A stretch of 64,000 nt of DNA from a virus, in the IMG/VR virus record IMGVR_UViG_3300019763_000001, positions 62,001 through 126,000 of that record. One strand, 5' to 3'. This document shows positions 1 to 64,000 of the stretch, in pieces. Every line of letters begins with the position of its first letter. Position 1 is the stretch's first letter. The position numbers and the translations under genes were made by a program. The notes beneath the pieces were generated by a model, which worked only from the letters and a program-made list of their open reading frames with translations, did not search any database and was not told where the DNA came from.

Positions 1-21
1 GAAGTCTTTAAAAGTTGTCAT
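1..21 (-). CDS. 5' end of a leftward gene, rest outside window
   Basis: Seven codons (MTTFKDF) are visible before the window edge, so no function can be assigned. The start is supported by an SD-like GAGAG about nine bases upstream and by an exact late promoter at 79-86. The start codon lies inside the left arm of a 15-bp inverted repeat (17-31 with 93-107), which would hide it in read-through transcripts but not in transcripts starting at the late promoter. Confidence 0.6.
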
Positions 22-107
22 TAAAATTCTCTCTCGTTAGTGTTTATTATGTATATTCTTATATTTGGTCGATTGTAGTATTTATATAGTGTGAGAATTT
101 TAATGAC
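17..107. repeat. 15-bp inverted repeat flanking a late promoter
   Basis: Positions 17-31 and 93-107 are perfect reverse complements. The left arm contains the ATG of the leftward gene; the right arm lies upstream of the late promoter at 79-86. RNA initiated upstream could fold and cover the start codon, while RNA initiated at the late promoter lacks the right arm. The same design is known for T4 gene e (lysozyme) and soc; its action here is inferred. Confidence 0.6.
79..86 (-). promoter_or_regulatory. T4-type late promoter TATAAATA
   Basis: Exact match to the T4 late -10 element on the minus strand, about 60 bases upstream of the start of the leftward gene at 21. Confidence 0.75.
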
Positions 108-133
108 TTTGATGATTGTGCTTGTAATAACTC

Positions 134-325
134 TTACTCAATCTCTTTGATCACAACTACTGTGTCACGTTCGTCTATGCAGAAGGTTTTGGTGACTTCA
201 CATAACGCACATATCTTGCTTTCAGCTTTTTGTATTATTGTGATGCTATCAGTATCGTCTGTGATAGTTACTTCATACGTTTTCAATTTTCGTACTAACT
301 TTGTAGTATCTGTTGTTGTGTTCAT
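134..325 (-). CDS. hypothetical protein (63 aa)
   Basis: Small protein with a Lys-rich N-terminus, alternating Ile/Val/Thr stretches suggesting beta strands, and a CxxC pair near residue 39. An SD-like AGGAAGAG precedes the ATG. It is followed by the leftward late gene. No family recognised. Confidence 0.6.
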   Translation of the reverse strand: MNTTTDTTKLVRKLKTYEVTITDDTDSITIIQKAESKICALCEVTKTFCIDERDTVVVIKEIE

Positions 326-354
326 GACGTTTATCTCTTCCTGATTTTTAAGCT

Positions 355-395
355 TATAGTTTCAATTTTAAGCGAAAATGTAAACTATAGTTTCA
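355..395. repeat. short direct repeat upstream of the 63-aa gene
   Basis: The 10-mer tatagtttca occurs at 355-364 and 386-395, 31 bases apart, in the gap between two small genes; the second copy overlaps the stop of the gene at 393. It may be a regulator-binding pair or chance. Confidence 0.3.
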
Positions 396-845
396 TTTTT
401 GGATAATTCTCGCTAGGAAATCACTTAGCTGGTTTTTAAAATATGTTCCTTCATACTTTTCATCTCCGTAAATCTGCGAAACTTCAAATAGCAGATACAT
501 GCTATTGCATTTGTAGAATTTGTATTGAACACTATCATTCCCTTCTGTAAATGCATTAAAGCAAAAACTCTCGCCATCTCTTAGATTTTCTATCTCTTCA
601 AATATTTGATCTAAGTTTTCACCCCTTTCAAATAAGATACTGCACTTAACATTATTTTCGGAATTTGATGATCGTTCCCGTATCTCATCCACTAATACAG
701 ATACTGCATTATTCCACTGCTTCAATCGCCAGCTCCCTTTTCTTGAATTTGGAGCCTTCTTAATAGACTCCTCATATTTTTGAAAAATTTCTTCAACTGT
801 TTTATTTTTGATTTCGCGTAAACTGAAATTTGGAAAGTGTGCCAT
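393..845 (-). CDS. hypothetical protein (150 aa)
   Basis: Soluble protein with a charged, helical N-terminal half (residues 1-60, rich in Lys/Glu) and a mixed C-terminal half. The SD GGGGAT precedes the ATG. It ends in TGA and sits 17 bases after the gene at 863-1165, probably in one transcript. No family recognised. Confidence 0.65.
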   Translation of the reverse strand: MAHFPNFSLREIKNKTVEEIFQKYEESIKKAPNSRKGSWRLKQWNNAVSVLVDEIRERSSNSENNVKCSILFERGENLDQIFEEIENLRDGESFCFNAFTEGNDSVQYKFYKCNSMYLLFEVSQIYGDEKYEGTYFKNQLSDFLARIIQK

Positions 846-862
846 AGAATATCCCCTATTGG

Positions 863-1165
863 TTAAAATGTAACATGTCCACGTTCAGCAACAAGCGGCA
901 AATATCCGCCACCTGAAGTATGACGATTAAAAAGTTCAGACATGTTGATTGCTCCAACATATCGATCTATTTTTTCTATGTAAACGACAACGTACTGAGC
1001 TTGTTCATTTGCGTTGGGAGATAATTCAAAGTGGCGAGCGCATTCATCAGCCATTTCAGATATAGCTTTTTCGCAGCGTTCATATGATTTGTAAAATTTA
1101 TAGGGTGTTTTGGATTCTAATAACTTAGACTCTACGTGTGAGATGATGTGTTTGATGATGTTCAT
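863..1165 (-). CDS. hypothetical protein (100 aa)
   Basis: Small soluble protein, N-terminally helical with a Cys/Glu-rich centre and a C-terminal VAERGHVTF tail. The SD GAGG lies ten bases before the ATG. It is the first gene after the homing-endonuclease terminator and appears to be driven by the sigma70-type promoter at 1210-1238. Function unknown. Confidence 0.65.
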   Translation of the reverse strand: MNIIKHIISHVESKLLESKTPYKFYKSYERCEKAISEMADECARHFELSPNANEQAQYVVVYIEKIDRYVGAINMSELFNRHTSGGGYLPLVAERGHVTF

Positions 1166-1209
1166 AATGATTTAGCCTCAAGCTGTTTTGTTTAACTAAC
1201 TACAAACTA

Positions 1210-1238
1210 ATTATAGAAGAAGGGGCCGCGAAAAACAA
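1210..1238 (-). promoter_or_regulatory. sigma70-like promoter (TTGTTT-17-TATAAT)
   Basis: On the minus strand, TTGTTT (1238-1233) and a perfect TATAAT (1215-1210) are separated by exactly 17 bases, upstream of the gene at 863-1165. The promoter overlaps the terminator hairpin of the upstream endonuclease gene. Confidence 0.6.
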
Positions 1239-1246
1239 CCCCTTTT
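1216..1246 (-). terminator. hairpin terminator after the homing endonuclease
   Basis: AAGGGG (1244-1239) pairs with CCCCTT (1225-1220), followed by TCTTCT. The downstream T tract is imperfect, so termination may be partial. Confidence 0.5.
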
Positions 1247-1268
1247 GGTGAAATAATATCTGATTATT

Positions 1269-3494
1269 TTAAATTAAGAAAGATGAAATGTCATGAGTCG
1301 CATCATCATCTATTTTCTCATAGTTATCATTGATATATTCCCACTTAGTTAGACCGCCAGTAGGTATAGAATACCAATCAGAATCCTTCATATTTTCCCA
1401 CTCAGATAATGAAGGATCGTACTTATCACCAAGTATTCTTTTTAATGGAGTGCCATGTCTAAAGTTGAATTTATGTCTATCTTCGCCAGTGTACTTATTA
1501 ACGTATAGATGATCAGGCTTTACTCTATGAATAAATTCAAACTTAAGTATATCCTTATATAGCGCTCCATCTGACCACTCATCAAATGAAAACGTTATGA
1601 TAACTCTAGGGTTATTTGTTTTTAGGAAATACTTAAATAATTTTGAAGCACCTCCAACAACTCTAATATCATCTTTGACAGCAAATCTATTTAGATTATA
1701 TACGGTTTTATCTTCTTTAGGGACGCTCTTAAACCCCATTACCGATACAAGCTCTCCATCATAAACCAAACCATATCTTATCGGATCACCAGCTCCGCTA
1801 CCTGCAATATGGTTTTTATCCAAAAACTCTCTATAACTATTTTTATCAACTTCAATTATTTTAGTCTTCCTTGCATATATAGCTTTTGTTTTTAGCTTAT
1901 TGAACTTTGATAAAAGAATTGTTTCAACCACTTCTTTTCTATTATTCCAGTGATGTTCATGTATTAATGTATAGCCATCCTCTATAAGATTCTTAACCCA
2001 TTCACCATTATTTTTTCCAGTGGATTGGCGTGATGAGCTAGAAGTAGGAAGAAACTTTATCTTATGATCGATTAAATCATTTTCTTCTAGAAATTTTTGA
2101 AAAGTTAATTCATTATCACTGACAATAATAGAAGATGATGATTCCTTAAACTTATTGAAAAGTCTTCTAAGATAAAAGTTTGGTTGTCTATCAGTTTCTT
2201 TACACCACTTTCGTATATCGCTAATTTCCAACTTCTCTTTATCAGTAAGCTCTCTACCAACTTCTTTGAACATACATTCCATTTCGTGACGTGCACCCAT
2301 CTTTACACCACAATGTGTGCATGTATGTTTTTCTCTAGCTGGATTCATATGCTTTAGGCCTTTACCACCCTTAAAGCTTTTCTTCATTTCATCAACAACG
2401 TTTTCTTCTGTCAAATCAACGCCAAATCGAACAATTCTAGTTTTGAATTTACTAAGAAGATGTGAAATGGTAGAACCTTTATAACCATTTTTTACCTCTA
2501 TCTCATTTTTGACCAATATTGTAAACACAGGAATATACTTATCATCCAACTCTTCATCATTTTTAATTTTTAAAGCAAAGCAATTCTTTTCATGATTTTT
2601 TAAGTGAGCAAATTCTAAGCCGCAATGTTTACATATACCTTTCTTATCTTCTTTTATGCTTTCTTCTGTTGGGATAGCATCCGTCCACTTAGCATTTGGA
2701 TTTTCTTCAAAGCATTTTTCCAAACGTTTCTCATAATGTTTCAATGTTAAATTATTTTCTTTAACGTGTTTGATAAGTTTTCTAACTTCCAACAATTGAT
2801 CTTCTGTATAATCTTTTTTGTGCCATCTACAGTTATTCGGCGTTAATGATTTATGCTTTTCATGACACTTTTGGCAAAATTTTAGAGTTTCCTTCTTTCC
2901 ATACTTATGATGCTTTAGATTTGGATTTGAATCAAACTCTTCCAATGTAACCCACTTATATCCTCCAGAGTCTAAATCCAATGCATATATGTTTTCTTTA
3001 AAAATACAAGTAGATTCATGAATATCTTCATCAAAATCTTCTACGTTAATTGTTATAGGTTCGCCAGTTTCTTTTAGTATAACAGAGCGTCTACCTTCAC
3101 GAATTGCTTCATACCTTCCAGTTTCCTTATATTGTTTATATAAGTCTTTAGGTACAAACAAAGTTTTTCCTGTTCGTTTATCTCTTAGCGACATTCTATT
3201 ATTGAAAGGTGATGGAGCACCACCAATCATACTATTAAGACATAATGGATCTGTTAAAGTTAGAAAGTTAACTAATTCATATTCTTTATCCAACATCTCT
3301 TTTTCATTATCAAATCTATGAAGAATAGATTTGGTGAAGTTAGGATCTTTCTCTTTCTCTTCATTGAGAAGAGTTCCACCACTGCCCATATATTTTGTTA
3401 GGTTTTCGTTTGGTTTTTCTTTGTGTACACCAATATAGTATTTCCCAGTGTTTGGGAAATCTATTTTATATACAGTAAATAATTTATCTGTCAT
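1269..3494 (-). CDS. GIY-YIG / Vsr-like homing endonuclease
   Basis: Free-standing homing endonuclease of 741 residues. The N-terminus has a GIY-YIG-type motif (KYYIG, 18-22). Three Cys/His clusters follow that look like zinc fingers: C207/C210/C222/H225; C288/C291 with H301/C305; C392/C395 with H403/C407. Residues about 496-545 resemble the Vsr-like (EDxHD-type) nuclease domain of phage homing endonucleases, with E513 and HHW 514-516. The C-terminal part (about 545-720) is the GNAT-like segment that usually accompanies it. It sits directly downstream of the capsid gene and has its own sigma70-like promoter, unlike its late neighbours. Two potential nuclease domains in one chain are unusual; which one is active is unknown. 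Family assignment is from motif recognition only. Confidence 0.75.
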   Translation of the reverse strand: MTDKLFTVYKIDFPNTGKYYIGVHKEKPNENLTKYMGSGGTLLNEEKEKDPNFTKSILHRFDNEKEMLDKEYELVNFLTLTDPLCLNSMIGGAPSPFNNRMSLRDKRTGKTLFVPKDLYKQYKETGRYEAIREGRRSVILKETGEPITINVEDFDEDIHESTCIFKENIYALDLDSGGYKWVTLEEFDSNPNLKHHKYGKKETLKFCQKCHEKHKSLTPNNCRWHKKDYTEDQLLEVRKLIKHVKENNLTLKHYEKRLEKCFEENPNAKWTDAIPTEESIKEDKKGICKHCGLEFAHLKNHEKNCFALKIKNDEELDDKYIPVFTILVKNEIEVKNGYKGSTISHLLSKFKTRIVRFGVDLTEENVVDEMKKSFKGGKGLKHMNPAREKHTCTHCGVKMGARHEMECMFKEVGRELTDKEKLEISDIRKWCKETDRQPNFYLRRLFNKFKESSSSIIVSDNELTFQKFLEENDLIDHKIKFLPTSSSSRQSTGKNNGEWVKNLIEDGYTLIHEHHWNNRKEVVETILLSKFNKLKTKAIYARKTKIIEVDKNSYREFLDKNHIAGSGAGDPIRYGLVYDGELVSVMGFKSVPKEDKTVYNLNRFAVKDDIRVVGGASKLFKYFLKTNNPRVIITFSFDEWSDGALYKDILKFEFIHRVKPDHLYVNKYTGEDRHKFNFRHGTPLKRILGDKYDPSLSEWENMKDSDWYSIPTGGLTKWEYINDNYEKIDDDATHDISSFLI

Positions 3495-3539
3495 TGTCGC
3501 GATTCCTTAGATCTATCTTATAGTTATATTTAATAACGT

Positions 3540-3568
3540 ATTATACTTAACTTAAACTAAGTTTGCAA
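3540..3568 (-). promoter_or_regulatory. sigma70-like promoter (TTGCAA-17-TATAAT)
   Basis: TTGCAA (3568-3563) and a perfect TATAAT (3545-3540) on the minus strand are 17 bases apart, about 45 bases before the endonuclease ATG. This suggests early expression of the endonuclease, independent of the late capsid operon. Confidence 0.65.
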
Positions 3569-3660
3569 CAATATATTTAAGAAATATTTTATGTCATGTA
3601 AGATGAATTTTTAAAGAAGGGGTGTATGAAGGGCTTATAGTATTAGAAATTCAAGACAAT

Positions 3661-3690
3661 AAAAAAGGTGATGCATTTCTGCACCACCCT
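3661..3690 (-). terminator. terminator after major capsid gene
   Basis: Nine-base stem (3688-3680 with 3675-3667, one G-U) closed by a GAAA tetraloop and followed on the minus strand by six Ts. It lies 100 bases past the gp23 stop and separates the capsid operon from the homing endonuclease. The rest of 3495-3790 holds only the endonuclease promoter and leader. Confidence 0.85.
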
Positions 3691-3790
3691 TTAAAGTTAA
3701 GTAAAGTTCCTAATCACTGTTTATAGATGTTAGATAAAATATCCAAACACCGCTAGAAGCCTTATAAGACAAGTGATCCGAAACTTAGCT

Positions 3791-5140
3791 TTAGGCAAGA
3801 TTTCTTATTACGGCCTTACGAAAATACGAGTTTTCGCTCTGCCCAAAACCAAGACCAGCTTTTGGAGTTTGTGCACCAGCAACAAGATCATGGGAAACAT
3901 ATGGGTTAGCAACAAGACCTGAACGATGCTTCATACCTTTAGAAGGCTGGTAGCTGTTACTATCAACGCCATCATAAATTTCCAAAGCAACGTATGGGCA
4001 GTAGAAAGCACCTGCGTCCATTGCACTTGCACCTTTATAACCAACAACCCAGTAGTCAGTAGATGCGAACGGATCAACATAAACTTTCAAGCCAGTTGGA
4101 GTGGTACCAACAAACAATGCACCTGTTTCATCAACAGTTTTACCAGTAATACCCGCTGAAGTCATAAAGCCCTGATCGGAAAGGATACCAGCCATTGCCA
4201 TTGCAGAAGCAATGTTAGCAGAAGTAACCACAAAGTTGCCTTTACCACGACGTGTTTCGCGAGCAATTTTAGTAGCTGCCAATTCCATGAACCAGAAAAG
4301 AGTACGATGCCTTTCTGCCATCCAACGACCATCTGTATCAATAGCCATATCGATAATACCAGCAGTTGTTACACCTTGGTCTTCAATCTTAGCTGAGATA
4401 GCCATTTTACGCATATGATACTGGTTAAGTTCAGCAATCATTTCCTGAGCCATGATGTCACCCAGAATTTTCTCTGCGTCCAAACCATGTACTGCTCGCA
4501 AATCCTGCTCGATCTCTCGAGTCCATGAAGAACGGAGACCCATACCTTCCGCAGAAACAGTTTGCTTCTCAATTGAGAAACTCATTTCTTTCCAAGCTGC
4601 AATACCAGCTGTTGCAGTACCCAACAATTCAAGCTCTGCGGTTGTGTACATTGTACCAACTGATGTACCAACGGCTGGAACACCAGCACCGAGTGCGTTA
4701 GCAGCAAAACCTGAAGTATCACCACCTTGTGTACCTGTCATTGCATGAGCTGAATTAGGCTCTTCAACAAGCGCTTCATCACCACCCTGAGCATTATAGC
4801 GGGAGCGAAGTGCAAACATCTGTTGATCTGGGGCGCGCATTGGCTGAACACCAAAGATATCAAATGCAAGTAGATTAGGAGCAGCGCGACGAGCCATATT
4901 CATAAGAATTGGTGACCATGTAGCTAGTGGAGAATTACCACCTGTTACACCAACTGCAGTATTTGATGGATCAGCAGCTTCCGAAATTTCAATTTTAGCG
5001 TCAAGATTGTCTTTCAACCATTTAGCTTGGTTTTCCAACATTACGGAAACAACGTCTGTTTTTGACATAGCTAGAGAAGATGGAATCTCAGCTTCCTGAA
5101 CTGCACCCCAAGCTTTCTTTTGTTCTTCTGTTAATAGCAT
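3791..5140 (-). CDS. gp23: major capsid protein gp23
   Basis: Hexamer-forming shell protein of the T4-like head, 449 residues (T4 gp23 is 521). Recognised by the conserved block around residues 85-110 (RRAAPNLLAFDIFGVQPM), which closely matches T4 gp23. The prohead protease gp21 should remove the N-terminal peptide: the motif ISE followed by Ala at residues 52-55 fits its (L/I)xE rule and sits just before the mature-shell sequence, as in T4. Preceded by a late promoter at 5193-5200 and an SD (GAGG), and ended by a strong terminator. No gp24-like vertex gene is seen in the window. Confidence 0.97.
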   Translation of the reverse strand: MLLTEEQKKAWGAVQEAEIPSSLAMSKTDVVSVMLENQAKWLKDNLDAKIEISEAADPSNTAVGVTGGNSPLATWSPILMNMARRAAPNLLAFDIFGVQPMRAPDQQMFALRSRYNAQGGDEALVEEPNSAHAMTGTQGGDTSGFAANALGAGVPAVGTSVGTMYTTAELELLGTATAGIAAWKEMSFSIEKQTVSAEGMGLRSSWTREIEQDLRAVHGLDAEKILGDIMAQEMIAELNQYHMRKMAISAKIEDQGVTTAGIIDMAIDTDGRWMAERHRTLFWFMELAATKIARETRRGKGNFVVTSANIASAMAMAGILSDQGFMTSAGITGKTVDETGALFVGTTPTGLKVYVDPFASTDYWVVGYKGASAMDAGAFYCPYVALEIYDGVDSNSYQPSKGMKHRSGLVANPYVSHDLVAGAQTPKAGLGFGQSENSYFRKAVIRNLA

Positions 5141-5192
5141 GATTTAAAATCCTCAATAAAATAAATAATCGCTTAAAACCTTATATATGATT

Positions 5193-5200
5193 TATTTATA
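5193..5200 (-). promoter_or_regulatory. late promoter TATAAATA of gp23
   Basis: Exact T4 late element on the minus strand, 53 bases before the gp23 ATG. Confidence 0.85.
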
Positions 5201-5243
5201 TAAGGTAAAAACTTTTAAAGAATATTAGTTATATAAGTTGATA

Positions 5244-5984
5244 TTATTTTTTAGGTAGCAAAGCTTCTAAAAGATCCTGATGTTCAAAATGTTTTGAGTC
5301 AACTTCTTTTACATCACTATCTTTTTCATCTTTATCTTTTTCATCACCGTCTTTTTCATCTTTATCTTTTTCATCACCGTCTTTTTCCATACCTTTACTC
5401 TCAGATACAAAATCAACAAGTGTTTCAACTTTTTGCTTATACTCTTCATTAGACTCAAAGATCATGCCTTTTAATAGCGTTTCGATCTTTTCCTGTTTTG
5501 CTTCTGAAACATTTGCAGTTGCTACCGCAAAAATATTTTCGCGAGCTTGTGCATTAAGTTCTTTCAAAGCCTTTTGTTCAGAGATGATTGTTTCATCTAA
5601 ACGTGAACGTAGTTGTTCATTTTCAGCTTCTAAAGATTCAACAAGATCTTCCTTACCTTCTGGAACATTGATTGAATTTTCTTGCAGTGTTGCAACAACA
5701 CCTTCAATTAGCGCTTCTGCTAGTTCTACTTTGATTGTAGAATCAATTGCCAATGCATTTTCAGCTAGATATTTGTCAGCAGCTGTTTCAAGGAATGTTG
5801 CTACAGTTTCTACTAGCTCTTCGTGATCACCCTGTAGAGACTCTTGCAATTGTTCTTTTTGTTCTTCAAGTTTCGCTTGAGCTATTTCACTAGCAGCTGC
5901 TTCAAGAACAGTTGTTAATTTTGCTTTGAAATCCTCTGGTAATTCACCTTTGGATTCGAGCATTTGAATGATTTCTTCAAACAT
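5244..5984 (-). CDS. gp22: prohead core scaffold protein gp22
   Basis: Internal scaffold of the prohead, assigned from its place between gp21 and gp23 and its character: 246 residues, almost entirely helical, rich in Glu/Ala/Leu, coiled-coil-like. Near the C-terminus (about 199-228) is a low-complexity DEKDKDEKDGD tract encoded by a 30-base DNA unit repeated twice (about 5310-5388), an expansion-prone element. T4 gp22 is 269 residues and is degraded by gp21 during maturation. SD TAGGAGT precedes the ATG; late promoter at 6041-6048. Confidence 0.9.
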   Translation of the reverse strand: MFEEIIQMLESKGELPEDFKAKLTTVLEAAASEIAQAKLEEQKEQLQESLQGDHEELVETVATFLETAADKYLAENALAIDSTIKVELAEALIEGVVATLQENSINVPEGKEDLVESLEAENEQLRSRLDETIISEQKALKELNAQARENIFAVATANVSEAKQEKIETLLKGMIFESNEEYKQKVETLVDFVSESKGMEKDGDEKDKDEKDGDEKDKDEKDSDVKEVDSKHFEHQDLLEALLPKK

Positions 5985-6040
5985 TCCGATTACTCCTAAA
6001 AATTAAAAAAATTAATATATCAATTCTATACATATAACTT

Positions 6041-6048
6041 TATTTATA
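6041..6048 (-). promoter_or_regulatory. late promoter TATAAATA of gp22
   Basis: Exact T4 late element, about 57 bases upstream of the gp22 ATG, overlapping nothing but the short gp21-gp22 gap. Confidence 0.85.
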
Positions 6049-6066
6049 TATGCTTAAAAATTAATA

Positions 6067-6729
6067 TCATTTATTACCTGAAATAAAGGATTCTACAGCG
6101 TGCAGAAACTTATCTCTATCTAACTCTAGAATAGGTTTATTTGAATTTGATTTAACCCATACCCCAGTAGATTCGTTTAATTCCCACTCATCTAACGATT
6201 CTCTAACTAAATTCTGATAAGCTCCTGGCATTCCAGGATTAGTAACAGAGTCAATTGCGTTAATTAGCAATCCTGGACACACATCAAAAGATCCACGTCT
6301 TTTTTTGGACTCCTTTAGTTTTCCTAATGCGCGTAAAGACATTGCACTAGGATAACCCTCTTCAAGTAAAGCTGCTAGCATTGCGCCCTCTGGCATATTT
6401 TCCAATACTTTAGCTTTACCCATTAGTCTATTGCTTTCCCAATAAAGTTCTTGAATCATTACAGCGGCTTTAGATCTTTTTACCATAGGATAATCTGGAT
6501 GATCCATTTCTCCTAATGCTGTTCTCGAATCGATATATTCTGAAATATATCTTTCAACGGATGGACCTAAAACAGTATCTAAGTCATAATATCTATTATT
6601 GTTATTGATAACATTTGCTACACCAAAACAACCTTCAATAAATAAAGACTTTTTACCTGTTTTACCATCTGTTTCATGCAATAATTCGATAGTTTGGGAA
6701 TAATCAGATTCTTGTATTAGGACTGTCAT
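6067..6729 (-). CDS. gp21: prohead core protease gp21
   Basis: Serine protease that cleaves gp22, gp23 and other core proteins during head maturation. 220 residues (T4 gp21 is 212). The herpesvirus/T4-type protease signatures are visible: GEMDHP with H77 and AMSLRALG with S131 as probable nucleophile. The ATG overlaps the TAA of the upstream 91-residue gene (TAATG), suggesting coupled translation. Part of the portal-core-protease-scaffold-capsid operon. Confidence 0.95.
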   Translation of the reverse strand: MTVLIQESDYSQTIELLHETDGKTGKKSLFIEGCFGVANVINNNNRYYDLDTVLGPSVERYISEYIDSRTALGEMDHPDYPMVKRSKAAVMIQELYWESNRLMGKAKVLENMPEGAMLAALLEEGYPSAMSLRALGKLKESKKRRGSFDVCPGLLINAIDSVTNPGMPGAYQNLVRESLDEWELNESTGVWVKSNSNKPILELDRDKFLHAVESFISGNK

Positions 6730-7004
6730 TATTTGATACCCATTTGCTCTCGTTTCTTTTTAGCTTTGTTAGCCTTTCTAGCGATTTTAGCTTTATACCC
6801 TTCACCGCTTGCATGTTTTGTTTTAACTGATTGCCTTATCGATTTAGTTTTTGAAATCTTTTCTGATCCTGAAATCTTTACACATTTTCCGTCAGATAAT
6901 TTAAACCCAGCTGGACAAACTTTTTTCTTCCTAACTTCGCCTTTAGAGTTAACTTTCTTGACAATTTTTTCAGCAATGATTTCACCAAAATTTTCAATTG
7001 CCAT
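6729..7004 (-). CDS. putative prohead core protein, Lys-rich (91 aa)
   Basis: Basic protein; the C-terminal half is mainly Lys/Arg/Ala/Ser. Residues 30-43 carry a CPAGFKLSDGKCV motif found in small T4-like proteins between portal and protease. The position matches the T4 core genes 67/68, so an internal prohead role is likely by context, not by sequence identity. SD AAGGTGA precedes the ATG; TAATG overlap with gp21. Confidence 0.65.
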   Translation of the reverse strand: MAIENFGEIIAEKIVKKVNSKGEVRKKKVCPAGFKLSDGKCVKISGSEKISKTKSIRQSVKTKHASGEGYKAKIARKANKAKKKREQMGIK

Positions 7005-7007
7005 GAT

Positions 7008-7187
7008 TCATTCACCTTCAGGTTTAGCAACGACTGATTGAGCAATCGCTGTTCTACCAGAATCAATTGATTGTTGTATGCAAGTGCTTAATGTTGTATT
7101 GATCGTATCTTGAGCTGCTGACATTTGACCTGATGCAACTTGTGATACGATAGTTCTAGCTGATGCAATAAAATCTTTACGTTCCAT
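7008..7187 (-). CDS. small prohead core protein, gp67/gp68-like position (59 aa)
   Basis: A 59-residue ORF (begins MERKDFIASA, ends VVAKPEGE) rich in Ala/Ser/Gln and helical. Its ATG overlaps the portal TAA (TAATG) and it ends three bases before the next ATG, so it sits tightly in the operon. An SD-like AGAGGAA lies inside the end of gp20. Position equals T4 gene 67 (prohead core). Product assignment is by context. Confidence 0.65.
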   Translation of the reverse strand: MERKDFIASARTIVSQVASGQMSAAQDTINTTLSTCIQQSIDSGRTAIAQSVVAKPEGE

Positions 7188-8788
7188 TATTGTTCCTCTT
7201 TATTTGATTGCGAAGGTGAATCATCATCTGAAGTATCATCCTCATCATCAACACCATATTCTTTACGTTCTCTTTTGATTTGATCGTTCATTTCTTTAAT
7301 TTCATTATCTGTGAAATTGAATATAGCTTTGAATAGATATTGTCGTGATAAGTACTTTCCTTCAAGTTCTTGTGCATCATTTAAAATGCTTATTCTTTCT
7401 TGTAATGTATTTAATTTACGCTGTTCTACAATTATAGAGCTTTCGTTCCATATGAAAGATATATCACTTTCAATCTCCAACCAATCATCTTCATCGAGTA
7501 ATCCTGATAAAATCAATTGAGTTTTCAAAAGGTTTTTGAACAGTATTTCAAATGACTTACGTTCTCTTCTAATGAATTTCGAGAATGTCAATTCTTCTTG
7601 AGTTAACTCTGTAATATCACCACCGAATGATATACCTGCATTTGTCATAACCCTATTAAGAGGAATGCCTAATGATTTATATAAACGCTCTTTAAAGAAC
7701 TGTAGATGATTTGTTTCACCTAAATTATCAGCTCCTGGTAATTGTTCGATTTTTGTACCTTTGCCATTTGATGTTGGTAGCCAATAATTCTGCGTCATCG
7801 TCATCTTGAACGCATCATCTTCAACCTTACCTGTAGCAACATTGTATTTGATATCTGTTTTATATTTATTCATAATATCTTTGACGTATTTTTCAGCTTT
7901 ATTTGACTGTAAACCGCCAGTATCGATATGAAAAGCTAGCCTTTCGGGTGCTCTTGATAGTGCATATATAACATGTGAATCTAATAATCCCATATATTGA
8001 TTCACAGGCTTTCTTGCTTTATCAAGCTTAGATAAAATTATGTTACTCTTAGCTGTAGATAATCCGCTGTGAATGAATACTGTTGATGCATCTGTTAGTT
8101 TAAAAGCTTTTTGAAAAGCAGATGACGAAAAAGAAGCCATTGACATTTGCTGTTCATTTTCTTTATGAATAGAAACATCATATATAAACCCTTTCTCTCT
8201 ACTAACAACCTTTTCATGATGCGTTGTAGGGTCTAATTCTTTTTTAACAAAAGAAACAGGGCTAATACATCTAGGATCTAAAATAACTAAACTTTGAATC
8301 CCTTCTTTCACTTGATTAATGTCAACAACCTTATAAACGTACAATCTACCATCAATATACTTCTGTCTAACGATAGTATGTGGATCATCTGACCATCCTA
8401 GCTTTTTAAACAAGTAGTTCATAGAATCGATGATTTTTTCTTTTAACTCTTTTGACAGTTCTGTGCAATTCGACAAATCAAGTTCAACGGCATTTGCATC
8501 ATCATCAGCAGATACAATGGAATCTACAATTTGGGTTATGGCTTCATCAACTTCTGGTACTCTTGCTAACTCTCGGTAAGAATTTATGAGTTCTTTGACA
8601 GTTGTTATAACTGGTGACATATCTAACGTTGACCTAGTTTGACTAGCATCAACATCAATGTTTGTATATCCATCTTCACGAGGTGGTTCAATAAAGTCAG
8701 CACGTTTGAAGAGCTTTTCTTCTTGCCTATCAGATGGATGGATTATCTCTACACCCCTCTGTGATCTTTTGTCTTCAAAATCAAACAT
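7187..8788 (-). CDS. gp20: portal vertex protein gp20
   Basis: Dodecameric portal through which DNA is packaged and the neck attaches. 533 residues (T4 gp20: 524). The conserved portal segment YRELARVPEVDEAITQIV lies near residue 70, followed by the KYIDGRLYVYKVVD segment. The C-terminus is acidic. Good SD (GGAG) ten bases before the ATG. Promoter variant AATAAATA at 8866-8873; heads the head-assembly operon through gp23. Confidence 0.95.
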   Translation of the reverse strand: MFDFEDKRSQRGVEIIHPSDRQEEKLFKRADFIEPPREDGYTNIDVDASQTRSTLDMSPVITTVKELINSYRELARVPEVDEAITQIVDSIVSADDDANAVELDLSNCTELSKELKEKIIDSMNYLFKKLGWSDDPHTIVRQKYIDGRLYVYKVVDINQVKEGIQSLVILDPRCISPVSFVKKELDPTTHHEKVVSREKGFIYDVSIHKENEQQMSMASFSSSAFQKAFKLTDASTVFIHSGLSTAKSNIILSKLDKARKPVNQYMGLLDSHVIYALSRAPERLAFHIDTGGLQSNKAEKYVKDIMNKYKTDIKYNVATGKVEDDAFKMTMTQNYWLPTSNGKGTKIEQLPGADNLGETNHLQFFKERLYKSLGIPLNRVMTNAGISFGGDITELTQEELTFSKFIRRERKSFEILFKNLLKTQLILSGLLDEDDWLEIESDISFIWNESSIIVEQRKLNTLQERISILNDAQELEGKYLSRQYLFKAIFNFTDNEIKEMNDQIKRERKEYGVDDEDDTSDDDSPSQSNKEEQ

Positions 8789-8865
8789 GTCTAAATTTCT
8801 CCAATTTTTAAAAATGTAAATTGGTACATGTATAAAAACCTTAAAATTTTATACATCTAACAACT

Positions 8866-8873
8866 TATTTATT
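8866..8873 (-). promoter_or_regulatory. probable late promoter variant AATAAATA (gp20)
   Basis: One-base variant of the T4 late element in the gp19-gp20 gap, immediately after the gp19 terminator. The same octamer recurs upstream of five other late genes here. Confidence 0.55.
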
Positions 8874-8883
8874 AGGTATAAAG

Positions 8884-8922
8884 AAAGGCCCCGAAAAGAT
8901 TAATTCTTTATACAGAGCCTTT
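8884..8922 (-). terminator. terminator after tail tube gene
   Basis: Ten-base stem AAAGGCTCTG (8922-8913) with CGGGGCCTTT (8893-8884), two G-U pairs, then CTTT on the minus strand. Confidence 0.7.
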
Positions 8923-8939
8923 ATATTTAATGTTTGCTA

Positions 8940-9485
8940 TTAGTTAATAACAACACCATTAAGTAGATCTTCAATTCTAATATCGTAGTAAGCAAATGTA
9001 ACAGTAAAAGTTGCATAGCTATTTTCTGATGTCATATCCATTTCAATACCTGTGATAGACATAGGCCAAGCATCATTTAAACGATATTGTTTTATTCTGT
9101 TGCCTTCATCATCCAATAGGTAAAAAGAAACATCGGCTACAATATCAGCAATCGAACCAACTGCTGAATTTGTTTCTAAACCATTCGTTCCATTATGCCA
9201 ACGCTCAAAAGACGTTAATGGTAACAAATCTTGTGTTAAAATGAATGTAACAGAGAAATCTGCAAACTCACGATCACCAGGAATTGGAATATTACGACCA
9301 CCCCAACGAATCGGTAGTTTACCCATATTGTGTTCAGGGACTGCTGAACTTTGAGCTAGTACTGATGCTTGTCTCGCGTTTTCCGTTGATGCAGCAAAAG
9401 ATGGGAAAGCGAAATCAACTTCCCAACGATGTTGACGAATAACACCAGCAGCAATACCAGCCTTAAAATCATTAATATCAGCCAT
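8940..9485 (-). CDS. gp19: tail tube protein gp19
   Basis: Inner tail tube subunit; 181 residues (T4 gp19: 163). Typical features are the RHRWEVDFAFPSF-type N-terminal strand, a GRNIPIPGDREFADFSVTF block, and a C-terminal SENSYATFTVTFAYYDI strand pair. Directly downstream of the sheath gene with a hairpin (9505-9524) between. Ends at TAA, followed by a terminator. Confidence 0.93.
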   Translation of the reverse strand: MADINDFKAGIAAGVIRQHRWEVDFAFPSFAASTENARQASVLAQSSAVPEHNMGKLPIRWGGRNIPIPGDREFADFSVTFILTQDLLPLTSFERWHNGTNGLETNSAVGSIADIVADVSFYLLDDEGNRIKQYRLNDAWPMSITGIEMDMTSENSYATFTVTFAYYDIRIEDLLNGVVIN

Positions 9486-9504
9486 TTATAAACCTCTTTA
9501 TATA

Positions 9505-9524
9505 GGAGGGCTTTAACACCCTCC
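9505..9524 (-). other. hairpin in gp18-gp19 gap
   Basis: GGAGGG and CCCTCC (9524-9519 with 9510-9505) form a six-base stem with an eight-base loop. No T tract follows, so it is better read as a processing or weak attenuation site than as a terminator. Confidence 0.45.
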
Positions 9525-9546
9525 AATTAATCACTGCAAGTTAATA

Positions 9547-12500
9547 TTACTGTTGTTCTGTATAAACAACTGTTGAACCATCTGCAACAAAATCTAGGAA
9601 AACCCAGTTAATAGAGCTAACTGGTTTAACACGAATAGTACCAACTAGAACACCCTGATCAATAGCAGCTTGACTATTGTTTGTTGCATCGCAAGTAATC
9701 TGGAATCCTGGTCCTCTTTCAGTGTTAAATGCTCTATTTGCTTCAATATTTCTTAAGAATGGAGTAACAGCACTTAAGAACTGATTGCGCGTAAATGGAT
9801 CATGCTCTTCACCCAAATAGAATTTAGAGATATCAGCAATGCGTTTTTCCATAAACAAGAACAAACTACGAACGGTAACTTTCTGGAATGGTGAAGGTGC
9901 TTGAAGCATTGTTCTATCACCATAAAGAATTTTACCACCACCTGGGTAATCATAAATTGGATTAATTTGTTTCTTATACAGAATATCTCTATCCGATTTA
10001 GAAGCGTTCCACGCAAGTTTTTCATAATTGCGATATACACCTCTGTTATGGAAAGCAAATGATTTCCAAGGATAAGATGTTGCATCAGTTCTAGCTTTCA
10101 AACCAGCTGTACCACCGTTACAAGGAATCCAACGGAATACACTGTTATATTTATCCCAAACATAAGCCCAGTTATCATCAGCAAATGCATAAGAGCTATT
10201 TACATTAAGCTCTACATCTCGCCACTGTTCAATGGCAGCACGTTCGGTACCAGATAACGCTTGAACATCACTAAATTGAGGTGATAAGAATGTGATTGTA
10301 TCCTTACGACGCTCTGAAATCTCGACTGCTTCACGCTGTTGTGTGAAAGTCATATCGCCAGTGATTATGTAGCTTGCTTGTTCACATGCACTTTCTAAGT
10401 ATGCCATATCAGGCAGCTTATCGACGTTAACGTTATCGTCTACACCACCACTCAATTGATATGAGCCAGCAACCAATGGAATAGAAGGATCACCTACAAA
10501 TAAACGAGTTGATTCAGTTAAGAATGCATCGACGAAATATTTGCTTGTACCGTCATCTCTTGTCTCACCAGGGTTAGTGGAAACAACTTCATACTTTTCT
10601 AAAATTTCTGAGTTATTACCAGAAGAAACAACGCTAGGAACGACGATAAATCCTGTGTTTGTTACTGTTGCAACAGCAGGCTTAACACCAGCTTCAGCTC
10701 TAGTTGCTGTAATAACAGAACCACTTCGAGAAACACTTGACCATTTAGTGTCTAATGCCATAGCGGTTCTAATAGATTCAGCAATTTGATCTTCAACATC
10801 AGCAGTAGTAATTACACCAGAAACTGCATTTCCATCAACAGTACCAGAGAATTCCAATTCACCATTCACAATAAGTGTTTGAGCAGTTGTAATTCCGTTA
10901 GACGTAGAACCTACGAATTGCGTATGAGGACCATCTTCTTTCCATTCAATGATGATACGGTTCCTATCAATAAAATCTGAAGCTCTGATGCTCCAAGCTG
11001 AAGCAGCAACGTCATCGCTAGACTGGATGATAGAAGTTGTAAGTGCACCACCAAACGAAATCAATCTATTACCAACGTATGTTGCATCATAAACGTTGTT
11101 AGCAGAAACTTGATTAGCAGTAGGTGTCCATACTGTTAAATCAGTTGCAACTGCTGTGTATGTTAAACCATTACCAAAAGCAACAACTCTAGTACCGTTA
11201 GATGCAAGTGCTGTTAAATTATCACCTAGACCTAATGCAGTAGCATGTGAAATCCATGTCGCACCTTGATCGTTTGTTGTAATGATAATACCATCATCAC
11301 CAACAGCGATAACAGCAGATGAGCTTAGAGTGACAATTTTATTAATTGCTGTTGCAACAGGTGCAACTTGAGAAACCCAGTTAATACCACCATCATCTGA
11401 AGTACAGACTGAACCATTATCACCAACAGCAATAAATCGAGTACCAGCATAACCAATACTTAGAGCATCAGAGCCACCAAATGCATCAGTTTGTGTAACC
11501 CATGTTGCGCCATAATCGTTAGATGTAATAGTAGAACCACCATTAGCAACTGCAACCCAAACACCACCACCAAAAGCGAAGTCATTAATTTGTGTACCAG
11601 CGAGCGGAGAAACTTTTTGTGTCCAAATTTTACCATCATTAGAAATTGCAATCTTACCAGTTGATGTACCAGCCATAAATCGACCGTTTGAGAATCCTAG
11701 TGCGGTGATTGTGTCACCAAAACCAAAACCATTGATCAAACCTTGACTGTATATGATACCATCAGCTGATACAGAAACATTGCCATCAGCGCCACCAATG
11801 ACATATAAACCATTGCCATAGATTGCAGATGTAATAAATGTATCGGTGCCAGCAATTGTTGAAACACTTGCTTGATAATCTGGCAAACCATCTAAATACG
11901 TTGCAATTTTTTCAGCAACTTTGTTTTTACCATCACCGCGAGTTACAGGAATAGTATAGTTATCTAGTGTAATTTCACTAGCTGTTGCTAATCCTGATAC
12001 ATCAATTTGCTCTACTTGAGTTACAGAAGTCACCCAAGCTGGAGTGGATTGTTTAAACACGCGAAGTTTTTCAACTTGTGTAGTTTCTTTCTCACCTGTC
12101 CATGCACCATATGTATCTACAACAGCAATAGCAAACTCACCAGCGGATGGCGTGTATGTAAAGTTATTTCGATAAGGCCACGTCGCAAAAGTAGTTGAAT
12201 CAGCTACCTCAACTCTTAGGGAGTTGCCCAAAATTCCTGGATACTTAGCAACGAACTGTTGACCAACAAAATTTCCAGACTCTTGATCTGCAATGTTTTT
12301 AACTAGAGGTGCAGTGCCAGCGGTTACAGCATTACGAGCATTAACACCGACAGCGCGAACATAATACAGAGAATCTGTATAACTCAAGAAGTCGGATGCA
12401 ACCATAAAATCTCTATACGTTTCTTCATTGGGTTTACCGTATGTTGAAACATATTCAGCCTCACCAGCAGTAACTAGGTAAGGTTGTGAAGCTGGACCCC

Positions 12501-12624
12501 AAGACGCAACACCCACCATAGCACCGACAGTAGTTTTGTCGGTACGAATGTTTAATTCGGATGTGCGTTCACGGAATTCTACAGCAGGTGAAGGGCTTAC
12601 AGTGAAGCCTAATGACTCAGCCAT
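9547..12624 (-). CDS. gp18: tail sheath protein gp18 with inserted beta-propeller
   Basis: Contractile sheath subunit. The N-terminal (1-250) and C-terminal (about 700-1025) parts are sheath-like; the C-terminal segment with RDILYKKQINPIYDYPGGG and FLRNIEANRAFNTERGPGF is the conserved T4 gp18 core. It is 1025 residues against 659 in T4. The extra length is mostly residues about 255-550, seven Asp-box repeats (S/T-x-D-x-G-x-x-W type) at about 285, 327, 367, 408, 449, 492 and 535, spaced 40-43 residues: a seven-bladed beta-propeller of BNR/Ycf48-like type. Two similar small domains (about 205-257 and 580-660) flank the insert. It probably projects from the sheath surface; a glycan- or cell-surface-binding role is inferred. 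Late promoter at 12685-12692. Confidence 0.93.
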   Translation of the reverse strand: MAESLGFTVSPSPAVEFRERTSELNIRTDKTTVGAMVGVASWGPASQPYLVTAGEAEYVSTYGKPNEETYRDFMVASDFLSYTDSLYYVRAVGVNARNAVTAGTAPLVKNIADQESGNFVGQQFVAKYPGILGNSLRVEVADSTTFATWPYRNNFTYTPSAGEFAIAVVDTYGAWTGEKETTQVEKLRVFKQSTPAWVTSVTQVEQIDVSGLATASEITLDNYTIPVTRGDGKNKVAEKIATYLDGLPDYQASVSTIAGTDTFITSAIYGNGLYVIGGADGNVSVSADGIIYSQGLINGFGFGDTITALGFSNGRFMAGTSTGKIAISNDGKIWTQKVSPLAGTQINDFAFGGGVWVAVANGGSTITSNDYGATWVTQTDAFGGSDALSIGYAGTRFIAVGDNGSVCTSDDGGINWVSQVAPVATAINKIVTLSSSAVIAVGDDGIIITTNDQGATWISHATALGLGDNLTALASNGTRVVAFGNGLTYTAVATDLTVWTPTANQVSANNVYDATYVGNRLISFGGALTTSIIQSSDDVAASAWSIRASDFIDRNRIIIEWKEDGPHTQFVGSTSNGITTAQTLIVNGELEFSGTVDGNAVSGVITTADVEDQIAESIRTAMALDTKWSSVSRSGSVITATRAEAGVKPAVATVTNTGFIVVPSVVSSGNNSEILEKYEVVSTNPGETRDDGTSKYFVDAFLTESTRLFVGDPSIPLVAGSYQLSGGVDDNVNVDKLPDMAYLESACEQASYIITGDMTFTQQREAVEISERRKDTITFLSPQFSDVQALSGTERAAIEQWRDVELNVNSSYAFADDNWAYVWDKYNSVFRWIPCNGGTAGLKARTDATSYPWKSFAFHNRGVYRNYEKLAWNASKSDRDILYKKQINPIYDYPGGGKILYGDRTMLQAPSPFQKVTVRSLFLFMEKRIADISKFYLGEEHDPFTRNQFLSAVTPFLRNIEANRAFNTERGPGFQITCDATNNSQAAIDQGVLVGTIRVKPVSSINWVFLDFVADGSTVVYTEQQ

Positions 12625-12684
12625 TTGTGTTTCCTCTTATAATTTCTTTTGCAAAAGAATTTTTGTTAATAACCTTTATGTAGT

Positions 12685-12692
12685 TATTTATA
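12685..12692 (-). promoter_or_regulatory. late promoter TATAAATA of gp18
   Basis: Exact T4 late element, 61 bases upstream of the gp18 ATG, in the short gap after the holin-like gene. Confidence 0.85.
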
Positions 12693-12705
12693 TACTACGT
12701 TGATA

Positions 12706-13287
12706 TTACAGTTTTTCTCTCATTTGAATAATGTTTCTAGAAGGTCTATCACCAAACCACCAACCTATTACAGTTGTTGAGATGTATATTATGGTGAATA
12801 ACAAATATTTGATGATATCTGATTTTTGATCCGCCGATAATCCATTCATATAATCATCTAAGTTATTGTATAACCAATATGATGCGAACATGATTATAAA
12901 CATACTTGCGTAGGTTATAATTGGTCTAACTAATCGTCTAATGAACTCAACTAATCCCCATAGAAAATTAATAAAAGGATTTTCTGAATTTGTCATCGAA
13001 TCTGTCTTAGCGTGTCCATAAGAAGAAATTGTTGTATTTTCGGCAGCAACTTCCATTTTTTGTTCAGCGTCTATGGATATAATATCGACCTTAGCATCAA
13101 GCTCTAATTCCATTTCCGCTAAATCTTTATCTCTTAATTTTAACTCATGTTCATTATCTATTTTCTTCGATTCGTTTTGAAGTTCTAAAGCTTTTGTTTC
13201 CATCTTACTTTTTATGAACATACCAACCAAAGATGTTAAACCACCCAATAAAGCTGATACACCACCAGATGTTAATATATCTAACAT
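12706..13287 (-). CDS. three-TM holin-like membrane protein
   Basis: 193 residues. A hydrophobic Gly/Leu-rich N-terminal segment (about 5-26), a long charged helical middle, and a C-terminal block with two membrane segments (about 120-138 and 162-180) ending VIGWWFGDRPSRN. The RPIITY...WWFGDR pattern matches the phage '3TM holin' family known from gene transfer agents. It would permeabilise the inner membrane at lysis. Immediately downstream of the DUF5675 gene, forming a likely lysis pair. Strong SD GAGGAG. Family by motif, lysis role by inference. Confidence 0.7.
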   Translation of the reverse strand: MLDILTSGGVSALLGGLTSLVGMFIKSKMETKALELQNESKKIDNEHELKLRDKDLAEMELELDAKVDIISIDAEQKMEVAAENTTISSYGHAKTDSMTNSENPFINFLWGLVEFIRRLVRPIITYASMFIIMFASYWLYNNLDDYMNGLSADQKSDIIKYLLFTIIYISTTVIGWWFGDRPSRNIIQMREKL

Positions 13288-13297
13288 TATATTCTCC

Positions 13298-13840
13298 TCA
13301 TTTAAATCTAACGATTAATTTAAAGGGTTTATCATTCATGTGTTTCATAAAAGCTGTTAACGTTGATTTGGAGTTTAAAACAGCTTTTTGAGGTCTAGTA
13401 TATCCTTTAGGAGTGAATATACCTATTTTCTTACCAAGTAAGATGCAACCTTCAACGTGAGTCTTCCACCCTAATTCTTTATCACCGGAGAAGTTTCCAG
13501 CGTGTATCAAAATGTAAGATCTTCCTTTTACATCAGTTACGTGAAAAACTATACCAAATCGCGGTGATTTTCTGATTTTACAGATGTAGTCGCCATCAGG
13601 AATGCAAGATAACCCAACTGCATTATTTTTCCACGGTAATTCACCAACGAAACACGAAAACCCAATAGTCTCTAATGTACCAAATGTTCCTTGTTCGCTT
13701 GTTTCAGCCCTGTTTATATAAACAAGGGGTAAATACTCTTTATCCTGTATTAACTTAGTTGAATTGAGATTTGTAGTAAGAGCAGCTATTGCTAACCGCT
13801 CTTTAGTAAAATAGGATTTAATATAGTTAAAAATAGACAT
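13298..13840 (-). CDS. DUF5675 family protein
   Basis: The conserved DUF5675 features are present: IPDGDYICKIRKSPRFG (about residues 85-101), GRSYILIHAGNFSGD and EGCILLG. The biochemical role of the family is unsettled, but it is common near phage lysis genes and here it precedes a holin-like gene, so a part in lysis or cell-wall processing is plausible. Tandem ATGs at 13843 and 13840 overlap the end of gp17; the second has the better spacing from AAGGTGGG. 180 residues. Confidence 0.65.
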   Translation of the reverse strand: MSIFNYIKSYFTKERLAIAALTTNLNSTKLIQDKEYLPLVYINRAETSEQGTFGTLETIGFSCFVGELPWKNNAVGLSCIPDGDYICKIRKSPRFGIVFHVTDVKGRSYILIHAGNFSGDKELGWKTHVEGCILLGKKIGIFTPKGYTRPQKAVLNSKSTLTAFMKHMNDKPFKLIVRFK

Positions 13841-15692
13841 CATCAAACCCACCTTGTTGCTTAGTTAAGTGCATAGTTCCACCAAATAACTCCTGCTCTA
13901 AAAAATTCGCTTCATTTACAGAGACGATTTTATTTTGAGAAAAGTCATATTGACCTGAGAGTTTGTAGAGAATATCAGATCCATGTTCATTTTTAATGAT
14001 GAATTGCTTATCTGCAATATAGTTATGTAAGTTTGGAATAATACCAAACGGAATAACATTTCTAAACTCATCAACTTCTGCATCATCCCTTACATTCATA
14101 TTTGCATAATCATTAAACCAAGGTTGAGTCGTTAACCATGCAAATGTTGATAATGTATCTACGCAATCATCGTGACAATCTAAATCAGCATTCCACGTCT
14201 CTTTATCAGCAACGAATGTTAACAATTCAGTTGCAGTCCACTGGTCAGTTACTTCAATGGAACCATTCTCAACGAGTAGTTTCAAATTAGTACAGGCGGA
14301 TGATTTAGTTGCTTTGTTTGTAGCTAAACCAAGTTTACCTGTATAACCCTCAACTATATTTTGACCTCTACCGTTTATATCTGGTTGTGTCCTCAATAGA
14401 TTCGGATATTCCAAATCATTGAATAGCATCGTTATAACCTGACCACCTGTTGTATTGTTCGTTTCAACTAGAATCGGCGCTTCACCGTATTCCATTCCCA
14501 TATTGTGAATAACAGTTGGGAATAACATAGGGTTTATAGTGTTGCTTCTATATATTGCTGCTGTTCTAAAAGGCTTTGAACTAACATCAATACAACGAGC
14601 AACAGAATAATCACCACCTACGCCAGCTGCGGTATCTACAGTTACTATGTATTTATTTGATTCTTTGTATTCATGGTATATTTGAAGTACATCTTCACCC
14701 ATCGAATCCTGTTCATATTTTATTGGAACTTTAGTTTCTAGATCTCTTAAAAGATCTGCATCTATTAGAGTATCTGAACCACCTAGGAATTCACATTCAT
14801 GTTCTTGTCTAAACGCTCTGATACCACCACCGTTTTTGATAGTAGTTTCTTTCCACGCTTCATCTCTACCGACAACATCACTCCATAACACTTTCTTAAA
14901 TGCATATTCATTTTTACCTGAAATAGCATCTAGCCACGTATTATAGAATACACCTCTCATTCCATTAGGTGTTGAAGTCATATATAAACGAGTTTTTGAA
15001 CCTGATGATAAAACAGAATATGAAGATTCATAGAACTGTCTGTCTGCATTGAAGAAAGCCATTTCGTCGCAGAATAATAATGAAATAGATTTACCACGCA
15101 ACGCACTGGGACCAGCTGCAAATGCAGATACTTTACATTTATTTTCAAATGCAATTGATCCTTTATTCCATACAACAACACCATTTTGAAGCCAATAAGG
15201 AAGAGATTCAAACATATCTTTGATACGATCCATAATCTCTATAGATTGACCCAATTTGTGAGCTACAACAGCAACTTCCAAACCTTCATGGAACAATAGG
15301 AACCACAGTATATACCCTGCTGTTGTTGTTGTTTTACCTGTCTGTCTAGCTTGTAAAGCAATAGCAAATCTATTGTTGTGATATAACTCTATTAAGTCTT
15401 TTTGATAATCTCTTAACTTAAATGGAATTATACCATCATCAACAGATGTTATTGTTGTGTATGTTTCTAAAAAATAAACTGGATCTTCCATACACTTGAA
15501 AAATTCAATTTTATGCTCTTCAGAAATATCAACACTAACATGCGCTCTTTTTAAATTAGGCTCGCCTAAATATGTTCCACCAATTGGTAAATTGACATCA
15601 GAAACAGGCCATCCATGATATTGTTTAGCTGGTATAAATGTTTGCTTAGATCCATTTTGTCTTTGAGAGTTCTTAAGAGAAACTAAAGCCAT
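13827..15692 (-). CDS. gp17: terminase large subunit gp17
   Basis: DNA-packaging motor and headful nuclease. 621 residues from the ATG at 15692 (T4: 610). ATPase: Walker A ARQTGKTT (115-122), Walker B LLFCDE (205-210), coupling motif TSTPNG (239-244). Nuclease: D353 in VDTAAGVGGDY, E410 in LVETNN, D508/D509 in DCHDD. A TTG two codons upstream overlaps the gp16 stop, but the ATG has a well-placed GAGG SD. Follows gp16 directly, as in T4. Confidence 0.96.
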   Translation of the reverse strand: MALVSLKNSQRQNGSKQTFIPAKQYHGWPVSDVNLPIGGTYLGEPNLKRAHVSVDISEEHKIEFFKCMEDPVYFLETYTTITSVDDGIIPFKLRDYQKDLIELYHNNRFAIALQARQTGKTTTTAGYILWFLLFHEGLEVAVVAHKLGQSIEIMDRIKDMFESLPYWLQNGVVVWNKGSIAFENKCKVSAFAAGPSALRGKSISLLFCDEMAFFNADRQFYESSYSVLSSGSKTRLYMTSTPNGMRGVFYNTWLDAISGKNEYAFKKVLWSDVVGRDEAWKETTIKNGGGIRAFRQEHECEFLGGSDTLIDADLLRDLETKVPIKYEQDSMGEDVLQIYHEYKESNKYIVTVDTAAGVGGDYSVARCIDVSSKPFRTAAIYRSNTINPMLFPTVIHNMGMEYGEAPILVETNNTTGGQVITMLFNDLEYPNLLRTQPDINGRGQNIVEGYTGKLGLATNKATKSSACTNLKLLVENGSIEVTDQWTATELLTFVADKETWNADLDCHDDCVDTLSTFAWLTTQPWFNDYANMNVRDDAEVDEFRNVIPFGIIPNLHNYIADKQFIIKNEHGSDILYKLSGQYDFSQNKIVSVNEANFLEQELFGGTMHLTKQQGGFDDVYF

Positions 15693-15694
15693 AA

Positions 15695-16255
15695 TCAATC
15701 CTCAACAATAGTTCCTTCAATAATATCTTCATCTTGTTCACTAAAGTTTGTTTTATCATTCTCTAGTTGTTCTTTAGCAGCTTTCGCAAATTGAAGTAGA
15801 TCAGTTGTTTTCATAGATTCACCTTTAGATGGAGAATATTTTGGCTCATCACCTTTTTCATCACCTTTAGATGGATCTCCAAATGTTCTATCAGCAAGCA
15901 ACAACTCTTTAAAGCTTTTCTGTAAACCTATTAGATCTACTGTGAGTTTTCTTGTAACTTCAGTCAATTCTACAACTTGTTTATAAGCAAGTGGAGATGC
16001 AGAGTGATGAGCCATCTCCATAACACCATTAAGTGATGTTGTCGCTTTATTTATCAAAGTGTGGTAAACTTGCCTTGCTTTTATATAATCTTGAGCTTGA
16101 TCAGTTTCTAAAACATGTTTAGGTAGAGATGTTTTAACTTCCAACATTTCCATAGGTTCTGGTGGAAGTATTTCTGTTGTTTCTGCATCATCTCCGTCCA
16201 CATCACCACGCAATTGACTATCTAGATGATTTAATAAAACATCTGCACCGCTCAT
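15695..16255 (-). CDS. gp16: terminase small subunit gp16
   Basis: Recognises DNA and stimulates gp17. 186 residues (T4: 164), helical centre (about 55-125) with the coiled-coil character of the family, acidic N- and C-termini. A short repeat (KGDEKGDEP) lies at about 150-160. Identified mainly by position before gp17 and by the helical core. Strong SD CAGGAG. Confidence 0.85.
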   Translation of the reverse strand: MSGADVLLNHLDSQLRGDVDGDDAETTEILPPEPMEMLEVKTSLPKHVLETDQAQDYIKARQVYHTLINKATTSLNGVMEMAHHSASPLAYKQVVELTEVTRKLTVDLIGLQKSFKELLLADRTFGDPSKGDEKGDEPKYSPSKGESMKTTDLLQFAKAAKEQLENDKTNFSEQDEDIIEGTIVED

Positions 16256-16261
16256 AATTTT

Positions 16262-17044
16262 TTACTCCTGTTTAGAAAATATTCCTATCACGTTATCGAT
16301 AACGTTATTCAAGTTTGTTGAGAAATTCAAAACATCGACTTCAGCATCATTTCGACTAGGTACAATACTCTGCATAAATGTACCATCATCTAAACTAAAA
16401 ATCAGTTTAGTGCCAGTTATGATTCGAGTATCCGCATTAACTTTATTGAATAGATCACCATATAAAGTAAATGTTAGTGAACCATTCGTCTCTCTATCAC
16501 CATCTTCATGTGAAGAATTTATATCAATATCATCTAATACGATTTCAATATCTTTTGTTAGAGGGAATGATGATTGATCAACAACTTCAACACTCAATGA
16601 AACAGAAGGAGAAAAGTGGGGTGCAATTTGCTCAACAATCTGCAATAGGTCTGTATACGTTTTTGTTTTGATATTCAATGTAAACGTAAATGTATAAGGA
16701 ACAGAGTTTTTCATTGAATTTTTTGTTTTTAGATCGATATTTTTATGTTTTTGTGTTATTCTATTTAAAGGATTTGTTTGTTCTAATGGTCGTCTAACCA
16801 TATCAACCAATTCAACAGACATTCTCGGAACTGAGTTTATCACTTTATTTGAACCTGTGCTGTAAGCATCTGAACTGTCACCGTTAACAACTTTTCGATG
16901 CATCCTAACTTCTGTTGAATTAAAAAGCACAGGTACTTTTATGTATTTCTCATTAGTGTATATGTAAATGTCGCTAAACAAATAAATGAAGGAACCGATA
17001 TATCGTTTTATTGTTTCATGATAAAAATAATTAAATGTATTCAT
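16262..17044 (-). CDS. gp15: tail sheath stabilizer/terminator gp15
   Basis: Caps the finished tail and connects it to the neck. 260 residues (T4: 272). The N-terminal segment MNTFNYFYHETIKRY and the following IYIYTNEKYIKVPV match the start of T4-like gp15; an RMSVELVDMVRRPLEQTNP block follows. The ATG overlaps the gp14 TGA and has the SD AAAGGAGG. Confidence 0.9.
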   Translation of the reverse strand: MNTFNYFYHETIKRYIGSFIYLFSDIYIYTNEKYIKVPVLFNSTEVRMHRKVVNGDSSDAYSTGSNKVINSVPRMSVELVDMVRRPLEQTNPLNRITQKHKNIDLKTKNSMKNSVPYTFTFTLNIKTKTYTDLLQIVEQIAPHFSPSVSLSVEVVDQSSFPLTKDIEIVLDDIDINSSHEDGDRETNGSLTFTLYGDLFNKVNADTRIITGTKLIFSLDDGTFMQSIVPSRNDAEVDVLNFSTNLNNVIDNVIGIFSKQE

Positions 17045-17700
17045 AGTCTAATTCCTCCTTTGGGACCTACATCAGAAAAGTCTATTAATTCGCTAACGAT
17101 ACTATTCTGCTCATCTTGATTTTCATATCCATAACCATCTTCAAATGAGTCTAATACAGAATCATGCAATTCCCTTGAAAGATCTGATAATTCATCTACA
17201 TCAGAATACCCTGTATCAATATCTTCATGATTGAATTCAAAGACTTTGGTTTTTATATACCAAATATAATCCTTACCTGCTTGATATTTTTTCCCCGGAA
17301 ATCCACTAGAGACTTTTGTTATTTCAAGCCATTGTTTGATAAAGGGTAGATATATCATATCCCCCTCAATGGGTATTTTGTTGAATCTATTTTCAAACTC
17401 TTCTGCAAATCTCTTTTTAGATACAGATAAATCAACTTGATCTTCCATTGTAAAACCAAATGCACCAAACATAGTGCTTGAACCAAACTCTTCAACATTT
17501 TCAATCGACATTTCAATAGAGTTGGATTGCTCGAATTTGGCAACTGTAGTCTCCATTAGAATTGGATCATCAACGACATCAGTTCTAGGGCAGTATATTG
17601 TTTGAATGCCAGATATTTGAATCGATTCCTCTTGTAAAGAATCTATTAAGTTTTGTTCGTCGATATTATCAACATGTCCAAAATAATGATTAAGCGCCAT
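17041..17700 (-). CDS. gp14: neck protein gp14
   Basis: Head-completion protein that joins head and tail. 219 residues (T4: 256). N-terminal MALNHYFGHVDNIDEQNLIDSL, with internal IEMSIENVEEFGSSTMFGAFGF and YLPFIKQWLEITKV segments like T4-like gp14. Neighbours gp13 and gp15 support it. SD GGGGTG. Confidence 0.9.
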   Translation of the reverse strand: MALNHYFGHVDNIDEQNLIDSLQEESIQISGIQTIYCPRTDVVDDPILMETTVAKFEQSNSIEMSIENVEEFGSSTMFGAFGFTMEDQVDLSVSKKRFAEEFENRFNKIPIEGDMIYLPFIKQWLEITKVSSGFPGKKYQAGKDYIWYIKTKVFEFNHEDIDTGYSDVDELSDLSRELHDSVLDSFEDGYGYENQDEQNSIVSELIDFSDVGPKGGIRL

Positions 17701-17703
17701 AAA

Positions 17704-18483
17704 TCACCCCACGAAAAAAGCTGGAGGTCTTTGATGCTGATCTTTTAACTCTTCAATCAACTGCCTCTTCTCTTCAACTGCCTCTGAAAACATTCCATCC
17801 CCATCTAATGTTATACCTCCAGCTAGTTGAACGCCTTTGAGTTTTCTAAGAACGTTAGCCCAAGTTTCTTTAATGCAAGCTGTGCAATATTTCTTAACCC
17901 ATTTATCGCCATATACTTTAGGATGCAATTCTTCATCAATTTGCGTGTATCCATATATCATATAGATATCACCCACCATTAAACTTCCACTATCTAATAG
18001 TTCCAACGTATCTGAATATTGATTATACGTAAAGTTTTCAGAGTGTCCTTTAGTTGATGATGTATCGCCAGCAGTATCATTAATATCTCTGATACGTTGC
18101 TTAATCATATCAATATCACCAGCTGAAACAGCATATGTGTTATCGCTAGCTGTAGCTATTACTCTAGCTGTAAGATTCCATAGTGGATTATGAAAAGTAT
18201 AAGAATGTCTTCCAGTTACTTGCCCCTTACATTGATGAACAGAAATAACAGAGTTAAATTGTTTAGGAAGCACTAAATGACCCCTATCAATATCAACTTG
18301 CTGTATCTCTACAACAACAACACTCTCAAAAGTTGCAGCTTCATGATATTGTTTGAACTCTTCTAACGTTTCATCAATGGCATCATCAATATGATCAGCA
18401 CTAACGTTTATTCTTATAACAGGGTGACCTAACTGCCTTAGACAATATGCAGCTAGATCATCCCTACTTTCTACCTTAGCCAT
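17704..18483 (-). CDS. gp13: neck protein gp13
   Basis: Head-completion protein at the portal-neck joint. 259 residues (T4: 309). The N-terminal pattern LRQLGHPVIRINVSADHIDDAIDETLEEF is family-typical (read in short parts: CLRQLGHPVI, then DHIDDAIDETLEEF). The start overlaps by eight bases with the end of the TAGA-split small gene, with a GGAG SD inside it. Ends in TGA three bases before gp14. Confidence 0.9.
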   Translation of the reverse strand: MAKVESRDDLAAYCLRQLGHPVIRINVSADHIDDAIDETLEEFKQYHEAATFESVVVVEIQQVDIDRGHLVLPKQFNSVISVHQCKGQVTGRHSYTFHNPLWNLTARVIATASDNTYAVSAGDIDMIKQRIRDINDTAGDTSSTKGHSENFTYNQYSDTLELLDSGSLMVGDIYMIYGYTQIDEELHPKVYGDKWVKKYCTACIKETWANVLRKLKGVQLAGGITLDGDGMFSEAVEEKRQLIEELKDQHQRPPAFFVG

Positions 18484-18698
18484 TAACTTTCTCCAAAATA
18501 TCCTTAATAGCCAATTTCAAATCAGCTATTTCATTTTTTAAATCACTAATCTCTGACTGCTGTTTAGTTACTTTATGTCTACTCTGAATAAACTGTCTAA
18601 AATGCGTATTGATCTGTATTTACTATCAATGCATTACAATCGACACTTCTCGCTAACTGTTGATTACCTTCACACTTTACAAAATTTTCACTATTCAT
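18476..18698 (-). CDS. small neck-adjacent protein split at TAGA (73 aa after +1 reading)
   Basis: From the ATG at 18698 the frame runs 33 codons (MNSENFVKCE... to NTDQYAF) and stops at TAG (18599-18597). If TAGA (18599-18596) is read as one unit, it continues QFIQSRHKVTKQ... through a coiled-coil tail (SDLKNEIADLKLAIKDILEK) to TAA at 18476, overlapping the gp13 start. The downstream frame has no ATG, GTG or TTG of its own before its first long stretch. The joined protein looks like the small DALVVN...coiled-coil proteins found beside gp13/gp14 in T4-like phages (recollection, not a search). The late promoter ends only about 15 bases before the ATG and the SD is weak, so the start is the least certain part. 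Confidence 0.6.
18596..18599 (-). other. TAGA recoding site (GCA TTT TAGA CAG)
   Basis: Frame one ends at TAG; reading resumes in the +1 frame after TAGA. This is the only one of the four sites where the preceding codon (TTT followed by T) could re-pair after a +1 slip. Confidence 0.7.
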
Positions 18699-18712
18699 AG
18701 AGATGTAACCTA

Positions 18713-18720
18713 TATTTATA
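18713..18720 (-). promoter_or_regulatory. late promoter TATAAATA of neck/terminase genes
   Basis: Exact T4 late element, upstream of the small TAGA-split gene and gp13-gp17. It lies directly after a ten-base-stem hairpin (18743-18722). Confidence 0.8.
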
Positions 18721-18721
18721 T

Positions 18722-18743
18722 AAGGGAGCTTAAAAGCCCCCTT
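18722..18743 (-). terminator. hairpin after the DUF4815 protein gene
   Basis: AAGGGGGCTT (18743-18734) pairs with AAGCTCCCTT (18731-18722), one G-U pair and a two-base loop. No long T tract follows, so strength is uncertain. Confidence 0.5.
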
Positions 18744-18753
18744 TATTTAATAT

Positions 18754-21700
18754 TTATGCTAATAAAAGTGATCTAAAATCACTCAATGCAGGCATATTTA
18801 CTTTTTCAGTTCCTTTGAAAACCAACTTCCACTTTATTCCAGAAAATGATGTTGCAGATTCATATGTATATTCATATTCATAAAATGCGTCATTATCATT
18901 AATTGAAGGTTGCCCTTCTAATTTAATCCAGTTGTTTCCTGTTACAGGAATGTCTGCATCATTGATAATTTTGTAATACACTTCAAATTCTGTATCACCA
19001 GGACACTTAGCGTTAAAGTAGAGTTTGGCTAGTGTACTAGGGTTATTGGTAACAATATCCTTCGTCACATATCTAAACTGAGATTCACCACCACCTGATT
19101 GATCTTCATTTAGGGAGCTATCGCTCAATTGATTATCAATAAGTTTGATACCACTTCCCCATGCCCTAACGACAGGGCTTAATCTATCACTCTCACTTGT
19201 TAACACAACGCGAATTTCTAAATCCTTCGTTCCATCATATGTAATTACACCTCTAGTTCTAGGAATGACGTTTTCTCCTGGTACAAACTCAACCCAAGGT
19301 TGAATAGCTCTAGTATCTTCGTCTCTATACCTATAAAAGAATTGTGCATTTGTCCCTGATAAAATTTGCGTTTGTGTTGTAAAATTAAATTCATTATATG
19401 GAGTGTTTGTAATAAGAGGGAAATCGATACCTCCCATTTTACCTGTTGTTGTGGCTGGTGTTGTTACAACAAACTCGATCCAATTATCATTAACTGCTGT
19501 TACAGTATGGCTTCCTTGTAACTCTGAATCAACAATACCATTACCAGCAACTGATCCAATTAATGTAAATTCATCCCCAACTTTTAATCCATGTGACTTA
19601 ATATTGTATCTAATTGTTGTGGACCCAATTGTTGTATCCATTGGGTTAAAATTTGTATTATTGAATCTAGCGTCAGATGAAATTGAAAACCACTCTCTTA
19701 CTTCACTTGTTGTAGTAAAGCTCGCTCTATTGATTCTAAACTTCAAATCTCTAGTTTGATTAGGAGTCCATGTTGAACCATTACTCGATGATAAGAAAAC
19801 ACCAGTATGAGGTTGCTTAGATACTGTAGCAGTTCCATTGATTTGCGTTCCACCCATATCAGCAACATATACATTATATTCCTGTGTATCAGCTAATAAG
19901 ATGATTGCATATTCTTCATCACCTTCAATGTATATTGGTGTTTCAAATTCAAACTTACTATAAACTGAACCATCAGTCGATGTTGTAATATCATCTGGAT
20001 ATTTGAATGCAGTTCCTCCAGCAACTATCTTATCCGTAGGAATACCGTTTTCAACAGTTCTAATTTCCAAATTAACTGGAATTGTCATAGCTTTAGTGGC
20101 AAATGCAATATCAACAGATGTTAAGAACTCACCTTCACTTCCACTTGATCTAAAAGTTTGCGCGATTGGATCTCTAGGTCTAGTTCGAATTAACGAACCT
20201 CTAACGTAACTTGTAGAAGAGCTTGAATTCACGCCTAGTGTTGTAGTTCTTAGATAAGACCGTTGTCTAGTGTTTAATGAACCACCTGATGAATGTTCAG
20301 CACTTGCGAATGTTGTTTGTTCAGTTGAATCCATAGTATCTGTTAATACAAACTCATTAACACCAGAAGTGAATGGTAATACATTAGAGTTAGGGAGAGT
20401 TAAACGCCCTTCAATCTTACCATTTTTATCTGTTACTAAATTTGTACCAGATGCTTGCAATACTCCATTATAAAGAGGTTGAACATAGCTAGTAACATCA
20501 ACATTGGAGAAGTACGGATTTACTTTAGTAAACGGTCGCAGCCCTTCACCTTTAAAATCAATCGTTGTTGATCTCATATAAGGTAAAATTGATGTCGAAA
20601 CAACGCTATCGCCAGTTTGTTTAGTTGTGGTTGTACTTGTAAACGTAGTTGTAGTCCTAGTGGTTGCTGTGAAGTTATATAAACTTCCACCCATCCAAAA
20701 TTGAGTATTCCAACTATTTCTCAAGTTTCCTTGTACTGCCGCTCCTCTGTTATTGATAGTTTGGTTAATAATTCTAGGATTCGTATAAACTGTATCAACC
20801 CAAAAATCAGAATCAGGAGTTAGTAAAATACTGCCAGTCCATGTGAATACGGCATAAGGGTTAATATTGCTTGTTGATGTAGCATAAGGTTGCTCAACGC
20901 TAGTAACCTCAGTATACGTTTTGATATACTCGCCCCATCCTGATACATCACCAGCGCTAAACATATAATTACCAAACTCTTCAAATGTTGGCGTTAACTG
21001 CTTATTCTCAACATCAATAGAAGCTGCCCACTCTGGATGACTTGTTTCAGATAATCTAAAATCTCTAAAGTCATCAGTCGCAATACCATTTTTAAATCTA
21101 TCATTCCCTGTTGCAGCATCCAATACAGATATAGAGGTTGCTGATTGCTCCAAAGAATTTAAAGCAGTATAATATTCAACTTTCTCTATACGCTTTTCTA
21201 ACCTACCTATATCTCGCATGGTATAACGTTTATTGTCATATTCAGCGCTAATTACATCATCAACACTATACGTGTATGCAGGAATGGTGACATCATATAG
21301 AGCCATTGCATCATTCGGAATTAATGGTTTAGATGGATTTTGACTTGAAATACCTTTCGATACACCAAAAATACCATTTGCATTAACATACACAGTATCA
21401 ATACGGGGCAGATAATACTCAACATCAAATGTAATTCTGCTAGATGGCTTTGGTATTTCACCATTCGTAGATGAAGTGAATGTACCAGCAGTATTCTTAA
21501 TAGGCCTAAAGTCTAAACAATTAGTCAATCTATACTCTGTACCGTTACTCGACGTGTAAATTGGAATTTCATCATAATCTATTGCATAACTATCAACAGA
21601 GAAATAATCTCCAGAAGAATGTTCAAAATACTGATATTCAATGTTAAGAACTGTTGTTAATAAAGAGCCGTCTTTTGTTGAGATTGAACCAATATCATAG

Positions 21701-23604
21701 TAATTATCTCGTTGACCATTATCTAATATGAAGTCGTTAGTGACATCAGTACCGCTAGTTGCATCAGTAATCTTAGTGATTTTATAGATGTCATTTTTTG
21801 ATAGCGGTGCTTTATTTGTTGATGTTAGTGTCAAAACTTCTATTTGATAAGATAATGATTTTGACTTCTCTGCAGATACGCTTTTATAAACACTTGCTAC
21901 CAATCGAACAACGTTACCTGCTTCTGGTGCACCCAAAATAATTGTCATTTGTCTACCGAATGGAGTACCACCCAATACAGAAACAGCACTCGAATCGTAT
22001 ATAGTATTGTTAGTTGATATAAAGTTGTTGTTTGAACTGATATCGATAAAACTTTCACCAACTGCCGTATTGAATACAACTGTACCTGCTGCATCAGCAA
22101 CAGCCTCAAATGTTCTAAAAACAGTAAAATTAGTATCAGTTGAGCCAGTTGGCTTCAATGTTTTAATCGCATCATAAGAGCTTTGAAAAATCGAAACGTT
22201 TCTTCCACTAGCAAACAATACATTCAAATCAACATCCGTTACGAAATCACCTGATGCATTTCTCATCGACTTAACATCATTAAAATCATTTAAAGGATTA
22301 ATTTGAATATCATACAAATACAGTCTATATTGATTTACTGTTCCTGGCTCCCTTTCAATAGCTCTACACAGACAATCACCTATAACGGATCCAGTCGCCG
22401 AATTAGCAACAACAATTCCATCATACAAATCTAAACGTTGTGTTCGATCTAATGAAGGGAGTCCCAAAGGAGACGTGACGATAATGTAGTTACCGTAAGC
22501 TGCTCCAATAGCGCTATTATTACCAACTGCCGTATCTCTACCTTTATCTGTCACTACATATGAAAGAGATTGATTGTCAACTCTATAGCCTTTAACGTAT
22601 GCTACACCTTTGTTGATACCAAACGCAATCTTAGATGGATCACCACCTTCTGATGAGTTTAAGAATCCTTGTGAAACGCCTTCTTTCAAATGTTCAATAG
22701 GAAACCCATTAAGACCACTTACAACGTAATTTCCAGACTCTTCATATGTACGTCTAGCCATCATATCTTGCAATAGCGAATATTCAGCTGTTCTAATTTT
22801 TTGAGTCATTACACCATTTTTGATAGTCATTAACTCGATGAAGTCAGTTTCATCTATACTATCTTTAATAGCTAAAATAAGCTCTTTTTTGAGACGATGA
22901 GCACCTTCTGCTTTATAGTTGGGTTCACCTGTTGCATTTGATAGCAAAGAGACATCATCTGTTGGTGTTACAACACTTTCTTTATATTCAAAACCAACCC
23001 TAGCATTACTAGATAATGAAGCTTTTGATACAATGACAGTTTGTTTCGCATTTTGAACCATTGCGCCGTTGATGAAATAAACACCTGCATCAATAGTTGC
23101 GGATTGTCCATATTGCTGGGACGTAAACGTACCGGTAGCTACAATAAGCTTATTACCTGTAGGATCATATTCAAAAATATTGAATTTATCGCCAGCAACG
23201 AATAAAGTTGTTTCGTTATTAGTTGCAGAATCAAGAGGCTCAACAAAAAAGCAAATTGGATCAGTACCTTCAGCATCTCGCTTAATAACTATTTGAGCGA
23301 TAAGGCCAGAGTTTGCAGATTCAATTTTCAAATCATCCCTTGCTTCTAAGATTGCATATGGGTTATCTAACGTTACATATACAGTCTGTTGGCGCTCTTT
23401 GAATGTAATAGCTCCTGGTATTACAAGCGAGCCTTCCGTAAAGACATGAGAGCCAAAGCGTTCAATCTGCTTTTGCAGATATGTCTGCATCTGGTTGAGT
23501 TCACGCGCTTGAAGAGTTGAACCAGGAAGATATAGAATCTGCTCAAATTGCTTTGTTTCGTCGTAATCGTTGTAATATGGGTTAGTGTTTTGATTCACAC
23601 TCAT
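18754..23604 (-). CDS. giant baseplate/tail structural protein, DUF4815 type
   Basis: 1616 residues. The first 60 residues (NPYYNDYDETKQFEQILYL, then GSTLQARELNQMQTYLQKQI) match the DUF4815 N-terminus of large virion proteins in cyanophages and other marine T4-like phages. A helical RRL-type hairpin (IGRLEKRIEKVEYYTALNSLE) lies near residue 800, and the C-terminal half is beta-rich, fibre-like, with Ser/Thr repeats. Such proteins are virion components, probably linking baseplate and fibres; the exact site is inferred. SD GGGAG. Promoter variant at 23645-23652. Confidence 0.8.
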   Translation of the reverse strand: MSVNQNTNPYYNDYDETKQFEQILYLPGSTLQARELNQMQTYLQKQIERFGSHVFTEGSLVIPGAITFKERQQTVYVTLDNPYAILEARDDLKIESANSGLIAQIVIKRDAEGTDPICFFVEPLDSATNNETTLFVAGDKFNIFEYDPTGNKLIVATGTFTSQQYGQSATIDAGVYFINGAMVQNAKQTVIVSKASLSSNARVGFEYKESVVTPTDDVSLLSNATGEPNYKAEGAHRLKKELILAIKDSIDETDFIELMTIKNGVMTQKIRTAEYSLLQDMMARRTYEESGNYVVSGLNGFPIEHLKEGVSQGFLNSSEGGDPSKIAFGINKGVAYVKGYRVDNQSLSYVVTDKGRDTAVGNNSAIGAAYGNYIIVTSPLGLPSLDRTQRLDLYDGIVVANSATGSVIGDCLCRAIEREPGTVNQYRLYLYDIQINPLNDFNDVKSMRNASGDFVTDVDLNVLFASGRNVSIFQSSYDAIKTLKPTGSTDTNFTVFRTFEAVADAAGTVVFNTAVGESFIDISSNNNFISTNNTIYDSSAVSVLGGTPFGRQMTIILGAPEAGNVVRLVASVYKSVSAEKSKSLSYQIEVLTLTSTNKAPLSKNDIYKITKITDATSGTDVTNDFILDNGQRDNYYDIGSISTKDGSLLTTVLNIEYQYFEHSSGDYFSVDSYAIDYDEIPIYTSSNGTEYRLTNCLDFRPIKNTAGTFTSSTNGEIPKPSSRITFDVEYYLPRIDTVYVNANGIFGVSKGISSQNPSKPLIPNDAMALYDVTIPAYTYSVDDVISAEYDNKRYTMRDIGRLEKRIEKVEYYTALNSLEQSATSISVLDAATGNDRFKNGIATDDFRDFRLSETSHPEWAASIDVENKQLTPTFEEFGNYMFSAGDVSGWGEYIKTYTEVTSVEQPYATSTSNINPYAVFTWTGSILLTPDSDFWVDTVYTNPRIINQTINNRGAAVQGNLRNSWNTQFWMGGSLYNFTATTRTTTTFTSTTTTKQTGDSVVSTSILPYMRSTTIDFKGEGLRPFTKVNPYFSNVDVTSYVQPLYNGVLQASGTNLVTDKNGKIEGRLTLPNSNVLPFTSGVNEFVLTDTMDSTEQTTFASAEHSSGGSLNTRQRSYLRTTTLGVNSSSSTSYVRGSLIRTRPRDPIAQTFRSSGSEGEFLTSVDIAFATKAMTIPVNLEIRTVENGIPTDKIVAGGTAFKYPDDITTSTDGSVYSKFEFETPIYIEGDEEYAIILLADTQEYNVYVADMGGTQINGTATVSKQPHTGVFLSSSNGSTWTPNQTRDLKFRINRASFTTTSEVREWFSISSDARFNNTNFNPMDTTIGSTTIRYNIKSHGLKVGDEFTLIGSVAGNGIVDSELQGSHTVTAVNDNWIEFVVTTPATTTGKMGGIDFPLITNTPYNEFNFTTQTQILSGTNAQFFYRYRDEDTRAIQPWVEFVPGENVIPRTRGVITYDGTKDLEIRVVLTSESDRLSPVVRAWGSGIKLIDNQLSDSSLNEDQSGGGESQFRYVTKDIVTNNPSTLAKLYFNAKCPGDTEFEVYYKIINDADIPVTGNNWIKLEGQPSINDNDAFYEYEYTYESATSFSGIKWKLVFKGTEKVNMPALSDFRSLLLA

Positions 23605-23644
23605 CTAAAATTCTCCCAAAAAAATATAAATCTATTGTTGACAA

Positions 23645-23652
23645 TATTTATT
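23645..23652 (-). promoter_or_regulatory. probable late promoter variant AATAAATA
   Basis: In context TTAATAAATA, 41 bases upstream of the ATG at 23604, the same distance seen for other copies of this variant. Confidence 0.55.
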
Positions 23653-23701
23653 AAGTTGCTTAATATGTAGTTTCTAGCTTAGCAAAGCATAAACAACACA
23701 A

Positions 23702-23880
23702 GAAAGTTGATAACTGGCTAAAGAGAGGTGAGGTTATGTAACACGTTAAATTTTTATATTTTTATAATAGTAAAGAGTGAAAGTTGATAACTGGCTAAAG
23801 AGAGGTGAGGTTATGTAACACGTTAAATTTTTATATTTTTATATTTTTATATTTTTATATTTTTTATAATAGTAAAGAGT
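23702..23880. repeat. imperfect tandem duplication with expanded ATTTTTAT octamers
   Basis: Unit 1 is 23702-23778 (77 bases), unit 2 is 23779-23880 (102 bases). They are identical except that unit 2 has three extra ATTTTTAT octamers and one T, consistent with slippage. Each unit contains, on the plus strand, an SD-like GAGAGGTGAGG followed by ATG TAA, a start-stop minigene. The 332-base gap between two late genes holds this repeat, a terminator and a promoter variant, and no gene I can support. Confidence 0.85.
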
Positions 23881-23883
23881 GGG

Positions 23884-23916
23884 AAAAAGACGTTGACATA
23901 ATATCAACGTCTTTTT
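23884..23916 (-). terminator. strong bidirectional terminator
   Basis: Perfect 13-base stem (23884-23896 with 23904-23916), A5 on one side and T5 on the other, loop of seven. It follows the lectin-domain protein gene on the minus strand and could also stop plus-strand transcripts. Confidence 0.9.
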
Positions 23917-23936
23917 CGTTTGAATGGATATGTATA

Positions 23937-25844
23937 TTAGACTGGTATTTCGCTAATGAAATATTCAGGGAATATAACAGGAGTAGGTTCTGAATCAGTG
24001 CCTGATCTAATTCTCTGAGGACCGATTCTACCAATCCAGCCACCGACTGAAGGATCATCAAGTGTACCTATTGTGAATTTCTTCCAAGCTGTTCTGATTT
24101 GCAAAGGAGGAATTGAATCTGCATTGCTATCATTAACGTATACTTGAACTATCGCAGCATCAGAACTAAAAACATCTAATGCATGGTTTATTCTTACACT
24201 AAACCACGTATCGCGAGGTAAAATAGTTGAATTAGCTTCAATAAATTCAATACCTGTTGTTCCTCCACCAATACCACGAGCAAAGTAGAGTTTATTGTCA
24301 TCCATATTGAAGCGCAAACCTTGCTCTATGCCACCACTATCAGTGAAGCTTGCAATGGATACGTAGCCGGTTGTTGTGTCTGCACTTGAAATGTAGAACC
24401 AACCTTCATGACTCCAATCTGATTTTAAAATTGATCCTGCTGCTGTCATCTGCAATTGAGCTTTATTTGCATTATCTAACACGTAAACGGCAGTATTATT
24501 GATCTCATCTTGTATGATATTATACTTCAATGGATCATCAATTAACAGGTAAAAACCTGATGGATTGTCTTGAGCAATCACCTGACCACTAGAACTTGTC
24601 GAGTGCTCTTGATCAAACCAGCTTGTCATAAACATGTTAGGTATTTCTACTGGTTCAGGAAAAACAGGTGTAAGCTGTTGAACAGGTTGATCGCTTGCAA
24701 TATCCTCACCAATAATAACAAATCTAGTAGCAATTTCAAATGGATCATATTCTAACACTTTAAGTGAATATGTCACTGGATTAGAATCCTGCAAATATCC
24801 AACTGAAATAATAGGAGAAGATTCATTAAATGTGATTGTTCCTCCATAACTATTCTGATTATCTAAAATATCAATTGTATATTCATCGTTAATAATGTTT
24901 CCATCAACTGAGAATACACCTTTAACGTTACCATTCATCCAATCTACTTCATTAATGTCCATTTCGTTGATTGTGAGATGTTTAAACAAATAACTATGAT
25001 CATTGCTAAAACCAATTATGTTCAAACTCTCATCGCTGTGATTAGATGAATTCCAATCATCAACCTCAGTTGTATCAATATCAATTTTAAGATCAACATC
25101 TCTTATGATTAAACCTGCGTATACCCAATCTCGTTCTATAGCAAAATTGACTATATCAGATAAATCAACAGCAGGAGCCTGCATTTCACTTTCACTGGAG
25201 ATTCGAGCAACAATATTATCAACATCGTTAAATGGAACTCCAGATAGTGGGAAACCAACTTTCAAACCATATCTTAAGTATGTTTTGAGTAAATTTGCGT
25301 CTAAAGCCCCTTCATATGATAGTTGCCTATCTAAGATTGATTGTATCAGATTTTCGCGTATTTTTTCTGAATATTTAGAGAATTCTGCATTAACATCATT
25401 AACTAATGCAATGGTATTTTTTGCAGTTAAATCCAAATCATTAAGCTTTTCTATAAAGTCTGTTTCTTCTGGTGTTCTATCGTTACTATCTTTTGCAACA
25501 GCTAGCATTGCTTTGCTTGAACCAAATGCTTTAATTACCATAGACATATCATTTTCAAGATCTTGTTTAATCTTATTGATGATACGACCTTTTGTGTCCT
25601 CTGTAGTTAATTTATCAACAATAGCAATTCTAGTAACAAAAGTATCTTTATTTGATCTAAGAATATAGCTATAACCTTTTTGAGAATAACCATACTCGTT
25701 AAAATAATTTACACTAGAAGCAACTATCGAATATATCTCTAATTCTGCAAGTCGTACAGGTGGATAATTAGCAACATCTGAACCAAATTCAGACAGTAAG
25801 TCGTTAATTACTCTACCTGTAGGTGCGTGATAATATTGTGTCAT
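23937..25844 (-). CDS. tail structural protein with C-terminal LamG/ConA-like lectin domain
   Basis: The likely start is the ATG at 25844 (MTQYYHAPTG, 635 residues), with the SD AAAGAGG; a longer frame reaching 25916 would run through a hairpin (25897-25891 with 25869-25863). The N-terminal 200 residues are helical. The C-terminal 200 residues show a ConA/LamG pattern: SHEGWFYISSADTT, RFNMDDNKLYFARG, WFSVRINHALD, GGWIGRIGPQRI. Such domains bind sugars or surface ligands. Downstream of the propeller fibre gene, so probably a tail-tip or fibre component; role inferred. Confidence 0.75.
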   Translation of the reverse strand: MTQYYHAPTGRVINDLLSEFGSDVANYPPVRLAELEIYSIVASSVNYFNEYGYSQKGYSYILRSNKDTFVTRIAIVDKLTTEDTKGRIINKIKQDLENDMSMVIKAFGSSKAMLAVAKDSNDRTPEETDFIEKLNDLDLTAKNTIALVNDVNAEFSKYSEKIRENLIQSILDRQLSYEGALDANLLKTYLRYGLKVGFPLSGVPFNDVDNIVARISSESEMQAPAVDLSDIVNFAIERDWVYAGLIIRDVDLKIDIDTTEVDDWNSSNHSDESLNIIGFSNDHSYLFKHLTINEMDINEVDWMNGNVKGVFSVDGNIINDEYTIDILDNQNSYGGTITFNESSPIISVGYLQDSNPVTYSLKVLEYDPFEIATRFVIIGEDIASDQPVQQLTPVFPEPVEIPNMFMTSWFDQEHSTSSSGQVIAQDNPSGFYLLIDDPLKYNIIQDEINNTAVYVLDNANKAQLQMTAAGSILKSDWSHEGWFYISSADTTTGYVSIASFTDSGGIEQGLRFNMDDNKLYFARGIGGGTTGIEFIEANSTILPRDTWFSVRINHALDVFSSDAAIVQVYVNDSNADSIPPLQIRTAWKKFTIGTLDDPSVGGWIGRIGPQRIRSGTDSEPTPVIFPEYFISEIPV

Positions 25845-25912
25845 TTTAAACCTCTTTATAAAGGGCTTCACCCAAACTTTTACATTTAGAGAAGCCCGTT
25901 TTCGATCATTTA

Positions 25913-28900
25913 TCAAGCTGTCTTAAATTCAGACCATTCTGAATAACTAGAACTAACAGGATCAACTGACGTATATTTAACTCTAACACTATACCACTTA
26001 CCACTTGCTAACGTTGCAGGTGATAATGAAGTTAAGTTACTTGATGCACGCTGTAATTGTGAACCAACATCCCAAGTACCTGTTTCGTTTGTTAAAGCAA
26101 CAGTTGTTCCATCAATAGATACAATAACACCTGTACCATTATTGCCGTTACCAATTTCGGTAATGCTTTGACCTATAGCAAAGCCATCAGCATCGGCACC
26201 AGATATTGATAATTCTGTTACTGCACCTACGCTTCCTGTAGTCCCGACGCCAGATCCGTTGTACGATATCCAGATGATATTTCCGCTAGTTTCATTTTTA
26301 GCAACTGTTCCTTCAGCGTTTATAGGAGATGTTTGAATATCCCATGTTATTCCAGAATCATTTGATACAAAGACGTCTGAATTAGTAGCATCATCAGCGA
26401 CGAATTTGCCATCAATAACTTTTAAAGATCTACAGCCTATTAAAACATTACTGGTCGTATTGACCCAAGTTGTTCCTCCATTTGTTGATCTATAAAAAAT
26501 TGTATCTGCGCTATTTTGTACAATACCAATATTATTATGGAAAGCCCATGTTAGTTGTCCAGTTGTATTAGATAGAGGAATACTACCTGCTGCTGACCAC
26601 GTTGCGCCATTATTAGTGGATTTATAAACAGTTCTTGTTGAAGCGTTAGGTCTACCAACTAAGTATAAGTGTCCAGTAACTGAATCTATACAATGATTTC
26701 TGTAATTTAATCCACCTTCGATTAGCATACTGAAACCAACCGCAGCGTCAGAAATTACAGTATCATATTCAACCATTGACCACGTTACACCATCGTCTGT
26801 AGTTCTAGCTAAATAACTTCTTTCGCTTGTGGTTGTATTACCAGCACCTCCTGCAACTAACCATATTTGGCCAGTTACGTGAATAACGTTTCCTGTATCA
26901 ACGTGAGCAAATCCAGATATATCAGGTAGCGACATCAAACTACTTTTCATATCAACGAAATTTGAAAAGGTGCTATCATTTTTAATAAATGCATTTTGTG
27001 TTGATGCTGTTCCTCCATTTGAGCTATTTCCTATCATCCATAAACCGCTGCCATTGCTCGCTATAGTTTTTACGATATTAGGAACAATAGAAGTATTATT
27101 ACCTAAACTAGATTTAACAACAGAATTCCATGTAGCTCCATCATTTACAGATTTCCAAATATCATTTGGGGTTGATACTTTACCTGATGTCGTTAACCAC
27201 ACACCTGTAGTTTCATCAACAGAAATACCACCCAATTCAGTATATACAGATCCTGATGTATTTGAAGCTGCTTGTATTCCAGTTCCAATTGATGTGATAG
27301 CATTTGTTGATGATGTAGCACTCACACCATTAAATGTAGAAACGCTTCCGGTTGCTGCTCTATCAACTTTAGAACCTACTGTCCATACACCATTTGAAGA
27401 CGATAACGTAATTTTAGTATTGTCTAATGATGCTATTGCACCACTAGCATCACCACCGCCACCCAATTCAGTGATAGAGTCACCGGCTTTAAATCCATCT
27501 GTTTGACATCCTGAAATTGTTAGTTCAGTTGAAGGTATTCCAGTACCATCATATACATAAATTCTATCATCTCCACCTAATCCACCAACTGCTATCGTTA
27601 TATCAGAAATTGGATCATATTTAACCTGTCTAACTTTACCTAGAAATAACGTCTGCAGTGGATGTACACTTGGGACAATTGTTGCGCCATTATCTGTTGT
27701 ATAACAACACGGTGCTACAATAACGCCGTTTGCTTCATAGATCCATCGTCTAGCGTTGAAGTCGTTAGAAGCTGTTCCAGGATTTGAAAGGCCACTATCT
27801 TGATATGTCCAGTTAATCAAATCATCTGACCAATATAATCCAACAATTGATGCACAGAACCATCTACCTGATGATGATCTAATGATCTGCCCTGGCGCGT
27901 CATCGCCTGTTCCTAGAGCATTTGATTGCGTCCACGTTGTACCAAAATCAGTTGAGAAACGAATATTTGAATCTGAAAGCCCAACTATAACAGCTGTATC
28001 ACTAACGCTATCATATGTTCCGAATCTAGCTTCTGGTGCTGCAACAACGGTACTCCAGCTAGTTAGATCGCCTGATGTTATTGATCTTTGCATAGCTCCA
28101 GAAGAGCTTAATAACAAGACTCTATCTTGAGATTCACTATAAAATGCACCAACAGAGCTTAAAGGATTAATCACATATCCAGCGGACGATGTAAAAGACC
28201 ATGTTGCTCCATTATCATTACTTCTATAATAACCACCTGCTTCAAAAGTGTATACATATCCATCATTCATTTTGAAAATGCCAGAAGTCTGATTTCCAGA
28301 TCCCAGCGGATTTCTCTCGACAAAAGTTGCTCCACCATCTGTACTTACAAATATAGTTCTATCCGCTGCACCACCAACGTATATAGTTCCATTATCTGGA
28401 TCCACAAAAATCATATCCTGCACTTCTATAGTTCCTGGATCTGTTCCTCTTATATTACCAACAGGCGTGATCGTATTGACAGCTGTTATATTGTTAGTGC
28501 TGGTTAATTGATTTAAACCATCTCTAAACTGCCATTCAGTTGTATCATGCGCACCAGCGGAATTTAAAGGAGTATATGAACTACTTGTAATTGTCGGATT
28601 ATTACTAATACCTGTTGCATCATTAGTTGGCGTTAAAATAACAGGTTGCTGAACAGAAGGAATTGCCGCTGTTGTTGTCGCTGTAAATACATCAGTTTGT
28701 TCTGTCCCATCTAAACCTACATGAACTGTTAAATCATATGAAGTTGTAGATGTATTACCAACAGTTAACCTAACTTGAATGGTATCCCCATTATTGATAT
28801 CTATGCCAGTTGCTTCATCATCAGGAAGAGTTTGAAATGCACTTCCGTTAATGGATATTAACTTATTAGTTGCACCTACTCCCAATACACCCCAAACTTT

Positions 28901-30442
28901 AACGCGAGTATTTAAGCCAGCCAATGTAATAACATTTGAAGTGTTTATACTAGACAGAGCAACTCCTGTTGGATCATTGAATGAAAAGGCATCTGCTAAT
29001 TTATCAATAGTGAACGTATAATCATCTCTATACGCAGAAGCTGTTGAGAAAATACCACCATTAATAGTTGTTCCGTGTGCAGAATTGATACAACCAACAC
29101 CACTATTCCAACGAGTATATAACGTATCTGTATTGACAATAGTTAATGGGCCATTACCGAATGTAATTCCATCTAAGGATATTTCCATACATCCATCACT
29201 TTCAATACTCATTGCTCCATTTGACCAAGTTGTTGTCGATGTTGCGTGAGATGTTGCTGGAACGTTAATTGGTGTAGGAAAACTAACTATATTGGCTGTT
29301 ACAGTTGTCCATGTTGCTGTTTGAGTTGTCCATCCTACATGCAAAGTTGTCGTTTGCGTCGTATTAGGAACTAAACTTACAGTATGTCTAAGCTTAATAA
29401 CATCACCATCTCGTGCCATTGCAAGAGCGCCTGTTGTTTTAGCTGCTGCTGCACTCCCTTCAGTTCTCCACGCTTCAAATGCACCAACACCACCACGTTG
29501 AATTGCGTAACTTGCTCCTGATATACCACCAGTTACATAAACAGGTGTTAAAGCGTTAACACCAGAGACAGTAACTGTTGTTGTTGATTCGTGAGTTCCG
29601 CCTAAACCTACATTAGAATTTGTTGTAAACACATTTAATCCAGCAAATGGAGATGGTTCTTTATCAACAACAAAATCAACTTGACGTGTATTAGTCCCAA
29701 CTGTAAATTCACCAGATTGAGATGCATCGCCGTCAGGTAACGCGATAATGTTAGCATCAGACATTACTAATTGAACAATATCACCCGCATTCACAGAAGC
29801 TGGTAATGCTACAGGTGCACCATTATTAATAGAAGCTAGTGCACCAGCAATGGTTGATGATACTGGAATAGCACCAACACCAATTGCTGTAACACCAACG
29901 GTTGTTGCACTGTTTGTTATAAACGCCAATACAGATGGACCAGCAACTGTAAAAGAAGTTGGTTCCATGTTAATTGTTCTAATTGCCCAAAATGATCCAT
30001 TCCAAACAATTGAAAAGATAAACCCTCTATCACTAATGGTTAATGATGGATTAGTTGCGTAGTTAATATCATTGCCGTTACCATCGATAGTAATAGCATT
30101 AACATCATAGGTGTTTGCAAAATCAGCAATGAAAATCTCATCACCTTCGTTAGGAAGAGGTGGACAGAAAACTGTATAGCTACCACCTGACGTATCAAGC
30201 ATATAACCATTACCTGCTTCCATTGTAATTGGGCCAGTTTGTGCTGGGAATTTCCAATTTGATCCACCTAACGTAGACCATCTACCATTCAAATATTGCT
30301 CTATTGCTCCGACAGAAGAATTATGTCTAATCATACCTTCCTCTGCAATTGCTGGACGATTTGCTGTTGTTCCTGATGGAGGCTTAATTGCACCTACTCC
30401 AGTTACGTCAAGGATATCGTCTTCAACGCGAAATCTACTCAT
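25913..30442 (-). CDS. large tail fibre protein with two Asp-box propeller regions
   Basis: 1509 residues. The N-terminus has the fibre-start pattern GVGAIKPPSGTTANRP then GMIRHNSS and NGRWSTLGG. Asp-box repeats (STDGGATF, SNDNGATW, STDFGTTW, SDDLINW and others) occur at about 700-920, and a second series (VNDGATW, TTDDGVTW, STNNGATW, STNGGTTW, SNDSGITW) at about 1095-1365. A repeated module starting TELSISG...DGF...G.SITE occurs near 985 and 1430. It is beta-rich, with no membrane segment. Probable receptor-binding or surface-exposed fibre. Ends in TGA overlapping an alternative start of the next gene. Confidence 0.8.
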   Translation of the reverse strand: MSRFRVEDDILDVTGVGAIKPPSGTTANRPAIAEEGMIRHNSSVGAIEQYLNGRWSTLGGSNWKFPAQTGPITMEAGNGYMLDTSGGSYTVFCPPLPNEGDEIFIADFANTYDVNAITIDGNGNDINYATNPSLTISDRGFIFSIVWNGSFWAIRTINMEPTSFTVAGPSVLAFITNSATTVGVTAIGVGAIPVSSTIAGALASINNGAPVALPASVNAGDIVQLVMSDANIIALPDGDASQSGEFTVGTNTRQVDFVVDKEPSPFAGLNVFTTNSNVGLGGTHESTTTVTVSGVNALTPVYVTGGISGASYAIQRGGVGAFEAWRTEGSAAAAKTTGALAMARDGDVIKLRHTVSLVPNTTQTTTLHVGWTTQTATWTTVTANIVSFPTPINVPATSHATSTTTWSNGAMSIESDGCMEISLDGITFGNGPLTIVNTDTLYTRWNSGVGCINSAHGTTINGGIFSTASAYRDDYTFTIDKLADAFSFNDPTGVALSSINTSNVITLAGLNTRVKVWGVLGVGATNKLISINGSAFQTLPDDEATGIDINNGDTIQVRLTVGNTSTTSYDLTVHVGLDGTEQTDVFTATTTAAIPSVQQPVILTPTNDATGISNNPTITSSSYTPLNSAGAHDTTEWQFRDGLNQLTSTNNITAVNTITPVGNIRGTDPGTIEVQDMIFVDPDNGTIYVGGAADRTIFVSTDGGATFVERNPLGSGNQTSGIFKMNDGYVYTFEAGGYYRSNDNGATWSFTSSAGYVINPLSSVGAFYSESQDRVLLLSSSGAMQRSITSGDLTSWSTVVAAPEARFGTYDSVSDTAVIVGLSDSNIRFSTDFGTTWTQSNALGTGDDAPGQIIRSSSGRWFCASIVGLYWSDDLINWTYQDSGLSNPGTASNDFNARRWIYEANGVIVAPCCYTTDNGATIVPSVHPLQTLFLGKVRQVKYDPISDITIAVGGLGGDDRIYVYDGTGIPSTELTISGCQTDGFKAGDSITELGGGGDASGAIASLDNTKITLSSSNGVWTVGSKVDRAATGSVSTFNGVSATSSTNAITSIGTGIQAASNTSGSVYTELGGISVDETTGVWLTTSGKVSTPNDIWKSVNDGATWNSVVKSSLGNNTSIVPNIVKTIASNGSGLWMIGNSSNGGTASTQNAFIKNDSTFSNFVDMKSSLMSLPDISGFAHVDTGNVIHVTGQIWLVAGGAGNTTTSERSYLARTTDDGVTWSMVEYDTVISDAAVGFSMLIEGGLNYRNHCIDSVTGHLYLVGRPNASTRTVYKSTNNGATWSAAGSIPLSNTTGQLTWAFHNNIGIVQNSADTIFYRSTNGGTTWVNTTSNVLIGCRSLKVIDGKFVADDATNSDVFVSNDSGITWDIQTSPINAEGTVAKNETSGNIIWISYNGSGVGTTGSVGAVTELSISGADADGFAIGQSITEIGNGNNGTGVIVSIDGTTVALTNETGTWDVGSQLQRASSNLTSLSPATLASGKWYSVRVKYTSVDPVSSSYSEWSEFKTA

Positions 30443-30537
30443 GTATTAAACCTCATTGTGAAGTTAAAATAAAATCTTTAACTACGTCTAGTTAATTAGA
30501 CTATTGATAATGTGCAACCGCACTCTCTTTTTTACAT

Positions 30538-30545
30538 TATTTATT
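30538..30545 (-). promoter_or_regulatory. probable late promoter variant AATAAATA
   Basis: In the 128-base gap before the 1509-residue fibre gene, 96 bases from its ATG. Confidence 0.45.
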
Positions 30546-30570
30546 GTTTCTATTTTTATTTAACGATGAT

Positions 30571-31680
30571 TTAAGTAGTGATTGCTGATATTTGCTTAAC
30601 CAATATTGTTGCACTAGCAGCGCTTCCCAACTCACAAGATAAATTGCCATCAACATCCACTGTGAAAGATAAACCATTGATTCCAACAGCATCAGGACCA
30701 TATGCAGTAACAGAGCTACTAACCCCGTTAGATGCAATAGTTACGTGACTAACTCTATGATTTGATCCTTCAGATATCGACACAACTAATACCGCAGCTC
30801 GAAGATTTGCTGGTGCTGTCCATATTAAATGAGGACCTACTCCTGTAGTTACAATAGGTGTTGGTGCTGATTTAGCTAAGATAAACCCATCATCATCAGC
30901 ATATAATTCAACATCACCGTTTCCTGATAAATTTGTTGATTTAATTTTTCCATTAATATCAACACCAGTAGATGAAGTTATTAATTTAGAAATGCCAGCA
31001 TAATTTAATGATACGATTGGAGTACCACCACCTACATATATCTGTTCATAAAGATTACCACCAGTCCTAGCTAACAACGTCAACAAATTATCATTTGCAG
31101 TTTGAGTTATGTTAAGTCTACCTGTTCCATTTGAAATATTACTATCTGTTCCATTATGGGATATACTCATGTCATTAGAGTCACCGAAAAACGCTGATAT
31201 ATTATCTGGATATAAAATAGATCCAGCCAATAAACCACCAGTCAATTGCAAGTATCTATTATCGTTATAATCTCTATTCCCAACCTCTGAACCATTTGTA
31301 GGATCAGAAATGTTATCAATATTAAAACCATCTAAGTTTAAATTGGATGAAGCACCACCTTTTAACACATATCTGTTATCATTGTATCCCCTATCACCAA
31401 CCCCTGCATCATCAACAGGATCTAATGGATTTTTTAATGATTTGTTATCCATATCAATACCACCTTGCATAACAGCACCTGTCAATGGAAGATAGTTCGT
31501 TTTGATCGACTCCAAATCATCATATAGGATTTTTACAGTTTTAGCAGAAGCAGGATTTGTCGTAGAATTTGTTACAAAGTTATCAACAACTTCGTTTCTA
31601 CTGATTTTAGTTTGTATCGATTCTAATAGTTGATCAATTCTAACACCGTCGAATCGTGAGTAATATTCTGAATTTGCCAT
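30571..31680 (-). CDS. tail fibre / baseplate-associated protein (369 aa)
   Basis: Helical N-terminus (about 1-60), then a tandem repeat of a DP.DG.EVG.R.YNDNRY module (about 85-110 and 126-145), typical of trimeric phage fibre shafts where the NDNRY...LTGG element is common. The C-terminal 90 residues are beta-rich (VSISEGSNHRVSHVTIASNG) and resemble a small carbohydrate-binding head. Tightly downstream of the gp7-like gene with SD AAGGG. Assigned from repeat pattern and position. Confidence 0.65.
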   Translation of the reverse strand: MANSEYYSRFDGVRIDQLLESIQTKISRNEVVDNFVTNSTTNPASAKTVKILYDDLESIKTNYLPLTGAVMQGGIDMDNKSLKNPLDPVDDAGVGDRGYNDNRYVLKGGASSNLNLDGFNIDNISDPTNGSEVGNRDYNDNRYLQLTGGLLAGSILYPDNISAFFGDSNDMSISHNGTDSNISNGTGRLNITQTANDNLLTLLARTGGNLYEQIYVGGGTPIVSLNYAGISKLITSSTGVDINGKIKSTNLSGNGDVELYADDDGFILAKSAPTPIVTTGVGPHLIWTAPANLRAAVLVVSISEGSNHRVSHVTIASNGVSSSVTAYGPDAVGINGLSFTVDVDGNLSCELGSAASATILVKQISAITT

Positions 31681-32580
31681 TTACCCTTCTCTCTTCTCGA
31701 AAATTATATTGAAGCCACTAGGAGCTACAAAAACATTAAAAATGTTGTTTATAAAGTCAGCATAATGATCAACATCTTCATTTAATTTTATGACTATTGA
31801 GTACTCGCTGTATTTGTCGTCGTCTCTCAATACCTGCAATGTATCAATATGCGGAGCACTTCCATCAATATAAATTAAGCTATCTTTTGGATATATAACA
31901 TCAATAGATTCTCTAAAGAATAGTCTAAAGAATAACTCCATAGACGCTTTAGTTCCTTTCATTTCATTTATTCTTTTCAGTAGCTTAATTAGCCTTAGAT
32001 TATCAACTTGAATGTATTCTGTTCCCCCATCACCACCAATAATAAACGCTTTCTTATTTGAAGTGAAAAATCCATCTTTATCGCTAGTGAATAGTTGTTG
32101 CAATGCTCTAACTTGTCTACGCTCTTGCACTTGAAAACCGAACTGCTCCATCCACAGCTGAAAATACTCCTCATCATTTCTAGCAACATCAAACCAACGA
32201 CCATCGTTGATCATCATTGTATAACCATCGCTAGTTACAAAAGGTAAGTATTCTCTTTCTAGATGGGTTCGTTCAACGTGGTTTTCTATAACTGCTCCAG
32301 CGTTGGTATTCCTGTTGAAATCTTGAATTAAGTTAATGAATCCATCATTTTTATCTAATATTAGGTATTTTGGATCTTTTGTTGTTTTATATAAATCGAA
32401 GTCAGTTTTCACCCACTTATCGATATTTTCCTTAATAGATGCAAGCTCTTCAATAGATAAACCATCTTCTCTATACAGCCACTCATAATATTTTTCAATG
32501 AATGTTATGAATAGTTGATAGTCCTCTAAAAAATATAGAGGAACTTGCATTCTAATTCTATCACTCACTCCTGATGACAT
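31681..32580 (-). CDS. baseplate-associated protein downstream of gp6
   Basis: 299 residues. The segment PLYFLEDYQLFITFIEKYYEWLY (read as FLEDYQLFITFIEKYYEW) is a motif shared by virion proteins of marine T4-like phages encoded just after gp6. Its place matches T4 gene 7, whose product is much longer (1032 residues), so it may be a short counterpart or a different wedge component. The SD AAGGAG lies within the end of gp6. No repeats or membrane segments. Confidence 0.55.
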   Translation of the reverse strand: MSSGVSDRIRMQVPLYFLEDYQLFITFIEKYYEWLYREDGLSIEELASIKENIDKWVKTDFDLYKTTKDPKYLILDKNDGFINLIQDFNRNTNAGAVIENHVERTHLEREYLPFVTSDGYTMMINDGRWFDVARNDEEYFQLWMEQFGFQVQERRQVRALQQLFTSDKDGFFTSNKKAFIIGGDGGTEYIQVDNLRLIKLLKRINEMKGTKASMELFFRLFFRESIDVIYPKDSLIYIDGSAPHIDTLQVLRDDDKYSEYSIVIKLNEDVDHYADFINNIFNVFVAPSGFNIIFEKREG

Positions 32581-32581
32581 A

Positions 32582-34330
32582 TCAACTCTCCTTAACTATA
32601 AAATTTACATTAATGTTATTGAATCTTAAAATAGATTCTCTAACACTATTGATATCAGCATTTGAAGGAGTAGCATTAATGACAATTGTACCTATAGATA
32701 CTGGATTCAAATTTACGATAGATATTAAACCAGTGTTATAATCCACCGAACCGTATACACCATGTTCGGTTATCTGATTACCTAACGCTGATCTAATTTT
32801 AATATCCCCATTTTCGTCATATAGTTCATACACTCTATCATCAACTGATAGACTGAACCCAGTCATTGAAACGCTTCCAGCTTTTATCGCATTATTGAAC
32901 CGAATATTAGAACTATTGATTGTATTTGGCGTTATATCGTTTATTGTTTTAGATATTGATACTGATACAACGTTAGATACAAAAGATGTCTGCAAATTAT
33001 TGATATATTCAGCTAGCAGTGAAGCTTCATATGATTGACCAAATTTCTCTAAGTTGTTATCACTATAATTATTCAAATGATCTTGAGTCTGTTTTCTAAG
33101 CTCACTTTCATCCAAAACAGTCAGCGTCTTTAAATACTTTATCGTCACATCTAAGTTTAAATCAATATAGCTAGGATCGACGATAATAGGAGTTATAGAA
33201 CCAACATTCCTAGGGGCTAGAATATCATTAACAAGCTCATTCTTAGCTGCTTGTGTTAATGTATCGCCGTTATTAGGTTTTACAGCAATATACGTATACC
33301 CATGTTTTGGTGGAACCTCTGTCGATCCACTCCATGCAATAACATCATCAGCTTCACTGAATTTAGCTTTAACAATTGCGTCATAATCTTGGTCACTTAC
33401 AGCGGATCCAGCTGAAGCAAATAATAAAGGTGCATTTCGTCTAATTGATTCCAAACTTTCTTTATCTGATCCACCGTATGTCTTTTGAACATTAGATACA
33501 GCGATATTACTATAGCCTTCAATCAATGACGCGGGTTTAATTACTTGTATTTCATTAGCCGACCCACCATTAGTTCTAATATAGCGAGCTGTAATGATAT
33601 TGCCATCAACAAGTCTATATGAAACAATACCGTCACCGAATTCTATTTGATATAATCCTCTACGATTTTCTTCAATGTGAAAAATCTTAGATGATGGTTC
33701 AATGTTGAATAAGTCATCAAATCTAGCAAACGCGCTTTTGCTTTCATTAACACTAGATTCCTGAACTTCAACAGTTAGGGTATCTATATCAATATCATCA
33801 TGCGGAATAACATAAGTATCTATACCATTGCCCTGTACTAGCCAATTGTACGTCTCATAACTTCCTTGAACTAACTCAATACCAACAAATGTATATACCC
33901 CATTAGCTAATGGAGCAACATAAGATTGAGCAGGTGAAAATTGATAGATAACGTCATCCTTATTTCCAACAAAAGCGACAGTCTCTTTATTAAGAGAAAT
34001 AGATGATGGTGCTTCTGCTAAAATAGATGGGGTTACAACAATATCAACAGTTGTTCTCGCACCTCGTTTTGATTGAGGGACATATCCACCTAAAAAACTA
34101 GAAAGTGAACTAGCAACCTCCCTTGAATTAGTGACGCTCATAAACGTATCACCAACCGCTGCATTAGCCATATATGCATTTAGTTCTGTATTTTTAGCAA
34201 GTAGGTTTAATATCGCACTCATACCACTTGCTTCAAAATCATAATCACTGAATTCATCTTGAGATGACATAAAGAGTTTCAAACGTTCTTTAATATCCTC
34301 AAAGTTCAGACTTGAATTTACAATAGGCAT
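32582..34330 (-). CDS. gp6: baseplate wedge protein gp6
   Basis: Wedge subunit that forms the iris ring around the hub; baseplate J/gp6 family. 582 residues (T4: 660). Typical N-terminus LNFEDIKERLKLFMSSQ with FEASGMSAILNLLAKN, and a middle block LYQIEFGDGIVSYRLVDG then NEIQVIKPASLIEGYS and GGSDKESLESIRRNAP. SD GAGAGAGG; promoter variant at 34376-34383. Confidence 0.93.
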   Translation of the reverse strand: MPIVNSSLNFEDIKERLKLFMSSQDEFSDYDFEASGMSAILNLLAKNTELNAYMANAAVGDTFMSVTNSREVASSLSSFLGGYVPQSKRGARTTVDIVVTPSILAEAPSSISLNKETVAFVGNKDDVIYQFSPAQSYVAPLANGVYTFVGIELVQGSYETYNWLVQGNGIDTYVIPHDDIDIDTLTVEVQESSVNESKSAFARFDDLFNIEPSSKIFHIEENRRGLYQIEFGDGIVSYRLVDGNIITARYIRTNGGSANEIQVIKPASLIEGYSNIAVSNVQKTYGGSDKESLESIRRNAPLLFASAGSAVSDQDYDAIVKAKFSEADDVIAWSGSTEVPPKHGYTYIAVKPNNGDTLTQAAKNELVNDILAPRNVGSITPIIVDPSYIDLNLDVTIKYLKTLTVLDESELRKQTQDHLNNYSDNNLEKFGQSYEASLLAEYINNLQTSFVSNVVSVSISKTINDITPNTINSSNIRFNNAIKAGSVSMTGFSLSVDDRVYELYDENGDIKIRSALGNQITEHGVYGSVDYNTGLISIVNLNPVSIGTIVINATPSNADINSVRESILRFNNINVNFIVKES

Positions 34331-34375
34331 AAAATACCTCTCTCGCCAATTTAAATAATATCATCAAATAAACTA

Positions 34376-34383
34376 TATTTATT
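34376..34383 (-). promoter_or_regulatory. probable late promoter variant AATAAATA of gp6
   Basis: TTTAATAAATATAG context, 46 bases before the gp6 ATG, immediately beside the oppositely oriented gene at 34396. Confidence 0.6.
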
Positions 34384-34395
34384 AAAGGTACAATT

Positions 34396-34656
34396 ATGGG
34401 AAGTATAGCCACAATCGGAAAAGAGATGGTGTTGACAACATTACGAAACATGGCTAGCCAAACAAAGTGGCGTTTCGATGAAAAAATAATAGATGTTGTG
34501 GAAAGGTATTTTGAAGATCAAAAGAGTATACAAAATATCTCCCCAGAACTTTTTGATTTAGCTTTTACGATCTTCGATGATTTATTAGATCCTGTTAGAC
34601 ATAAAGAAGTTATTGAAGATATTGATGAGTTAAAAAAGAAGCATTTTGTTGAATGA
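34396..34656 (+). CDS. hypothetical protein (86 aa), plus-strand island
   Basis: Helical, charged protein with no recognised family. An AAAGG SD precedes the ATG by seven bases. It is divergent from gp6 and precedes the SprT-like protease, probably in one transcript. Its strand differs from all surrounding late genes, so it is likely expressed at another time. Confidence 0.65.
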   Translation: MGSIATIGKEMVLTTLRNMASQTKWRFDEKIIDVVERYFEDQKSIQNISPELFDLAFTIFDDLLDPVRHKEVIEDIDELKKKHFVE

Positions 34657-34726
34657 ACCCTTGATTTTAATATCATTCTGTATAATAATATCGTTATAGA
34701 TTGATACGCAGAGAGAGATATTGAGA

Positions 34727-35383
34727 ATGATTAAAAAACTTTTTGATGAATATGATGCAGAATCAATTATGGAGTATGCAAACAAACTCCTAAAAGAATC
34801 TATTGAAAGCTATTTCCCTAATGCTAGTAATGATCAATGGCATTTCTGCTGGCATTCATGTAAAGGAAAAGCAATGGGAACATGTTCTATAATTCATAAC
34901 CATTGCACCCTAAATATTAAGTACCAAGGGATGTTATCATACGAGTGTGTGTTAGATACAATAAGACACGAAATAGCTCATGTGATGGATTATCTAGAAA
35001 ATAACAAACTAGGACATGGAAGAACATTTAGAAAGTGGGCTGTTATTTTAGGCGCAACTCCTAGAGCGAAGGGGTTTATAATTTATAATGATAAGTTTAA
35101 ACAAGCGGGAATCGATAATAGACCTAAATCGAGATACTACTTAGTCAAAGAAGAGGAAGATGGAACATATTATGTTGATACTGCCCATAGATATGAAAAG
35201 AAAACAAGAAAAATAAATGCTGATACATGGATCACTCATAAAGTGACTAAGCAAATAACGCATAAAGGGAAGCTTTGGCTAATTGAATCAAAGAACGTTG
35301 ATCAAGTAAATGATGCAACGCTCTTTAGATTTGATAAGAACGAAAGGACTTATAAAAGTAAATCGGGCGTTATCTACGCCTAA
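34727..35383 (+). CDS. SprT-like zinc metalloprotease
   Basis: 218 residues from the ATG at 34727; the frame is open from a TTG at 34721, but the SD GAGAGAGA fits the ATG. HEIAH (81-85) followed by GHGRTF (96-101) is the SprT/Spartan metal-binding and catalytic signature. Several Cys in the first 60 residues (CWHSC, CSIIHNHC) are additional possible ligands. Spartan family proteases cleave DNA-protein crosslinks in other organisms; what the phage enzyme cuts is unknown. The 3' end overlaps the end of gp25 by 14 bases in convergent orientation. Confidence 0.8.
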   Translation: MIKKLFDEYDAESIMEYANKLLKESIESYFPNASNDQWHFCWHSCKGKAMGTCSIIHNHCTLNIKYQGMLSYECVLDTIRHEIAHVMDYLENNKLGHGRTFRKWAVILGATPRAKGFIIYNDKFKQAGIDNRPKSRYYLVKEEEDGTYYVDTAHRYEKKTRKINADTWITHKVTKQITHKGKLWLIESKNVDQVNDATLFRFDKNERTYKSKSGVIYA

Positions 35384-35765
35384 GTGTGATATTAACTATT
35401 GAGGATTCTTGTGTAGCTTTTTCAGTGAATAGAATCCTCACATATACACCTTCATAATCGTCAAAATAAGATAGTTTAACACCTCTTATCTCAGCTCTAG
35501 GTTCATACCTTTCAATCTCTTCAATAAGTTTTGTTTCTAATGTTTGTAGAAGCAATTCATCAGGGCTAGGTTCACCCAATAAATGTCGCCACAGTCCCAT
35601 ACCAAATGACATATCACTTATCCACTCTTCTTTGCTAGTGACGACAATATGCTTAATAGCCTGAGCTATCGCTCTGATACCTTTTCTTTTAGCTACATCT
35701 TTAGTCACAGGATGCAATCCAAATGATAAATCTATATCTTTATATTGCTTTAATATAATTGCCAT
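35370..35765 (-). CDS. gp25: baseplate wedge protein gp25
   Basis: GPW/gp25 family wedge protein, 131 residues (T4: 132). YKDIDLSFGLHPVTKDVA at the N-terminus and RYEPRAEIRGVKLSY in the middle are typical. The family initiates sheath assembly on the baseplate. SD TGAGGG. Between gp5 and the convergent protease gene. Confidence 0.95.
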   Translation of the reverse strand: MAIILKQYKDIDLSFGLHPVTKDVAKRKGIRAIAQAIKHIVVTSKEEWISDMSFGMGLWRHLLGEPSPDELLLQTLETKLIEEIERYEPRAEIRGVKLSYFDDYEGVYVRILFTEKATQESSIVNITLRRR

Positions 35766-35769
35766 TTGT

Positions 35770-36774
35770 TTATACCCTCAAGTGTGGTACGCCATGATGA
35801 GTTGTAACAGAGACTTCTGCACCATCAAGAAATAAACGTCTAATATTGACATCACCTTGAAAATCTACTCTCTCGCCATCATTCACTTTAACTATCTTTC
35901 CTTTTTCGAGCGTTTCTTCTATAACTTCCTTGAATATTCTTTCAATCTTTCCTTCATATTCTTCCTCTATGAGCATTTTAAATAAACGCTTGATTTCATC
36001 ATCATATCTTTCATCAACTTTATCGAAGTGAATTTTCTTATAACGACCATGAAATTCAGTGTCGTAACCATCACCATACGTCTTAGTTACATTGCTGCCA
36101 AAATACTCAAAAGATTCCTGCCCATGATACGCTGTTTCATACATGTCACCTAATTCATAAAAGTAATTCATGTTAGGATACCATTTTAGCAATCTGCTAT
36201 TAGTTACATCGCTTTGATACTCTTCTAGCGAACCATCTGAATATTCAATTACATGTTGTTGACCATACGCTCTATTGGCAGGTTGCTCACTAAATCTTAT
36301 TTCAGAGTCTGCATCCTTTGGAATTTGGATCATTTGAATGATATCACGCTTTTCTCGTACAACTGGATGCTCAAAATTGGGATCACTTCTAAACAATCTA
36401 TTAGTATCGGGTTCATTCAAATCATGTTTGAAACTAGGATAAATCCAATTTGGATCATTAAACGCTCCCCCATTACTTCTAGATGTTGGAATTGCATTCA
36501 TCGTTCCTAGTATTAACCCAACTTGTTTTTCATAATCAATAAACAATCCAAAAACATAAGCACCAGTTTCAATATTAGGTGATTGCCCAACACCACTTGA
36601 ACATAAACTATTAGGCGGCATTACAGGAGTCATCCAGAGTAATTTATCTATCGGCAATTCAGCTAGATTATCGCTATGATACTCAAAACATCTAACTCTT
36701 GATCTACCTAATTTTAGTGGATCATCTGTTGACTCAACAATACCTGTAAAATATTTAACTTCTCCAGTTATCAT
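35770..36774 (-). CDS. gp5: baseplate hub protein gp5 (OB-fold), no lysozyme domain
   Basis: Central hub/spike protein. The N-terminal OB-fold (about 1-130) is visible: VKYFTGIVESTDDPLKLGRSRVRCFEYH and LLWMTPVMPP are like T4 gp5. T4 gp5 has 575 residues with a lysozyme domain; this one has 334 and no lysozyme motif. A helical Glu/Lys-rich stretch (about 245-300) is followed by DVNIRRLFLDGAEVSV, which looks like the start of a short beta-helix spike. The ATG overlaps the stop of the 59-residue gene (ATGA). Confidence 0.85.
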   Translation of the reverse strand: MITGEVKYFTGIVESTDDPLKLGRSRVRCFEYHSDNLAELPIDKLLWMTPVMPPNSLCSSGVGQSPNIETGAYVFGLFIDYEKQVGLILGTMNAIPTSRSNGGAFNDPNWIYPSFKHDLNEPDTNRLFRSDPNFEHPVVREKRDIIQMIQIPKDADSEIRFSEQPANRAYGQQHVIEYSDGSLEEYQSDVTNSRLLKWYPNMNYFYELGDMYETAYHGQESFEYFGSNVTKTYGDGYDTEFHGRYKKIHFDKVDERYDDEIKRLFKMLIEEEYEGKIERIFKEVIEETLEKGKIVKVNDGERVDFQGDVNIRRLFLDGAEVSVTTHHGVPHLRV

Positions 36775-36950
36775 TTATTAATTGCCTCTTCTCTCGCTTT
36801 GTTTCTCTCTTCTACGTCACTTGAAATTAAAGCAAATTCCAAATCTCGTTCCCAAGGTATCAAAGCATCAAATTCACTAAACGAAATATTAAAATCGGTT
36901 GCCAACCTATGCCTCATCTTTATATAACTTTGCACGTCAATAGACAGCAT
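36771..36950 (-). CDS. gp26-coupled small protein, possible tape-measure chaperone (59 aa)
   Basis: An unbroken 59-codon ORF (begins MLSIDVQSYIKM, centre FNISFSEFDALIPWERDLEF, ends EEAINK) joins gp26 to gp5: its ATG overlaps the gp26 TAA (TAATG) and its TGA overlaps the gp5 ATG. The FNISFSEFDALIPWE pattern resembles the C-terminal part of phage tail assembly chaperones. Whether it is made only by reinitiation or also as a fusion with gp26 cannot be told. Confidence 0.65.
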   Translation of the reverse strand: MLSIDVQSYIKMRHRLATDFNISFSEFDALIPWERDLEFALISSDVEERNKAREEAINK

Positions 36951-37744
36951 TAGATAAAAAGTGAGTTTATATCATCAATAACGAAGTCTTTTTCATTTTT
37001 ACATTTAGGGCAAACAACTTTTGTTTTTAATAGAACACTAGGCTTTCTACCAAAGAATTTATCTGTAATTTCTTGTTTAACGGATAAACTGATACTATTG
37101 AAAAATACATCTTTCGATTCTCTCGATTCGTCATGCATGTAGTAAACTTCATCACCATTAGTTTCATATACAAATTCTGTACATGCTTCTATATCATTTG
37201 TAACGGCATCATTAGAGCTATTGAGTAAAGATGATATTGCTTGCATATTTTCAATCATAGATGGGTATTTCAATCTAATGGACAATACATCATCAATTTC
37301 AAAATCATATACAGGCTCTTTACCATCTCTATGCTGTACTTTGATGTTTTCTGTGGCGATTGTCATTTTAATGGGTGTTTTACACGCAACATATTCTTCA
37401 TCCTCGTTTGATACATCGTGATTACAGATGAACTGAACTTCGAGATTTGTATCAATGGAAACTTCACGCATTCGCAAGAACAAATCTTGTATGTCATAAT
37501 CATGCAATTTATCAAAATCTAGTTGTGTTATGCAACATGATTCCACTACACGTCTAATACCATTCATTTGTTGTTCAATAGCTTTTGCGAGCTTTTCTTC
37601 ACTATATGTTTTCTGATCTTTTTCGGTTACGAGCAATTGAGCTAGGATTTTTTCTTCACCTGTTGTAAATCCCCTATACTCAATTTTAGTGCCATCAAAC
37701 AAAGTGTGAAAATACGTCGCGTGTTTTACTATAGGGAGTGCCAT
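36950..37744 (-). CDS. gp26: baseplate hub/assembly protein gp26
   Basis: 264 residues (T4 gp26: 208). The start ALPIVKHATYFHTLFDG then IEYRGFTTGEEKILAQLL is typical of T4-like gp26. The C-terminal half adds a Cys-pair (VVCPKCKNEKDFVIDD) resembling a zinc ribbon. T4 gp26 is a hub assembly factor; members may act with a small partner as tape-measure chaperones. SD TAAGGAG. Confidence 0.8.
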   Translation of the reverse strand: MALPIVKHATYFHTLFDGTKIEYRGFTTGEEKILAQLLVTEKDQKTYSEEKLAKAIEQQMNGIRRVVESCCITQLDFDKLHDYDIQDLFLRMREVSIDTNLEVQFICNHDVSNEDEEYVACKTPIKMTIATENIKVQHRDGKEPVYDFEIDDVLSIRLKYPSMIENMQAISSLLNSSNDAVTNDIEACTEFVYETNGDEVYYMHDESRESKDVFFNSISLSVKQEITDKFFGRKPSVLLKTKVVCPKCKNEKDFVIDDINSLFI

Positions 37745-37789
37745 ATCATTATTCTCCTTAGTTTATTATATCTTATATTTAACAGACAT

Positions 37790-37820
37790 AAAAAAAGGAC
37801 GATACATTTCTGCATCGCCC
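37790..37820 (-). terminator. terminator with GAAA tetraloop upstream of gp26
   Basis: Ten-base stem (37820-37811 with 37806-37797, G-U pairs) closed by GAAA, then seven Ts on the minus strand. Same design as the gp23 terminator. It ends the small-membrane-protein operon. Confidence 0.85.
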
Positions 37821-37864
37821 AAAAAGGTTCATAATAAAATCGGAGAATTGTCTGAAAATAACCT

Positions 37865-38182
37865 TTAATCTTTACATGTGGAATATGAGAATGATAGAAC
37901 CTTTTTATCTCCATCAACCATCATATTTTCTTTCATGTCATCTTTAACTAAGCTCATAAAGTCTGTCATCCATTCAGAGTCTTTTTTGCCTCTATAGTGC
38001 TGGATGTATACAGTAGTACAATCAGTAGATTGAGGATTGTTAAACACACCAGATATAAATCCATTACCAAACAGGTAACCTACTATAGAGAGAATAAACC
38101 CTGCAACAAACTGTTTAACAGAAAATTTTGTTTTAGCAGAGTTTACATACTCTTTAACTCTAGGATCAAGTTTGAGTTTCAT
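37865..38182 (-). CDS. small single-TM protein (105 aa)
   Basis: A basic N-terminus (about 1-22), one membrane helix (about 25-42, FVAGFILSIVGYLFGNGF) and a hydrophilic domain with two Cys. Could be a signal-anchor protein facing the periplasm, for example spanin-like, but no family is recognised. Good SD AAGGA, promoter variant at 38216-38223, terminator after it. Confidence 0.6.
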   Translation of the reverse strand: MKLKLDPRVKEYVNSAKTKFSVKQFVAGFILSIVGYLFGNGFISGVFNNPQSTDCTTVYIQHYRGKKDSEWMTDFMSLVKDDMKENMMVDGDKKVLSFSYSTCKD

Positions 38183-38215
38183 AGTAGTTCCTTAATACCG
38201 AAAACTTCTTTGCTA

Positions 38216-38223
38216 TATTTATT
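38216..38223 (-). promoter_or_regulatory. probable late promoter variant AATAAATA
   Basis: 34 bases upstream of the ATG at 38182, in the 62-base gap between two small membrane-protein genes. Confidence 0.5.
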
Positions 38224-38244
38224 ATCGAAGTTTTTCAGGAACTC

Positions 38245-38520
38245 TCACTTAAAAGAGCCTTCATCATCTTCAATAGATTTATGACAATGTTTTGGATCTA
38301 TTGGATCAAGTATATATTTACACACCCAAGAACAAACTTTACACGTATTTGTCTGTGAATTTTTACCCATAACAGAAGATAGTGTTTCATCGGCATCACC
38401 AAACTTAGCACCACCTTCTTTTACGAAAAGCGTGTTAAGTATAAAGCCTATTAAAACATTAACTCCCTGATCTATCCAAATCAAAACTTCCCAAATATAT
38501 TTAAAAATCGACTTCAACAT
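38245..38520 (-). CDS. conserved small membrane protein with Cys motif (91 aa)
   Basis: One hydrophobic N-terminal helix (about 5-32) followed by DADETLSSVMGK and CKVCSWVCKYILDPIDPKHCHKSIEDDEG. The DETLS...G...C..LDP.HC..SIE.DEG pattern is shared by short phage and prophage proteins of unknown role. SD AGAGGA. It sits among putative lysis or periplasmic genes. Confidence 0.65.
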   Translation of the reverse strand: MLKSIFKYIWEVLIWIDQGVNVLIGFILNTLFVKEGGAKFGDADETLSSVMGKNSQTNTCKVCSWVCKYILDPIDPKHCHKSIEDDEGSFK

Positions 38521-38574
38521 TATATATTCCTCTAAAAAATTTTTAGATTTAGTGTATATTAAAATAAAATTACG

Positions 38575-38919
38575 TCACTTCAGAGATGATTCACAAACTC
38601 TCGCAAATTCATTCATCTGAGTTGCGTACAAAAGTTGATTATTCTTAAGTTCTTGTGAATAGTCTCTAAACGTAGTTTTAAGTTTATCCTCGTTACTAGC
38701 TAACCTATACTTATCAATTAGAGATTGAATCTCCTTAGATACTGAAATATTTCTAGTTCCAACGTATTCATTCATATAGAACATATATGCTGTACATTGT
38801 TCAGTTGTTATGTTGCTATTTGCTACCAATTTAGTTGATTGCAGTGTGCCATCTTGCATTTGCGCCGTGCTTCCACCAATAACAGCAGCAATGACAGTCG
38901 AAGTTATCGTTGTTCTCAT
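38575..38919 (-). CDS. putative exported protein (114 aa)
   Basis: The N-terminus (MRTTITSTVIAAVIGGSTA) looks like a signal peptide with a possible cleavage after STA-Q. The rest is helical with two Cys. Periplasmic location is inferred. The SD is distant (AGAGAA 15 bases upstream), and a 21-codon leader ORF with a good SD ends five bases before it, so translation may be coupled. Confidence 0.6.
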   Translation of the reverse strand: MRTTITSTVIAAVIGGSTAQMQDGTLQSTKLVANSNITTEQCTAYMFYMNEYVGTRNISVSKEIQSLIDKYRLASNEDKLKTTFRDYSQELKNNQLLYATQMNEFARVCESSLK

Positions 38920-38924
38920 GATAG

Positions 38925-38990
38925 TTAAATGCGTTCTCTGTAAGAAGAAAGCCCCTTTAGTGGTTGATTGGAGTTATTGAGATATAACAT
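38925..38990 (-). CDS. possible 21-aa leader peptide
   Basis: ATG (38990) with SD GAGGA, 21 codons, TAA at 38925, five bases before the start of the exported-protein gene. Late promoter TATAAATA at 39035-39042 is just upstream. Short, so coding is uncertain; it may serve reinitiation. Confidence 0.35.
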   Translation of the reverse strand: MLYLNNSNQPLKGLSSYRERI

Positions 38991-39034
38991 TCTATGATCC
39001 TCTAAATTAAACGGATTTTAACATCCTTGTTAAA

Positions 39035-39042
39035 TATTTATA
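39035..39042 (-). promoter_or_regulatory. late promoter TATAAATA
   Basis: Exact T4 late element overlapping the 3' end of the upstream gene and serving the exported/membrane protein cluster. Confidence 0.75.
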
Positions 39043-39448
39043 ATAGCTGCAACTCCGAAAGCTTAACCAAAACTAAATTCTTAAATTGTTCAGCTAGTGC
39101 CATTGGAGCTTGCACATCTTCATTATTAAGCTTAGTGAATAATATTGTTCTATATCCGCCACATACACTTGCAAGCTTTAGAAATTTCTCTGCATATAAT
39201 TCAATATCTTTAGCTAATTGTAATGCCGCATCTTCATTATCCATACCAAACAACTGCGCTCTAATATGAATCATTGGAGTGTCAAATTCATTATATTCAA
39301 CTTCACCGTTAATAAGCTTTAACGCTTCCTCATATAGAGATGGAAAAGCTTTTTTCTCAGGCTCACTAAAGTCTTTAAGTGCAACTGCATCAATTTCATT
39401 CATTTCCTGTATAAAATAGTCTTTTGCTTGTTGAATATCACTCATCAT
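39038..39448 (-). CDS. hypothetical protein (136 aa)
   Basis: Helical acidic protein without membrane segment or recognised family. The start overlaps the stop of the preceding gene (ATGA), implying coupled expression with the 182-residue structural candidate. Tandem Met at the start; the second is equally possible. Confidence 0.6.
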   Translation of the reverse strand: MMSDIQQAKDYFIQEMNEIDAVALKDFSEPEKKAFPSLYEEALKLINGEVEYNEFDTPMIHIRAQLFGMDNEDAALQLAKDIELYAEKFLKLASVCGGYRTILFTKLNNEDVQAPMALAEQFKNLVLVKLSELQLL

Positions 39449-39993
39449 CTTTTCTCCAAAACAAGGGAACCAGAATTCATATAAATGTATCGTCTACTTG
39501 ATGTATTGGAATAATTTCCATCCCTCTCAAAAACAACCATCAAAAATTCATCTTCATTCAGATCAAACTCAGCGTCTTCAAATCCCTTTTGTTTTTGTAG
39601 TTCTTCAAAGTCGATTTTAATGTTTAACCGTTTACTTGATACTAAAGCTTGTCGTTGCGTATAGTCTTCGTATACAACCCTTAAATCCTGTTTGGATCCA
39701 TCTTCAGCAACTTTAAATGCAATAAAGTGAACTCTAAAATTTATAGTTTCATTGCTTCTAACATCAGTGTACCCAGTAAATGAAAAGCTCTTTAACTCGC
39801 TTTTAAATGGAATATTAAACCCACCAACACTATTTGTATCAAATCTTAAGTCTCTTAAAATATCATCGTTTCGAGGTTTACCGATTGTTCTATTTAAATG
39901 ATAGTAGTTTGACCCGTATTGGTTCCAAGTTGTAAATCTATCGTTGTTTAAGTAAAGTCTTCCAGAAAATGGAATTAAAATAGTTTGGCTCAT
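39445..39993 (-). CDS. hypothetical, probably virion-associated (182 aa)
   Basis: Beta-rich protein with the ITFNRL-like start SQTILIPFSGRLYLNN and a C-terminal RYIYMNSGSLVLEKR strand. Its composition and place between fibre genes and small late genes suggest a structural role; no family recognised. Strong SD AAGGAG. Confidence 0.6.
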   Translation of the reverse strand: MSQTILIPFSGRLYLNNDRFTTWNQYGSNYYHLNRTIGKPRNDDILRDLRFDTNSVGGFNIPFKSELKSFSFTGYTDVRSNETINFRVHFIAFKVAEDGSKQDLRVVYEDYTQRQALVSSKRLNIKIDFEELQKQKGFEDAEFDLNEDEFLMVVFERDGNYSNTSSRRYIYMNSGSLVLEKR

Positions 39994-40005
39994 TACATAT
40001 TCTCC

Positions 40006-40809
40006 TTATGGTGTTCCTTGATCAGTTACTGCAAATCCCACAACATAGCTACCGCTATTATCTGGACTGAACCTAGAAAACTTCATCGTTGTATCAGTTG
40101 CAACAAAACCAAATCTCTTAATGCCTTCATTTAGAGACATACCTGCCCCATCAAATGCAAACGTTGTTATAGTGTTTGGAATTAACGTATTAGTGTCATC
40201 ATATGGCTGAATTGCAGTAAATGTTGTTGTTCCAGGATACCCCCAAAAAATAGGAATAAAATAATATTGATTACCTACAGTTAAACCACTAACCTCAAAA
40301 ACCCAACCTCTCCTCATAGCAACGTTACATAAGTCAACTGCACCAGCAATGGACCCTAGAGAAGGATCGTTGCCATCTGGCCATGTCGTAACTTCTGTTC
40401 TCCCTGTGTTGTTTCCGTATGCATTTGGATTAAATGTTGCATTGTTCCTTCTTAGTACCCAATTAGTACCCGTCCATGTCCCTAGAGGGATGGATGTATC
40501 AGCTCCTCCGCCTCCAGTTGCCTCAAAGGTTACTGCACCAACTGTTGGAGTATCATCACCAACTGAGGCTGCTGCATGTTGAGCCCCTTGATTCAATACA
40601 GCTTCTACTTTGCTCCACGGATATGAAACCCACCCCTCTACAAATGTTGTTACAGGTGGAGGAGAATAAGCTTCTGCCCACCCATAAGAACCATCTGGAA
40701 GTGGTGCTAGAGAATATGATTTACCCACTTCTGCTAATGGGTTTGCTGGAATAACACCTTGTTTGTTTATATCAGCAATTTCTACCTGCTTTCCTTTCAC
40801 TTTTGACAT
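40006..40809 (-). CDS. putative fibre/adhesin protein (267 aa)
   Basis: The N-terminus contains a proline-rich linker (PLPDGSYGWAEAYSPPP), then beta-rich sequence with Gly/Thr/Asn and aromatic residues, like phage receptor-binding heads. Driven by the late promoter at 40892-40899; SD TGAGGA. Ends with DQGTP and TAA. Function inferred from composition and position. Confidence 0.6.
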   Translation of the reverse strand: MSKVKGKQVEIADINKQGVIPANPLAEVGKSYSLAPLPDGSYGWAEAYSPPPVTTFVEGWVSYPWSKVEAVLNQGAQHAAASVGDDTPTVGAVTFEATGGGGADTSIPLGTWTGTNWVLRRNNATFNPNAYGNNTGRTEVTTWPDGNDPSLGSIAGAVDLCNVAMRRGWVFEVSGLTVGNQYYFIPIFWGYPGTTTFTAIQPYDDTNTLIPNTITTFAFDGAGMSLNEGIKRFGFVATDTTMKFSRFSPDNSGSYVVGFAVTDQGTP

Positions 40810-40881
40810 ATATAAATTTCCTCATAATTGAATCTCCCTTTTAATATTTTAATCGAAACCCAATTATTTTAGTTAACGGTA

Positions 40882-40909
40882 TTGATTAAAATATTTATAT
40901 GCGTATAAT
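40882..40909 (+). promoter_or_regulatory. sigma70-like promoter (TTGATT-16-TATAAT), plus strand
   Basis: TTGATT at 40882-40887 and a perfect TATAAT at 40904-40909 precede the plus-strand gene at 40961. The minus-strand late promoter lies inside its spacer. Confidence 0.65.
40892..40899 (-). promoter_or_regulatory. late promoter TATAAATA
   Basis: Exact T4 late element 83 bases upstream of the adhesin gene at 40809, embedded in the spacer of the divergent sigma70-like promoter. Confidence 0.75.
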
Positions 40910-40960
40910 AAAAGTTATAAAGAGTTCAATATCATTTACACAAACAAAAAGGAAATCAAA

Positions 40961-41215
40961 ATGGGAAATGGTAAAGCAGCAGATACAAAAAGCATTCAAT
41001 ATGAAATTTTAGTTCTGCGAGATGAAATAATACCTGCTTATGAACGTAAGCTTAAAGAGATTGAAGAGCGTAAAGAGATATGCGAAACTGAATCAGGAAA
41101 GAAGCTATTAGATGTTCTAATTTCTAGTTATCAAAAAATGATTAAAACTGCTAACGATAACTTAGATGGATTGATAACTTTGCATTTAGAAACGCGAGAA
41201 GAAAAGAAGAATTAA
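40961..41215 (+). CDS. hypothetical coiled-coil protein (84 aa), plus-strand
   Basis: Highly charged helical protein (Glu/Lys-rich, KLKEIEERKE) with no family recognised. It has an AAAGGA SD, its own sigma70-like promoter and its own terminator: a complete single-gene early-type unit inside the late fibre region. Confidence 0.7.
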   Translation: MGNGKAADTKSIQYEILVLRDEIIPAYERKLKEIEERKEICETESGKKLLDVLISSYQKMIKTANDNLDGLITLHLETREEKKN

Positions 41216-41246
41216 AGTGATAAAATCTTAGCTTTATGCTATATTT

Positions 41247-41268
41247 GTGCTCAGAAATGAGCACTTTT
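41247..41268 (+). terminator. terminator of the plus-strand single-gene unit
   Basis: Seven-base perfect stem GTGCTCA/TGAGCAC with a GAAA tetraloop, then TTTT. Confidence 0.85.
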
Positions 41269-41299
41269 AATTGTATGAGCTTAAGTAATCACAAAGCAA

Positions 41300-41325
41300 G
41301 AAATGGGAGCTATTGCAGCTCCCTT
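41300..41325 (-). terminator. terminator after the 226-aa late gene
   Basis: GGGAGCT (41323-41317) pairs with AGCTCCC (41311-41305), followed by ATTTC on the minus strand. A second inverted repeat, TGATCAAT/ATTGATCA, lies at 41328-41350. Confidence 0.65.
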
Positions 41326-41346
41326 CATGATCAATAAAACAATTGA

Positions 41347-42027
41347 TCAATACTCATAGACAAATAATACGTCGTCATCAACTTCCAGCGCAAATAATGC
41401 ATTAAGCCATGTAGCAGTTGTACCAGATACAGTAAAATCTTTACCAACACCATTACGATAATCAACACCATTGACTTTCATAAGAACGTTAACATTATTT
41501 TTAGGGGTTTGTGTTAAAGTAAAAGATGTTTGTGCAGCCGTCGCAGCGAATCCATCAACTTGATGTTGATGTTTAGAAGGATCGAAATCACTTTCATCAA
41601 CATCATCCAAACCATTGACGACATCAAGCGGGTTAACATCTTTAAGCTGAACAACTTCTGGATATCGAATATCAACAAGCTTACCAACAGCATCTTCAGT
41701 TGCAAAAGTAAACGCACTTTCACCGCCTGCACCATCTGTTGTGTAATATGTAATTGTCCAAACGCCAGCAGCTTCAGTTAGACGACCATATACTTGTGTA
41801 CCTTGATCATCAGTTACAATTTCACCGTTATCTGCGCGAATTAGAACAACTTTGTTTTGAGGAGATGTAGTAGCAACGCCTGATGTTGTATTATTACCAC
41901 CTGCTGTTTTACCAGCAAATGACGCTGTTACAGTTACAGAGCCGGCAGCTGCTAACGTAAATGCATCAGGAACTTGACGGATAGTACCAATTAGTACATC
42001 CAATTGTTTTGATTTAATTAAAGACAT
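41347..42027 (-). CDS. putative virion/fibre protein (226 aa)
   Basis: Beta-rich, Thr/Val/Asp-rich protein without a membrane segment. It contains a central SAFTFATEDAVGKLVDIRYPEVV block and a C-terminal repeat-like QTSFTLTQTPKNNVNVLMKVNGVDYRNG segment. A similar TSFILSEDPIPSEKVILYYCG segment is seen in the next gene upstream, suggesting shared fibre modules. SD GAGG. Confidence 0.6.
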   Translation of the reverse strand: MSLIKSKQLDVLIGTIRQVPDAFTLAAAGSVTVTASFAGKTAGGNNTTSGVATTSPQNKVVLIRADNGEIVTDDQGTQVYGRLTEAAGVWTITYYTTDGAGGESAFTFATEDAVGKLVDIRYPEVVQLKDVNPLDVVNGLDDVDESDFDPSKHQHQVDGFAATAAQTSFTLTQTPKNNVNVLMKVNGVDYRNGVGKDFTVSGTTATWLNALFALEVDDDVLFVYEY

Positions 42028-42058
42028 ATTTAAAACCTCAATATTATATTAGTTAAAT

Positions 42059-42652
42059 TTATTTGTATGCTAAGTATTTAAACTTTACAACTTCACTATC
42101 TTCGAAAAAGAACGGACCGTTCCAATTTATAACCCTAGAAACCCTAGTAAAACTTTCACCCTCTATGTATGAGCCACCACAATAGTATAAAATAACTTTC
42201 TCGCTTGGTATTGGATCTTCGCTCAATATAAATGAAGTTTGACCTAATACTGTTGTAAAATTATCAACTATAACTTTTGTTGAATTGTTATCAAATACAT
42301 GCCACATTCCAGCTAAGTAGATATAGAATGTTGGTGGGTTTGTTTTTACAGTTGCAATGTCACCATCATTTATACCAGTTATAGTTGGTAAGTCTAATGG
42401 GTCATCAACTGTGAATACTTGAACACCAGATATACTTGCTGTTGCACCACCTGCCGTTATTGAAACCCAGTATGCATCTGTTCCCCTTGCATCTATGATT
42501 TCTGGAGAGGAAACTGCAAGAGCGGAGTTAACGACATAAAAGTACATCAACCCCGTTTCTTTTAGATAACAAACTTCATCTATCCTACCTTTAGAAGATG
42601 CTGTTGCAATATCGTTAATAACGAAGTTGCTCAATTGCTTTTGTGAAATCAT
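42059..42652 (-). CDS. putative fibre-associated protein (197 aa)
   Basis: The N-terminus (MISQKQLSNFVIND then GRIDEVCYLKETGLMYFYV) resembles the start of the 892-residue fibre protein, implying a shared attachment domain. The C-terminal half carries the TSFILSEDPIPSEKVILYY module. SD GGAGTG. Promoter variant at 42690-42697. Confidence 0.6.
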   Translation of the reverse strand: MISQKQLSNFVINDIATASSKGRIDEVCYLKETGLMYFYVVNSALAVSSPEIIDARGTDAYWVSITAGGATASISGVQVFTVDDPLDLPTITGINDGDIATVKTNPPTFYIYLAGMWHVFDNNSTKVIVDNFTTVLGQTSFILSEDPIPSEKVILYYCGGSYIEGESFTRVSRVINWNGPFFFEDSEVVKFKYLAYK

Positions 42653-42689
42653 TTACAGCACTCCAAAATAGATAAATTGATTATCTAGT

Positions 42690-42697
42690 TATTTATT
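42690..42697 (-). promoter_or_regulatory. probable late promoter variant AATAAATA
   Basis: 38 bases before the ATG at 42652, overlapping the stop of the 705-residue fibre gene. Confidence 0.5.
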
Positions 42698-44813
42698 ATG
42701 GCTTTTCACCTATAGCAATCCAATCATATGATTGGTCAACCAACGTATTGCTATTATCTGAACATGCAATAGTGAATGTGCTAGTAGTTTTAGCAAAGTT
42801 GTCAATAAGCATAGATCGTACTTGTGTAGATCCACTTAATGCTGTTGCGGTTAGAGTATAGGTTGTATTAGCAAATGCAGCTGGTAAGCTTACAATATTA
42901 GGACCGATTGTAACTGTCGATGCTGTACCTCTTTGAATTCGAGTATTACCAATATCAATATAACTAGAAGCTGTTTGGTCATTAATATCAACACCACCCA
43001 AAACTTCACTGCTGTAAATTAGAGATAATCTTTCACCAGACGCATCCAATCGCCATACGGTTTCAACCATATTACCGTCTTTAATATTGATATTATCAAC
43101 GTTTACAACAGTTCCAGTTTTAACGAAAGACGGACCAAAGTTCAGCTCAGTATCTTGCCCATCCGCTTTAAAGAAAATACGAACAGGTTGCCCATCATAT
43201 ACTTTAAACCACTCAGCGGTGCTTGGATTTGTTACTGAAATACTTGCACCAGTACATTGAACATATATATGAGGATTTCTAATCTTAGGCTCAATAGTAG
43301 TGTTGATGCTTAGTTCATTAATCATACGCCCTTGAATAATTTTATCAAAGTTGTTCGTGTTGATAAAATAACCTAAACCAGCTGGTCGAATAAATGTATA
43401 CTCTGTACCATTCGATGGTGAAGTATCACGATTGGTAGAATTACCAAACACATAGTTTGTATTGAACCCTAACTGAGCATTTTCCATACCAGCAACGAAT
43501 ACAATTTTATATTCTTGGTTGTCAGACGCATTAGCTGGAGTATTAAGACCACCAACTGTGCTAGATCCATCACCATATACTAATAGAGTGTGACCTAGAG
43601 AAACATCAAATTGAATGTTTGCGCCATCAGTAGGCCAATTCCAAATTTGAGTTGTATCGCTTTCACTTAATTCTAGTGCAGGTTTTGTATAGTTAAGCAA
43701 TCTTACTTTTAATATACTTCTATCGACTCTAAATACAAATACATAAGTTTCGCCAGCTGGAATAACAACATCGTCAACAGTATTATCGTTTGTAGAGTTA
43801 ACAATATCAGTTGTATTGAAGCTTACCGTATGTGGAGAAGTATCAGTGTTTTCAACATAGTATGTTACTGCATAGTCATCACCACCTTTTCCATAAAACG
43901 AGTTGGCAGAATTCAAACTAAATTCAAAATCAACAGTTGTTTCTCTATATTCAATTTCATGAGTCGGAGAAAGTTGAAGTGTTGTTTGTGATACAGTACC
44001 AGTTGTTCTAGTAACACCTTTAATAAGGCCAACTTTATTATTAAGAACAAGCTTACTAAGTGCAGCATTGTATGTAAACTGCAACGTATCCCCTTGGTCA
44101 AAGATATAAATTCCATCCAAAGCACCCGTATCAAAATCAGACGAAAACGCCAATTGTTGATTATTAGGGTTCGACGTGCATCTAATCTTATATGTAGCTC
44201 CATCAACAAAGTTTGTTAACCCTGAGATAGTTGCTCTATCTGTAGTGCCTGCTGTCCCAACAAATGCAAGATATAAAACGTCACCATCATCAGCATCCCA
44301 CGCAAAAGTCTCTGCCGCTGTTACAGGCTTTCCATAAATTGTTTCACTTCCAGAAACTTCAATAGGTTTTTCAAGAGTTTTGACATTACCAGCGCCATCC
44401 TTGTGAAAAATGTGTGTAACTGGGTCTGTGTTTGTATCTGTACCTGTAAAATAGATAAATTGATCAGTTACTGCAACTGTTGCAGCATCGATTTCAGCTT
44501 CTGTTGGTTTACCCGCTGTTGCTTGTGTAACACTGGAGTCACTTGCAAACAAATGGTTTTTAGCTGTTGCGCTTGGAACTTCTAGCGAAATTAGATTTCC
44601 ACCACCCTTGTAATAAACGTGTGTTGCTGGACCATCAATATCCGTACCGTTGTACTTGAAATATGCTGGGCCTGCATTTGATGATGTAGCTGTTGCAATT
44701 TCGCCTTCTGTTGGAGCACCCGCAACTGTTGGAGCAACAAGAGTTTCTGTTAAAAACGTTACAGATGCATCGTTACTTCCGGACGCAAAAGATAGTAATG
44801 GAGAATTACTCAT
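42696..44813 (-). CDS. tail fibre protein (705 aa)
   Basis: Likely start at the ATG at 44813 (SD GAGG), five codons inside a longer TTG frame. Residues 15-150 contain a duplicated module: APTVAGAPTEGEIATATSS.. and QATAGKPTEAEIDAATVAV.. each followed by YFKYNGTD/IYFTGTD and THVYYKGGG/THIFHKDGAG. The same TEAEL..Y-G..VFAFYTG module appears in the 676-residue fibre gene. The remainder is beta-rich. No membrane segment. Fibre role from modular pattern. Confidence 0.7.
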   Translation of the reverse strand: MSNSPLLSFASGSNDASVTFLTETLVAPTVAGAPTEGEIATATSSNAGPAYFKYNGTDIDGPATHVYYKGGGNLISLEVPSATAKNHLFASDSSVTQATAGKPTEAEIDAATVAVTDQFIYFTGTDTNTDPVTHIFHKDGAGNVKTLEKPIEVSGSETIYGKPVTAAETFAWDADDGDVLYLAFVGTAGTTDRATISGLTNFVDGATYKIRCTSNPNNQQLAFSSDFDTGALDGIYIFDQGDTLQFTYNAALSKLVLNNKVGLIKGVTRTTGTVSQTTLQLSPTHEIEYRETTVDFEFSLNSANSFYGKGGDDYAVTYYVENTDTSPHTVSFNTTDIVNSTNDNTVDDVVIPAGETYVFVFRVDRSILKVRLLNYTKPALELSESDTTQIWNWPTDGANIQFDVSLGHTLLVYGDGSSTVGGLNTPANASDNQEYKIVFVAGMENAQLGFNTNYVFGNSTNRDTSPSNGTEYTFIRPAGLGYFINTNNFDKIIQGRMINELSINTTIEPKIRNPHIYVQCTGASISVTNPSTAEWFKVYDGQPVRIFFKADGQDTELNFGPSFVKTGTVVNVDNINIKDGNMVETVWRLDASGERLSLIYSSEVLGGVDINDQTASSYIDIGNTRIQRGTASTVTIGPNIVSLPAAFANTTYTLTATALSGSTQVRSMLIDNFAKTTSTFTIACSDNSNTLVDQSYDWIAIGEKP

Positions 44814-44826
44814 ATGTATATTCCTC

Positions 44827-44856
44827 AAAAAGAAAGAGGGTGAATTAACACCCTCA
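44827..44856 (-). terminator. terminator between two fibre genes
   Basis: GAGGGTG (44855-44849 region) pairs with CACCCTC (44842-44836), then TTTCTTTTT on the minus strand, just before the downstream ATG. Confidence 0.75.
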
Positions 44857-44864
44857 AATTAAGA

Positions 44865-47543
44865 TTAAACTTTTGTATATCGAACTGTTACAGTTGCAGG
44901 TCTATTACCCAATGCAGCACCAGATACACTATATCTTAGATTATTACTTGCAATATGTGGTGCAAAGTATGTTGTATCGAATGACACACCAGCAATATAT
45001 TTTCGATTTGAACTATCTTCAACAAAACCCTCAACAGATACTAGATCTTCATAGTTTGTTAAAGTGTCTATATTATGATCACCATTTGCTGCAACTGTTG
45101 TGAATATAAACGTTCTCTCGAAAATTGGTTTTCCGTTGTGCCAAGTTCGATCAGTTTGACGTTCGTCAGTTGCATATGAATAACCAGAATCCGATATAAT
45201 AGTCTTCTGTTTCTTCTTACCAGTAATTCTAACAAAACCACTTGTAGGCGATGATGTGAATGTACTAGCTGTGGAAGCACCTGGATAGAATATCAAGTTA
45301 GTTGAAGCATTTGTAACACTAACAACAGTTGGTGTAGAGTCAGGGTTATACAAAGCCGCAGTATCAATAGTTACAGTGTCGTAGATCTCACCAGTTGTCC
45401 AATGTTGGAAAGATACTGTCTCATATTCGGATTTAATATCACCCCACGTCTTAGCAACATCAAGTGTCATTGTTCCAGAGGTATTTGAACCATCATATAA
45501 GACATCAACTAAATCTTCTGGGACAACTGTAGTAGTATCGATAACTGTTTTACGAGGCTTAATACCTTTAATCAACAAGTTACGAGATGTACCAGCAATA
45601 CCTAATGTAACGGTAAATTGACCATCTGTTGGTTGAATGCTTGAAAACTCAGTATTGAAATCTTTGGTCATACCATATGAGAAATTCTCATTAGAATCTG
45701 TATCTATGGTGAACAAATTAGCTGTATCTATACGACCAGTTGGAAAGTGATTTTGGTTCGTAATGTAACTGAATTCAATAAACTCATATGTATCTTTCGC
45801 TTGTTGCCAAGTTAGTCCATTATTTAAGTTATATGAACCGCCGTTAGTGATTGGGTTGTTGAATAGCACATCTGATAAATCTTCAACTTCAACTAAGTTT
45901 GGTGGAACAACTGTCTTCAGCTTTTTACGAGCAATAACTTCAACTTGACCATTTTGAGAAACAGCTCCTTGAGTATCAACTCTAAACAACCCATCTGTTG
46001 TTGGAGAAGTAAATCTAATTACGTTTTGGTAATCATTACCTCTAAATGCAACAACTTCCATACTGTTTAGAATATCGCTGACTGTTACTATAGCAGATTG
46101 TAACTGTTGTGTATCAGCAGAGTTCCATAATCTAAACTCCATACTCTCATAATCAGCTGCAATATCATTCCAAGTTCCAGAAGGAAGCGTTAAATTGACA
46201 TTATCAGTGTACGCCGTCTTTGGCATAAGAACAGTTTCAAAGTCTTCAACTTCAACCATACCGGCAAGAACTGTTTCAGTTTCAGGAATTTGATTCCAAG
46301 TAATAGTGGAATGCCCAGTATTACCTGCACTGGTAGCTGTAGTATTATAAACTGTAGTTGTTGATCCACCATGAGATGCGAATTGCATCTTAATAGTTTC
46401 GTTTCCTGTAGTTTTATACTGGAACTTAATTACAACAGACTCAGTTGCATTGGAAATCTTTGGATACCAATCCTCAGAGGAACTTGGAATATCTGCACCG
46501 CTTCCATCAACAAACTTGAAGTTTGAATTCTGTGTTAAGCTATTACGCGCTCTTAAAACTGCTGTAATATCATACGTACCTTCATTGACAAGAGTGATTT
46601 CACTGCCTACAATATCAGAATATGTACTACTGTTTGTACTTTGACCACCTGTAATAGATGTGTTCATCCCGTAAGATAGAGCTTTTAAGGATCCTTCACC
46701 TAATACTTGAACAGTCCACTCACCAACACCACTATCCATAAACAGCAATAGTTCGCCTTCAGCTTGAGTTGTATACGTTGCGTCAACAACACCATTCAAC
46801 TTCTCACCACTTTGAACGCTAAATACAGTGTCGCTATGTGTTGCAGTAGATGTAACCATTACACGATCTTGTGAACCGGTTGCAGCATATAAAGTTGTTG
46901 CTGTATCAGTACCTTCAGCAGTATATATACCTTGCTCTGCAATAGATGCAACAACAACACCTTTTTGAGCAAGACCGCCCGCTGCAACTTCGCCAACTTC
47001 AACAGCTTGTTCAACATCTACAAAAATTGTATTTGCATCACGAACGTGCAACAAACCTTGAACAATACCAGATGTTTGCTTCGTATCTACAACCGCACTT
47101 GATGCTTGATCCAACCAATAGTATTCACCAGCTGTTAAACCATGTGCTGTTACCTCTGCAACACCGTGAGTAGTGACAATAAAATGACTACCGTCAATAA
47201 CTTTAGTTACGATTGCTTGAGCAACTTTTTCACCCAAATCACCCTGCGAAGCTTTCCAATCTGTACCATCGTGATATACTGGTTGAAGAACATTGAATCC
47301 GTGAGTTGCTTGAACAACAAGTTCCGTTAGTGCGCTAGCATCTTTTTTACGAACCCAGAATCCATCTGTAACTGTTGAAGAGACTACTTGACCTGCAATA
47401 GCAACAAGAGTATTATCTACAACGTGGTTATAAAAAGCTTGCTCACTTTTCACATAGATGACTTTATTATTGTCACCACGAATAGAAGCAAGAGATGTTT
47501 CGTCATCTGTCATTAAATGACGAATTTGACTTTGATTTATCAT
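44865..47543 (-). CDS. tail fibre / receptor-binding protein (892 aa)
   Basis: The N-terminal 60 residues resemble those of the 197-residue protein. Residues about 90-200 form a module common in phage fibre tips: THGFNVLQPVYHDGTDWKAS, AQAIVTKVIDGSHFIVTTHG, GLTAGEYYWLDQ. The C-terminal half has three similar blocks (VEVEDFETVL, VEVEDLSDVLFNN, PEDLVDVLYDG, each followed by W.di...YE.i.f). Late promoter at 47618-47625. Confidence 0.75.
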   Translation of the reverse strand: MINQSQIRHLMTDDETSLASIRGDNNKVIYVKSEQAFYNHVVDNTLVAIAGQVVSSTVTDGFWVRKKDASALTELVVQATHGFNVLQPVYHDGTDWKASQGDLGEKVAQAIVTKVIDGSHFIVTTHGVAEVTAHGLTAGEYYWLDQASSAVVDTKQTSGIVQGLLHVRDANTIFVDVEQAVEVGEVAAGGLAQKGVVVASIAEQGIYTAEGTDTATTLYAATGSQDRVMVTSTATHSDTVFSVQSGEKLNGVVDATYTTQAEGELLLFMDSGVGEWTVQVLGEGSLKALSYGMNTSITGGQSTNSSTYSDIVGSEITLVNEGTYDITAVLRARNSLTQNSNFKFVDGSGADIPSSSEDWYPKISNATESVVIKFQYKTTGNETIKMQFASHGGSTTTVYNTTATSAGNTGHSTITWNQIPETETVLAGMVEVEDFETVLMPKTAYTDNVNLTLPSGTWNDIAADYESMEFRLWNSADTQQLQSAIVTVSDILNSMEVVAFRGNDYQNVIRFTSPTTDGLFRVDTQGAVSQNGQVEVIARKKLKTVVPPNLVEVEDLSDVLFNNPITNGGSYNLNNGLTWQQAKDTYEFIEFSYITNQNHFPTGRIDTANLFTIDTDSNENFSYGMTKDFNTEFSSIQPTDGQFTVTLGIAGTSRNLLIKGIKPRKTVIDTTTVVPEDLVDVLYDGSNTSGTMTLDVAKTWGDIKSEYETVSFQHWTTGEIYDTVTIDTAALYNPDSTPTVVSVTNASTNLIFYPGASTASTFTSSPTSGFVRITGKKKQKTIISDSGYSYATDERQTDRTWHNGKPIFERTFIFTTVAANGDHNIDTLTNYEDLVSVEGFVEDSSNRKYIAGVSFDTTYFAPHIASNNLRYSVSGAALGNRPATVTVRYTKV

Positions 47544-47562
47544 ATTTCTTTTCCTATAATTA

Positions 47563-47599
47563 TAAAGAAAATAGGGGTGATAGAATATTCCACCACCCC
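47563..47599 (-). terminator. long hairpin between fibre genes
   Basis: A 13-base stem (47599-47587 with 47586-47574) with two G-U pairs and almost no loop, followed by TATTTTCTTT. It lies downstream of the late promoter at 47618-47625, so it could attenuate transcripts of the 892-residue gene as well as end those from the gene above. Confidence 0.7.
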
Positions 47600-47617
47600 C
47601 TAGATTTTAACTAATGT

Positions 47618-47625
47618 TATTTATA
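47618..47625 (-). promoter_or_regulatory. late promoter TATAAATA
   Basis: Exact T4 late element, 75 bases upstream of the ATG at 47543, placed before a terminator-like hairpin. Confidence 0.75.
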
Positions 47626-47626
47626 A

Positions 47627-49657
47627 TCATTGTTTGATTTTAAGAACTAATGTATCGCCTGTTTCCATTGTGTATGGGAATGACAATGTAGTTGTAGAAA
47701 CAACTGCTACATCCAATGAAATATCAACACCATTAAGTTCAACAACTGTATCCCCTGAATCGACATCACCTTGAACTAGATCTTTAGTTGCAAAAGCACT
47801 TGTGATTAAAAGAGCTGCTGTTGTGTCATTTGTACCGTCTGAAATATCATATACAGCACCACCAAATGTGCTTGCAAACCCAGCTGGATATGTAAATACT
47901 ACCCGCTCTGGTTTAGCTGGAGTTAGTTCGATTTGTTCAAACGTTGAACCAGTTCCATCGATATCAGGATCGGTAGATTTAGCAGTTGCTTTGTATACTG
48001 TACCATCATCAACAAGGAATGTTTGATCAACAAAGTACGCAACAGTTGTACCATCAACTGGAGTAGCAGCAATGCGAACAATATTGTTAACAGCATCTTT
48101 ACCCTTAATACCAACTAAGTTAGTAGTTTCATCGATGGTTACGATACTTTGATCAGCATCTGAATCTTTTGTTGGTAGTGTTGCAGCATCTTCACCAACT
48201 TGGTATTTACCTTGTGTATTCTTTAATAGTACACCATCAGCAGTTGCAGATACTTCTGAATCTCTTGAAACACCATTTGTTGTTGCATATTTTAAGCTGA
48301 TCTTCTCATCAACTGCACTACCCTCAACACTACCAGATTCAGTTCCAGAGTTGAAAGACAACTTCGATTTATCAACTTCAACTTCAAGAGCCCCTGTAGA
48401 ACCAGCACCATTAATAGTACCAACGGTAAACTTAGATAAGTTAGCAAACGCTAAAGACAAGTAAGAGCCCGGAAATGATGTAGAGCCATCTAAAGTTCTA
48501 TTGCTAGTTAGAGTACCATTTTCACTGTAAATCGAACCTTGGTTTTTAAGCAAAGTTGCAACGCCATCAATGTCAACATAATACACAATCTTTTCAGGAT
48601 CTGTAGCTGTATCATTTCCAGTGTAGTAAGCAAATACATCTTCTAGTGCAAGACCATCAAGATATGTTTTCACTTCACTTACATCTGCATTACCCGCAGA
48701 GAATGGAGCAACACTTGTATCATCTAAATGAACACGAGATTTAGCTTTTGTTGGCTCAAAAACTTTAAGAATTGAACCATTTTCATCAACATGGAAGATA
48801 AACTTAATATCATCGGTTAGTGTGCTTGTTCCTGTATAGAAAGCAAACACATCATTGACAGATAATGTACCAATATAAGTACGAAGTTCAGCTTCTGTTG
48901 CATCACCAGCAATTGCTGGAGCTGGAGCAATTGCAGCTTCATCGATAAATAAATGATCTTTAGCGGTTGCACCAACTTTGTCCCAATCAGCAACGTCCCA
49001 AGCTTTAGCAGCAATATCAACTTTACAGCGATATAGAACACCATCTTTTAAAACAGGGTTATTTGCTTTGTAAGCCAACAATGGATCATGATCTGGAATA
49101 TACGTATTTGCATCTATTTGGACAATTAAACCGTTACCGTCATCGTGATCAAACGTTCTATCACCATTGTCTGTTAATACAGAGCGCAATGTTGTTAGAT
49201 CAATTGTAACGTCTGGAGTTACACCATCATTATCTGTTAGAGTTAATACCATTGTTGGAGCATCAAACGTTGCACCATCAACATAAACATCTGTAGTCTC
49301 TGATAATAGAGTCCACATTGCTGCTTTATCAGCCCATACATCTGCTGGAATACCGACTGGAATATTAGCTGTAATATGATAGAGCTTTGCAGCTTCAACC
49401 ATTAGTGTATCAGCAGGATATTCTTTAGTGTTATCATAACCAAAGAAAACTTCTGGAGTTGAAGACATTTGCACATAAGATGCACCAACACCTGTTGATG
49501 TTGCTAGATATGAAGCAGATGTTCCATCTCCAATATCTTCGACATACACCATTTTAGCTTCCAAGATGTTCAATGCATCTCTTTCAGCAATTGTAGCTAC
49601 TTGAATCATCTCATACTGACGATCAATTCTCGTACCGTTTTTAACATAATAACCCAT
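47627..49657 (-). CDS. tail fibre protein with repeated module (676 aa)
   Basis: The N-terminal MIQVATIAERDALNILEAKMVYVEDIGDGTSASYLAT is the common start of phage fibre adaptor domains (TIAERDAL..MVYV.D). A module with TEAELRTYIGTLSVNDVFAFYTG and VSEVKTYLDGLALEDVFAYYTG is duplicated (about 255-385) and related to the 705-residue gene. C-terminal beta-rich head. SD AGAGG. Confidence 0.75.
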   Translation of the reverse strand: MGYYVKNGTRIDRQYEMIQVATIAERDALNILEAKMVYVEDIGDGTSASYLATSTGVGASYVQMSSTPEVFFGYDNTKEYPADTLMVEAAKLYHITANIPVGIPADVWADKAAMWTLLSETTDVYVDGATFDAPTMVLTLTDNDGVTPDVTIDLTTLRSVLTDNGDRTFDHDDGNGLIVQIDANTYIPDHDPLLAYKANNPVLKDGVLYRCKVDIAAKAWDVADWDKVGATAKDHLFIDEAAIAPAPAIAGDATEAELRTYIGTLSVNDVFAFYTGTSTLTDDIKFIFHVDENGSILKVFEPTKAKSRVHLDDTSVAPFSAGNADVSEVKTYLDGLALEDVFAYYTGNDTATDPEKIVYYVDIDGVATLLKNQGSIYSENGTLTSNRTLDGSTSFPGSYLSLAFANLSKFTVGTINGAGSTGALEVEVDKSKLSFNSGTESGSVEGSAVDEKISLKYATTNGVSRDSEVSATADGVLLKNTQGKYQVGEDAATLPTKDSDADQSIVTIDETTNLVGIKGKDAVNNIVRIAATPVDGTTVAYFVDQTFLVDDGTVYKATAKSTDPDIDGTGSTFEQIELTPAKPERVVFTYPAGFASTFGGAVYDISDGTNDTTAALLITSAFATKDLVQGDVDSGDTVVELNGVDISLDVAVVSTTTLSFPYTMETGDTLVLKIKQ

Positions 49658-49671
49658 TTTAAATACCTCTA

Positions 49672-50001
49672 TTATGCATCTAAGTGGTTTAAGACACAGC
49701 CGATACCGACAGCATCTGCAATAGCAACTAATTGTGATCCCTTAGGCATCATAATCTTATCGTTACCGTCAAATACCCAAGCGTCTCCAGCCTCAATAGG
49801 TATATCCTTCAATAAGTAAGCAGATGATCCTACTGTACCACCGTCTGGAATCTGAAAAAGAGACATATTGATAGTCCCTGTTGTTTCGTTAGTAAAAGTA
49901 CAGCGCATAATAAACTGTTCTAAATCAGTTGCTGTTGTACCAACAGATAAAAGAACAGTATTGGTTGTACCTACTGCAATATTTTTAACATAAGCAGCCA
50001 T
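49672..50001 (-). CDS. small fibre-associated protein (109 aa)
   Basis: Beta-rich, no membrane segment: a run of IAVGTTNTVLLSVGTTATDL and AYLLKDIPIEAGDAWVFDGNDKIMM, typical of small phage proteins that look like fibre-associated beta-sandwiches. Lies between the collagen-like fibre and the 676-residue fibre, with SD GAGG. Function unknown. Confidence 0.6.
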   Translation of the reverse strand: MAAYVKNIAVGTTNTVLLSVGTTATDLEQFIMRCTFTNETTGTINMSLFQIPDGGTVGSSAYLLKDIPIEAGDAWVFDGNDKIMMPKGSQLVAIADAVGIGCVLNHLDA

Positions 50002-50018
50002 TATTAATTCCTCTTAAA

Positions 50019-52337
50019 TTAACCGTAAATCAAAGCTTGTTTAACAACAAACGATTTAGAAATTGTTTTCATTGGGGTAAATGTAATTGTAGGGTCTGTA
50101 CCGCCAACATCAATTTGATATGAACTATATGCATAGTCAACTCCGCCAGCTTGTGTGTTTGATCTTGTGGATGCATCCAATATAAAATGAGATTCTTCAC
50201 CAACTGCTAAAGATGCTGTTGCACCAATTACTTTATATTGCCCAGATGTTAGAACTTTATAGTTATTAGCATCAACAACTTCAACAATAACACCATACGT
50301 TGTATAGTTTTTAGTAATGTCGAATGCTTCCCACACCCCATCTTCAACAATACCAACATGGTTTAAAATAGATAGACCATGAGCATTGTGATTAATATTT
50401 GAAATAGAATATGTCAGCTGAACATCTGGAGCTAAACTTGACCATTGGTTTGGTGCAATTCCTTCTGAAAATGCGGTACCAGCAACAATATTACTATTAG
50501 CAACGTACAAAATACCATTGTAGATAACCATGTCATCTTTGAAGTAGTTTGTACCAATATTCCAGTATCCCTTATAATCAGTATCTGGATTTATTGTGCC
50601 AGCGTTAATAACACTTGCATCATCCAATGTTAAGATGAGTTCGTTATTTGCATTAACAACTGCTGTAGCAATCCCTGGTCCAGCAACACCGTCAAATCCG
50701 CGCCAACCTCGTGGGCCTCTATCGCCTTGCACACCTTGTTCACCACGCACACTTTGACCAGTGTTTACAGTGGAACCATCGCTTAGAGTAAATGATAGTT
50801 CGTAAGAAACTGGATCCACAACTGCGGCAATAACGTTTGCACCATCTGCACCATCTGCACCAGTTAATCCTATAGGGCCAGCTGGACCAATGACACTTCC
50901 AGCGTTAATAGATGATGCATCAGTTAAAGTAATAATTAAGTTGCCGGCTAAATCAACATTTGCGCTTGCAATACTTTCACCTTGCAAACCTTGTGCACCT
51001 ACAACAGTACCAGCATTGATAGTTGTTGCGTCACTCATTGTTAGTATTAAATTACCAGAACCATCTACTGCTGTTCCAACAATACCAACACCATCTGTAC
51101 CATCAACACCTGTAGCACCTGTAGCACCTGTAGCACCAATAGGCCCAATCACATTACCGGCAGATATTACGGTTGAATTAGACAATGTTAATTCTAATAT
51201 ACCGCCAGCAGTAACATTGGCGTTAGTTACTGAAACGCCTTGTGGTCCGATAACACCTTGAATACCTTGTGGTCCGATAACACTTCCTGCATTAACAATA
51301 AACCCATCGGATCTGGTTAGAAGTAAGTTTCCTGAACCATCTACAGTTGCAGTTGTGAAAGATAGGCCGTTGCTACCGTTTAGTCCATTTGCTCCTGATG
51401 GACCTGATGGACCCGTTGCCCCAGTATCACCCTTAGCTGAAAAACCAGTTGTTGTTAGAGTAGTTGCGTCACTGAAATTGAAAACAAGTTCGTTAGAAGC
51501 ATTAGTACCAATCGATGTGATAACAGGAGCATCAGCACCAACAACATCCTGAGCTGTTGCGATTACAGAACCATCGGATAGTGTTAGCTGTAGTTTACCA
51601 CCAACAATTGCAGCACTAGCAACACTTTTACCATCTTGACCATCAATACCATTCGCACCATCTGAACCTTTAGAAGCTCCAGCATTGATAACTGTACCGT
51701 CGGATAATGTGATGATTAAATCACCACCTGCATTAATATTAGCAGATGTGACACTTTCACCCTGCGGCCCTTGAGCGCCTGTATCTCCTTTTACTGTACC
51801 AACACTAAGAGTATTGCCATCGCTCATGAGTATCTGTAGATTACCAACACCATCAATGAATGCATTTAAAATAGATCTTCCATCTGCTCCATTCGCTCCA
51901 TTCGCTCCATCATTGCCATCAGCACCAACAACAACACCCAAATTAACAACTGTTCCATTTGTATATGTTAATTCAAGTTCATTTGCTGCGTTGATTGTTG
52001 CACCAGCAATACCGACTCCATCATCACCATCATTGCCATTTAAACCATTTGCACCCGATGGACCAGTTGCGCCTGTTGCACCAGTGTCCCCTTTAACGTT
52101 TCCTACGTTGATTGTAGAACCATCCGATAACGTTAATATGAGTTCATCTGATGCATTCATAGATGCTGTTGTAACACTCACACCAGTATCACCTTTCGTC
52201 TCAATCCAATCCGAGTAACTTCCATCAGCAAGTTGGATTCTAAAACGTGATCCTGAAGTATCAACAGCAATTGGAGCAGAAGTTGTTACAATGGATGTAT
52301 TAGTACCATTACTGACCTCTATAACTCTATTAGCCAT
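50019..52337 (-). CDS. collagen-like modular tail fibre (772 aa)
   Basis: About ten units, each made of a Gly-X-Y stretch (such as GDTGATGATGPSGANG) and a short beta unit (L.LTLSDGS.IN.G.V.G). Collagen-like trimers are used as rigid shafts in phage fibres. A GDRGPRGWRG cassette near residue 545 is also present in the next gene. The C-terminal 200 residues are a globular head beginning PDTDYKGYWNIGTNYFKDD. Late promoter at 52382-52389; SD AAAGAGG. Confidence 0.85.
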   Translation of the reverse strand: MANRVIEVSNGTNTSIVTTSAPIAVDTSGSRFRIQLADGSYSDWIETKGDTGVSVTTASMNASDELILTLSDGSTINVGNVKGDTGATGATGPSGANGLNGNDGDDGVGIAGATINAANELELTYTNGTVVNLGVVVGADGNDGANGANGADGRSILNAFIDGVGNLQILMSDGNTLSVGTVKGDTGAQGPQGESVTSANINAGGDLIITLSDGTVINAGASKGSDGANGIDGQDGKSVASAAIVGGKLQLTLSDGSVIATAQDVVGADAPVITSIGTNASNELVFNFSDATTLTTTGFSAKGDTGATGPSGPSGANGLNGSNGLSFTTATVDGSGNLLLTRSDGFIVNAGSVIGPQGIQGVIGPQGVSVTNANVTAGGILELTLSNSTVISAGNVIGPIGATGATGATGVDGTDGVGIVGTAVDGSGNLILTMSDATTINAGTVVGAQGLQGESIASANVDLAGNLIITLTDASSINAGSVIGPAGPIGLTGADGADGANVIAAVVDPVSYELSFTLSDGSTVNTGQSVRGEQGVQGDRGPRGWRGFDGVAGPGIATAVVNANNELILTLDDASVINAGTINPDTDYKGYWNIGTNYFKDDMVIYNGILYVANSNIVAGTAFSEGIAPNQWSSLAPDVQLTYSISNINHNAHGLSILNHVGIVEDGVWEAFDITKNYTTYGVIVEVVDANNYKVLTSGQYKVIGATASLAVGEESHFILDASTRSNTQAGGVDYAYSSYQIDVGGTDPTITFTPMKTISKSFVVKQALIYG

Positions 52338-52381
52338 AGTTAATAAACCTCTTTATTTTCGAAAATAAATGTATCGTGAAG

Positions 52382-52389
52382 TATTTATA
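52382..52389 (-). promoter_or_regulatory. late promoter TATAAATA
   Basis: Exact T4 late element, 45 bases before the collagen-like fibre ATG, overlapping the stop of the upstream gene. Confidence 0.8.
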
Positions 52390-53038
52390 CTGAATACTCA
52401 ATTTTTATAACATCACCAATAAGTATATCAATTGGGAATGAAATGGTATTTGCTAAATTTGATACAACTCCAATAACTTCAATATTATTCAAGTAAATTG
52501 TATATTTATCATTAAAATCTGTAGAATTGAATGTTAATTTGGAAGAAATATCATAGTCTGTATTTTTAAATACTACCTCTTCAGTGACTTCAATAATAAC
52601 TTTAGATGTTATACTATCGTTAGAATATCCACGCCAACCACGAGGCCCTCTATCACCTTCTGGACCTATCGGACCTCTCAATTCAACATCTGGTGTAAAA
52701 GTAGTTCCATCTGACATTAATATCGTCATTTTATAAGTTGTATTGTCGATATTGACACCAACAATACTTGGGGATGGAATCAGATCACCTTTATCACCTT
52801 TATCACCTTTAATTCCTTTAACTACACCAGCGTTGATATCAACACCATTGCTCATAGATATAATCAGATTACCAGATGAATCGATCTTAATATCAGTTAT
52901 AGAATTTGGTGAAGCGATTGGTACAACTTTTGTTGTTGATATACTATCTGCTACGTTAATAACACGAAAAGGAACTATTGGATCAGTTTCTTCTGTTTCT
53001 GGTATTTGATCTTCTAATTCGAATATCGACTTAACCAT
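52385..53038 (-). CDS. short collagen-like fibre protein (217 aa)
   Basis: Two copies of the NLIISMSNG..IN.G.V-type beta unit separated by GIKGDKGDKGD, then GPIGPEGDRGPRGWRG and a C-terminal beta domain. It shares the GDRGPRGWRG cassette with the 772-residue fibre, so the two may be partners or recombination products. SD AAGGA. Confidence 0.75.
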   Translation of the reverse strand: MVKSIFELEDQIPETEETDPIVPFRVINVADSISTTKVVPIASPNSITDIKIDSSGNLIISMSNGVDINAGVVKGIKGDKGDKGDLIPSPSIVGVNIDNTTYKMTILMSDGTTFTPDVELRGPIGPEGDRGPRGWRGYSNDSITSKVIIEVTEEVVFKNTDYDISSKLTFNSTDFNDKYTIYLNNIEVIGVVSNLANTISFPIDILIGDVIKIEYSV

Positions 53039-53049
53039 AATATTCTTCC

Positions 53050-53430
53050 TTAATGATCTATAGACTGAACCGTTACTGTGTTTATAACTCTGATATTACC
53101 TTCAATTATCTGCTGAACGTTGTAGTCATTAGCTTTCTCTACTGCTATAATATCGTAGATAAAGTTGTTAAATCTTACATTCTTTACATCACCTCCATCT
53201 AATCTAACAATTAGAGTTTCTGGTTGTGATGCATCTACAGCAAATTTAAATGTAGCTACAGGTATCCTATCACCTTTATTAACCTTTATGAATCCATAAA
53301 AATCAAATAGAGTCATATCCATATATGTTTGGTTGCTTAAGTCGTCTGTATCTTTAATTTTCAATGAAATTGTAAAAGGTCTATTCTCATATATGATTAG
53401 ATCTTTTTCTATCTTTTGATGATATGCCAT
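53050..53430 (-). CDS. putative fibre adaptor / beta-sandwich protein (126 aa)
   Basis: Best start is the ATG at 53430 (MAYHQKIEKDL) with AGGGTG eight bases upstream; a TTG frame extends to 53463. Beta-rich sequence with FTISLKIKDTDDLSNQTYMD, TFKFAVDASQPETLIVRL and FIYDIIAVEKAND is reminiscent of small baseplate/fibre adaptor sandwiches of other phages (weak resemblance). The SD is inside the 3' arm of a 12-bp hairpin. Confidence 0.6.
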   Translation of the reverse strand: MAYHQKIEKDLIIYENRPFTISLKIKDTDDLSNQTYMDMTLFDFYGFIKVNKGDRIPVATFKFAVDASQPETLIVRLDGGDVKNVRFNNFIYDIIAVEKANDYNVQQIIEGNIRVINTVTVQSIDH

Positions 53431-53436
53431 GAAAAG

Positions 53437-53484
53437 CACCCTATTAAAATTAATCTTTATCAATTATTATTATTTAATAGGGTG
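53437..53484 (-). other. 12-bp hairpin covering the ribosome-binding site
   Basis: CACCCTATTAAA (53484-53473) is the perfect complement of TTTAATAGGGTG (53448-53437). The second arm holds the AGGGTG SD of the gene at 53430. Only CTTTTC follows, so it may be a weak terminator, a translational switch, or both. Confidence 0.55.
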
Positions 53485-53547
53485 TTAGTGTGAAGTATTG
53501 AGGATTAGTGTTATTTTACAAATAGAAAGCGTTAGTATTTGTACAAA

Positions 53548-54118
53548 TTAAGCGATAGCCTGACGTTTTGTCATGGAATGTCGTCTTATCAATTTACGTT
53601 GCCTTTCACTAATAATATCGTTATCGATCATTTCTGCATCAACTTTTGTTAGTTCTGCTTTACTCGGATCAACACCTTTAACTTTAAAAATGTATCTGTC
53701 ATAAGACTCCAACACTCTATTAATAAAATCACGCTTAGAAACTTTATCAAGTCTAAACACCTGATTAGTTCTATACATCCAATCTAGTGTTCTTTTAACT
53801 TGATTTCTATGCATTGAGTAATATAGAGCATCTGATACTTTCGCATCTTCATTTTCATCTAAAATAAAGTCAACGAACTCATTTAGATGTTTAGCAATAT
53901 ATCCTGGTGTCTTCCTAACATCAATTTCATTAACGTAGCTCTCGCCAAATTCGCTTCTCTTAACTTGAAAATAAGTTCTAGCTAACGATACCTGTCTTTG
54001 TGGGTTTAGCCGTTGCACCTACAACAGTTTTAGGTAGCTTTAATTCATCATTATCAACCTCAACATAAAAATTTGGAGTTTGGATAATGGTTGTAAATTT
54101 CTTTTGAATCTTTCTCAT
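53548..54118 (-). CDS. unknown protein split at TAGA (189 aa after +1 reading)
   Basis: From the ATG at 54118 (strong SD GAGG) 46 codons (MRKIQKKFTT... ending TKTGIVS) run to TAG at 53980-53978. Reading TAGA as one unit continues TYFQVKRSEFGESYV... to TAA at 53548. The downstream frame alone would have to start at a GTG (54018) that has no SD and directly follows a stop. The long part is helical and basic (SERQRKLIRRHSMTKRQ at the end). No family recognised; it sits beside the Dda-like helicase, possibly a replication accessory protein. Confidence 0.65.
53977..53980 (-). other. TAGA recoding site (GTT AGC TAGA ACT)
   Basis: The codon before TAG is AGC; after a +1 shift its tRNA would face GCT, which does not pair, so P-site slippage is unlikely here. 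Confidence 0.75.
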
Positions 54119-54132
54119 GTTATTATCCTCAA

Positions 54133-55471
54133 TTAAGTAAAGCAATGTGTAACTTTAGATGAGCGTGTGATTGCTGTATAAAACATCCTTAACGATGACA
54201 TATCAACACCATATTTGAAGATATCAGTCACAAATACAGCTGTATTTTCAAACGTACTCCCTTGTGATTTATGAGCAGTCATTGCGTAGCAGTGCTTGAA
54301 CCCAACAAACTGACTCTTTGTTTCATAGAATGTCTTCCAACTCCCTTTACCGCTTTTAGCTTCATCAACTAAGTGTTGAAGATAAGCATCATAAATTCTC
54401 TGCTCTTCATCCGCCCAATCAACACATACTGTATCAACAACTAACGGCATTAATTCATCTGGCTTATTCTCTTCCAATCTCAGATTCCAATATGCAAATG
54501 GCATATCCTCTTCAGCTGGAACATATCGACACTCTTTTATTCTATATTCCATATTGTTGATTATATCACCATCTTCACCATCTGTCCCTTGAGAAATAAT
54601 AATCTCACCTTCCATGAAGTTTGGTATATCAGTTGTTTTGAAGATAGCTTCTCTAATTTTCTTATTAAAGAAATCAACAGATTTATTTGTATAGCATACG
54701 ATTCTATAAACATCAGGATTATCCAAATAATCATCCCTAGTCATATGAGCTAATGCATCTTTAAACATTTGCTGCCGTGTTATGAAACGTACACCTTCAT
54801 CATTTTCATTGATATCTTCCCTAATTAAAGGAATTCTAAAATCTTTCGCATCTTGCATCTTTCTAACAGACGTGGCTAAACTAATAATAGGACTATCTTT
54901 CGCTTGCCTAACAATCTCGCTCAACTCAAATCTGTTTTTCATAAAGAAAGATGGGGATATAAAACCGTATTTTTCTAATCCGTCATTATCAACTGGCTCA
55001 ATTTGATACATATCACCAACCATCAATAGATGTTTGAAACTACCGTTTTTCATTTCTGTAACTATTCGCTTAACGATATTCAGATCATTCATCGAGCATT
55101 CATCGACAATCAAAATATCACCTTCCCAAGGTTGTTTCTTGGGATTTTTAACCCACACTTCTTGATCTTCTTGCCAGATTGGTTTAAGCGCTAAAATTGA
55201 ATGAATTGTTGATAATGTAACGTAAGTACCATACTTTTCAAGAGATGGCATTTTTGCCTTCAGAACACCAACAGCTTTATGTGTTGGGGCAGCAATAGCA
55301 ACTCTTTTGCTATGTTTACCTACTAGATCGTCTGTTAACTCTGCGCTCAATACTGTTTTACCACATCCTGCCGGTGCTTTCAAAACGTTAGTTGTTGAAC
55401 CAGTTTTCAATAAATTTGATTTAATTCTATGTATACTGTTCTTGTTGGTGATCAGTTAGAGTATATCCCAT
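54133..55471 (-). CDS. dda: Dda-like SF1B DNA helicase split at TAGA (445 aa after +1 reading)
   Basis: 5'-3' DNA helicase of the RecD/Dda type. From the ATG at 55471 (SD AGGAGA), 14 codons MGYTLTDHQQEQYT end at TAG; after TAGA the frame continues IKSNLLKTGST... to Walker A APAGCGKT (32-39), DECS (123-126), GDMYQIEP (152-159), TAHKSQGSTFE (398-408) and AITRSS. Joined length 445 matches T4 Dda (439). The LTDHQQEQY segment corresponds to the Q-motif start LTEGQ of T4 Dda, so without recoding the protein would lack it and have to begin at a TTG (55410) without an SD. Confidence 0.9.
55426..55429 (-). other. TAGA recoding site in the Dda-like helicase (TAT ACA TAGA ATT)
   Basis: Codon 15. The preceding ACA would face CAT after a +1 slip, which does not pair. 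Family homology requires both frames. Confidence 0.85.
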
Positions 55472-55494
55472 ATCTGTTCTCCTAAAATGTTGTT

Positions 55495-55530
55495 TAAAAA
55501 AGGGTGTAAGCATTTACGCCTACACCCTTA
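55495..55530 (-). terminator. terminator upstream of the Dda-like gene
   Basis: AAGGGTGTA pairs with TACACCCTT around a partly paired GGCGTAAATGCT centre (55529-55518 with 55512-55499), followed by TTTTTT. It ends the operon of the gene at 55544. Confidence 0.8.
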
Positions 55531-55543
55531 CAGATATTTGAAA

Positions 55544-55765
55544 TTAATTCGTTAGTTGTTCAATGTTGACTACATTTTCTGGTGGAAGTGCAAACAGTGG
55601 ATTTTCTTCAGAATCCAACAGCTTAATCAATGAGCCATCTTCTACCACTATGTGAACATTTTCAATTTTCTTAGTTCGCTGCACATCAATAAGAACTGGC
55701 ATACCTTCCGGCGTCTTCTTGTTCTGATGTGCAATGAATGTTACTTTATACGAATGACTAGCCAT
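55544..55765 (-). CDS. hypothetical protein (73 aa)
   Basis: Start taken at the ATG at 55765 (MASHSYKVTF) with GGAG nine bases upstream; the frame is open five codons further to a TTG. Beta-rich, soluble, no family recognised. Last gene before the terminator at 55495-55530. Confidence 0.6.
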   Translation of the reverse strand: MASHSYKVTFIAHQNKKTPEGMPVLIDVQRTKKIENVHIVVEDGSLIKLLDSEENPLFALPPENVVNIEQLTN

Positions 55766-55788
55766 AATTTTATTCTCCAATGTTTATA

Positions 55789-56070
55789 TTAATTAAAATT
55801 AACGTTAATGTATCCATGAAAGTTATATGCGACTCTCAAGTTATCAGTATTGACATCAAGTGTAAAGAGTTCTTTATCATTAAGAACAAAGATTAAGCTA
55901 TGCTCCAATAAATTCAACTGTTTACGCAATGAAGGATCATTCAATTGAAACAAAGCTATTCCCTGTCTATTGCAACGCGCTGTCAATTCCTGTTTGAAAC
56001 GTTCAACACTATTAAGCAAGGATGCAACGCTACTTTCGTAGGATCGTGTAACTTCAATAACTTCACCCAT
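55789..56070 (-). CDS. hypothetical protein (93 aa)
   Basis: Helical first half (about 1-50) and a beta-like C-terminus ending HGYINVNFN. No family recognised. Lies between two small genes in the recombination gene cluster. Confidence 0.6.
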   Translation of the reverse strand: MGEVIEVTRSYESSVASLLNSVERFKQELTARCNRQGIALFQLNDPSLRKQLNLLEHSLIFVLNDKELFTLDVNTDNLRVAYNFHGYINVNFN

Positions 56071-56185
56071 TTACATATAACTCCATTTGATCATTTTGAA
56101 TTGTTTATTTTACTTGGTTTTCTGAAATTTGCAACACTTTTCTACATGCGTTTCAAACTCAGCTAGTTGTTATATGGATATAAAC

Positions 56186-56368
56186 TCAAATTTCATCCAA
56201 CTCATCCCTAATCATATCTTTGCTAACATTTCGACGTTCACTATCTGCTAATGCGCGTCCATACTTACCATAAGACTGATTGAACTTACGATTGCACTTG
56301 TATCTAGCTCCATAATCGTGACCTATGTGCTGAGTCTTTTGATTTCTATGATGGTATGTTCTACTCAT
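56186..56368 (-). CDS. small basic protein (60 aa), near uvsW
   Basis: Begins MSRTYHHRNQKTQHIGHDYG; rich in Arg, His, Lys and Tyr. Short proteins with this MSRTYHHRNQK start occur in T4-like phages close to recombination genes (recollection). Probably nucleic-acid associated; unproven. Confidence 0.6.
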   Translation of the reverse strand: MSRTYHHRNQKTQHIGHDYGARYKCNRKFNQSYGKYGRALADSERRNVSKDMIRDELDEI

Positions 56369-56439
56369 AACTTCACCAATTAATGTTCATTGCAATTCAT
56401 CAAAAAGATGCTAACTAACTTATAAAATATCAATTTATC

Positions 56440-58056
56440 TTATTTTACTTGTTTTTCTGCAATTTGCAACACTTTTTTATACTTATCTTCATCTATCTCA
56501 TAATCGACCAAATCGATAGATTTTGTAGCAACAGGGTGACCTTGATCCTTCCAAATACTATATCGCTTATACGAATGCTCAAGATAGAAATTGGGATTCT
56601 CACCAACTGCTTGCAAGTTATCAACTAAGTCAAATATAGTAGCGTACTCTTTACTGCCGTGCAAACGCATAAGCCTACCAATAGACTGAACTAGCGTTAT
56701 AAGAGATTTGCCACCACTAGCTAATACCATGTTGTGAAGATTCTTTATCGATAATCCAGTAGAAAGGCATTTAGTTGTACCAATCAAAATGTTTCCTGTG
56801 CTTTCCTCCAACAGTTTTTTGATGTCTTCCCTCTCCTGTATTACAACATCACCTGTTATAACATGAACATTCTGTTTACTAGCTTTGAACAATATTTCTA
56901 ATATAGCAATATGTTCTCTACGCGAGCATAGAATGATTGTATTCTTATTGAGTGAAACTTTTTTAGCAAGTTTAACGATATACGCATTTCTGGCACTATG
57001 TTTGCATATAAAGTCTGTCTCTATTTGAAACTTAACAGCTGCTCCAACATTTTTTGGAACACTCTTTTTTTCATCTAAGAGATTGTTTCTGTCAGAAATG
57101 TTGTATCGCAAATTGAGCATAGCTATTTTTAGAGGAGTTGCTCTTCCCTGTTCAATAAGTTCTTTAGCTGATACTAACCTAACAGCATGGCCGATATTAG
57201 ATATGACTTGAAGTTCGTGTGTTTCATTATTGCCTAATGTACCAGTTAAACCAATCCTATCATCAGCATGAATACATTTCTTCATTATCTTTTCAAGCTC
57301 TGCGCCTTTAACTCCATGAACCTCGTCAACAGATACGCCTTCAAATTTAGCAAAATACGTCTTATCTTCGATATTTTGAAGAGATTGCCACGTCGAAATA
57401 GTGACTTTAAAATCATCATCTATAGTATTATTACTGTTGCTGTATATCTTAGCTGCGAGTTTTCTTATATCAATTAAATCATCCGCTTGAGAGTAATTCA
57501 CAAAATCATCAAACAGTTGATTTACGAGCATAACGGAAGGAACTACGAACAACAGCTTATCTAAACCCTTTTCCATCCAATACCTTAACACCAAATATTG
57601 AATGAGAGATTTACCAGCGGATGTTGCTGCTACCGCTACATATCGACCCCTTTTAACAAGCTGATGCAAAGCCTGTATTTGATAATCATAAGGTCTAATG
57701 ACATTAGCTTTTTCATCTGTTATTGTTAGTGTATCGACAAATTGTTCAATCTCAGATAGGGTTATTTCTTTGTTATAGTTGTAAGTTAATCTATCATCGA
57801 TTATGTAAGAGTAGTTTTGCTTTTTGATGTGTTTTATTAATTCTTCGATCATTCCGACTGGTAGAGTATGGTATCTCTTATCATACATTCTTACCATACC
57901 ATCCCATGTAGACCCACGTCTAGGAAAATAGGATGGATCCTTATACCTGAAGTTGTAGTATAGGTCTTCTATAATACCTTCATCAGCTGTATCCACATTC
58001 ATAAGATGTGCATTTTTATAGCTGATTATAACATCATATGATTGGTTTTTGCCCAT
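56440..58056 (-). CDS. uvsW: UvsW helicase
   Basis: SF2 DNA/RNA helicase that unwinds branched recombination intermediates and R-loops. 538 residues (T4: 503). Q-motif YDYQ (123-126), Walker A TSAGKS (145-150), DEVH (244-247), TGTLG (271-275), QSIGRLMR (457-464). The N-terminal 100 residues match the small UvsW domain in position. SD GGAGAA. Followed by uvsY's position upstream (58117), so recombination genes cluster as in T4. Confidence 0.95.
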   Translation of the reverse strand: MGKNQSYDVIISYKNAHLMNVDTADEGIIEDLYYNFRYKDPSYFPRRGSTWDGMVRMYDKRYHTLPVGMIEELIKHIKKQNYSYIIDDRLTYNYNKEITLSEIEQFVDTLTITDEKANVIRPYDYQIQALHQLVKRGRYVAVAATSAGKSLIQYLVLRYWMEKGLDKLLFVVPSVMLVNQLFDDFVNYSQADDLIDIRKLAAKIYSNSNNTIDDDFKVTISTWQSLQNIEDKTYFAKFEGVSVDEVHGVKGAELEKIMKKCIHADDRIGLTGTLGNNETHELQVISNIGHAVRLVSAKELIEQGRATPLKIAMLNLRYNISDRNNLLDEKKSVPKNVGAAVKFQIETDFICKHSARNAYIVKLAKKVSLNKNTIILCSRREHIAILEILFKASKQNVHVITGDVVIQEREDIKKLLEESTGNILIGTTKCLSTGLSIKNLHNMVLASGGKSLITLVQSIGRLMRLHGSKEYATIFDLVDNLQAVGENPNFYLEHSYKRYSIWKDQGHPVATKSIDLVDYEIDEDKYKKVLQIAEKQVK

Positions 58057-58116
58057 TAAATTTTCTCCACTTATCGCATATTCAATATCACAATATTTAA
58101 CAAGCGGAGAAAAGAA

Positions 58117-58578
58117 TCATAGGCCAGCTACAAATTTTCTATATTCAACTGCTGTGCTAATCAAATTTCCGCGAAATTTAGTAACATTGATTGCGTCTTC
58201 CAAATACTTAAGTAGGTTATTATACTTTGTTAGTATGTTGGTATACTTTGCAACGATATCATCACTTTTCAAAACTTCTTTAACTTCAGTTTTAGTGTGA
58301 ATGATGTTAGGCTTCTTATGCTGTAGATAATATTCATTGGAAGCGTTACCCATCCAATACGATGTACGTGTCTTGATGACCTTAGCTAAATTCGACTCAG
58401 CTTTATCTCTAAACAACGTCAACTCATCAAATACATCATGAAGCTTAGCAATGACTTTAGGTGTCGCAAGCGCCTCGCTATCCAACTCCTCTTCATCAAT
58501 AACAGTCAACTTACGAATTTTTTCTTTTGTTTCTTTAATATACTCTTCAAATGTTTGTATATTTTGTTCATTTTCCAT
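58117..58578 (-). CDS. uvsY: UvsY-like recombination mediator
   Basis: Loads the UvsX recombinase on ssDNA in T4. Start at the ATG at 58578 (MENEQNIQTF, SD AAAGGAG); a longer TTG frame is unlikely. 153 residues (T4: 137). Helical throughout, with RTSYWMGNASNEYYL in the middle and AINVTKFRGNLISTAVEYRKFVAG at the end (read as INVTKFRGNLI then EYRKFVAG), matching the spacing of conserved parts in T4 UvsY. Next to uvsW. Confidence 0.75.
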   Translation of the reverse strand: MENEQNIQTFEEYIKETKEKIRKLTVIDEEELDSEALATPKVIAKLHDVFDELTLFRDKAESNLAKVIKTRTSYWMGNASNEYYLQHKKPNIIHTKTEVKEVLKSDDIVAKYTNILTKYNNLLKYLEDAINVTKFRGNLISTAVEYRKFVAGL

Positions 58579-58641
58579 GTTTTCTCCTTTAAAAGTACTC
58601 AAAAACATACAATGTTAGTTGAGTCATAGTTACTATTATGT

Positions 58642-59064
58642 TTAACGAAATCCTGGTATATCATCATCAGGAGCAGTTAGTCCTGGACATAGCTGTTCAA
58701 GAGATTGATAGATGATAAAATCATTACCCTTAAAATCAAATAGTTCATCATCTTCACACAATTTTTGAAGATTACTATCACATTCCCATCCAGCACTAAA
58801 TGTCAATTTTTTCGTTCCTACGTCATAAACAGAAATTGAACTTCTCTTTTCACTAACGTCAACCATAATATGAAAATCTCCAGATGGATATTTTTCACAT
58901 AATTCCGGTAACATGCTATTAAGCTCTTTCGGTATATACCATACATGATGTATTTGAGCATCCCTCGTGTTATCGTCAGGAATAGAAACAGAAGGCCAAT
59001 CAATATAACAATCCGTCTGTAAATCTTTAACAACTAACCAATCTAAATCTTCAATCAGAATCAT
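58642..59064 (-). CDS. hypothetical protein (140 aa)
   Basis: Acidic soluble protein (EDLDWLVVKDL start, CPGLTAPDDDIPGF end), no family recognised. Its ATG directly follows the polymerase-like gene TGA with a GAGG SD shared across the junction, so the two are translationally coupled. Confidence 0.65.
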   Translation of the reverse strand: MILIEDLDWLVVKDLQTDCYIDWPSVSIPDDNTRDAQIHHVWYIPKELNSMLPELCEKYPSGDFHIMVDVSEKRSSISVYDVGTKKLTFSAGWECDSNLQKLCEDDELFDFKGNDFIIYQSLEQLCPGLTAPDDDIPGFR

Positions 59065-60472
59065 TCATTTATCCTCTATAATGCAATTTATATCTGTACC
59101 AAGTATTTTAGCATAGCTTTCTCTCATTAACAATTGAAAATACTCTTTATCTTCAACCCTACATATCACTTCATCGTGTACAGGCACAAACGGCTTACCA
59201 TCTTCAGTAGCTATCTTAACAATCTCAAACATTACATCAGATTCTTTGTTTTGAAGCTCTTTGAAGAATTCCCTATAGAAATACGAACGAATATCAGAAT
59301 TCTTTTCTTCTAGTGATTCAATAACAGCATCAGCAACATCGAATGCTATCCTCTCTTCTTTATCATTGAACTTTTTTGCTATAGCTCTCTTAGCATCCAC
59401 TTTAGTTTTGCAGTTGAACATACAGATCAATGCTTTCTTCGACAGATTCCTAACATCATCAATACCTTCAATCGAAACTTCAGAGTTGGATAGATAAGGA
59501 TCAAAGTCGTCGCTTAGAGAGTTACCTTCTAGTTCATGGATTATTCTAGGGTGAAAAGACTTAAAATCTAATGAGCATGTTTCTTTACCACCAATAGTAA
59601 TTTTCTTACGTTCATTGGAAGGAAGATACTGAACACCAGAACTATCATAGAATCTACCAAGTTCATTTATATGCTTTCCGTATATTCTCTTAAAAAATAT
59701 GTCATAAAACGTTTCATTTTTATACGAAACACTATGTTTTCGGAGCATGTTGTTGAACGATAATAGTATATGTTTAATTTCCTTTTTAGCTCGCTTATCG
59801 TCATCAGTAAGTTTATAGTAGCTAACTTCGACTTTATCACCTTTCTTATTTTTCTCTCTGAAAATAACAGGCACCCCGTTTATTCTTCCGACATCACCAC
59901 CACTATCAATTCTAGCAACATCCACAAATTTAAATATCTCATCAACATTGAAAATTAGCATTGAACGCATTGAAACATCTTCATAGAAATCGATGTATCC
60001 AGATAGTGATATACACAGACCTAATTCTTCCAACCATCTAATCATCTCTTGAAGACATGATATAGACATATCAGATTCTTTAGTGTGGTTATATGTTCTT
60101 AAGTACCTAATACCTATAGTTTCAAACTTAAAGCATTTGTGTATAGCTCTTACCATCCATTGGCAGCAATATAACACTTTTTCTTTATGAACTCTCTTCT
60201 TAGCTCTATATTCATTGAATCTATCATAAAGGCTATTCACAACATAATCGAAAAATTTATCTTTACCCTGCTTAAAGCTGAATAGATAGCTTGGTGATGA
60301 ACTACACTGCGTATAAATATACTTAAGAAGTTCAGATTCATCATACCATTGAATTGATTTCTTTTCTCTGTTTCTATCAGAACATGCAATGCTAATGGCC
60401 TCAGCTTTAATGTTCTCAAATGATAGATCTATAGGGGGCTTTAGAAATTCTCTATAAGCCTCCTCGCTTCAT
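59065..60472 (-). CDS. family-A-polymerase-like protein split at TAGA (468 aa after +1 reading)
   Basis: From the ATG at 60472 six codons MKRGGL reach TAG; after TAGA the frame continues EFLKPPIDLSFENIK... to TGA at 59065. The downstream frame has no ATG, GTG or TTG until a GTG at 60240, yet is open and protein-like throughout. C-terminal half: a motif A-like LDFKSFHPRIIHELEG (LDF about 301-303), a helix KKALICMFN like motif B, and VHDEVICRV like motif C (HDE about 432-434), suggesting a polymerase palm related to family A. It could be a primase-polymerase or replication protein; no exonuclease domain is seen. An AGGAGG lies just before TAGA. Confidence 0.75.
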
Positions 60473-60600
60473 CTCTTGCTTTTTCACTTCAATACCTCTT
60501 TTAGTTTTAAGAATTTTCACAGTATATTTAACTTTCTTCACATCTGCAACAGGTTGTTGATTGATTTCTATATCACCAGCTCTCGCGAAGTTTTTTTTTT
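60441..60600 (-). pseudogene. start-less ORF after an A10 tract
   Basis: After ten As (minus strand, 60601-60592) an open frame NFARAGDIEINQQPVADV... KARDEARRLIENF runs to TAA at 60441, overlapping the polymerase-like start. It has no ATG, GTG near its beginning, or SD. One extra A would join it to an upstream open stretch (FINKFIKKRVKKK), which also lacks a start. Either a decayed gene, a slippage product, or a sequencing error in the homopolymer. Confidence 0.3.
60451..60454 (-). other. TAGA recoding site (GGC TTA TAGA GAA)
   Basis: Codon 7. The TTA tRNA would face TAT after a +1 slip. An AGGAGG four bases upstream could stimulate frameshifting as in prfB, but no such element precedes the other three sites. 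Confidence 0.75.
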
Positions 60601-60834
60601 GACTCTCTTTTTGATGAATTTATTAATGAATTTAAAGAGCGTTAGCTACGCAGAGCGTTAGCCAAAACAGCGTCAGCCAAGCAGAGCGAGAGCAGCGAGC
60701 GTTTTTATAATAATAATAATATATTGGTTTAAAATAAGAGATGAAATGATGTGTGAAAACCGCTAGACCCCTAGTAAACATGAGGGGTGTAGCTAATTTT
60801 AGTCTTTTTTTAAAAATGACCATTTTCAATACCA

Positions 60835-60911
60835 AAAATTACACTCAAAATCACCCCTGTTTTTCCTCTTTGGTGCTACTAAAATTACACTCAAAATCAC
60901 CCCTGTTTTTC
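60835..60911. repeat. two identical 31-bp direct repeats
   Basis: 60835-60865 and 60881-60911 are identical (aaaattacactcaaaatcac then ccctgtttttc), 46 bases apart. Each contains CACCCC; the hairpin at 60767-60788 contains its complement. Confidence 0.85.
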
Positions 60912-60968
60912 ATCATCAGCATCATGTCATTTCGCCCTCATTTTCAGAAGAATACTCAACAAAAAAAG

Positions 60969-60996
60969 TTGACAAATAGAAAACTTCTAGTAAACT
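60969..60996 (+). promoter_or_regulatory. sigma70-like promoter (TTGACA-16-TAAACT)
   Basis: A perfect -35 TTGACA at 60969-60974 and TAAACT at 60991-60996, 16 bases apart, upstream of the plus-strand small genes that start at 61121. Confidence 0.5.
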
Positions 60997-61120
60997 AACA
61001 AACAAAAAATCTACCGTTTATATAACAAAACAGTATAAGCATATAACAAAAAGTTATTAGACAAATTACCACCGATAGAGTAAATTAAACGCATAACGTA
61101 TTTTGATGAGAAAGAACAAT

Positions 61121-61408
61121 ATGAAAAACGAAAACGAAATTATCTTAACAGTAACAAAAGAGTTTAATAAGAACCTTGTTGCTGTTCCGGCAGGTAAGTA
61201 CGGAAATATTAGACCAACGCTAATGTACTTAGATGAAGCCAACAAAAAGAATTGGCTAGTCGGATCATGTAAAGATGCATTGGGACCTATTTACTTATTC
61301 GGTGGAATGAATACAATGCGCGAAATCGCAGACAGTGGGAACGCATTTGTTGAGGGTACAGAACTCAAGTTGTTTGATGCTATCTGGTTTAGCATGTTGG
61401 AGAAATGA
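61121..61408 (+). CDS. hypothetical protein (95 aa)
   Basis: Start taken at the ATG at 61121 (MKNENEIILT), with GAGAAAG upstream; the frame is open to a TTG at 61103. Mixed alpha/beta, soluble, with KNWLVGSCKDALGPIYLFGG in the middle. No family recognised. First gene of the plus-strand cluster. Confidence 0.6.
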   Translation: MKNENEIILTVTKEFNKNLVAVPAGKYGNIRPTLMYLDEANKKNWLVGSCKDALGPIYLFGGMNTMREIADSGNAFVEGTELKLFDAIWFSMLEK

Positions 61409-61409
61409 T

Positions 61410-61535
61410 ATGACTCTCATAGATGCAACGATGTTTGGTGATATATTCTTAGCTATTGTCGTCATTTCTATTGTTATTCCTATAAAAATTATTAAGATCT
61501 GGAGAAAAACGAATGAAACGCGAATTGACTATTGA
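61410..61535 (+). CDS. single-TM small protein (41 aa)
   Basis: ATG at 61410 follows the previous TGA by two bases, with GGAG as SD. One membrane helix (FLAIVVISIVIPIKII, about residues 12-28) followed by a basic tail. The 3' end overlaps the next gene by 23 bases. Confidence 0.6.
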   Translation: MTLIDATMFGDIFLAIVVISIVIPIKIIKIWRKTNETRIDY

Positions 61536-62007
61536 AGAAAAGAAAAAAATTGAAGCTGCTCAAGCTGCATATGATCAGTTTAAGCGTAATATGATAGATG
61601 ATCAAATCTCATTGATTTTTGATAAATCTCTTCCTATTTTTGATAAATTGCATGTCTCTATTGTAGCTACATCCGATTCAACTGATATTCCACCTAAAGG
61701 CTATCATGAAGTCGCCGAAGGCATTTACACATTCACTATCAATACAGATGGTTGTAAAACGTTCGTGTATGAAGATAGTGACAAAATTAGTTACGATGCC
61801 TCATTTGATGGTAAGGCAGAACAGCTTAGCGCACTAAAGAGCGATATTTCATCTATAGTTGGATTAGTGAGAGTTGGGTATATAGGCTATGTTACTGTTC
61901 CGCTATACACTAACCATAGCATATTTGAAAGAATTGAAAATGGCGAAATCGATGCAAAGAAAGATGACGCTCAAGAACAAAGTAATGGTCGAGGTATAGT
62001 GGTTTAA
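61513..62007 (+). CDS. hypothetical protein (164 aa)
   Basis: Helical charged N-terminus (TIEEKKKIEAAQAAYDQF), then a beta-rich part. Soluble. The SD (GGAGAA) and ATG lie inside the end of the 41-residue gene. No family recognised. Confidence 0.65.
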   Translation: MKRELTIEEKKKIEAAQAAYDQFKRNMIDDQISLIFDKSLPIFDKLHVSIVATSDSTDIPPKGYHEVAEGIYTFTINTDGCKTFVYEDSDKISYDASFDGKAEQLSALKSDISSIVGLVRVGYIGYVTVPLYTNHSIFERIENGEIDAKKDDAQEQSNGRGIVV

Positions 62008-62047
62008 CTGTTGCAACTAAAAAGACAAACATGAGAGAGTAATAATA

Positions 62048-62479
62048 ATGAGCATTATCGTTAAAAAGTTCTATGGATTTTCAAAAAACTCATATTGGTG
62101 TGGTGAAGGTGAGAATATATTCTTTGTACCTTGCATCGGTTATATTAGAGTTATTTTAATCAATATGTTCATAAATTTTGTTATTCTCTTGATGCTAACG
62201 TTAGGATTGTGGAATGACTTTTGTGATATATTCTGGTTAGCGTGTTTATTATCATTCTGTAGTCACGCTTCAATTCTTTTATTTGCAATGAAGCCTCTAA
62301 TGGAGGTAACATTAAGTAGAGATAAAAGGTTATTTCACTATATGTGTATAGTCTCTACGTTACCTATACAAATCATTCCATTTTTTGTCGTCATCTATAG
62401 GATGCTGATGGTAAAAATGAATTACAATTCCTTCCACGACATTCTAATATTAAAGGTGTTTAACAATGAAGAAAGATAA
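62048..62479 (+). CDS. multi-pass membrane protein (143 aa)
   Basis: Three or four hydrophobic segments (about 30-52, 60-80, 98-120). Cytoplasmic tail ends NNEER. SD GAGAGAG. Could act on the host inner membrane; no family recognised. Confidence 0.6.
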   Translation: MSIIVKKFYGFSKNSYWCGEGENIFFVPCIGYIRVILINMFINFVILLMLTLGLWNDFCDIFWLACLLSFCSHASILLFAMKPLMEVTLSRDKRLFHYMCIVSTLPIQIIPFFVVIYRMLMVKMNYNSFHDILILKVFNNEER

Positions 62480-62945
62480 TTCTGCGACTTTGAATACAAT
62501 CAAACAACAGCTTACAACTATGATTGAAAGGGATGTTGTTGCACTTGGTTATCCATGCTTTTTAGGTGGGTTATTTGTTATATGTAGCGAAGGTGAATAC
62601 ACTAAGTATTTGCTAGAGTCAACTACTAACAGAAGCTTAACATCTGATAGATTTCCTAATAGAGTTAGATTTGGTGGATTTGTTAAAAACATTGCTGTAT
62701 TCGATAACTTTGATCACGCATTAGATGTTGCTGATATGTGTACAAATCAAGGTAAACATGGAACGTGTTACGTTTTAGATTATGTTCGTGAGTACATAAA
62801 CGTTCGATATGAATACTATTTTCAAAAACTCACACGATATAGAGAAAGAGATGCGGCTATTGATTTCTTCATAAAAGAAGAGAATAGAATTATAGCTAAA
62901 CATATAAAGAATATAGTTGATGAAAGGGGTGCAAAACATGGATGA
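62466..62945 (+). CDS. hypothetical protein (159 aa)
   Basis: Soluble, begins MKKDNSATLNTIKQQ; start overlaps the end of the membrane protein gene. A helical C-terminus (YFQKLTRYRERDAAIDFF). No family recognised. Confidence 0.6.
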   Translation: MKKDNSATLNTIKQQLTTMIERDVVALGYPCFLGGLFVICSEGEYTKYLLESTTNRSLTSDRFPNRVRFGGFVKNIAVFDNFDHALDVADMCTNQGKHGTCYVLDYVREYINVRYEYYFQKLTRYRERDAAIDFFIKEENRIIAKHIKNIVDERGAKHG

Positions 62946-63351
62946 TACAAATTTTATTTTGTTTGTGATTACTGCTATATACGTTATACTAAACCTTTTG
63001 TTGGTAGTTATCTTTTGGGTGATTGACGTTAGAGAAGGCGAAAATCCTTTCCCCACATACATAAAACGCACATATGATGATGATGGTAATCGCATTGGTA
63101 TGTATAGCTTAGATTGGCTTTATGAATTGACGTGGAAAGATCTATTAACTCTATCAACAATTTTGCTATTAGCGTTCATCATCGATTTAATTGTTTGTCA
63201 TATTGTTATAGGGTTAGTTGTTGCAATCCAAAAGTTATTGCATTATACTTCTAAAACAAAAATTTGGAATCATCTTACAAAAAGTAAGAAGAAATTTGAT
63301 AGAAAAATGAATGAAACAGTATTTAAAAAGAAGGAAATGAATCATGCCTAA
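62938..63351 (+). CDS. membrane protein (137 aa)
   Basis: Start at the ATG at 62938 (MDDTNFILFV) with AAAGGGG as SD; a longer TTG frame is unlikely. Two hydrophobic regions (about 6-28 and 72-100) and a basic C-terminal tail (KSKKKFDRKMN). No family recognised. Confidence 0.6.
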   Translation: MDDTNFILFVITAIYVILNLLLVVIFWVIDVREGENPFPTYIKRTYDDDGNRIGMYSLDWLYELTWKDLLTLSTILLLAFIIDLIVCHIVIGLVVAIQKLLHYTSKTKIWNHLTKSKKKFDRKMNETVFKKKEMNHA

Positions 63352-64000
63352 TAATATCACCATCTTTACTTTTGAAAATTTCGCTCAATCGGTAAATAAG
63401 ACAATTACAGAAAATGAATCGAATCTTTTTCGAACCACTTTAGATAAAGAAGAATTGTGGGAACATTACTTGAAATCATATCCATCAGAAGCCAATGAAA
63501 TCTATCGCGAACGTGGAAGATACGACTGCAATACATGTAAGCGTTTCATTCAGCAAGTTGGTGGATTAGTTTGGGTTGATGACGATTTGAATATGCACAC
63601 AATATGGGAACAGTCTTTCGAAGTCGGATATCCATATGGTGGCGTTGCTAAATCGATGCATAATTATATCATAGCAAATGCTGATGTTAAAAACGTATTC
63701 TTAGCAAATTCACGCTATCAAGTGATGATTGGCGAACAAGAAAATTATGAGTACGGTGATAGCGAAATTATCAATACATGGAATCATTTTTGGTTTGAGC
63801 CGTCTCGTGTGGTGAGTGGTGATATAATCGGAACGCTATTTGCAAAATACAAATCTGCGTTTGAAAGCACATACAGATCGTTATTGGACATTAATGAAAG
63901 TTCTATCGATTTGGTATTAGAGCTTTGTAATGATAATAATCTGTACAAGGGCGCTGAACATATTGAGAAGCTAGAAATTCTCAAAAAACTGAAAAGTGAT
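63344..64000 (+). CDS. hypothetical protein, 3' end outside window (219 aa seen)
   Basis: ATG at 63344 with AAGGAA upstream, open to the window edge. Contains CNTCKRFIQQVGGLVWVDDD (about 66-85), a CxxC..FI...G motif seen in phage proteins of unknown role. Overlaps the end of the preceding gene. No function assigned. Confidence 0.65.
   Translation, partial: MPNNITIFTFENFAQSVNKTITENESNLFRTTLDKEELWEHYLKSYPSEANEIYRERGRYDCNTCKRFIQQVGGLVWVDDDLNMHTIWEQSFEVGYPYGGVAKSMHNYIIANADVKNVFLANSRYQVMIGEQENYEYGDSEIINTWNHFWFEPSRVVSGDIIGTLFAKYKSAFESTYRSLLDINESSIDLVLELCNDNNLYKGAEHIEKLEILKKLKSD

What the first reader, a model, noticed from the sequence alone, without database searches (positions are those of the whole stretch)
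9547..12624. Seven-repeat Asp-box beta-propeller inserted in the tail sheath protein
gp18 is 1025 residues instead of about 660. Residues 255-550 contain seven Asp-box motifs with 40-43-residue spacing, typical of a seven-bladed propeller, flanked by two similar small domains. Each sheath subunit would carry a propeller, coating the contractile tail with potential binding sites. The insertion must be compatible with contraction.
Basis: partly seen in the sequence, partly recalled or inferred. Interest (0 to 1): 0.7.

Follow-up and report, generated by a model that had tools for sequence, protein, structure and literature searches.

The report
Phage tail sheath with inserted propeller
The protein that forms the contractile outer tube of this uncultured T4-like phage's tail carries an extra seven-bladed propeller domain of a kind that other phages encode beside their host-gripping tail fibres, so the tail surface may itself be sticky; the propeller is well supported by prediction, its job is not yet known.

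Summary
The minus-strand gene at 9547-12624 is a T4-type tail sheath (T4 gp18, E about 1e-57), the only sheath gene found in the 155-kb record. A 491-residue insert (about 178-668) sits at one loop: in 36 of 80 relatives residues 177 and 669 practically abut. The insert holds a seven-repeat Asp-box propeller (262-550). Given homologues, AlphaFold2 models it well (block pLDDT 71-97 over 266-535); closest solved fold is Ycf48 (TM 0.72), closest viral model a phage propeller (TM 0.82, 2.0 A). A complete small domain follows the propeller and a partial copy precedes it; nesting of the propeller inside that copy is only suggestive. Multi-domain sheaths are known, and close relatives carry one to three such small domains there, but none of 118 other sheaths compared has a propeller. 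Stand-alone viral relatives sit among collagen-like tail-fibre genes. Best reading: a fibre-type recognition domain added to a tolerant outward loop of every sheath subunit. The architecture is supported by prediction; adhesion is inferred; placement on the tail and contraction were not modelled. No glycosidase catalytic residues are visible. New variant of a known kind.

The parts
9547..12624 (-). tail sheath gene (gp18), 1025 aa, including stop codon
12094..12624 (-). sheath core, N-terminal part, residues 1-177
   Evidence: Pfam Gp18_domIII_N at 33-90; empty-site comparison; AF2 pLDDT about 80-93 for most of 31-170
10621..12093 (-). insert at one loop, residues about 178-668 (491 aa; boundaries good to a few residues)
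   Evidence: in 36 of 80 IMG/VR sheaths residues 177 and 669 lie within 8 residues of each other or overlap slightly
11860..11976 (-). first small alpha/beta domain, N-terminal part (residues about 217-255)
   Evidence: 12.9 bits with the small-domain profile; strand-strand-helix in both AF2 models
10975..11841 (-). seven-repeat Asp-box beta-propeller, residues 262-550
   Evidence: Ycf48 E 1.4e-7; AF2 block pLDDT 71-97 over residues 266-535; Foldseek to Ycf48 and phage propellers
10885..10968 (-). proposed C-terminal part of the first small domain (residues about 553-580)
   Evidence: best splice 256/552, 22.2 bits against 12.9 for the N part alone; 2 of 2000 fixed-boundary shuffles reach it, but not significant against a scan-wide null; suggestive only
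10618..10851 (-). second small alpha/beta domain, complete (residues 592-669)
   Evidence: 32.1 bits with the profile built without it; position
9550..10620 (-). sheath core, C-terminal part, residues 669-1025
   Evidence: Pfam Phage_sheath_1 773-906 above cut-off, Phage_sheath_1C 909-1008 just below cut-off; T4 gp18 match
8940..9485 (-). tail tube gene (gp19), ordinary size, next to the sheath gene
   Evidence: Pfam Phage_T4_gp19 E 2e-9; PHROG tail tube 4e-46

Best explanation
The gene encodes the working tail sheath subunit of a T4-like myovirus. At a tolerant loop of its variable region (equivalent to about residue 287 of T4 gp18) it has gained extra domains: at least one complete small alpha/beta domain and a partial or split copy of the same domain, as in Ackermannviridae and Cygsa01-like relatives, plus a seven-bladed Asp-box propeller of the type that other phages encode next to collagen-like tail-fibre genes. 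The propeller most likely faces outward from each sheath subunit and acts as a non-enzymatic, low-affinity binding domain for cell-surface glycans or extracellular matrix, helping the virion stay near a cell before the fibres engage. Supported by computation here: sheath identity, single-site insert, propeller fold (predicted), absence from 118 relatives. Inferred: outward exposure, binding function, ligand, compatibility with contraction.
For: Sheath identity and gene order. Single-site insert. Predicted propeller fold once homologues are supplied, Foldseek Ycf48 TM 0.72 normalised by target and phage propellers up to 0.82 at 2.0 A. Relatives with 0, 1, 2 or 3 small domains at the same site show that the loop tolerates inserts (pf16 sheath 533 aa, PhiW-14 827 aa). 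Stand-alone propellers of 304-323 aa sit among tail-fibre and collagen-like genes in the operons examined. Published view that extra sheath domains lie away from the tube and may serve adhesion or stability (PMC9230969). No Glu and no FRIP-like motif in the propeller, which speaks against an enzyme.
Against: No ligand, no binding data, host unknown. Association with fibre operons is guilt by association and those relatives are only 22-33% identical. The full-length prediction left the propeller unmodelled, so its placement on the sheath is not predicted. Ycf48 itself binds a protein (D1 peptide entries), so the fold does not imply glycan binding. The part of the last repeat beyond about residue 535 and the segment expected to close the first small domain are low confidence.
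Confidence: 0.55

Rival explanations
1. The propeller is a lattice-strengthening element: propellers of neighbouring subunits touch each other and lock the extended or the contracted sheath, with no role in host binding.
For: Extra sheath domains are proposed to stabilise the sheath in phage 812 (PMC9230969). With T4 lattice values from general knowledge, nearest neighbours near the sheath surface would be about 50-58 A apart when extended and 36-39 A when contracted, close to the width of a propeller, so contacts are likely in the contracted state.
Against: None of 118 related sheaths needs it; stand-alone relatives sit in fibre operons.
Confidence: 0.25
2. The propeller is a docking platform for another phage protein, such as a fibre or whisker that lies along the tail.
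For: Ycf48, the best solved structural match, is a protein-binding propeller; the phage encodes several large fibre-like proteins.
Against: No partner identified; not tested.
Confidence: 0.12
3. The propeller is an enzyme (glycosidase) that clears capsule or matrix around the tail.
For: Asp-box propellers include sialidases (general knowledge) and a putative xyloglucanase is among the Foldseek matches (5jwz).
Against: No glutamate at all and only five arginines in residues 256-550, no FRIP-like motif; no match to an enzyme family in Pfam or NCBIfam.
Confidence: 0.04
4. Assembly chimera or a broken gene.
For: Single record, no near-identical relative available.
Against: One open frame of 1025 codons; insert in frame at a site where relatives also carry extra domains, with a complete small domain homologous to theirs inside the insert.
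Confidence: 0.03

Closest known systems
T4 gp18 and the type 3 multi-domain sheath proteins (Evseev et al. 2022, PMC9230969)
   Same: Conserved sheath core split by extra domains; 1025 aa lies within the published range (up to 1283 aa)
   Different: Published extra domains are often Ig-like sandwiches, or helical in AR9/PBS1; the word propeller does not occur in that paper's main text. T4 residues of roughly 90-185 have no counterpart here in the alignment
Ackermannviridae, Cygsa01-like and PhiW-14 sheaths
   Same: Same insertion loop and same small alpha/beta domain: one copy in Ackermannviridae, two or three in D524, Cygsa01 (812 aa), L175, L011 and PhiW-14 (827 aa)
   Different: No propeller
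Ycf48 / YCF48-like seven-bladed Asp-box propeller (2xbg, 5oj5)
   Same: Fold (TM 0.72 normalised by target) and weak sequence similarity, E 1e-7
   Different: Photosystem assembly factor; far below the NCBIfam cut-off for that family (24.7 against 326 bits)
Stand-alone phage Asp-box propellers in fibre operons (IMG/VR loci L096, L105, L136, L173 and others; Actinomycetia phage DSL-LC01)
   Same: 22-33% identical over the propeller; matching repeats with aligned Asp-box tryptophans
   Different: Separate genes beside collagen-like tail-fibre genes, not part of a sheath

Membership tests
T4-type contractile tail sheath protein | Sheath core domains at both ends of the chain | tested here: met
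   Gp18_domIII_N and Phage_sheath_1 above Pfam cut-offs, Phage_sheath_1C at 26.3 against 26.9; T4 gp18 about 2e-57; Foldseek to T4 sheath E 5.6e-15, although TM is low (0.19/0.29) because much of the model is unfolded
T4-type contractile tail sheath protein | Gene next to tail tube, between terminase and portal | tested here: met
   same order in PhiW-14 and pf16; two small extra genes lie between terminase and sheath here
T4-type contractile tail sheath protein | Assembles on the tube and contracts | not testable with these tools
   needs virions or polysheaths
Asp-box (BNR) seven-bladed beta-propeller | Seven four-stranded blades in a closed ring | tested here: inconclusive
   Seven repeats of 40-43 aa; block pLDDT 71-97 over 266-535 and Foldseek propellers; the outer strand of repeat 7 is not confidently modelled and coordinates were not inspected for ring closure
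Asp-box (BNR) seven-bladed beta-propeller | Asp-box motif S/T-x-D-x-G-x-x-W in the blades | tested here: met
   3 strict of 7, 4 degenerate; Pfam BNR and PSII_BNR match below their curated cut-offs
Ycf48 photosystem II assembly factor | NCBIfam equivalog cut-off | tested here: not met
   24.7 bits against 326
Asp-box sialidase | FRIP motif and catalytic Glu | tested here: not met
   no such motif; no Glu in residues 256-550
Type 3 multi-domain sheath (Evseev 2022) | Three or more domains, extra ones away from the tube | tested here: inconclusive
   Extra domains counted by sequence and partial models; position relative to the tube was not modelled

The most novel reading that the evidence does not exclude
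A contractile tail whose entire outer surface is tiled with host- or matrix-binding beta-propellers, one per sheath subunit, making the sheath itself an adhesion organelle whose binding sites are re-spaced when the tail contracts.
Probability: 0.3. Interest if true: 0.65.

Novelty: new variant of a known kind. Interest (0 to 1): 0.48.

Why it matters
Sheath proteins of large phages vary greatly in size, and why they carry extra outer domains is an open question. A domain type otherwise found beside fibre genes, sitting at the same loop where relatives carry nothing or one to three small domains, gives a clean natural comparison: the same sheath core with and without a putative binding module, testable by cryo-EM and binding assays.

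Tried and rejected
Close relatives of the whole protein or of the propeller alone in IMG/VR: none. Phage records with the propeller: two weak non-sheath hits; two relatives used as queries gave no annotated sheath. Full-length AlphaFold2 with sheath homologues only: propeller not modelled, because no alignment row covered it; split-fragment and mixed alignments were misplaced by MAFFT, and a first sheath alignment misplaced one strand (corrected). The first version of the splice scan was contaminated by the second small domain and redone; even then the nested arrangement stands out only at fixed boundaries. Recombination scars: only short imperfect repeats in and around the propeller, nothing convincing. 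Bacterial genomes: one hit only, with patterns that miss diverged copies, so the origin is unresolved. Literature: no paper describing a propeller in a sheath protein was found, but the library is open-access only and the papers were judged by title and abstract start.

Full report
What is there. The finding's coordinates hold one open frame on the minus strand, 1025 codons. It is a T4-type tail sheath protein by Pfam, PHROGs and solved structures, placed between terminase and tail tube with the portal beyond, as in PhiW-14 and pf16. Two small genes lie between terminase and sheath here, one holin-like and one unassigned. Searches of the 155,493-base IMG/VR record found no second sheath gene. 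The completeness of the record is not known.

The insert. Local alignment of the two parts of the core (residues 1-180 and 669-1025) to 80 IMG/VR sheath relatives shows that in 36 of them the two parts lie within 8 residues of each other or overlap by up to 3. All extra length therefore sits at one loop; the boundaries are good to a few residues, since the query pieces were cut by hand. By motif, the site corresponds to a hairpin near residue 287 of T4 gp18 (positions), inside the protease-resistant fragment 83-365 (range from PMC9230969). T4 residues of about 90-185 have no counterpart here in that alignment. Relatives use the same loop differently: pf16 (533 aa) has no insert; Ackermannviridae have one small alpha/beta domain; D524, Cygsa01, L011, L175 and PhiW-14 have two or three copies.

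The propeller. Residues 262-550 are seven repeats of 40-43 aa. Three Asp-boxes are strict and four degenerate. phmmer finds Ycf48 at E 1.4e-7. When 33 viral fragments homologous to the propeller are supplied as alignment, AlphaFold2 models residues 196-592 with mean pLDDT 75.0 and pTM 0.71; ten-residue block means from residue 266 to 535 lie between 71 and 97, with residues 306-415 at 93-97. The same region was unmodelled, about 30, when no such rows were given. Foldseek gives Ycf48 entries (TM 0.72 by target, 3.8 A) and, among viral models, phage propellers up to TM 0.82 at 2.0 A. The outer strand of the seventh repeat is low confidence and ring closure was not inspected, so seven closed blades is a strong inference, not a demonstration.

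The small domains. One complete copy follows the propeller (32.1 bits with a profile made without it) and part of another precedes it (12.9 bits). Splicing residue 256 to 553 gives the best single domain (22.2 bits). Only 2 of 2000 shuffles at that boundary reach it, but when the null is allowed the same freedom of boundary the result is not significant. Nesting of the propeller inside the first small domain is therefore a suggestion.

How unusual. A propeller profile was run over 119 sheath proteins including this one. This one scores 3e-67 (its own sequence is in the profile, so the value is only a yardstick); with two profiles no other sheath is better than 0.03-0.15, which is noise. Some of the 118 are partial and many Ackermannviridae are near-identical, and the first sample was the best 80 of at least 599 matching stretches, so rare cases may have been missed. 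Conversely, no ORF at the 80 IMG/VR propeller loci resembles a sheath, and seven phage records hit with three propeller queries are not annotated as sheath at the match (one has no annotation). Evseev et al. list sheaths up to 1283 aa with five or more domains, often Ig-like, and do not mention propellers.

What it may do. Stand-alone propellers of 304-323 aa lie beside tail-fibre and collagen-like genes in the four operons examined with PHROGs, and the fold commonly binds ligands (general knowledge). There is no glutamate in the propeller, no FRIP-like motif and no enzyme-family match. The best reading is a non-enzymatic recognition domain displayed by the sheath. Rivals are lattice reinforcement and docking of another phage protein. 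With T4 lattice values from general knowledge (not looked up), nearest neighbours are 50-58 A apart in the extended and 36-39 A in the contracted state at plausible radii. A propeller roughly 45 A wide would fit easily in the first and only edge-on or with contacts in the second. Contraction was not modelled.

Verdict. Observation confirmed; interpretation partly supported. A new variant of a known kind: a multi-domain sheath with a domain type for which no earlier report in a sheath was found in the held literature.

Noticed in passing
25913-30442 (-): A 1509-aa fibre-like protein of the same phage has its own Asp-box stretches (Pfam BNR and BNR_2 below cut-off, best stretches 739-749 and 1175-1296). 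The sheath propeller used as query found no second copy in the record, so they are not recent duplicates.
   Followed up: partly
50019-52337 (-): A 772-aa collagen-repeat protein with a weak carbohydrate-binding module match (CBM_5_12 at 592-632, below cut-off), one of several large adhesin-like genes.
   Followed up: no
12706-13852 (-): Two small genes, one holin-like (weak GTA_holin_3TM match, PHROG of unknown function) and one not searched, stand between terminase and sheath, unlike PhiW-14 and pf16.
   Followed up: no
1269-3494 (-): A 741-aa gene beyond the major capsid gene reads by eye like a GIY-YIG homing endonuclease; not searched.
   Followed up: no
3791-5140 and 7187-8788 (-): Major capsid and portal proteins are below 60% identity to every phage record found (best listed 42.6% and 33-35%): the phage belongs to a deep lineage without close isolates.
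   Followed up: partly
L147, L112, L118, L153, L155: Several IMG/VR loci encode large proteins with more than one propeller stretch, or several such genes in a row.
   Followed up: no
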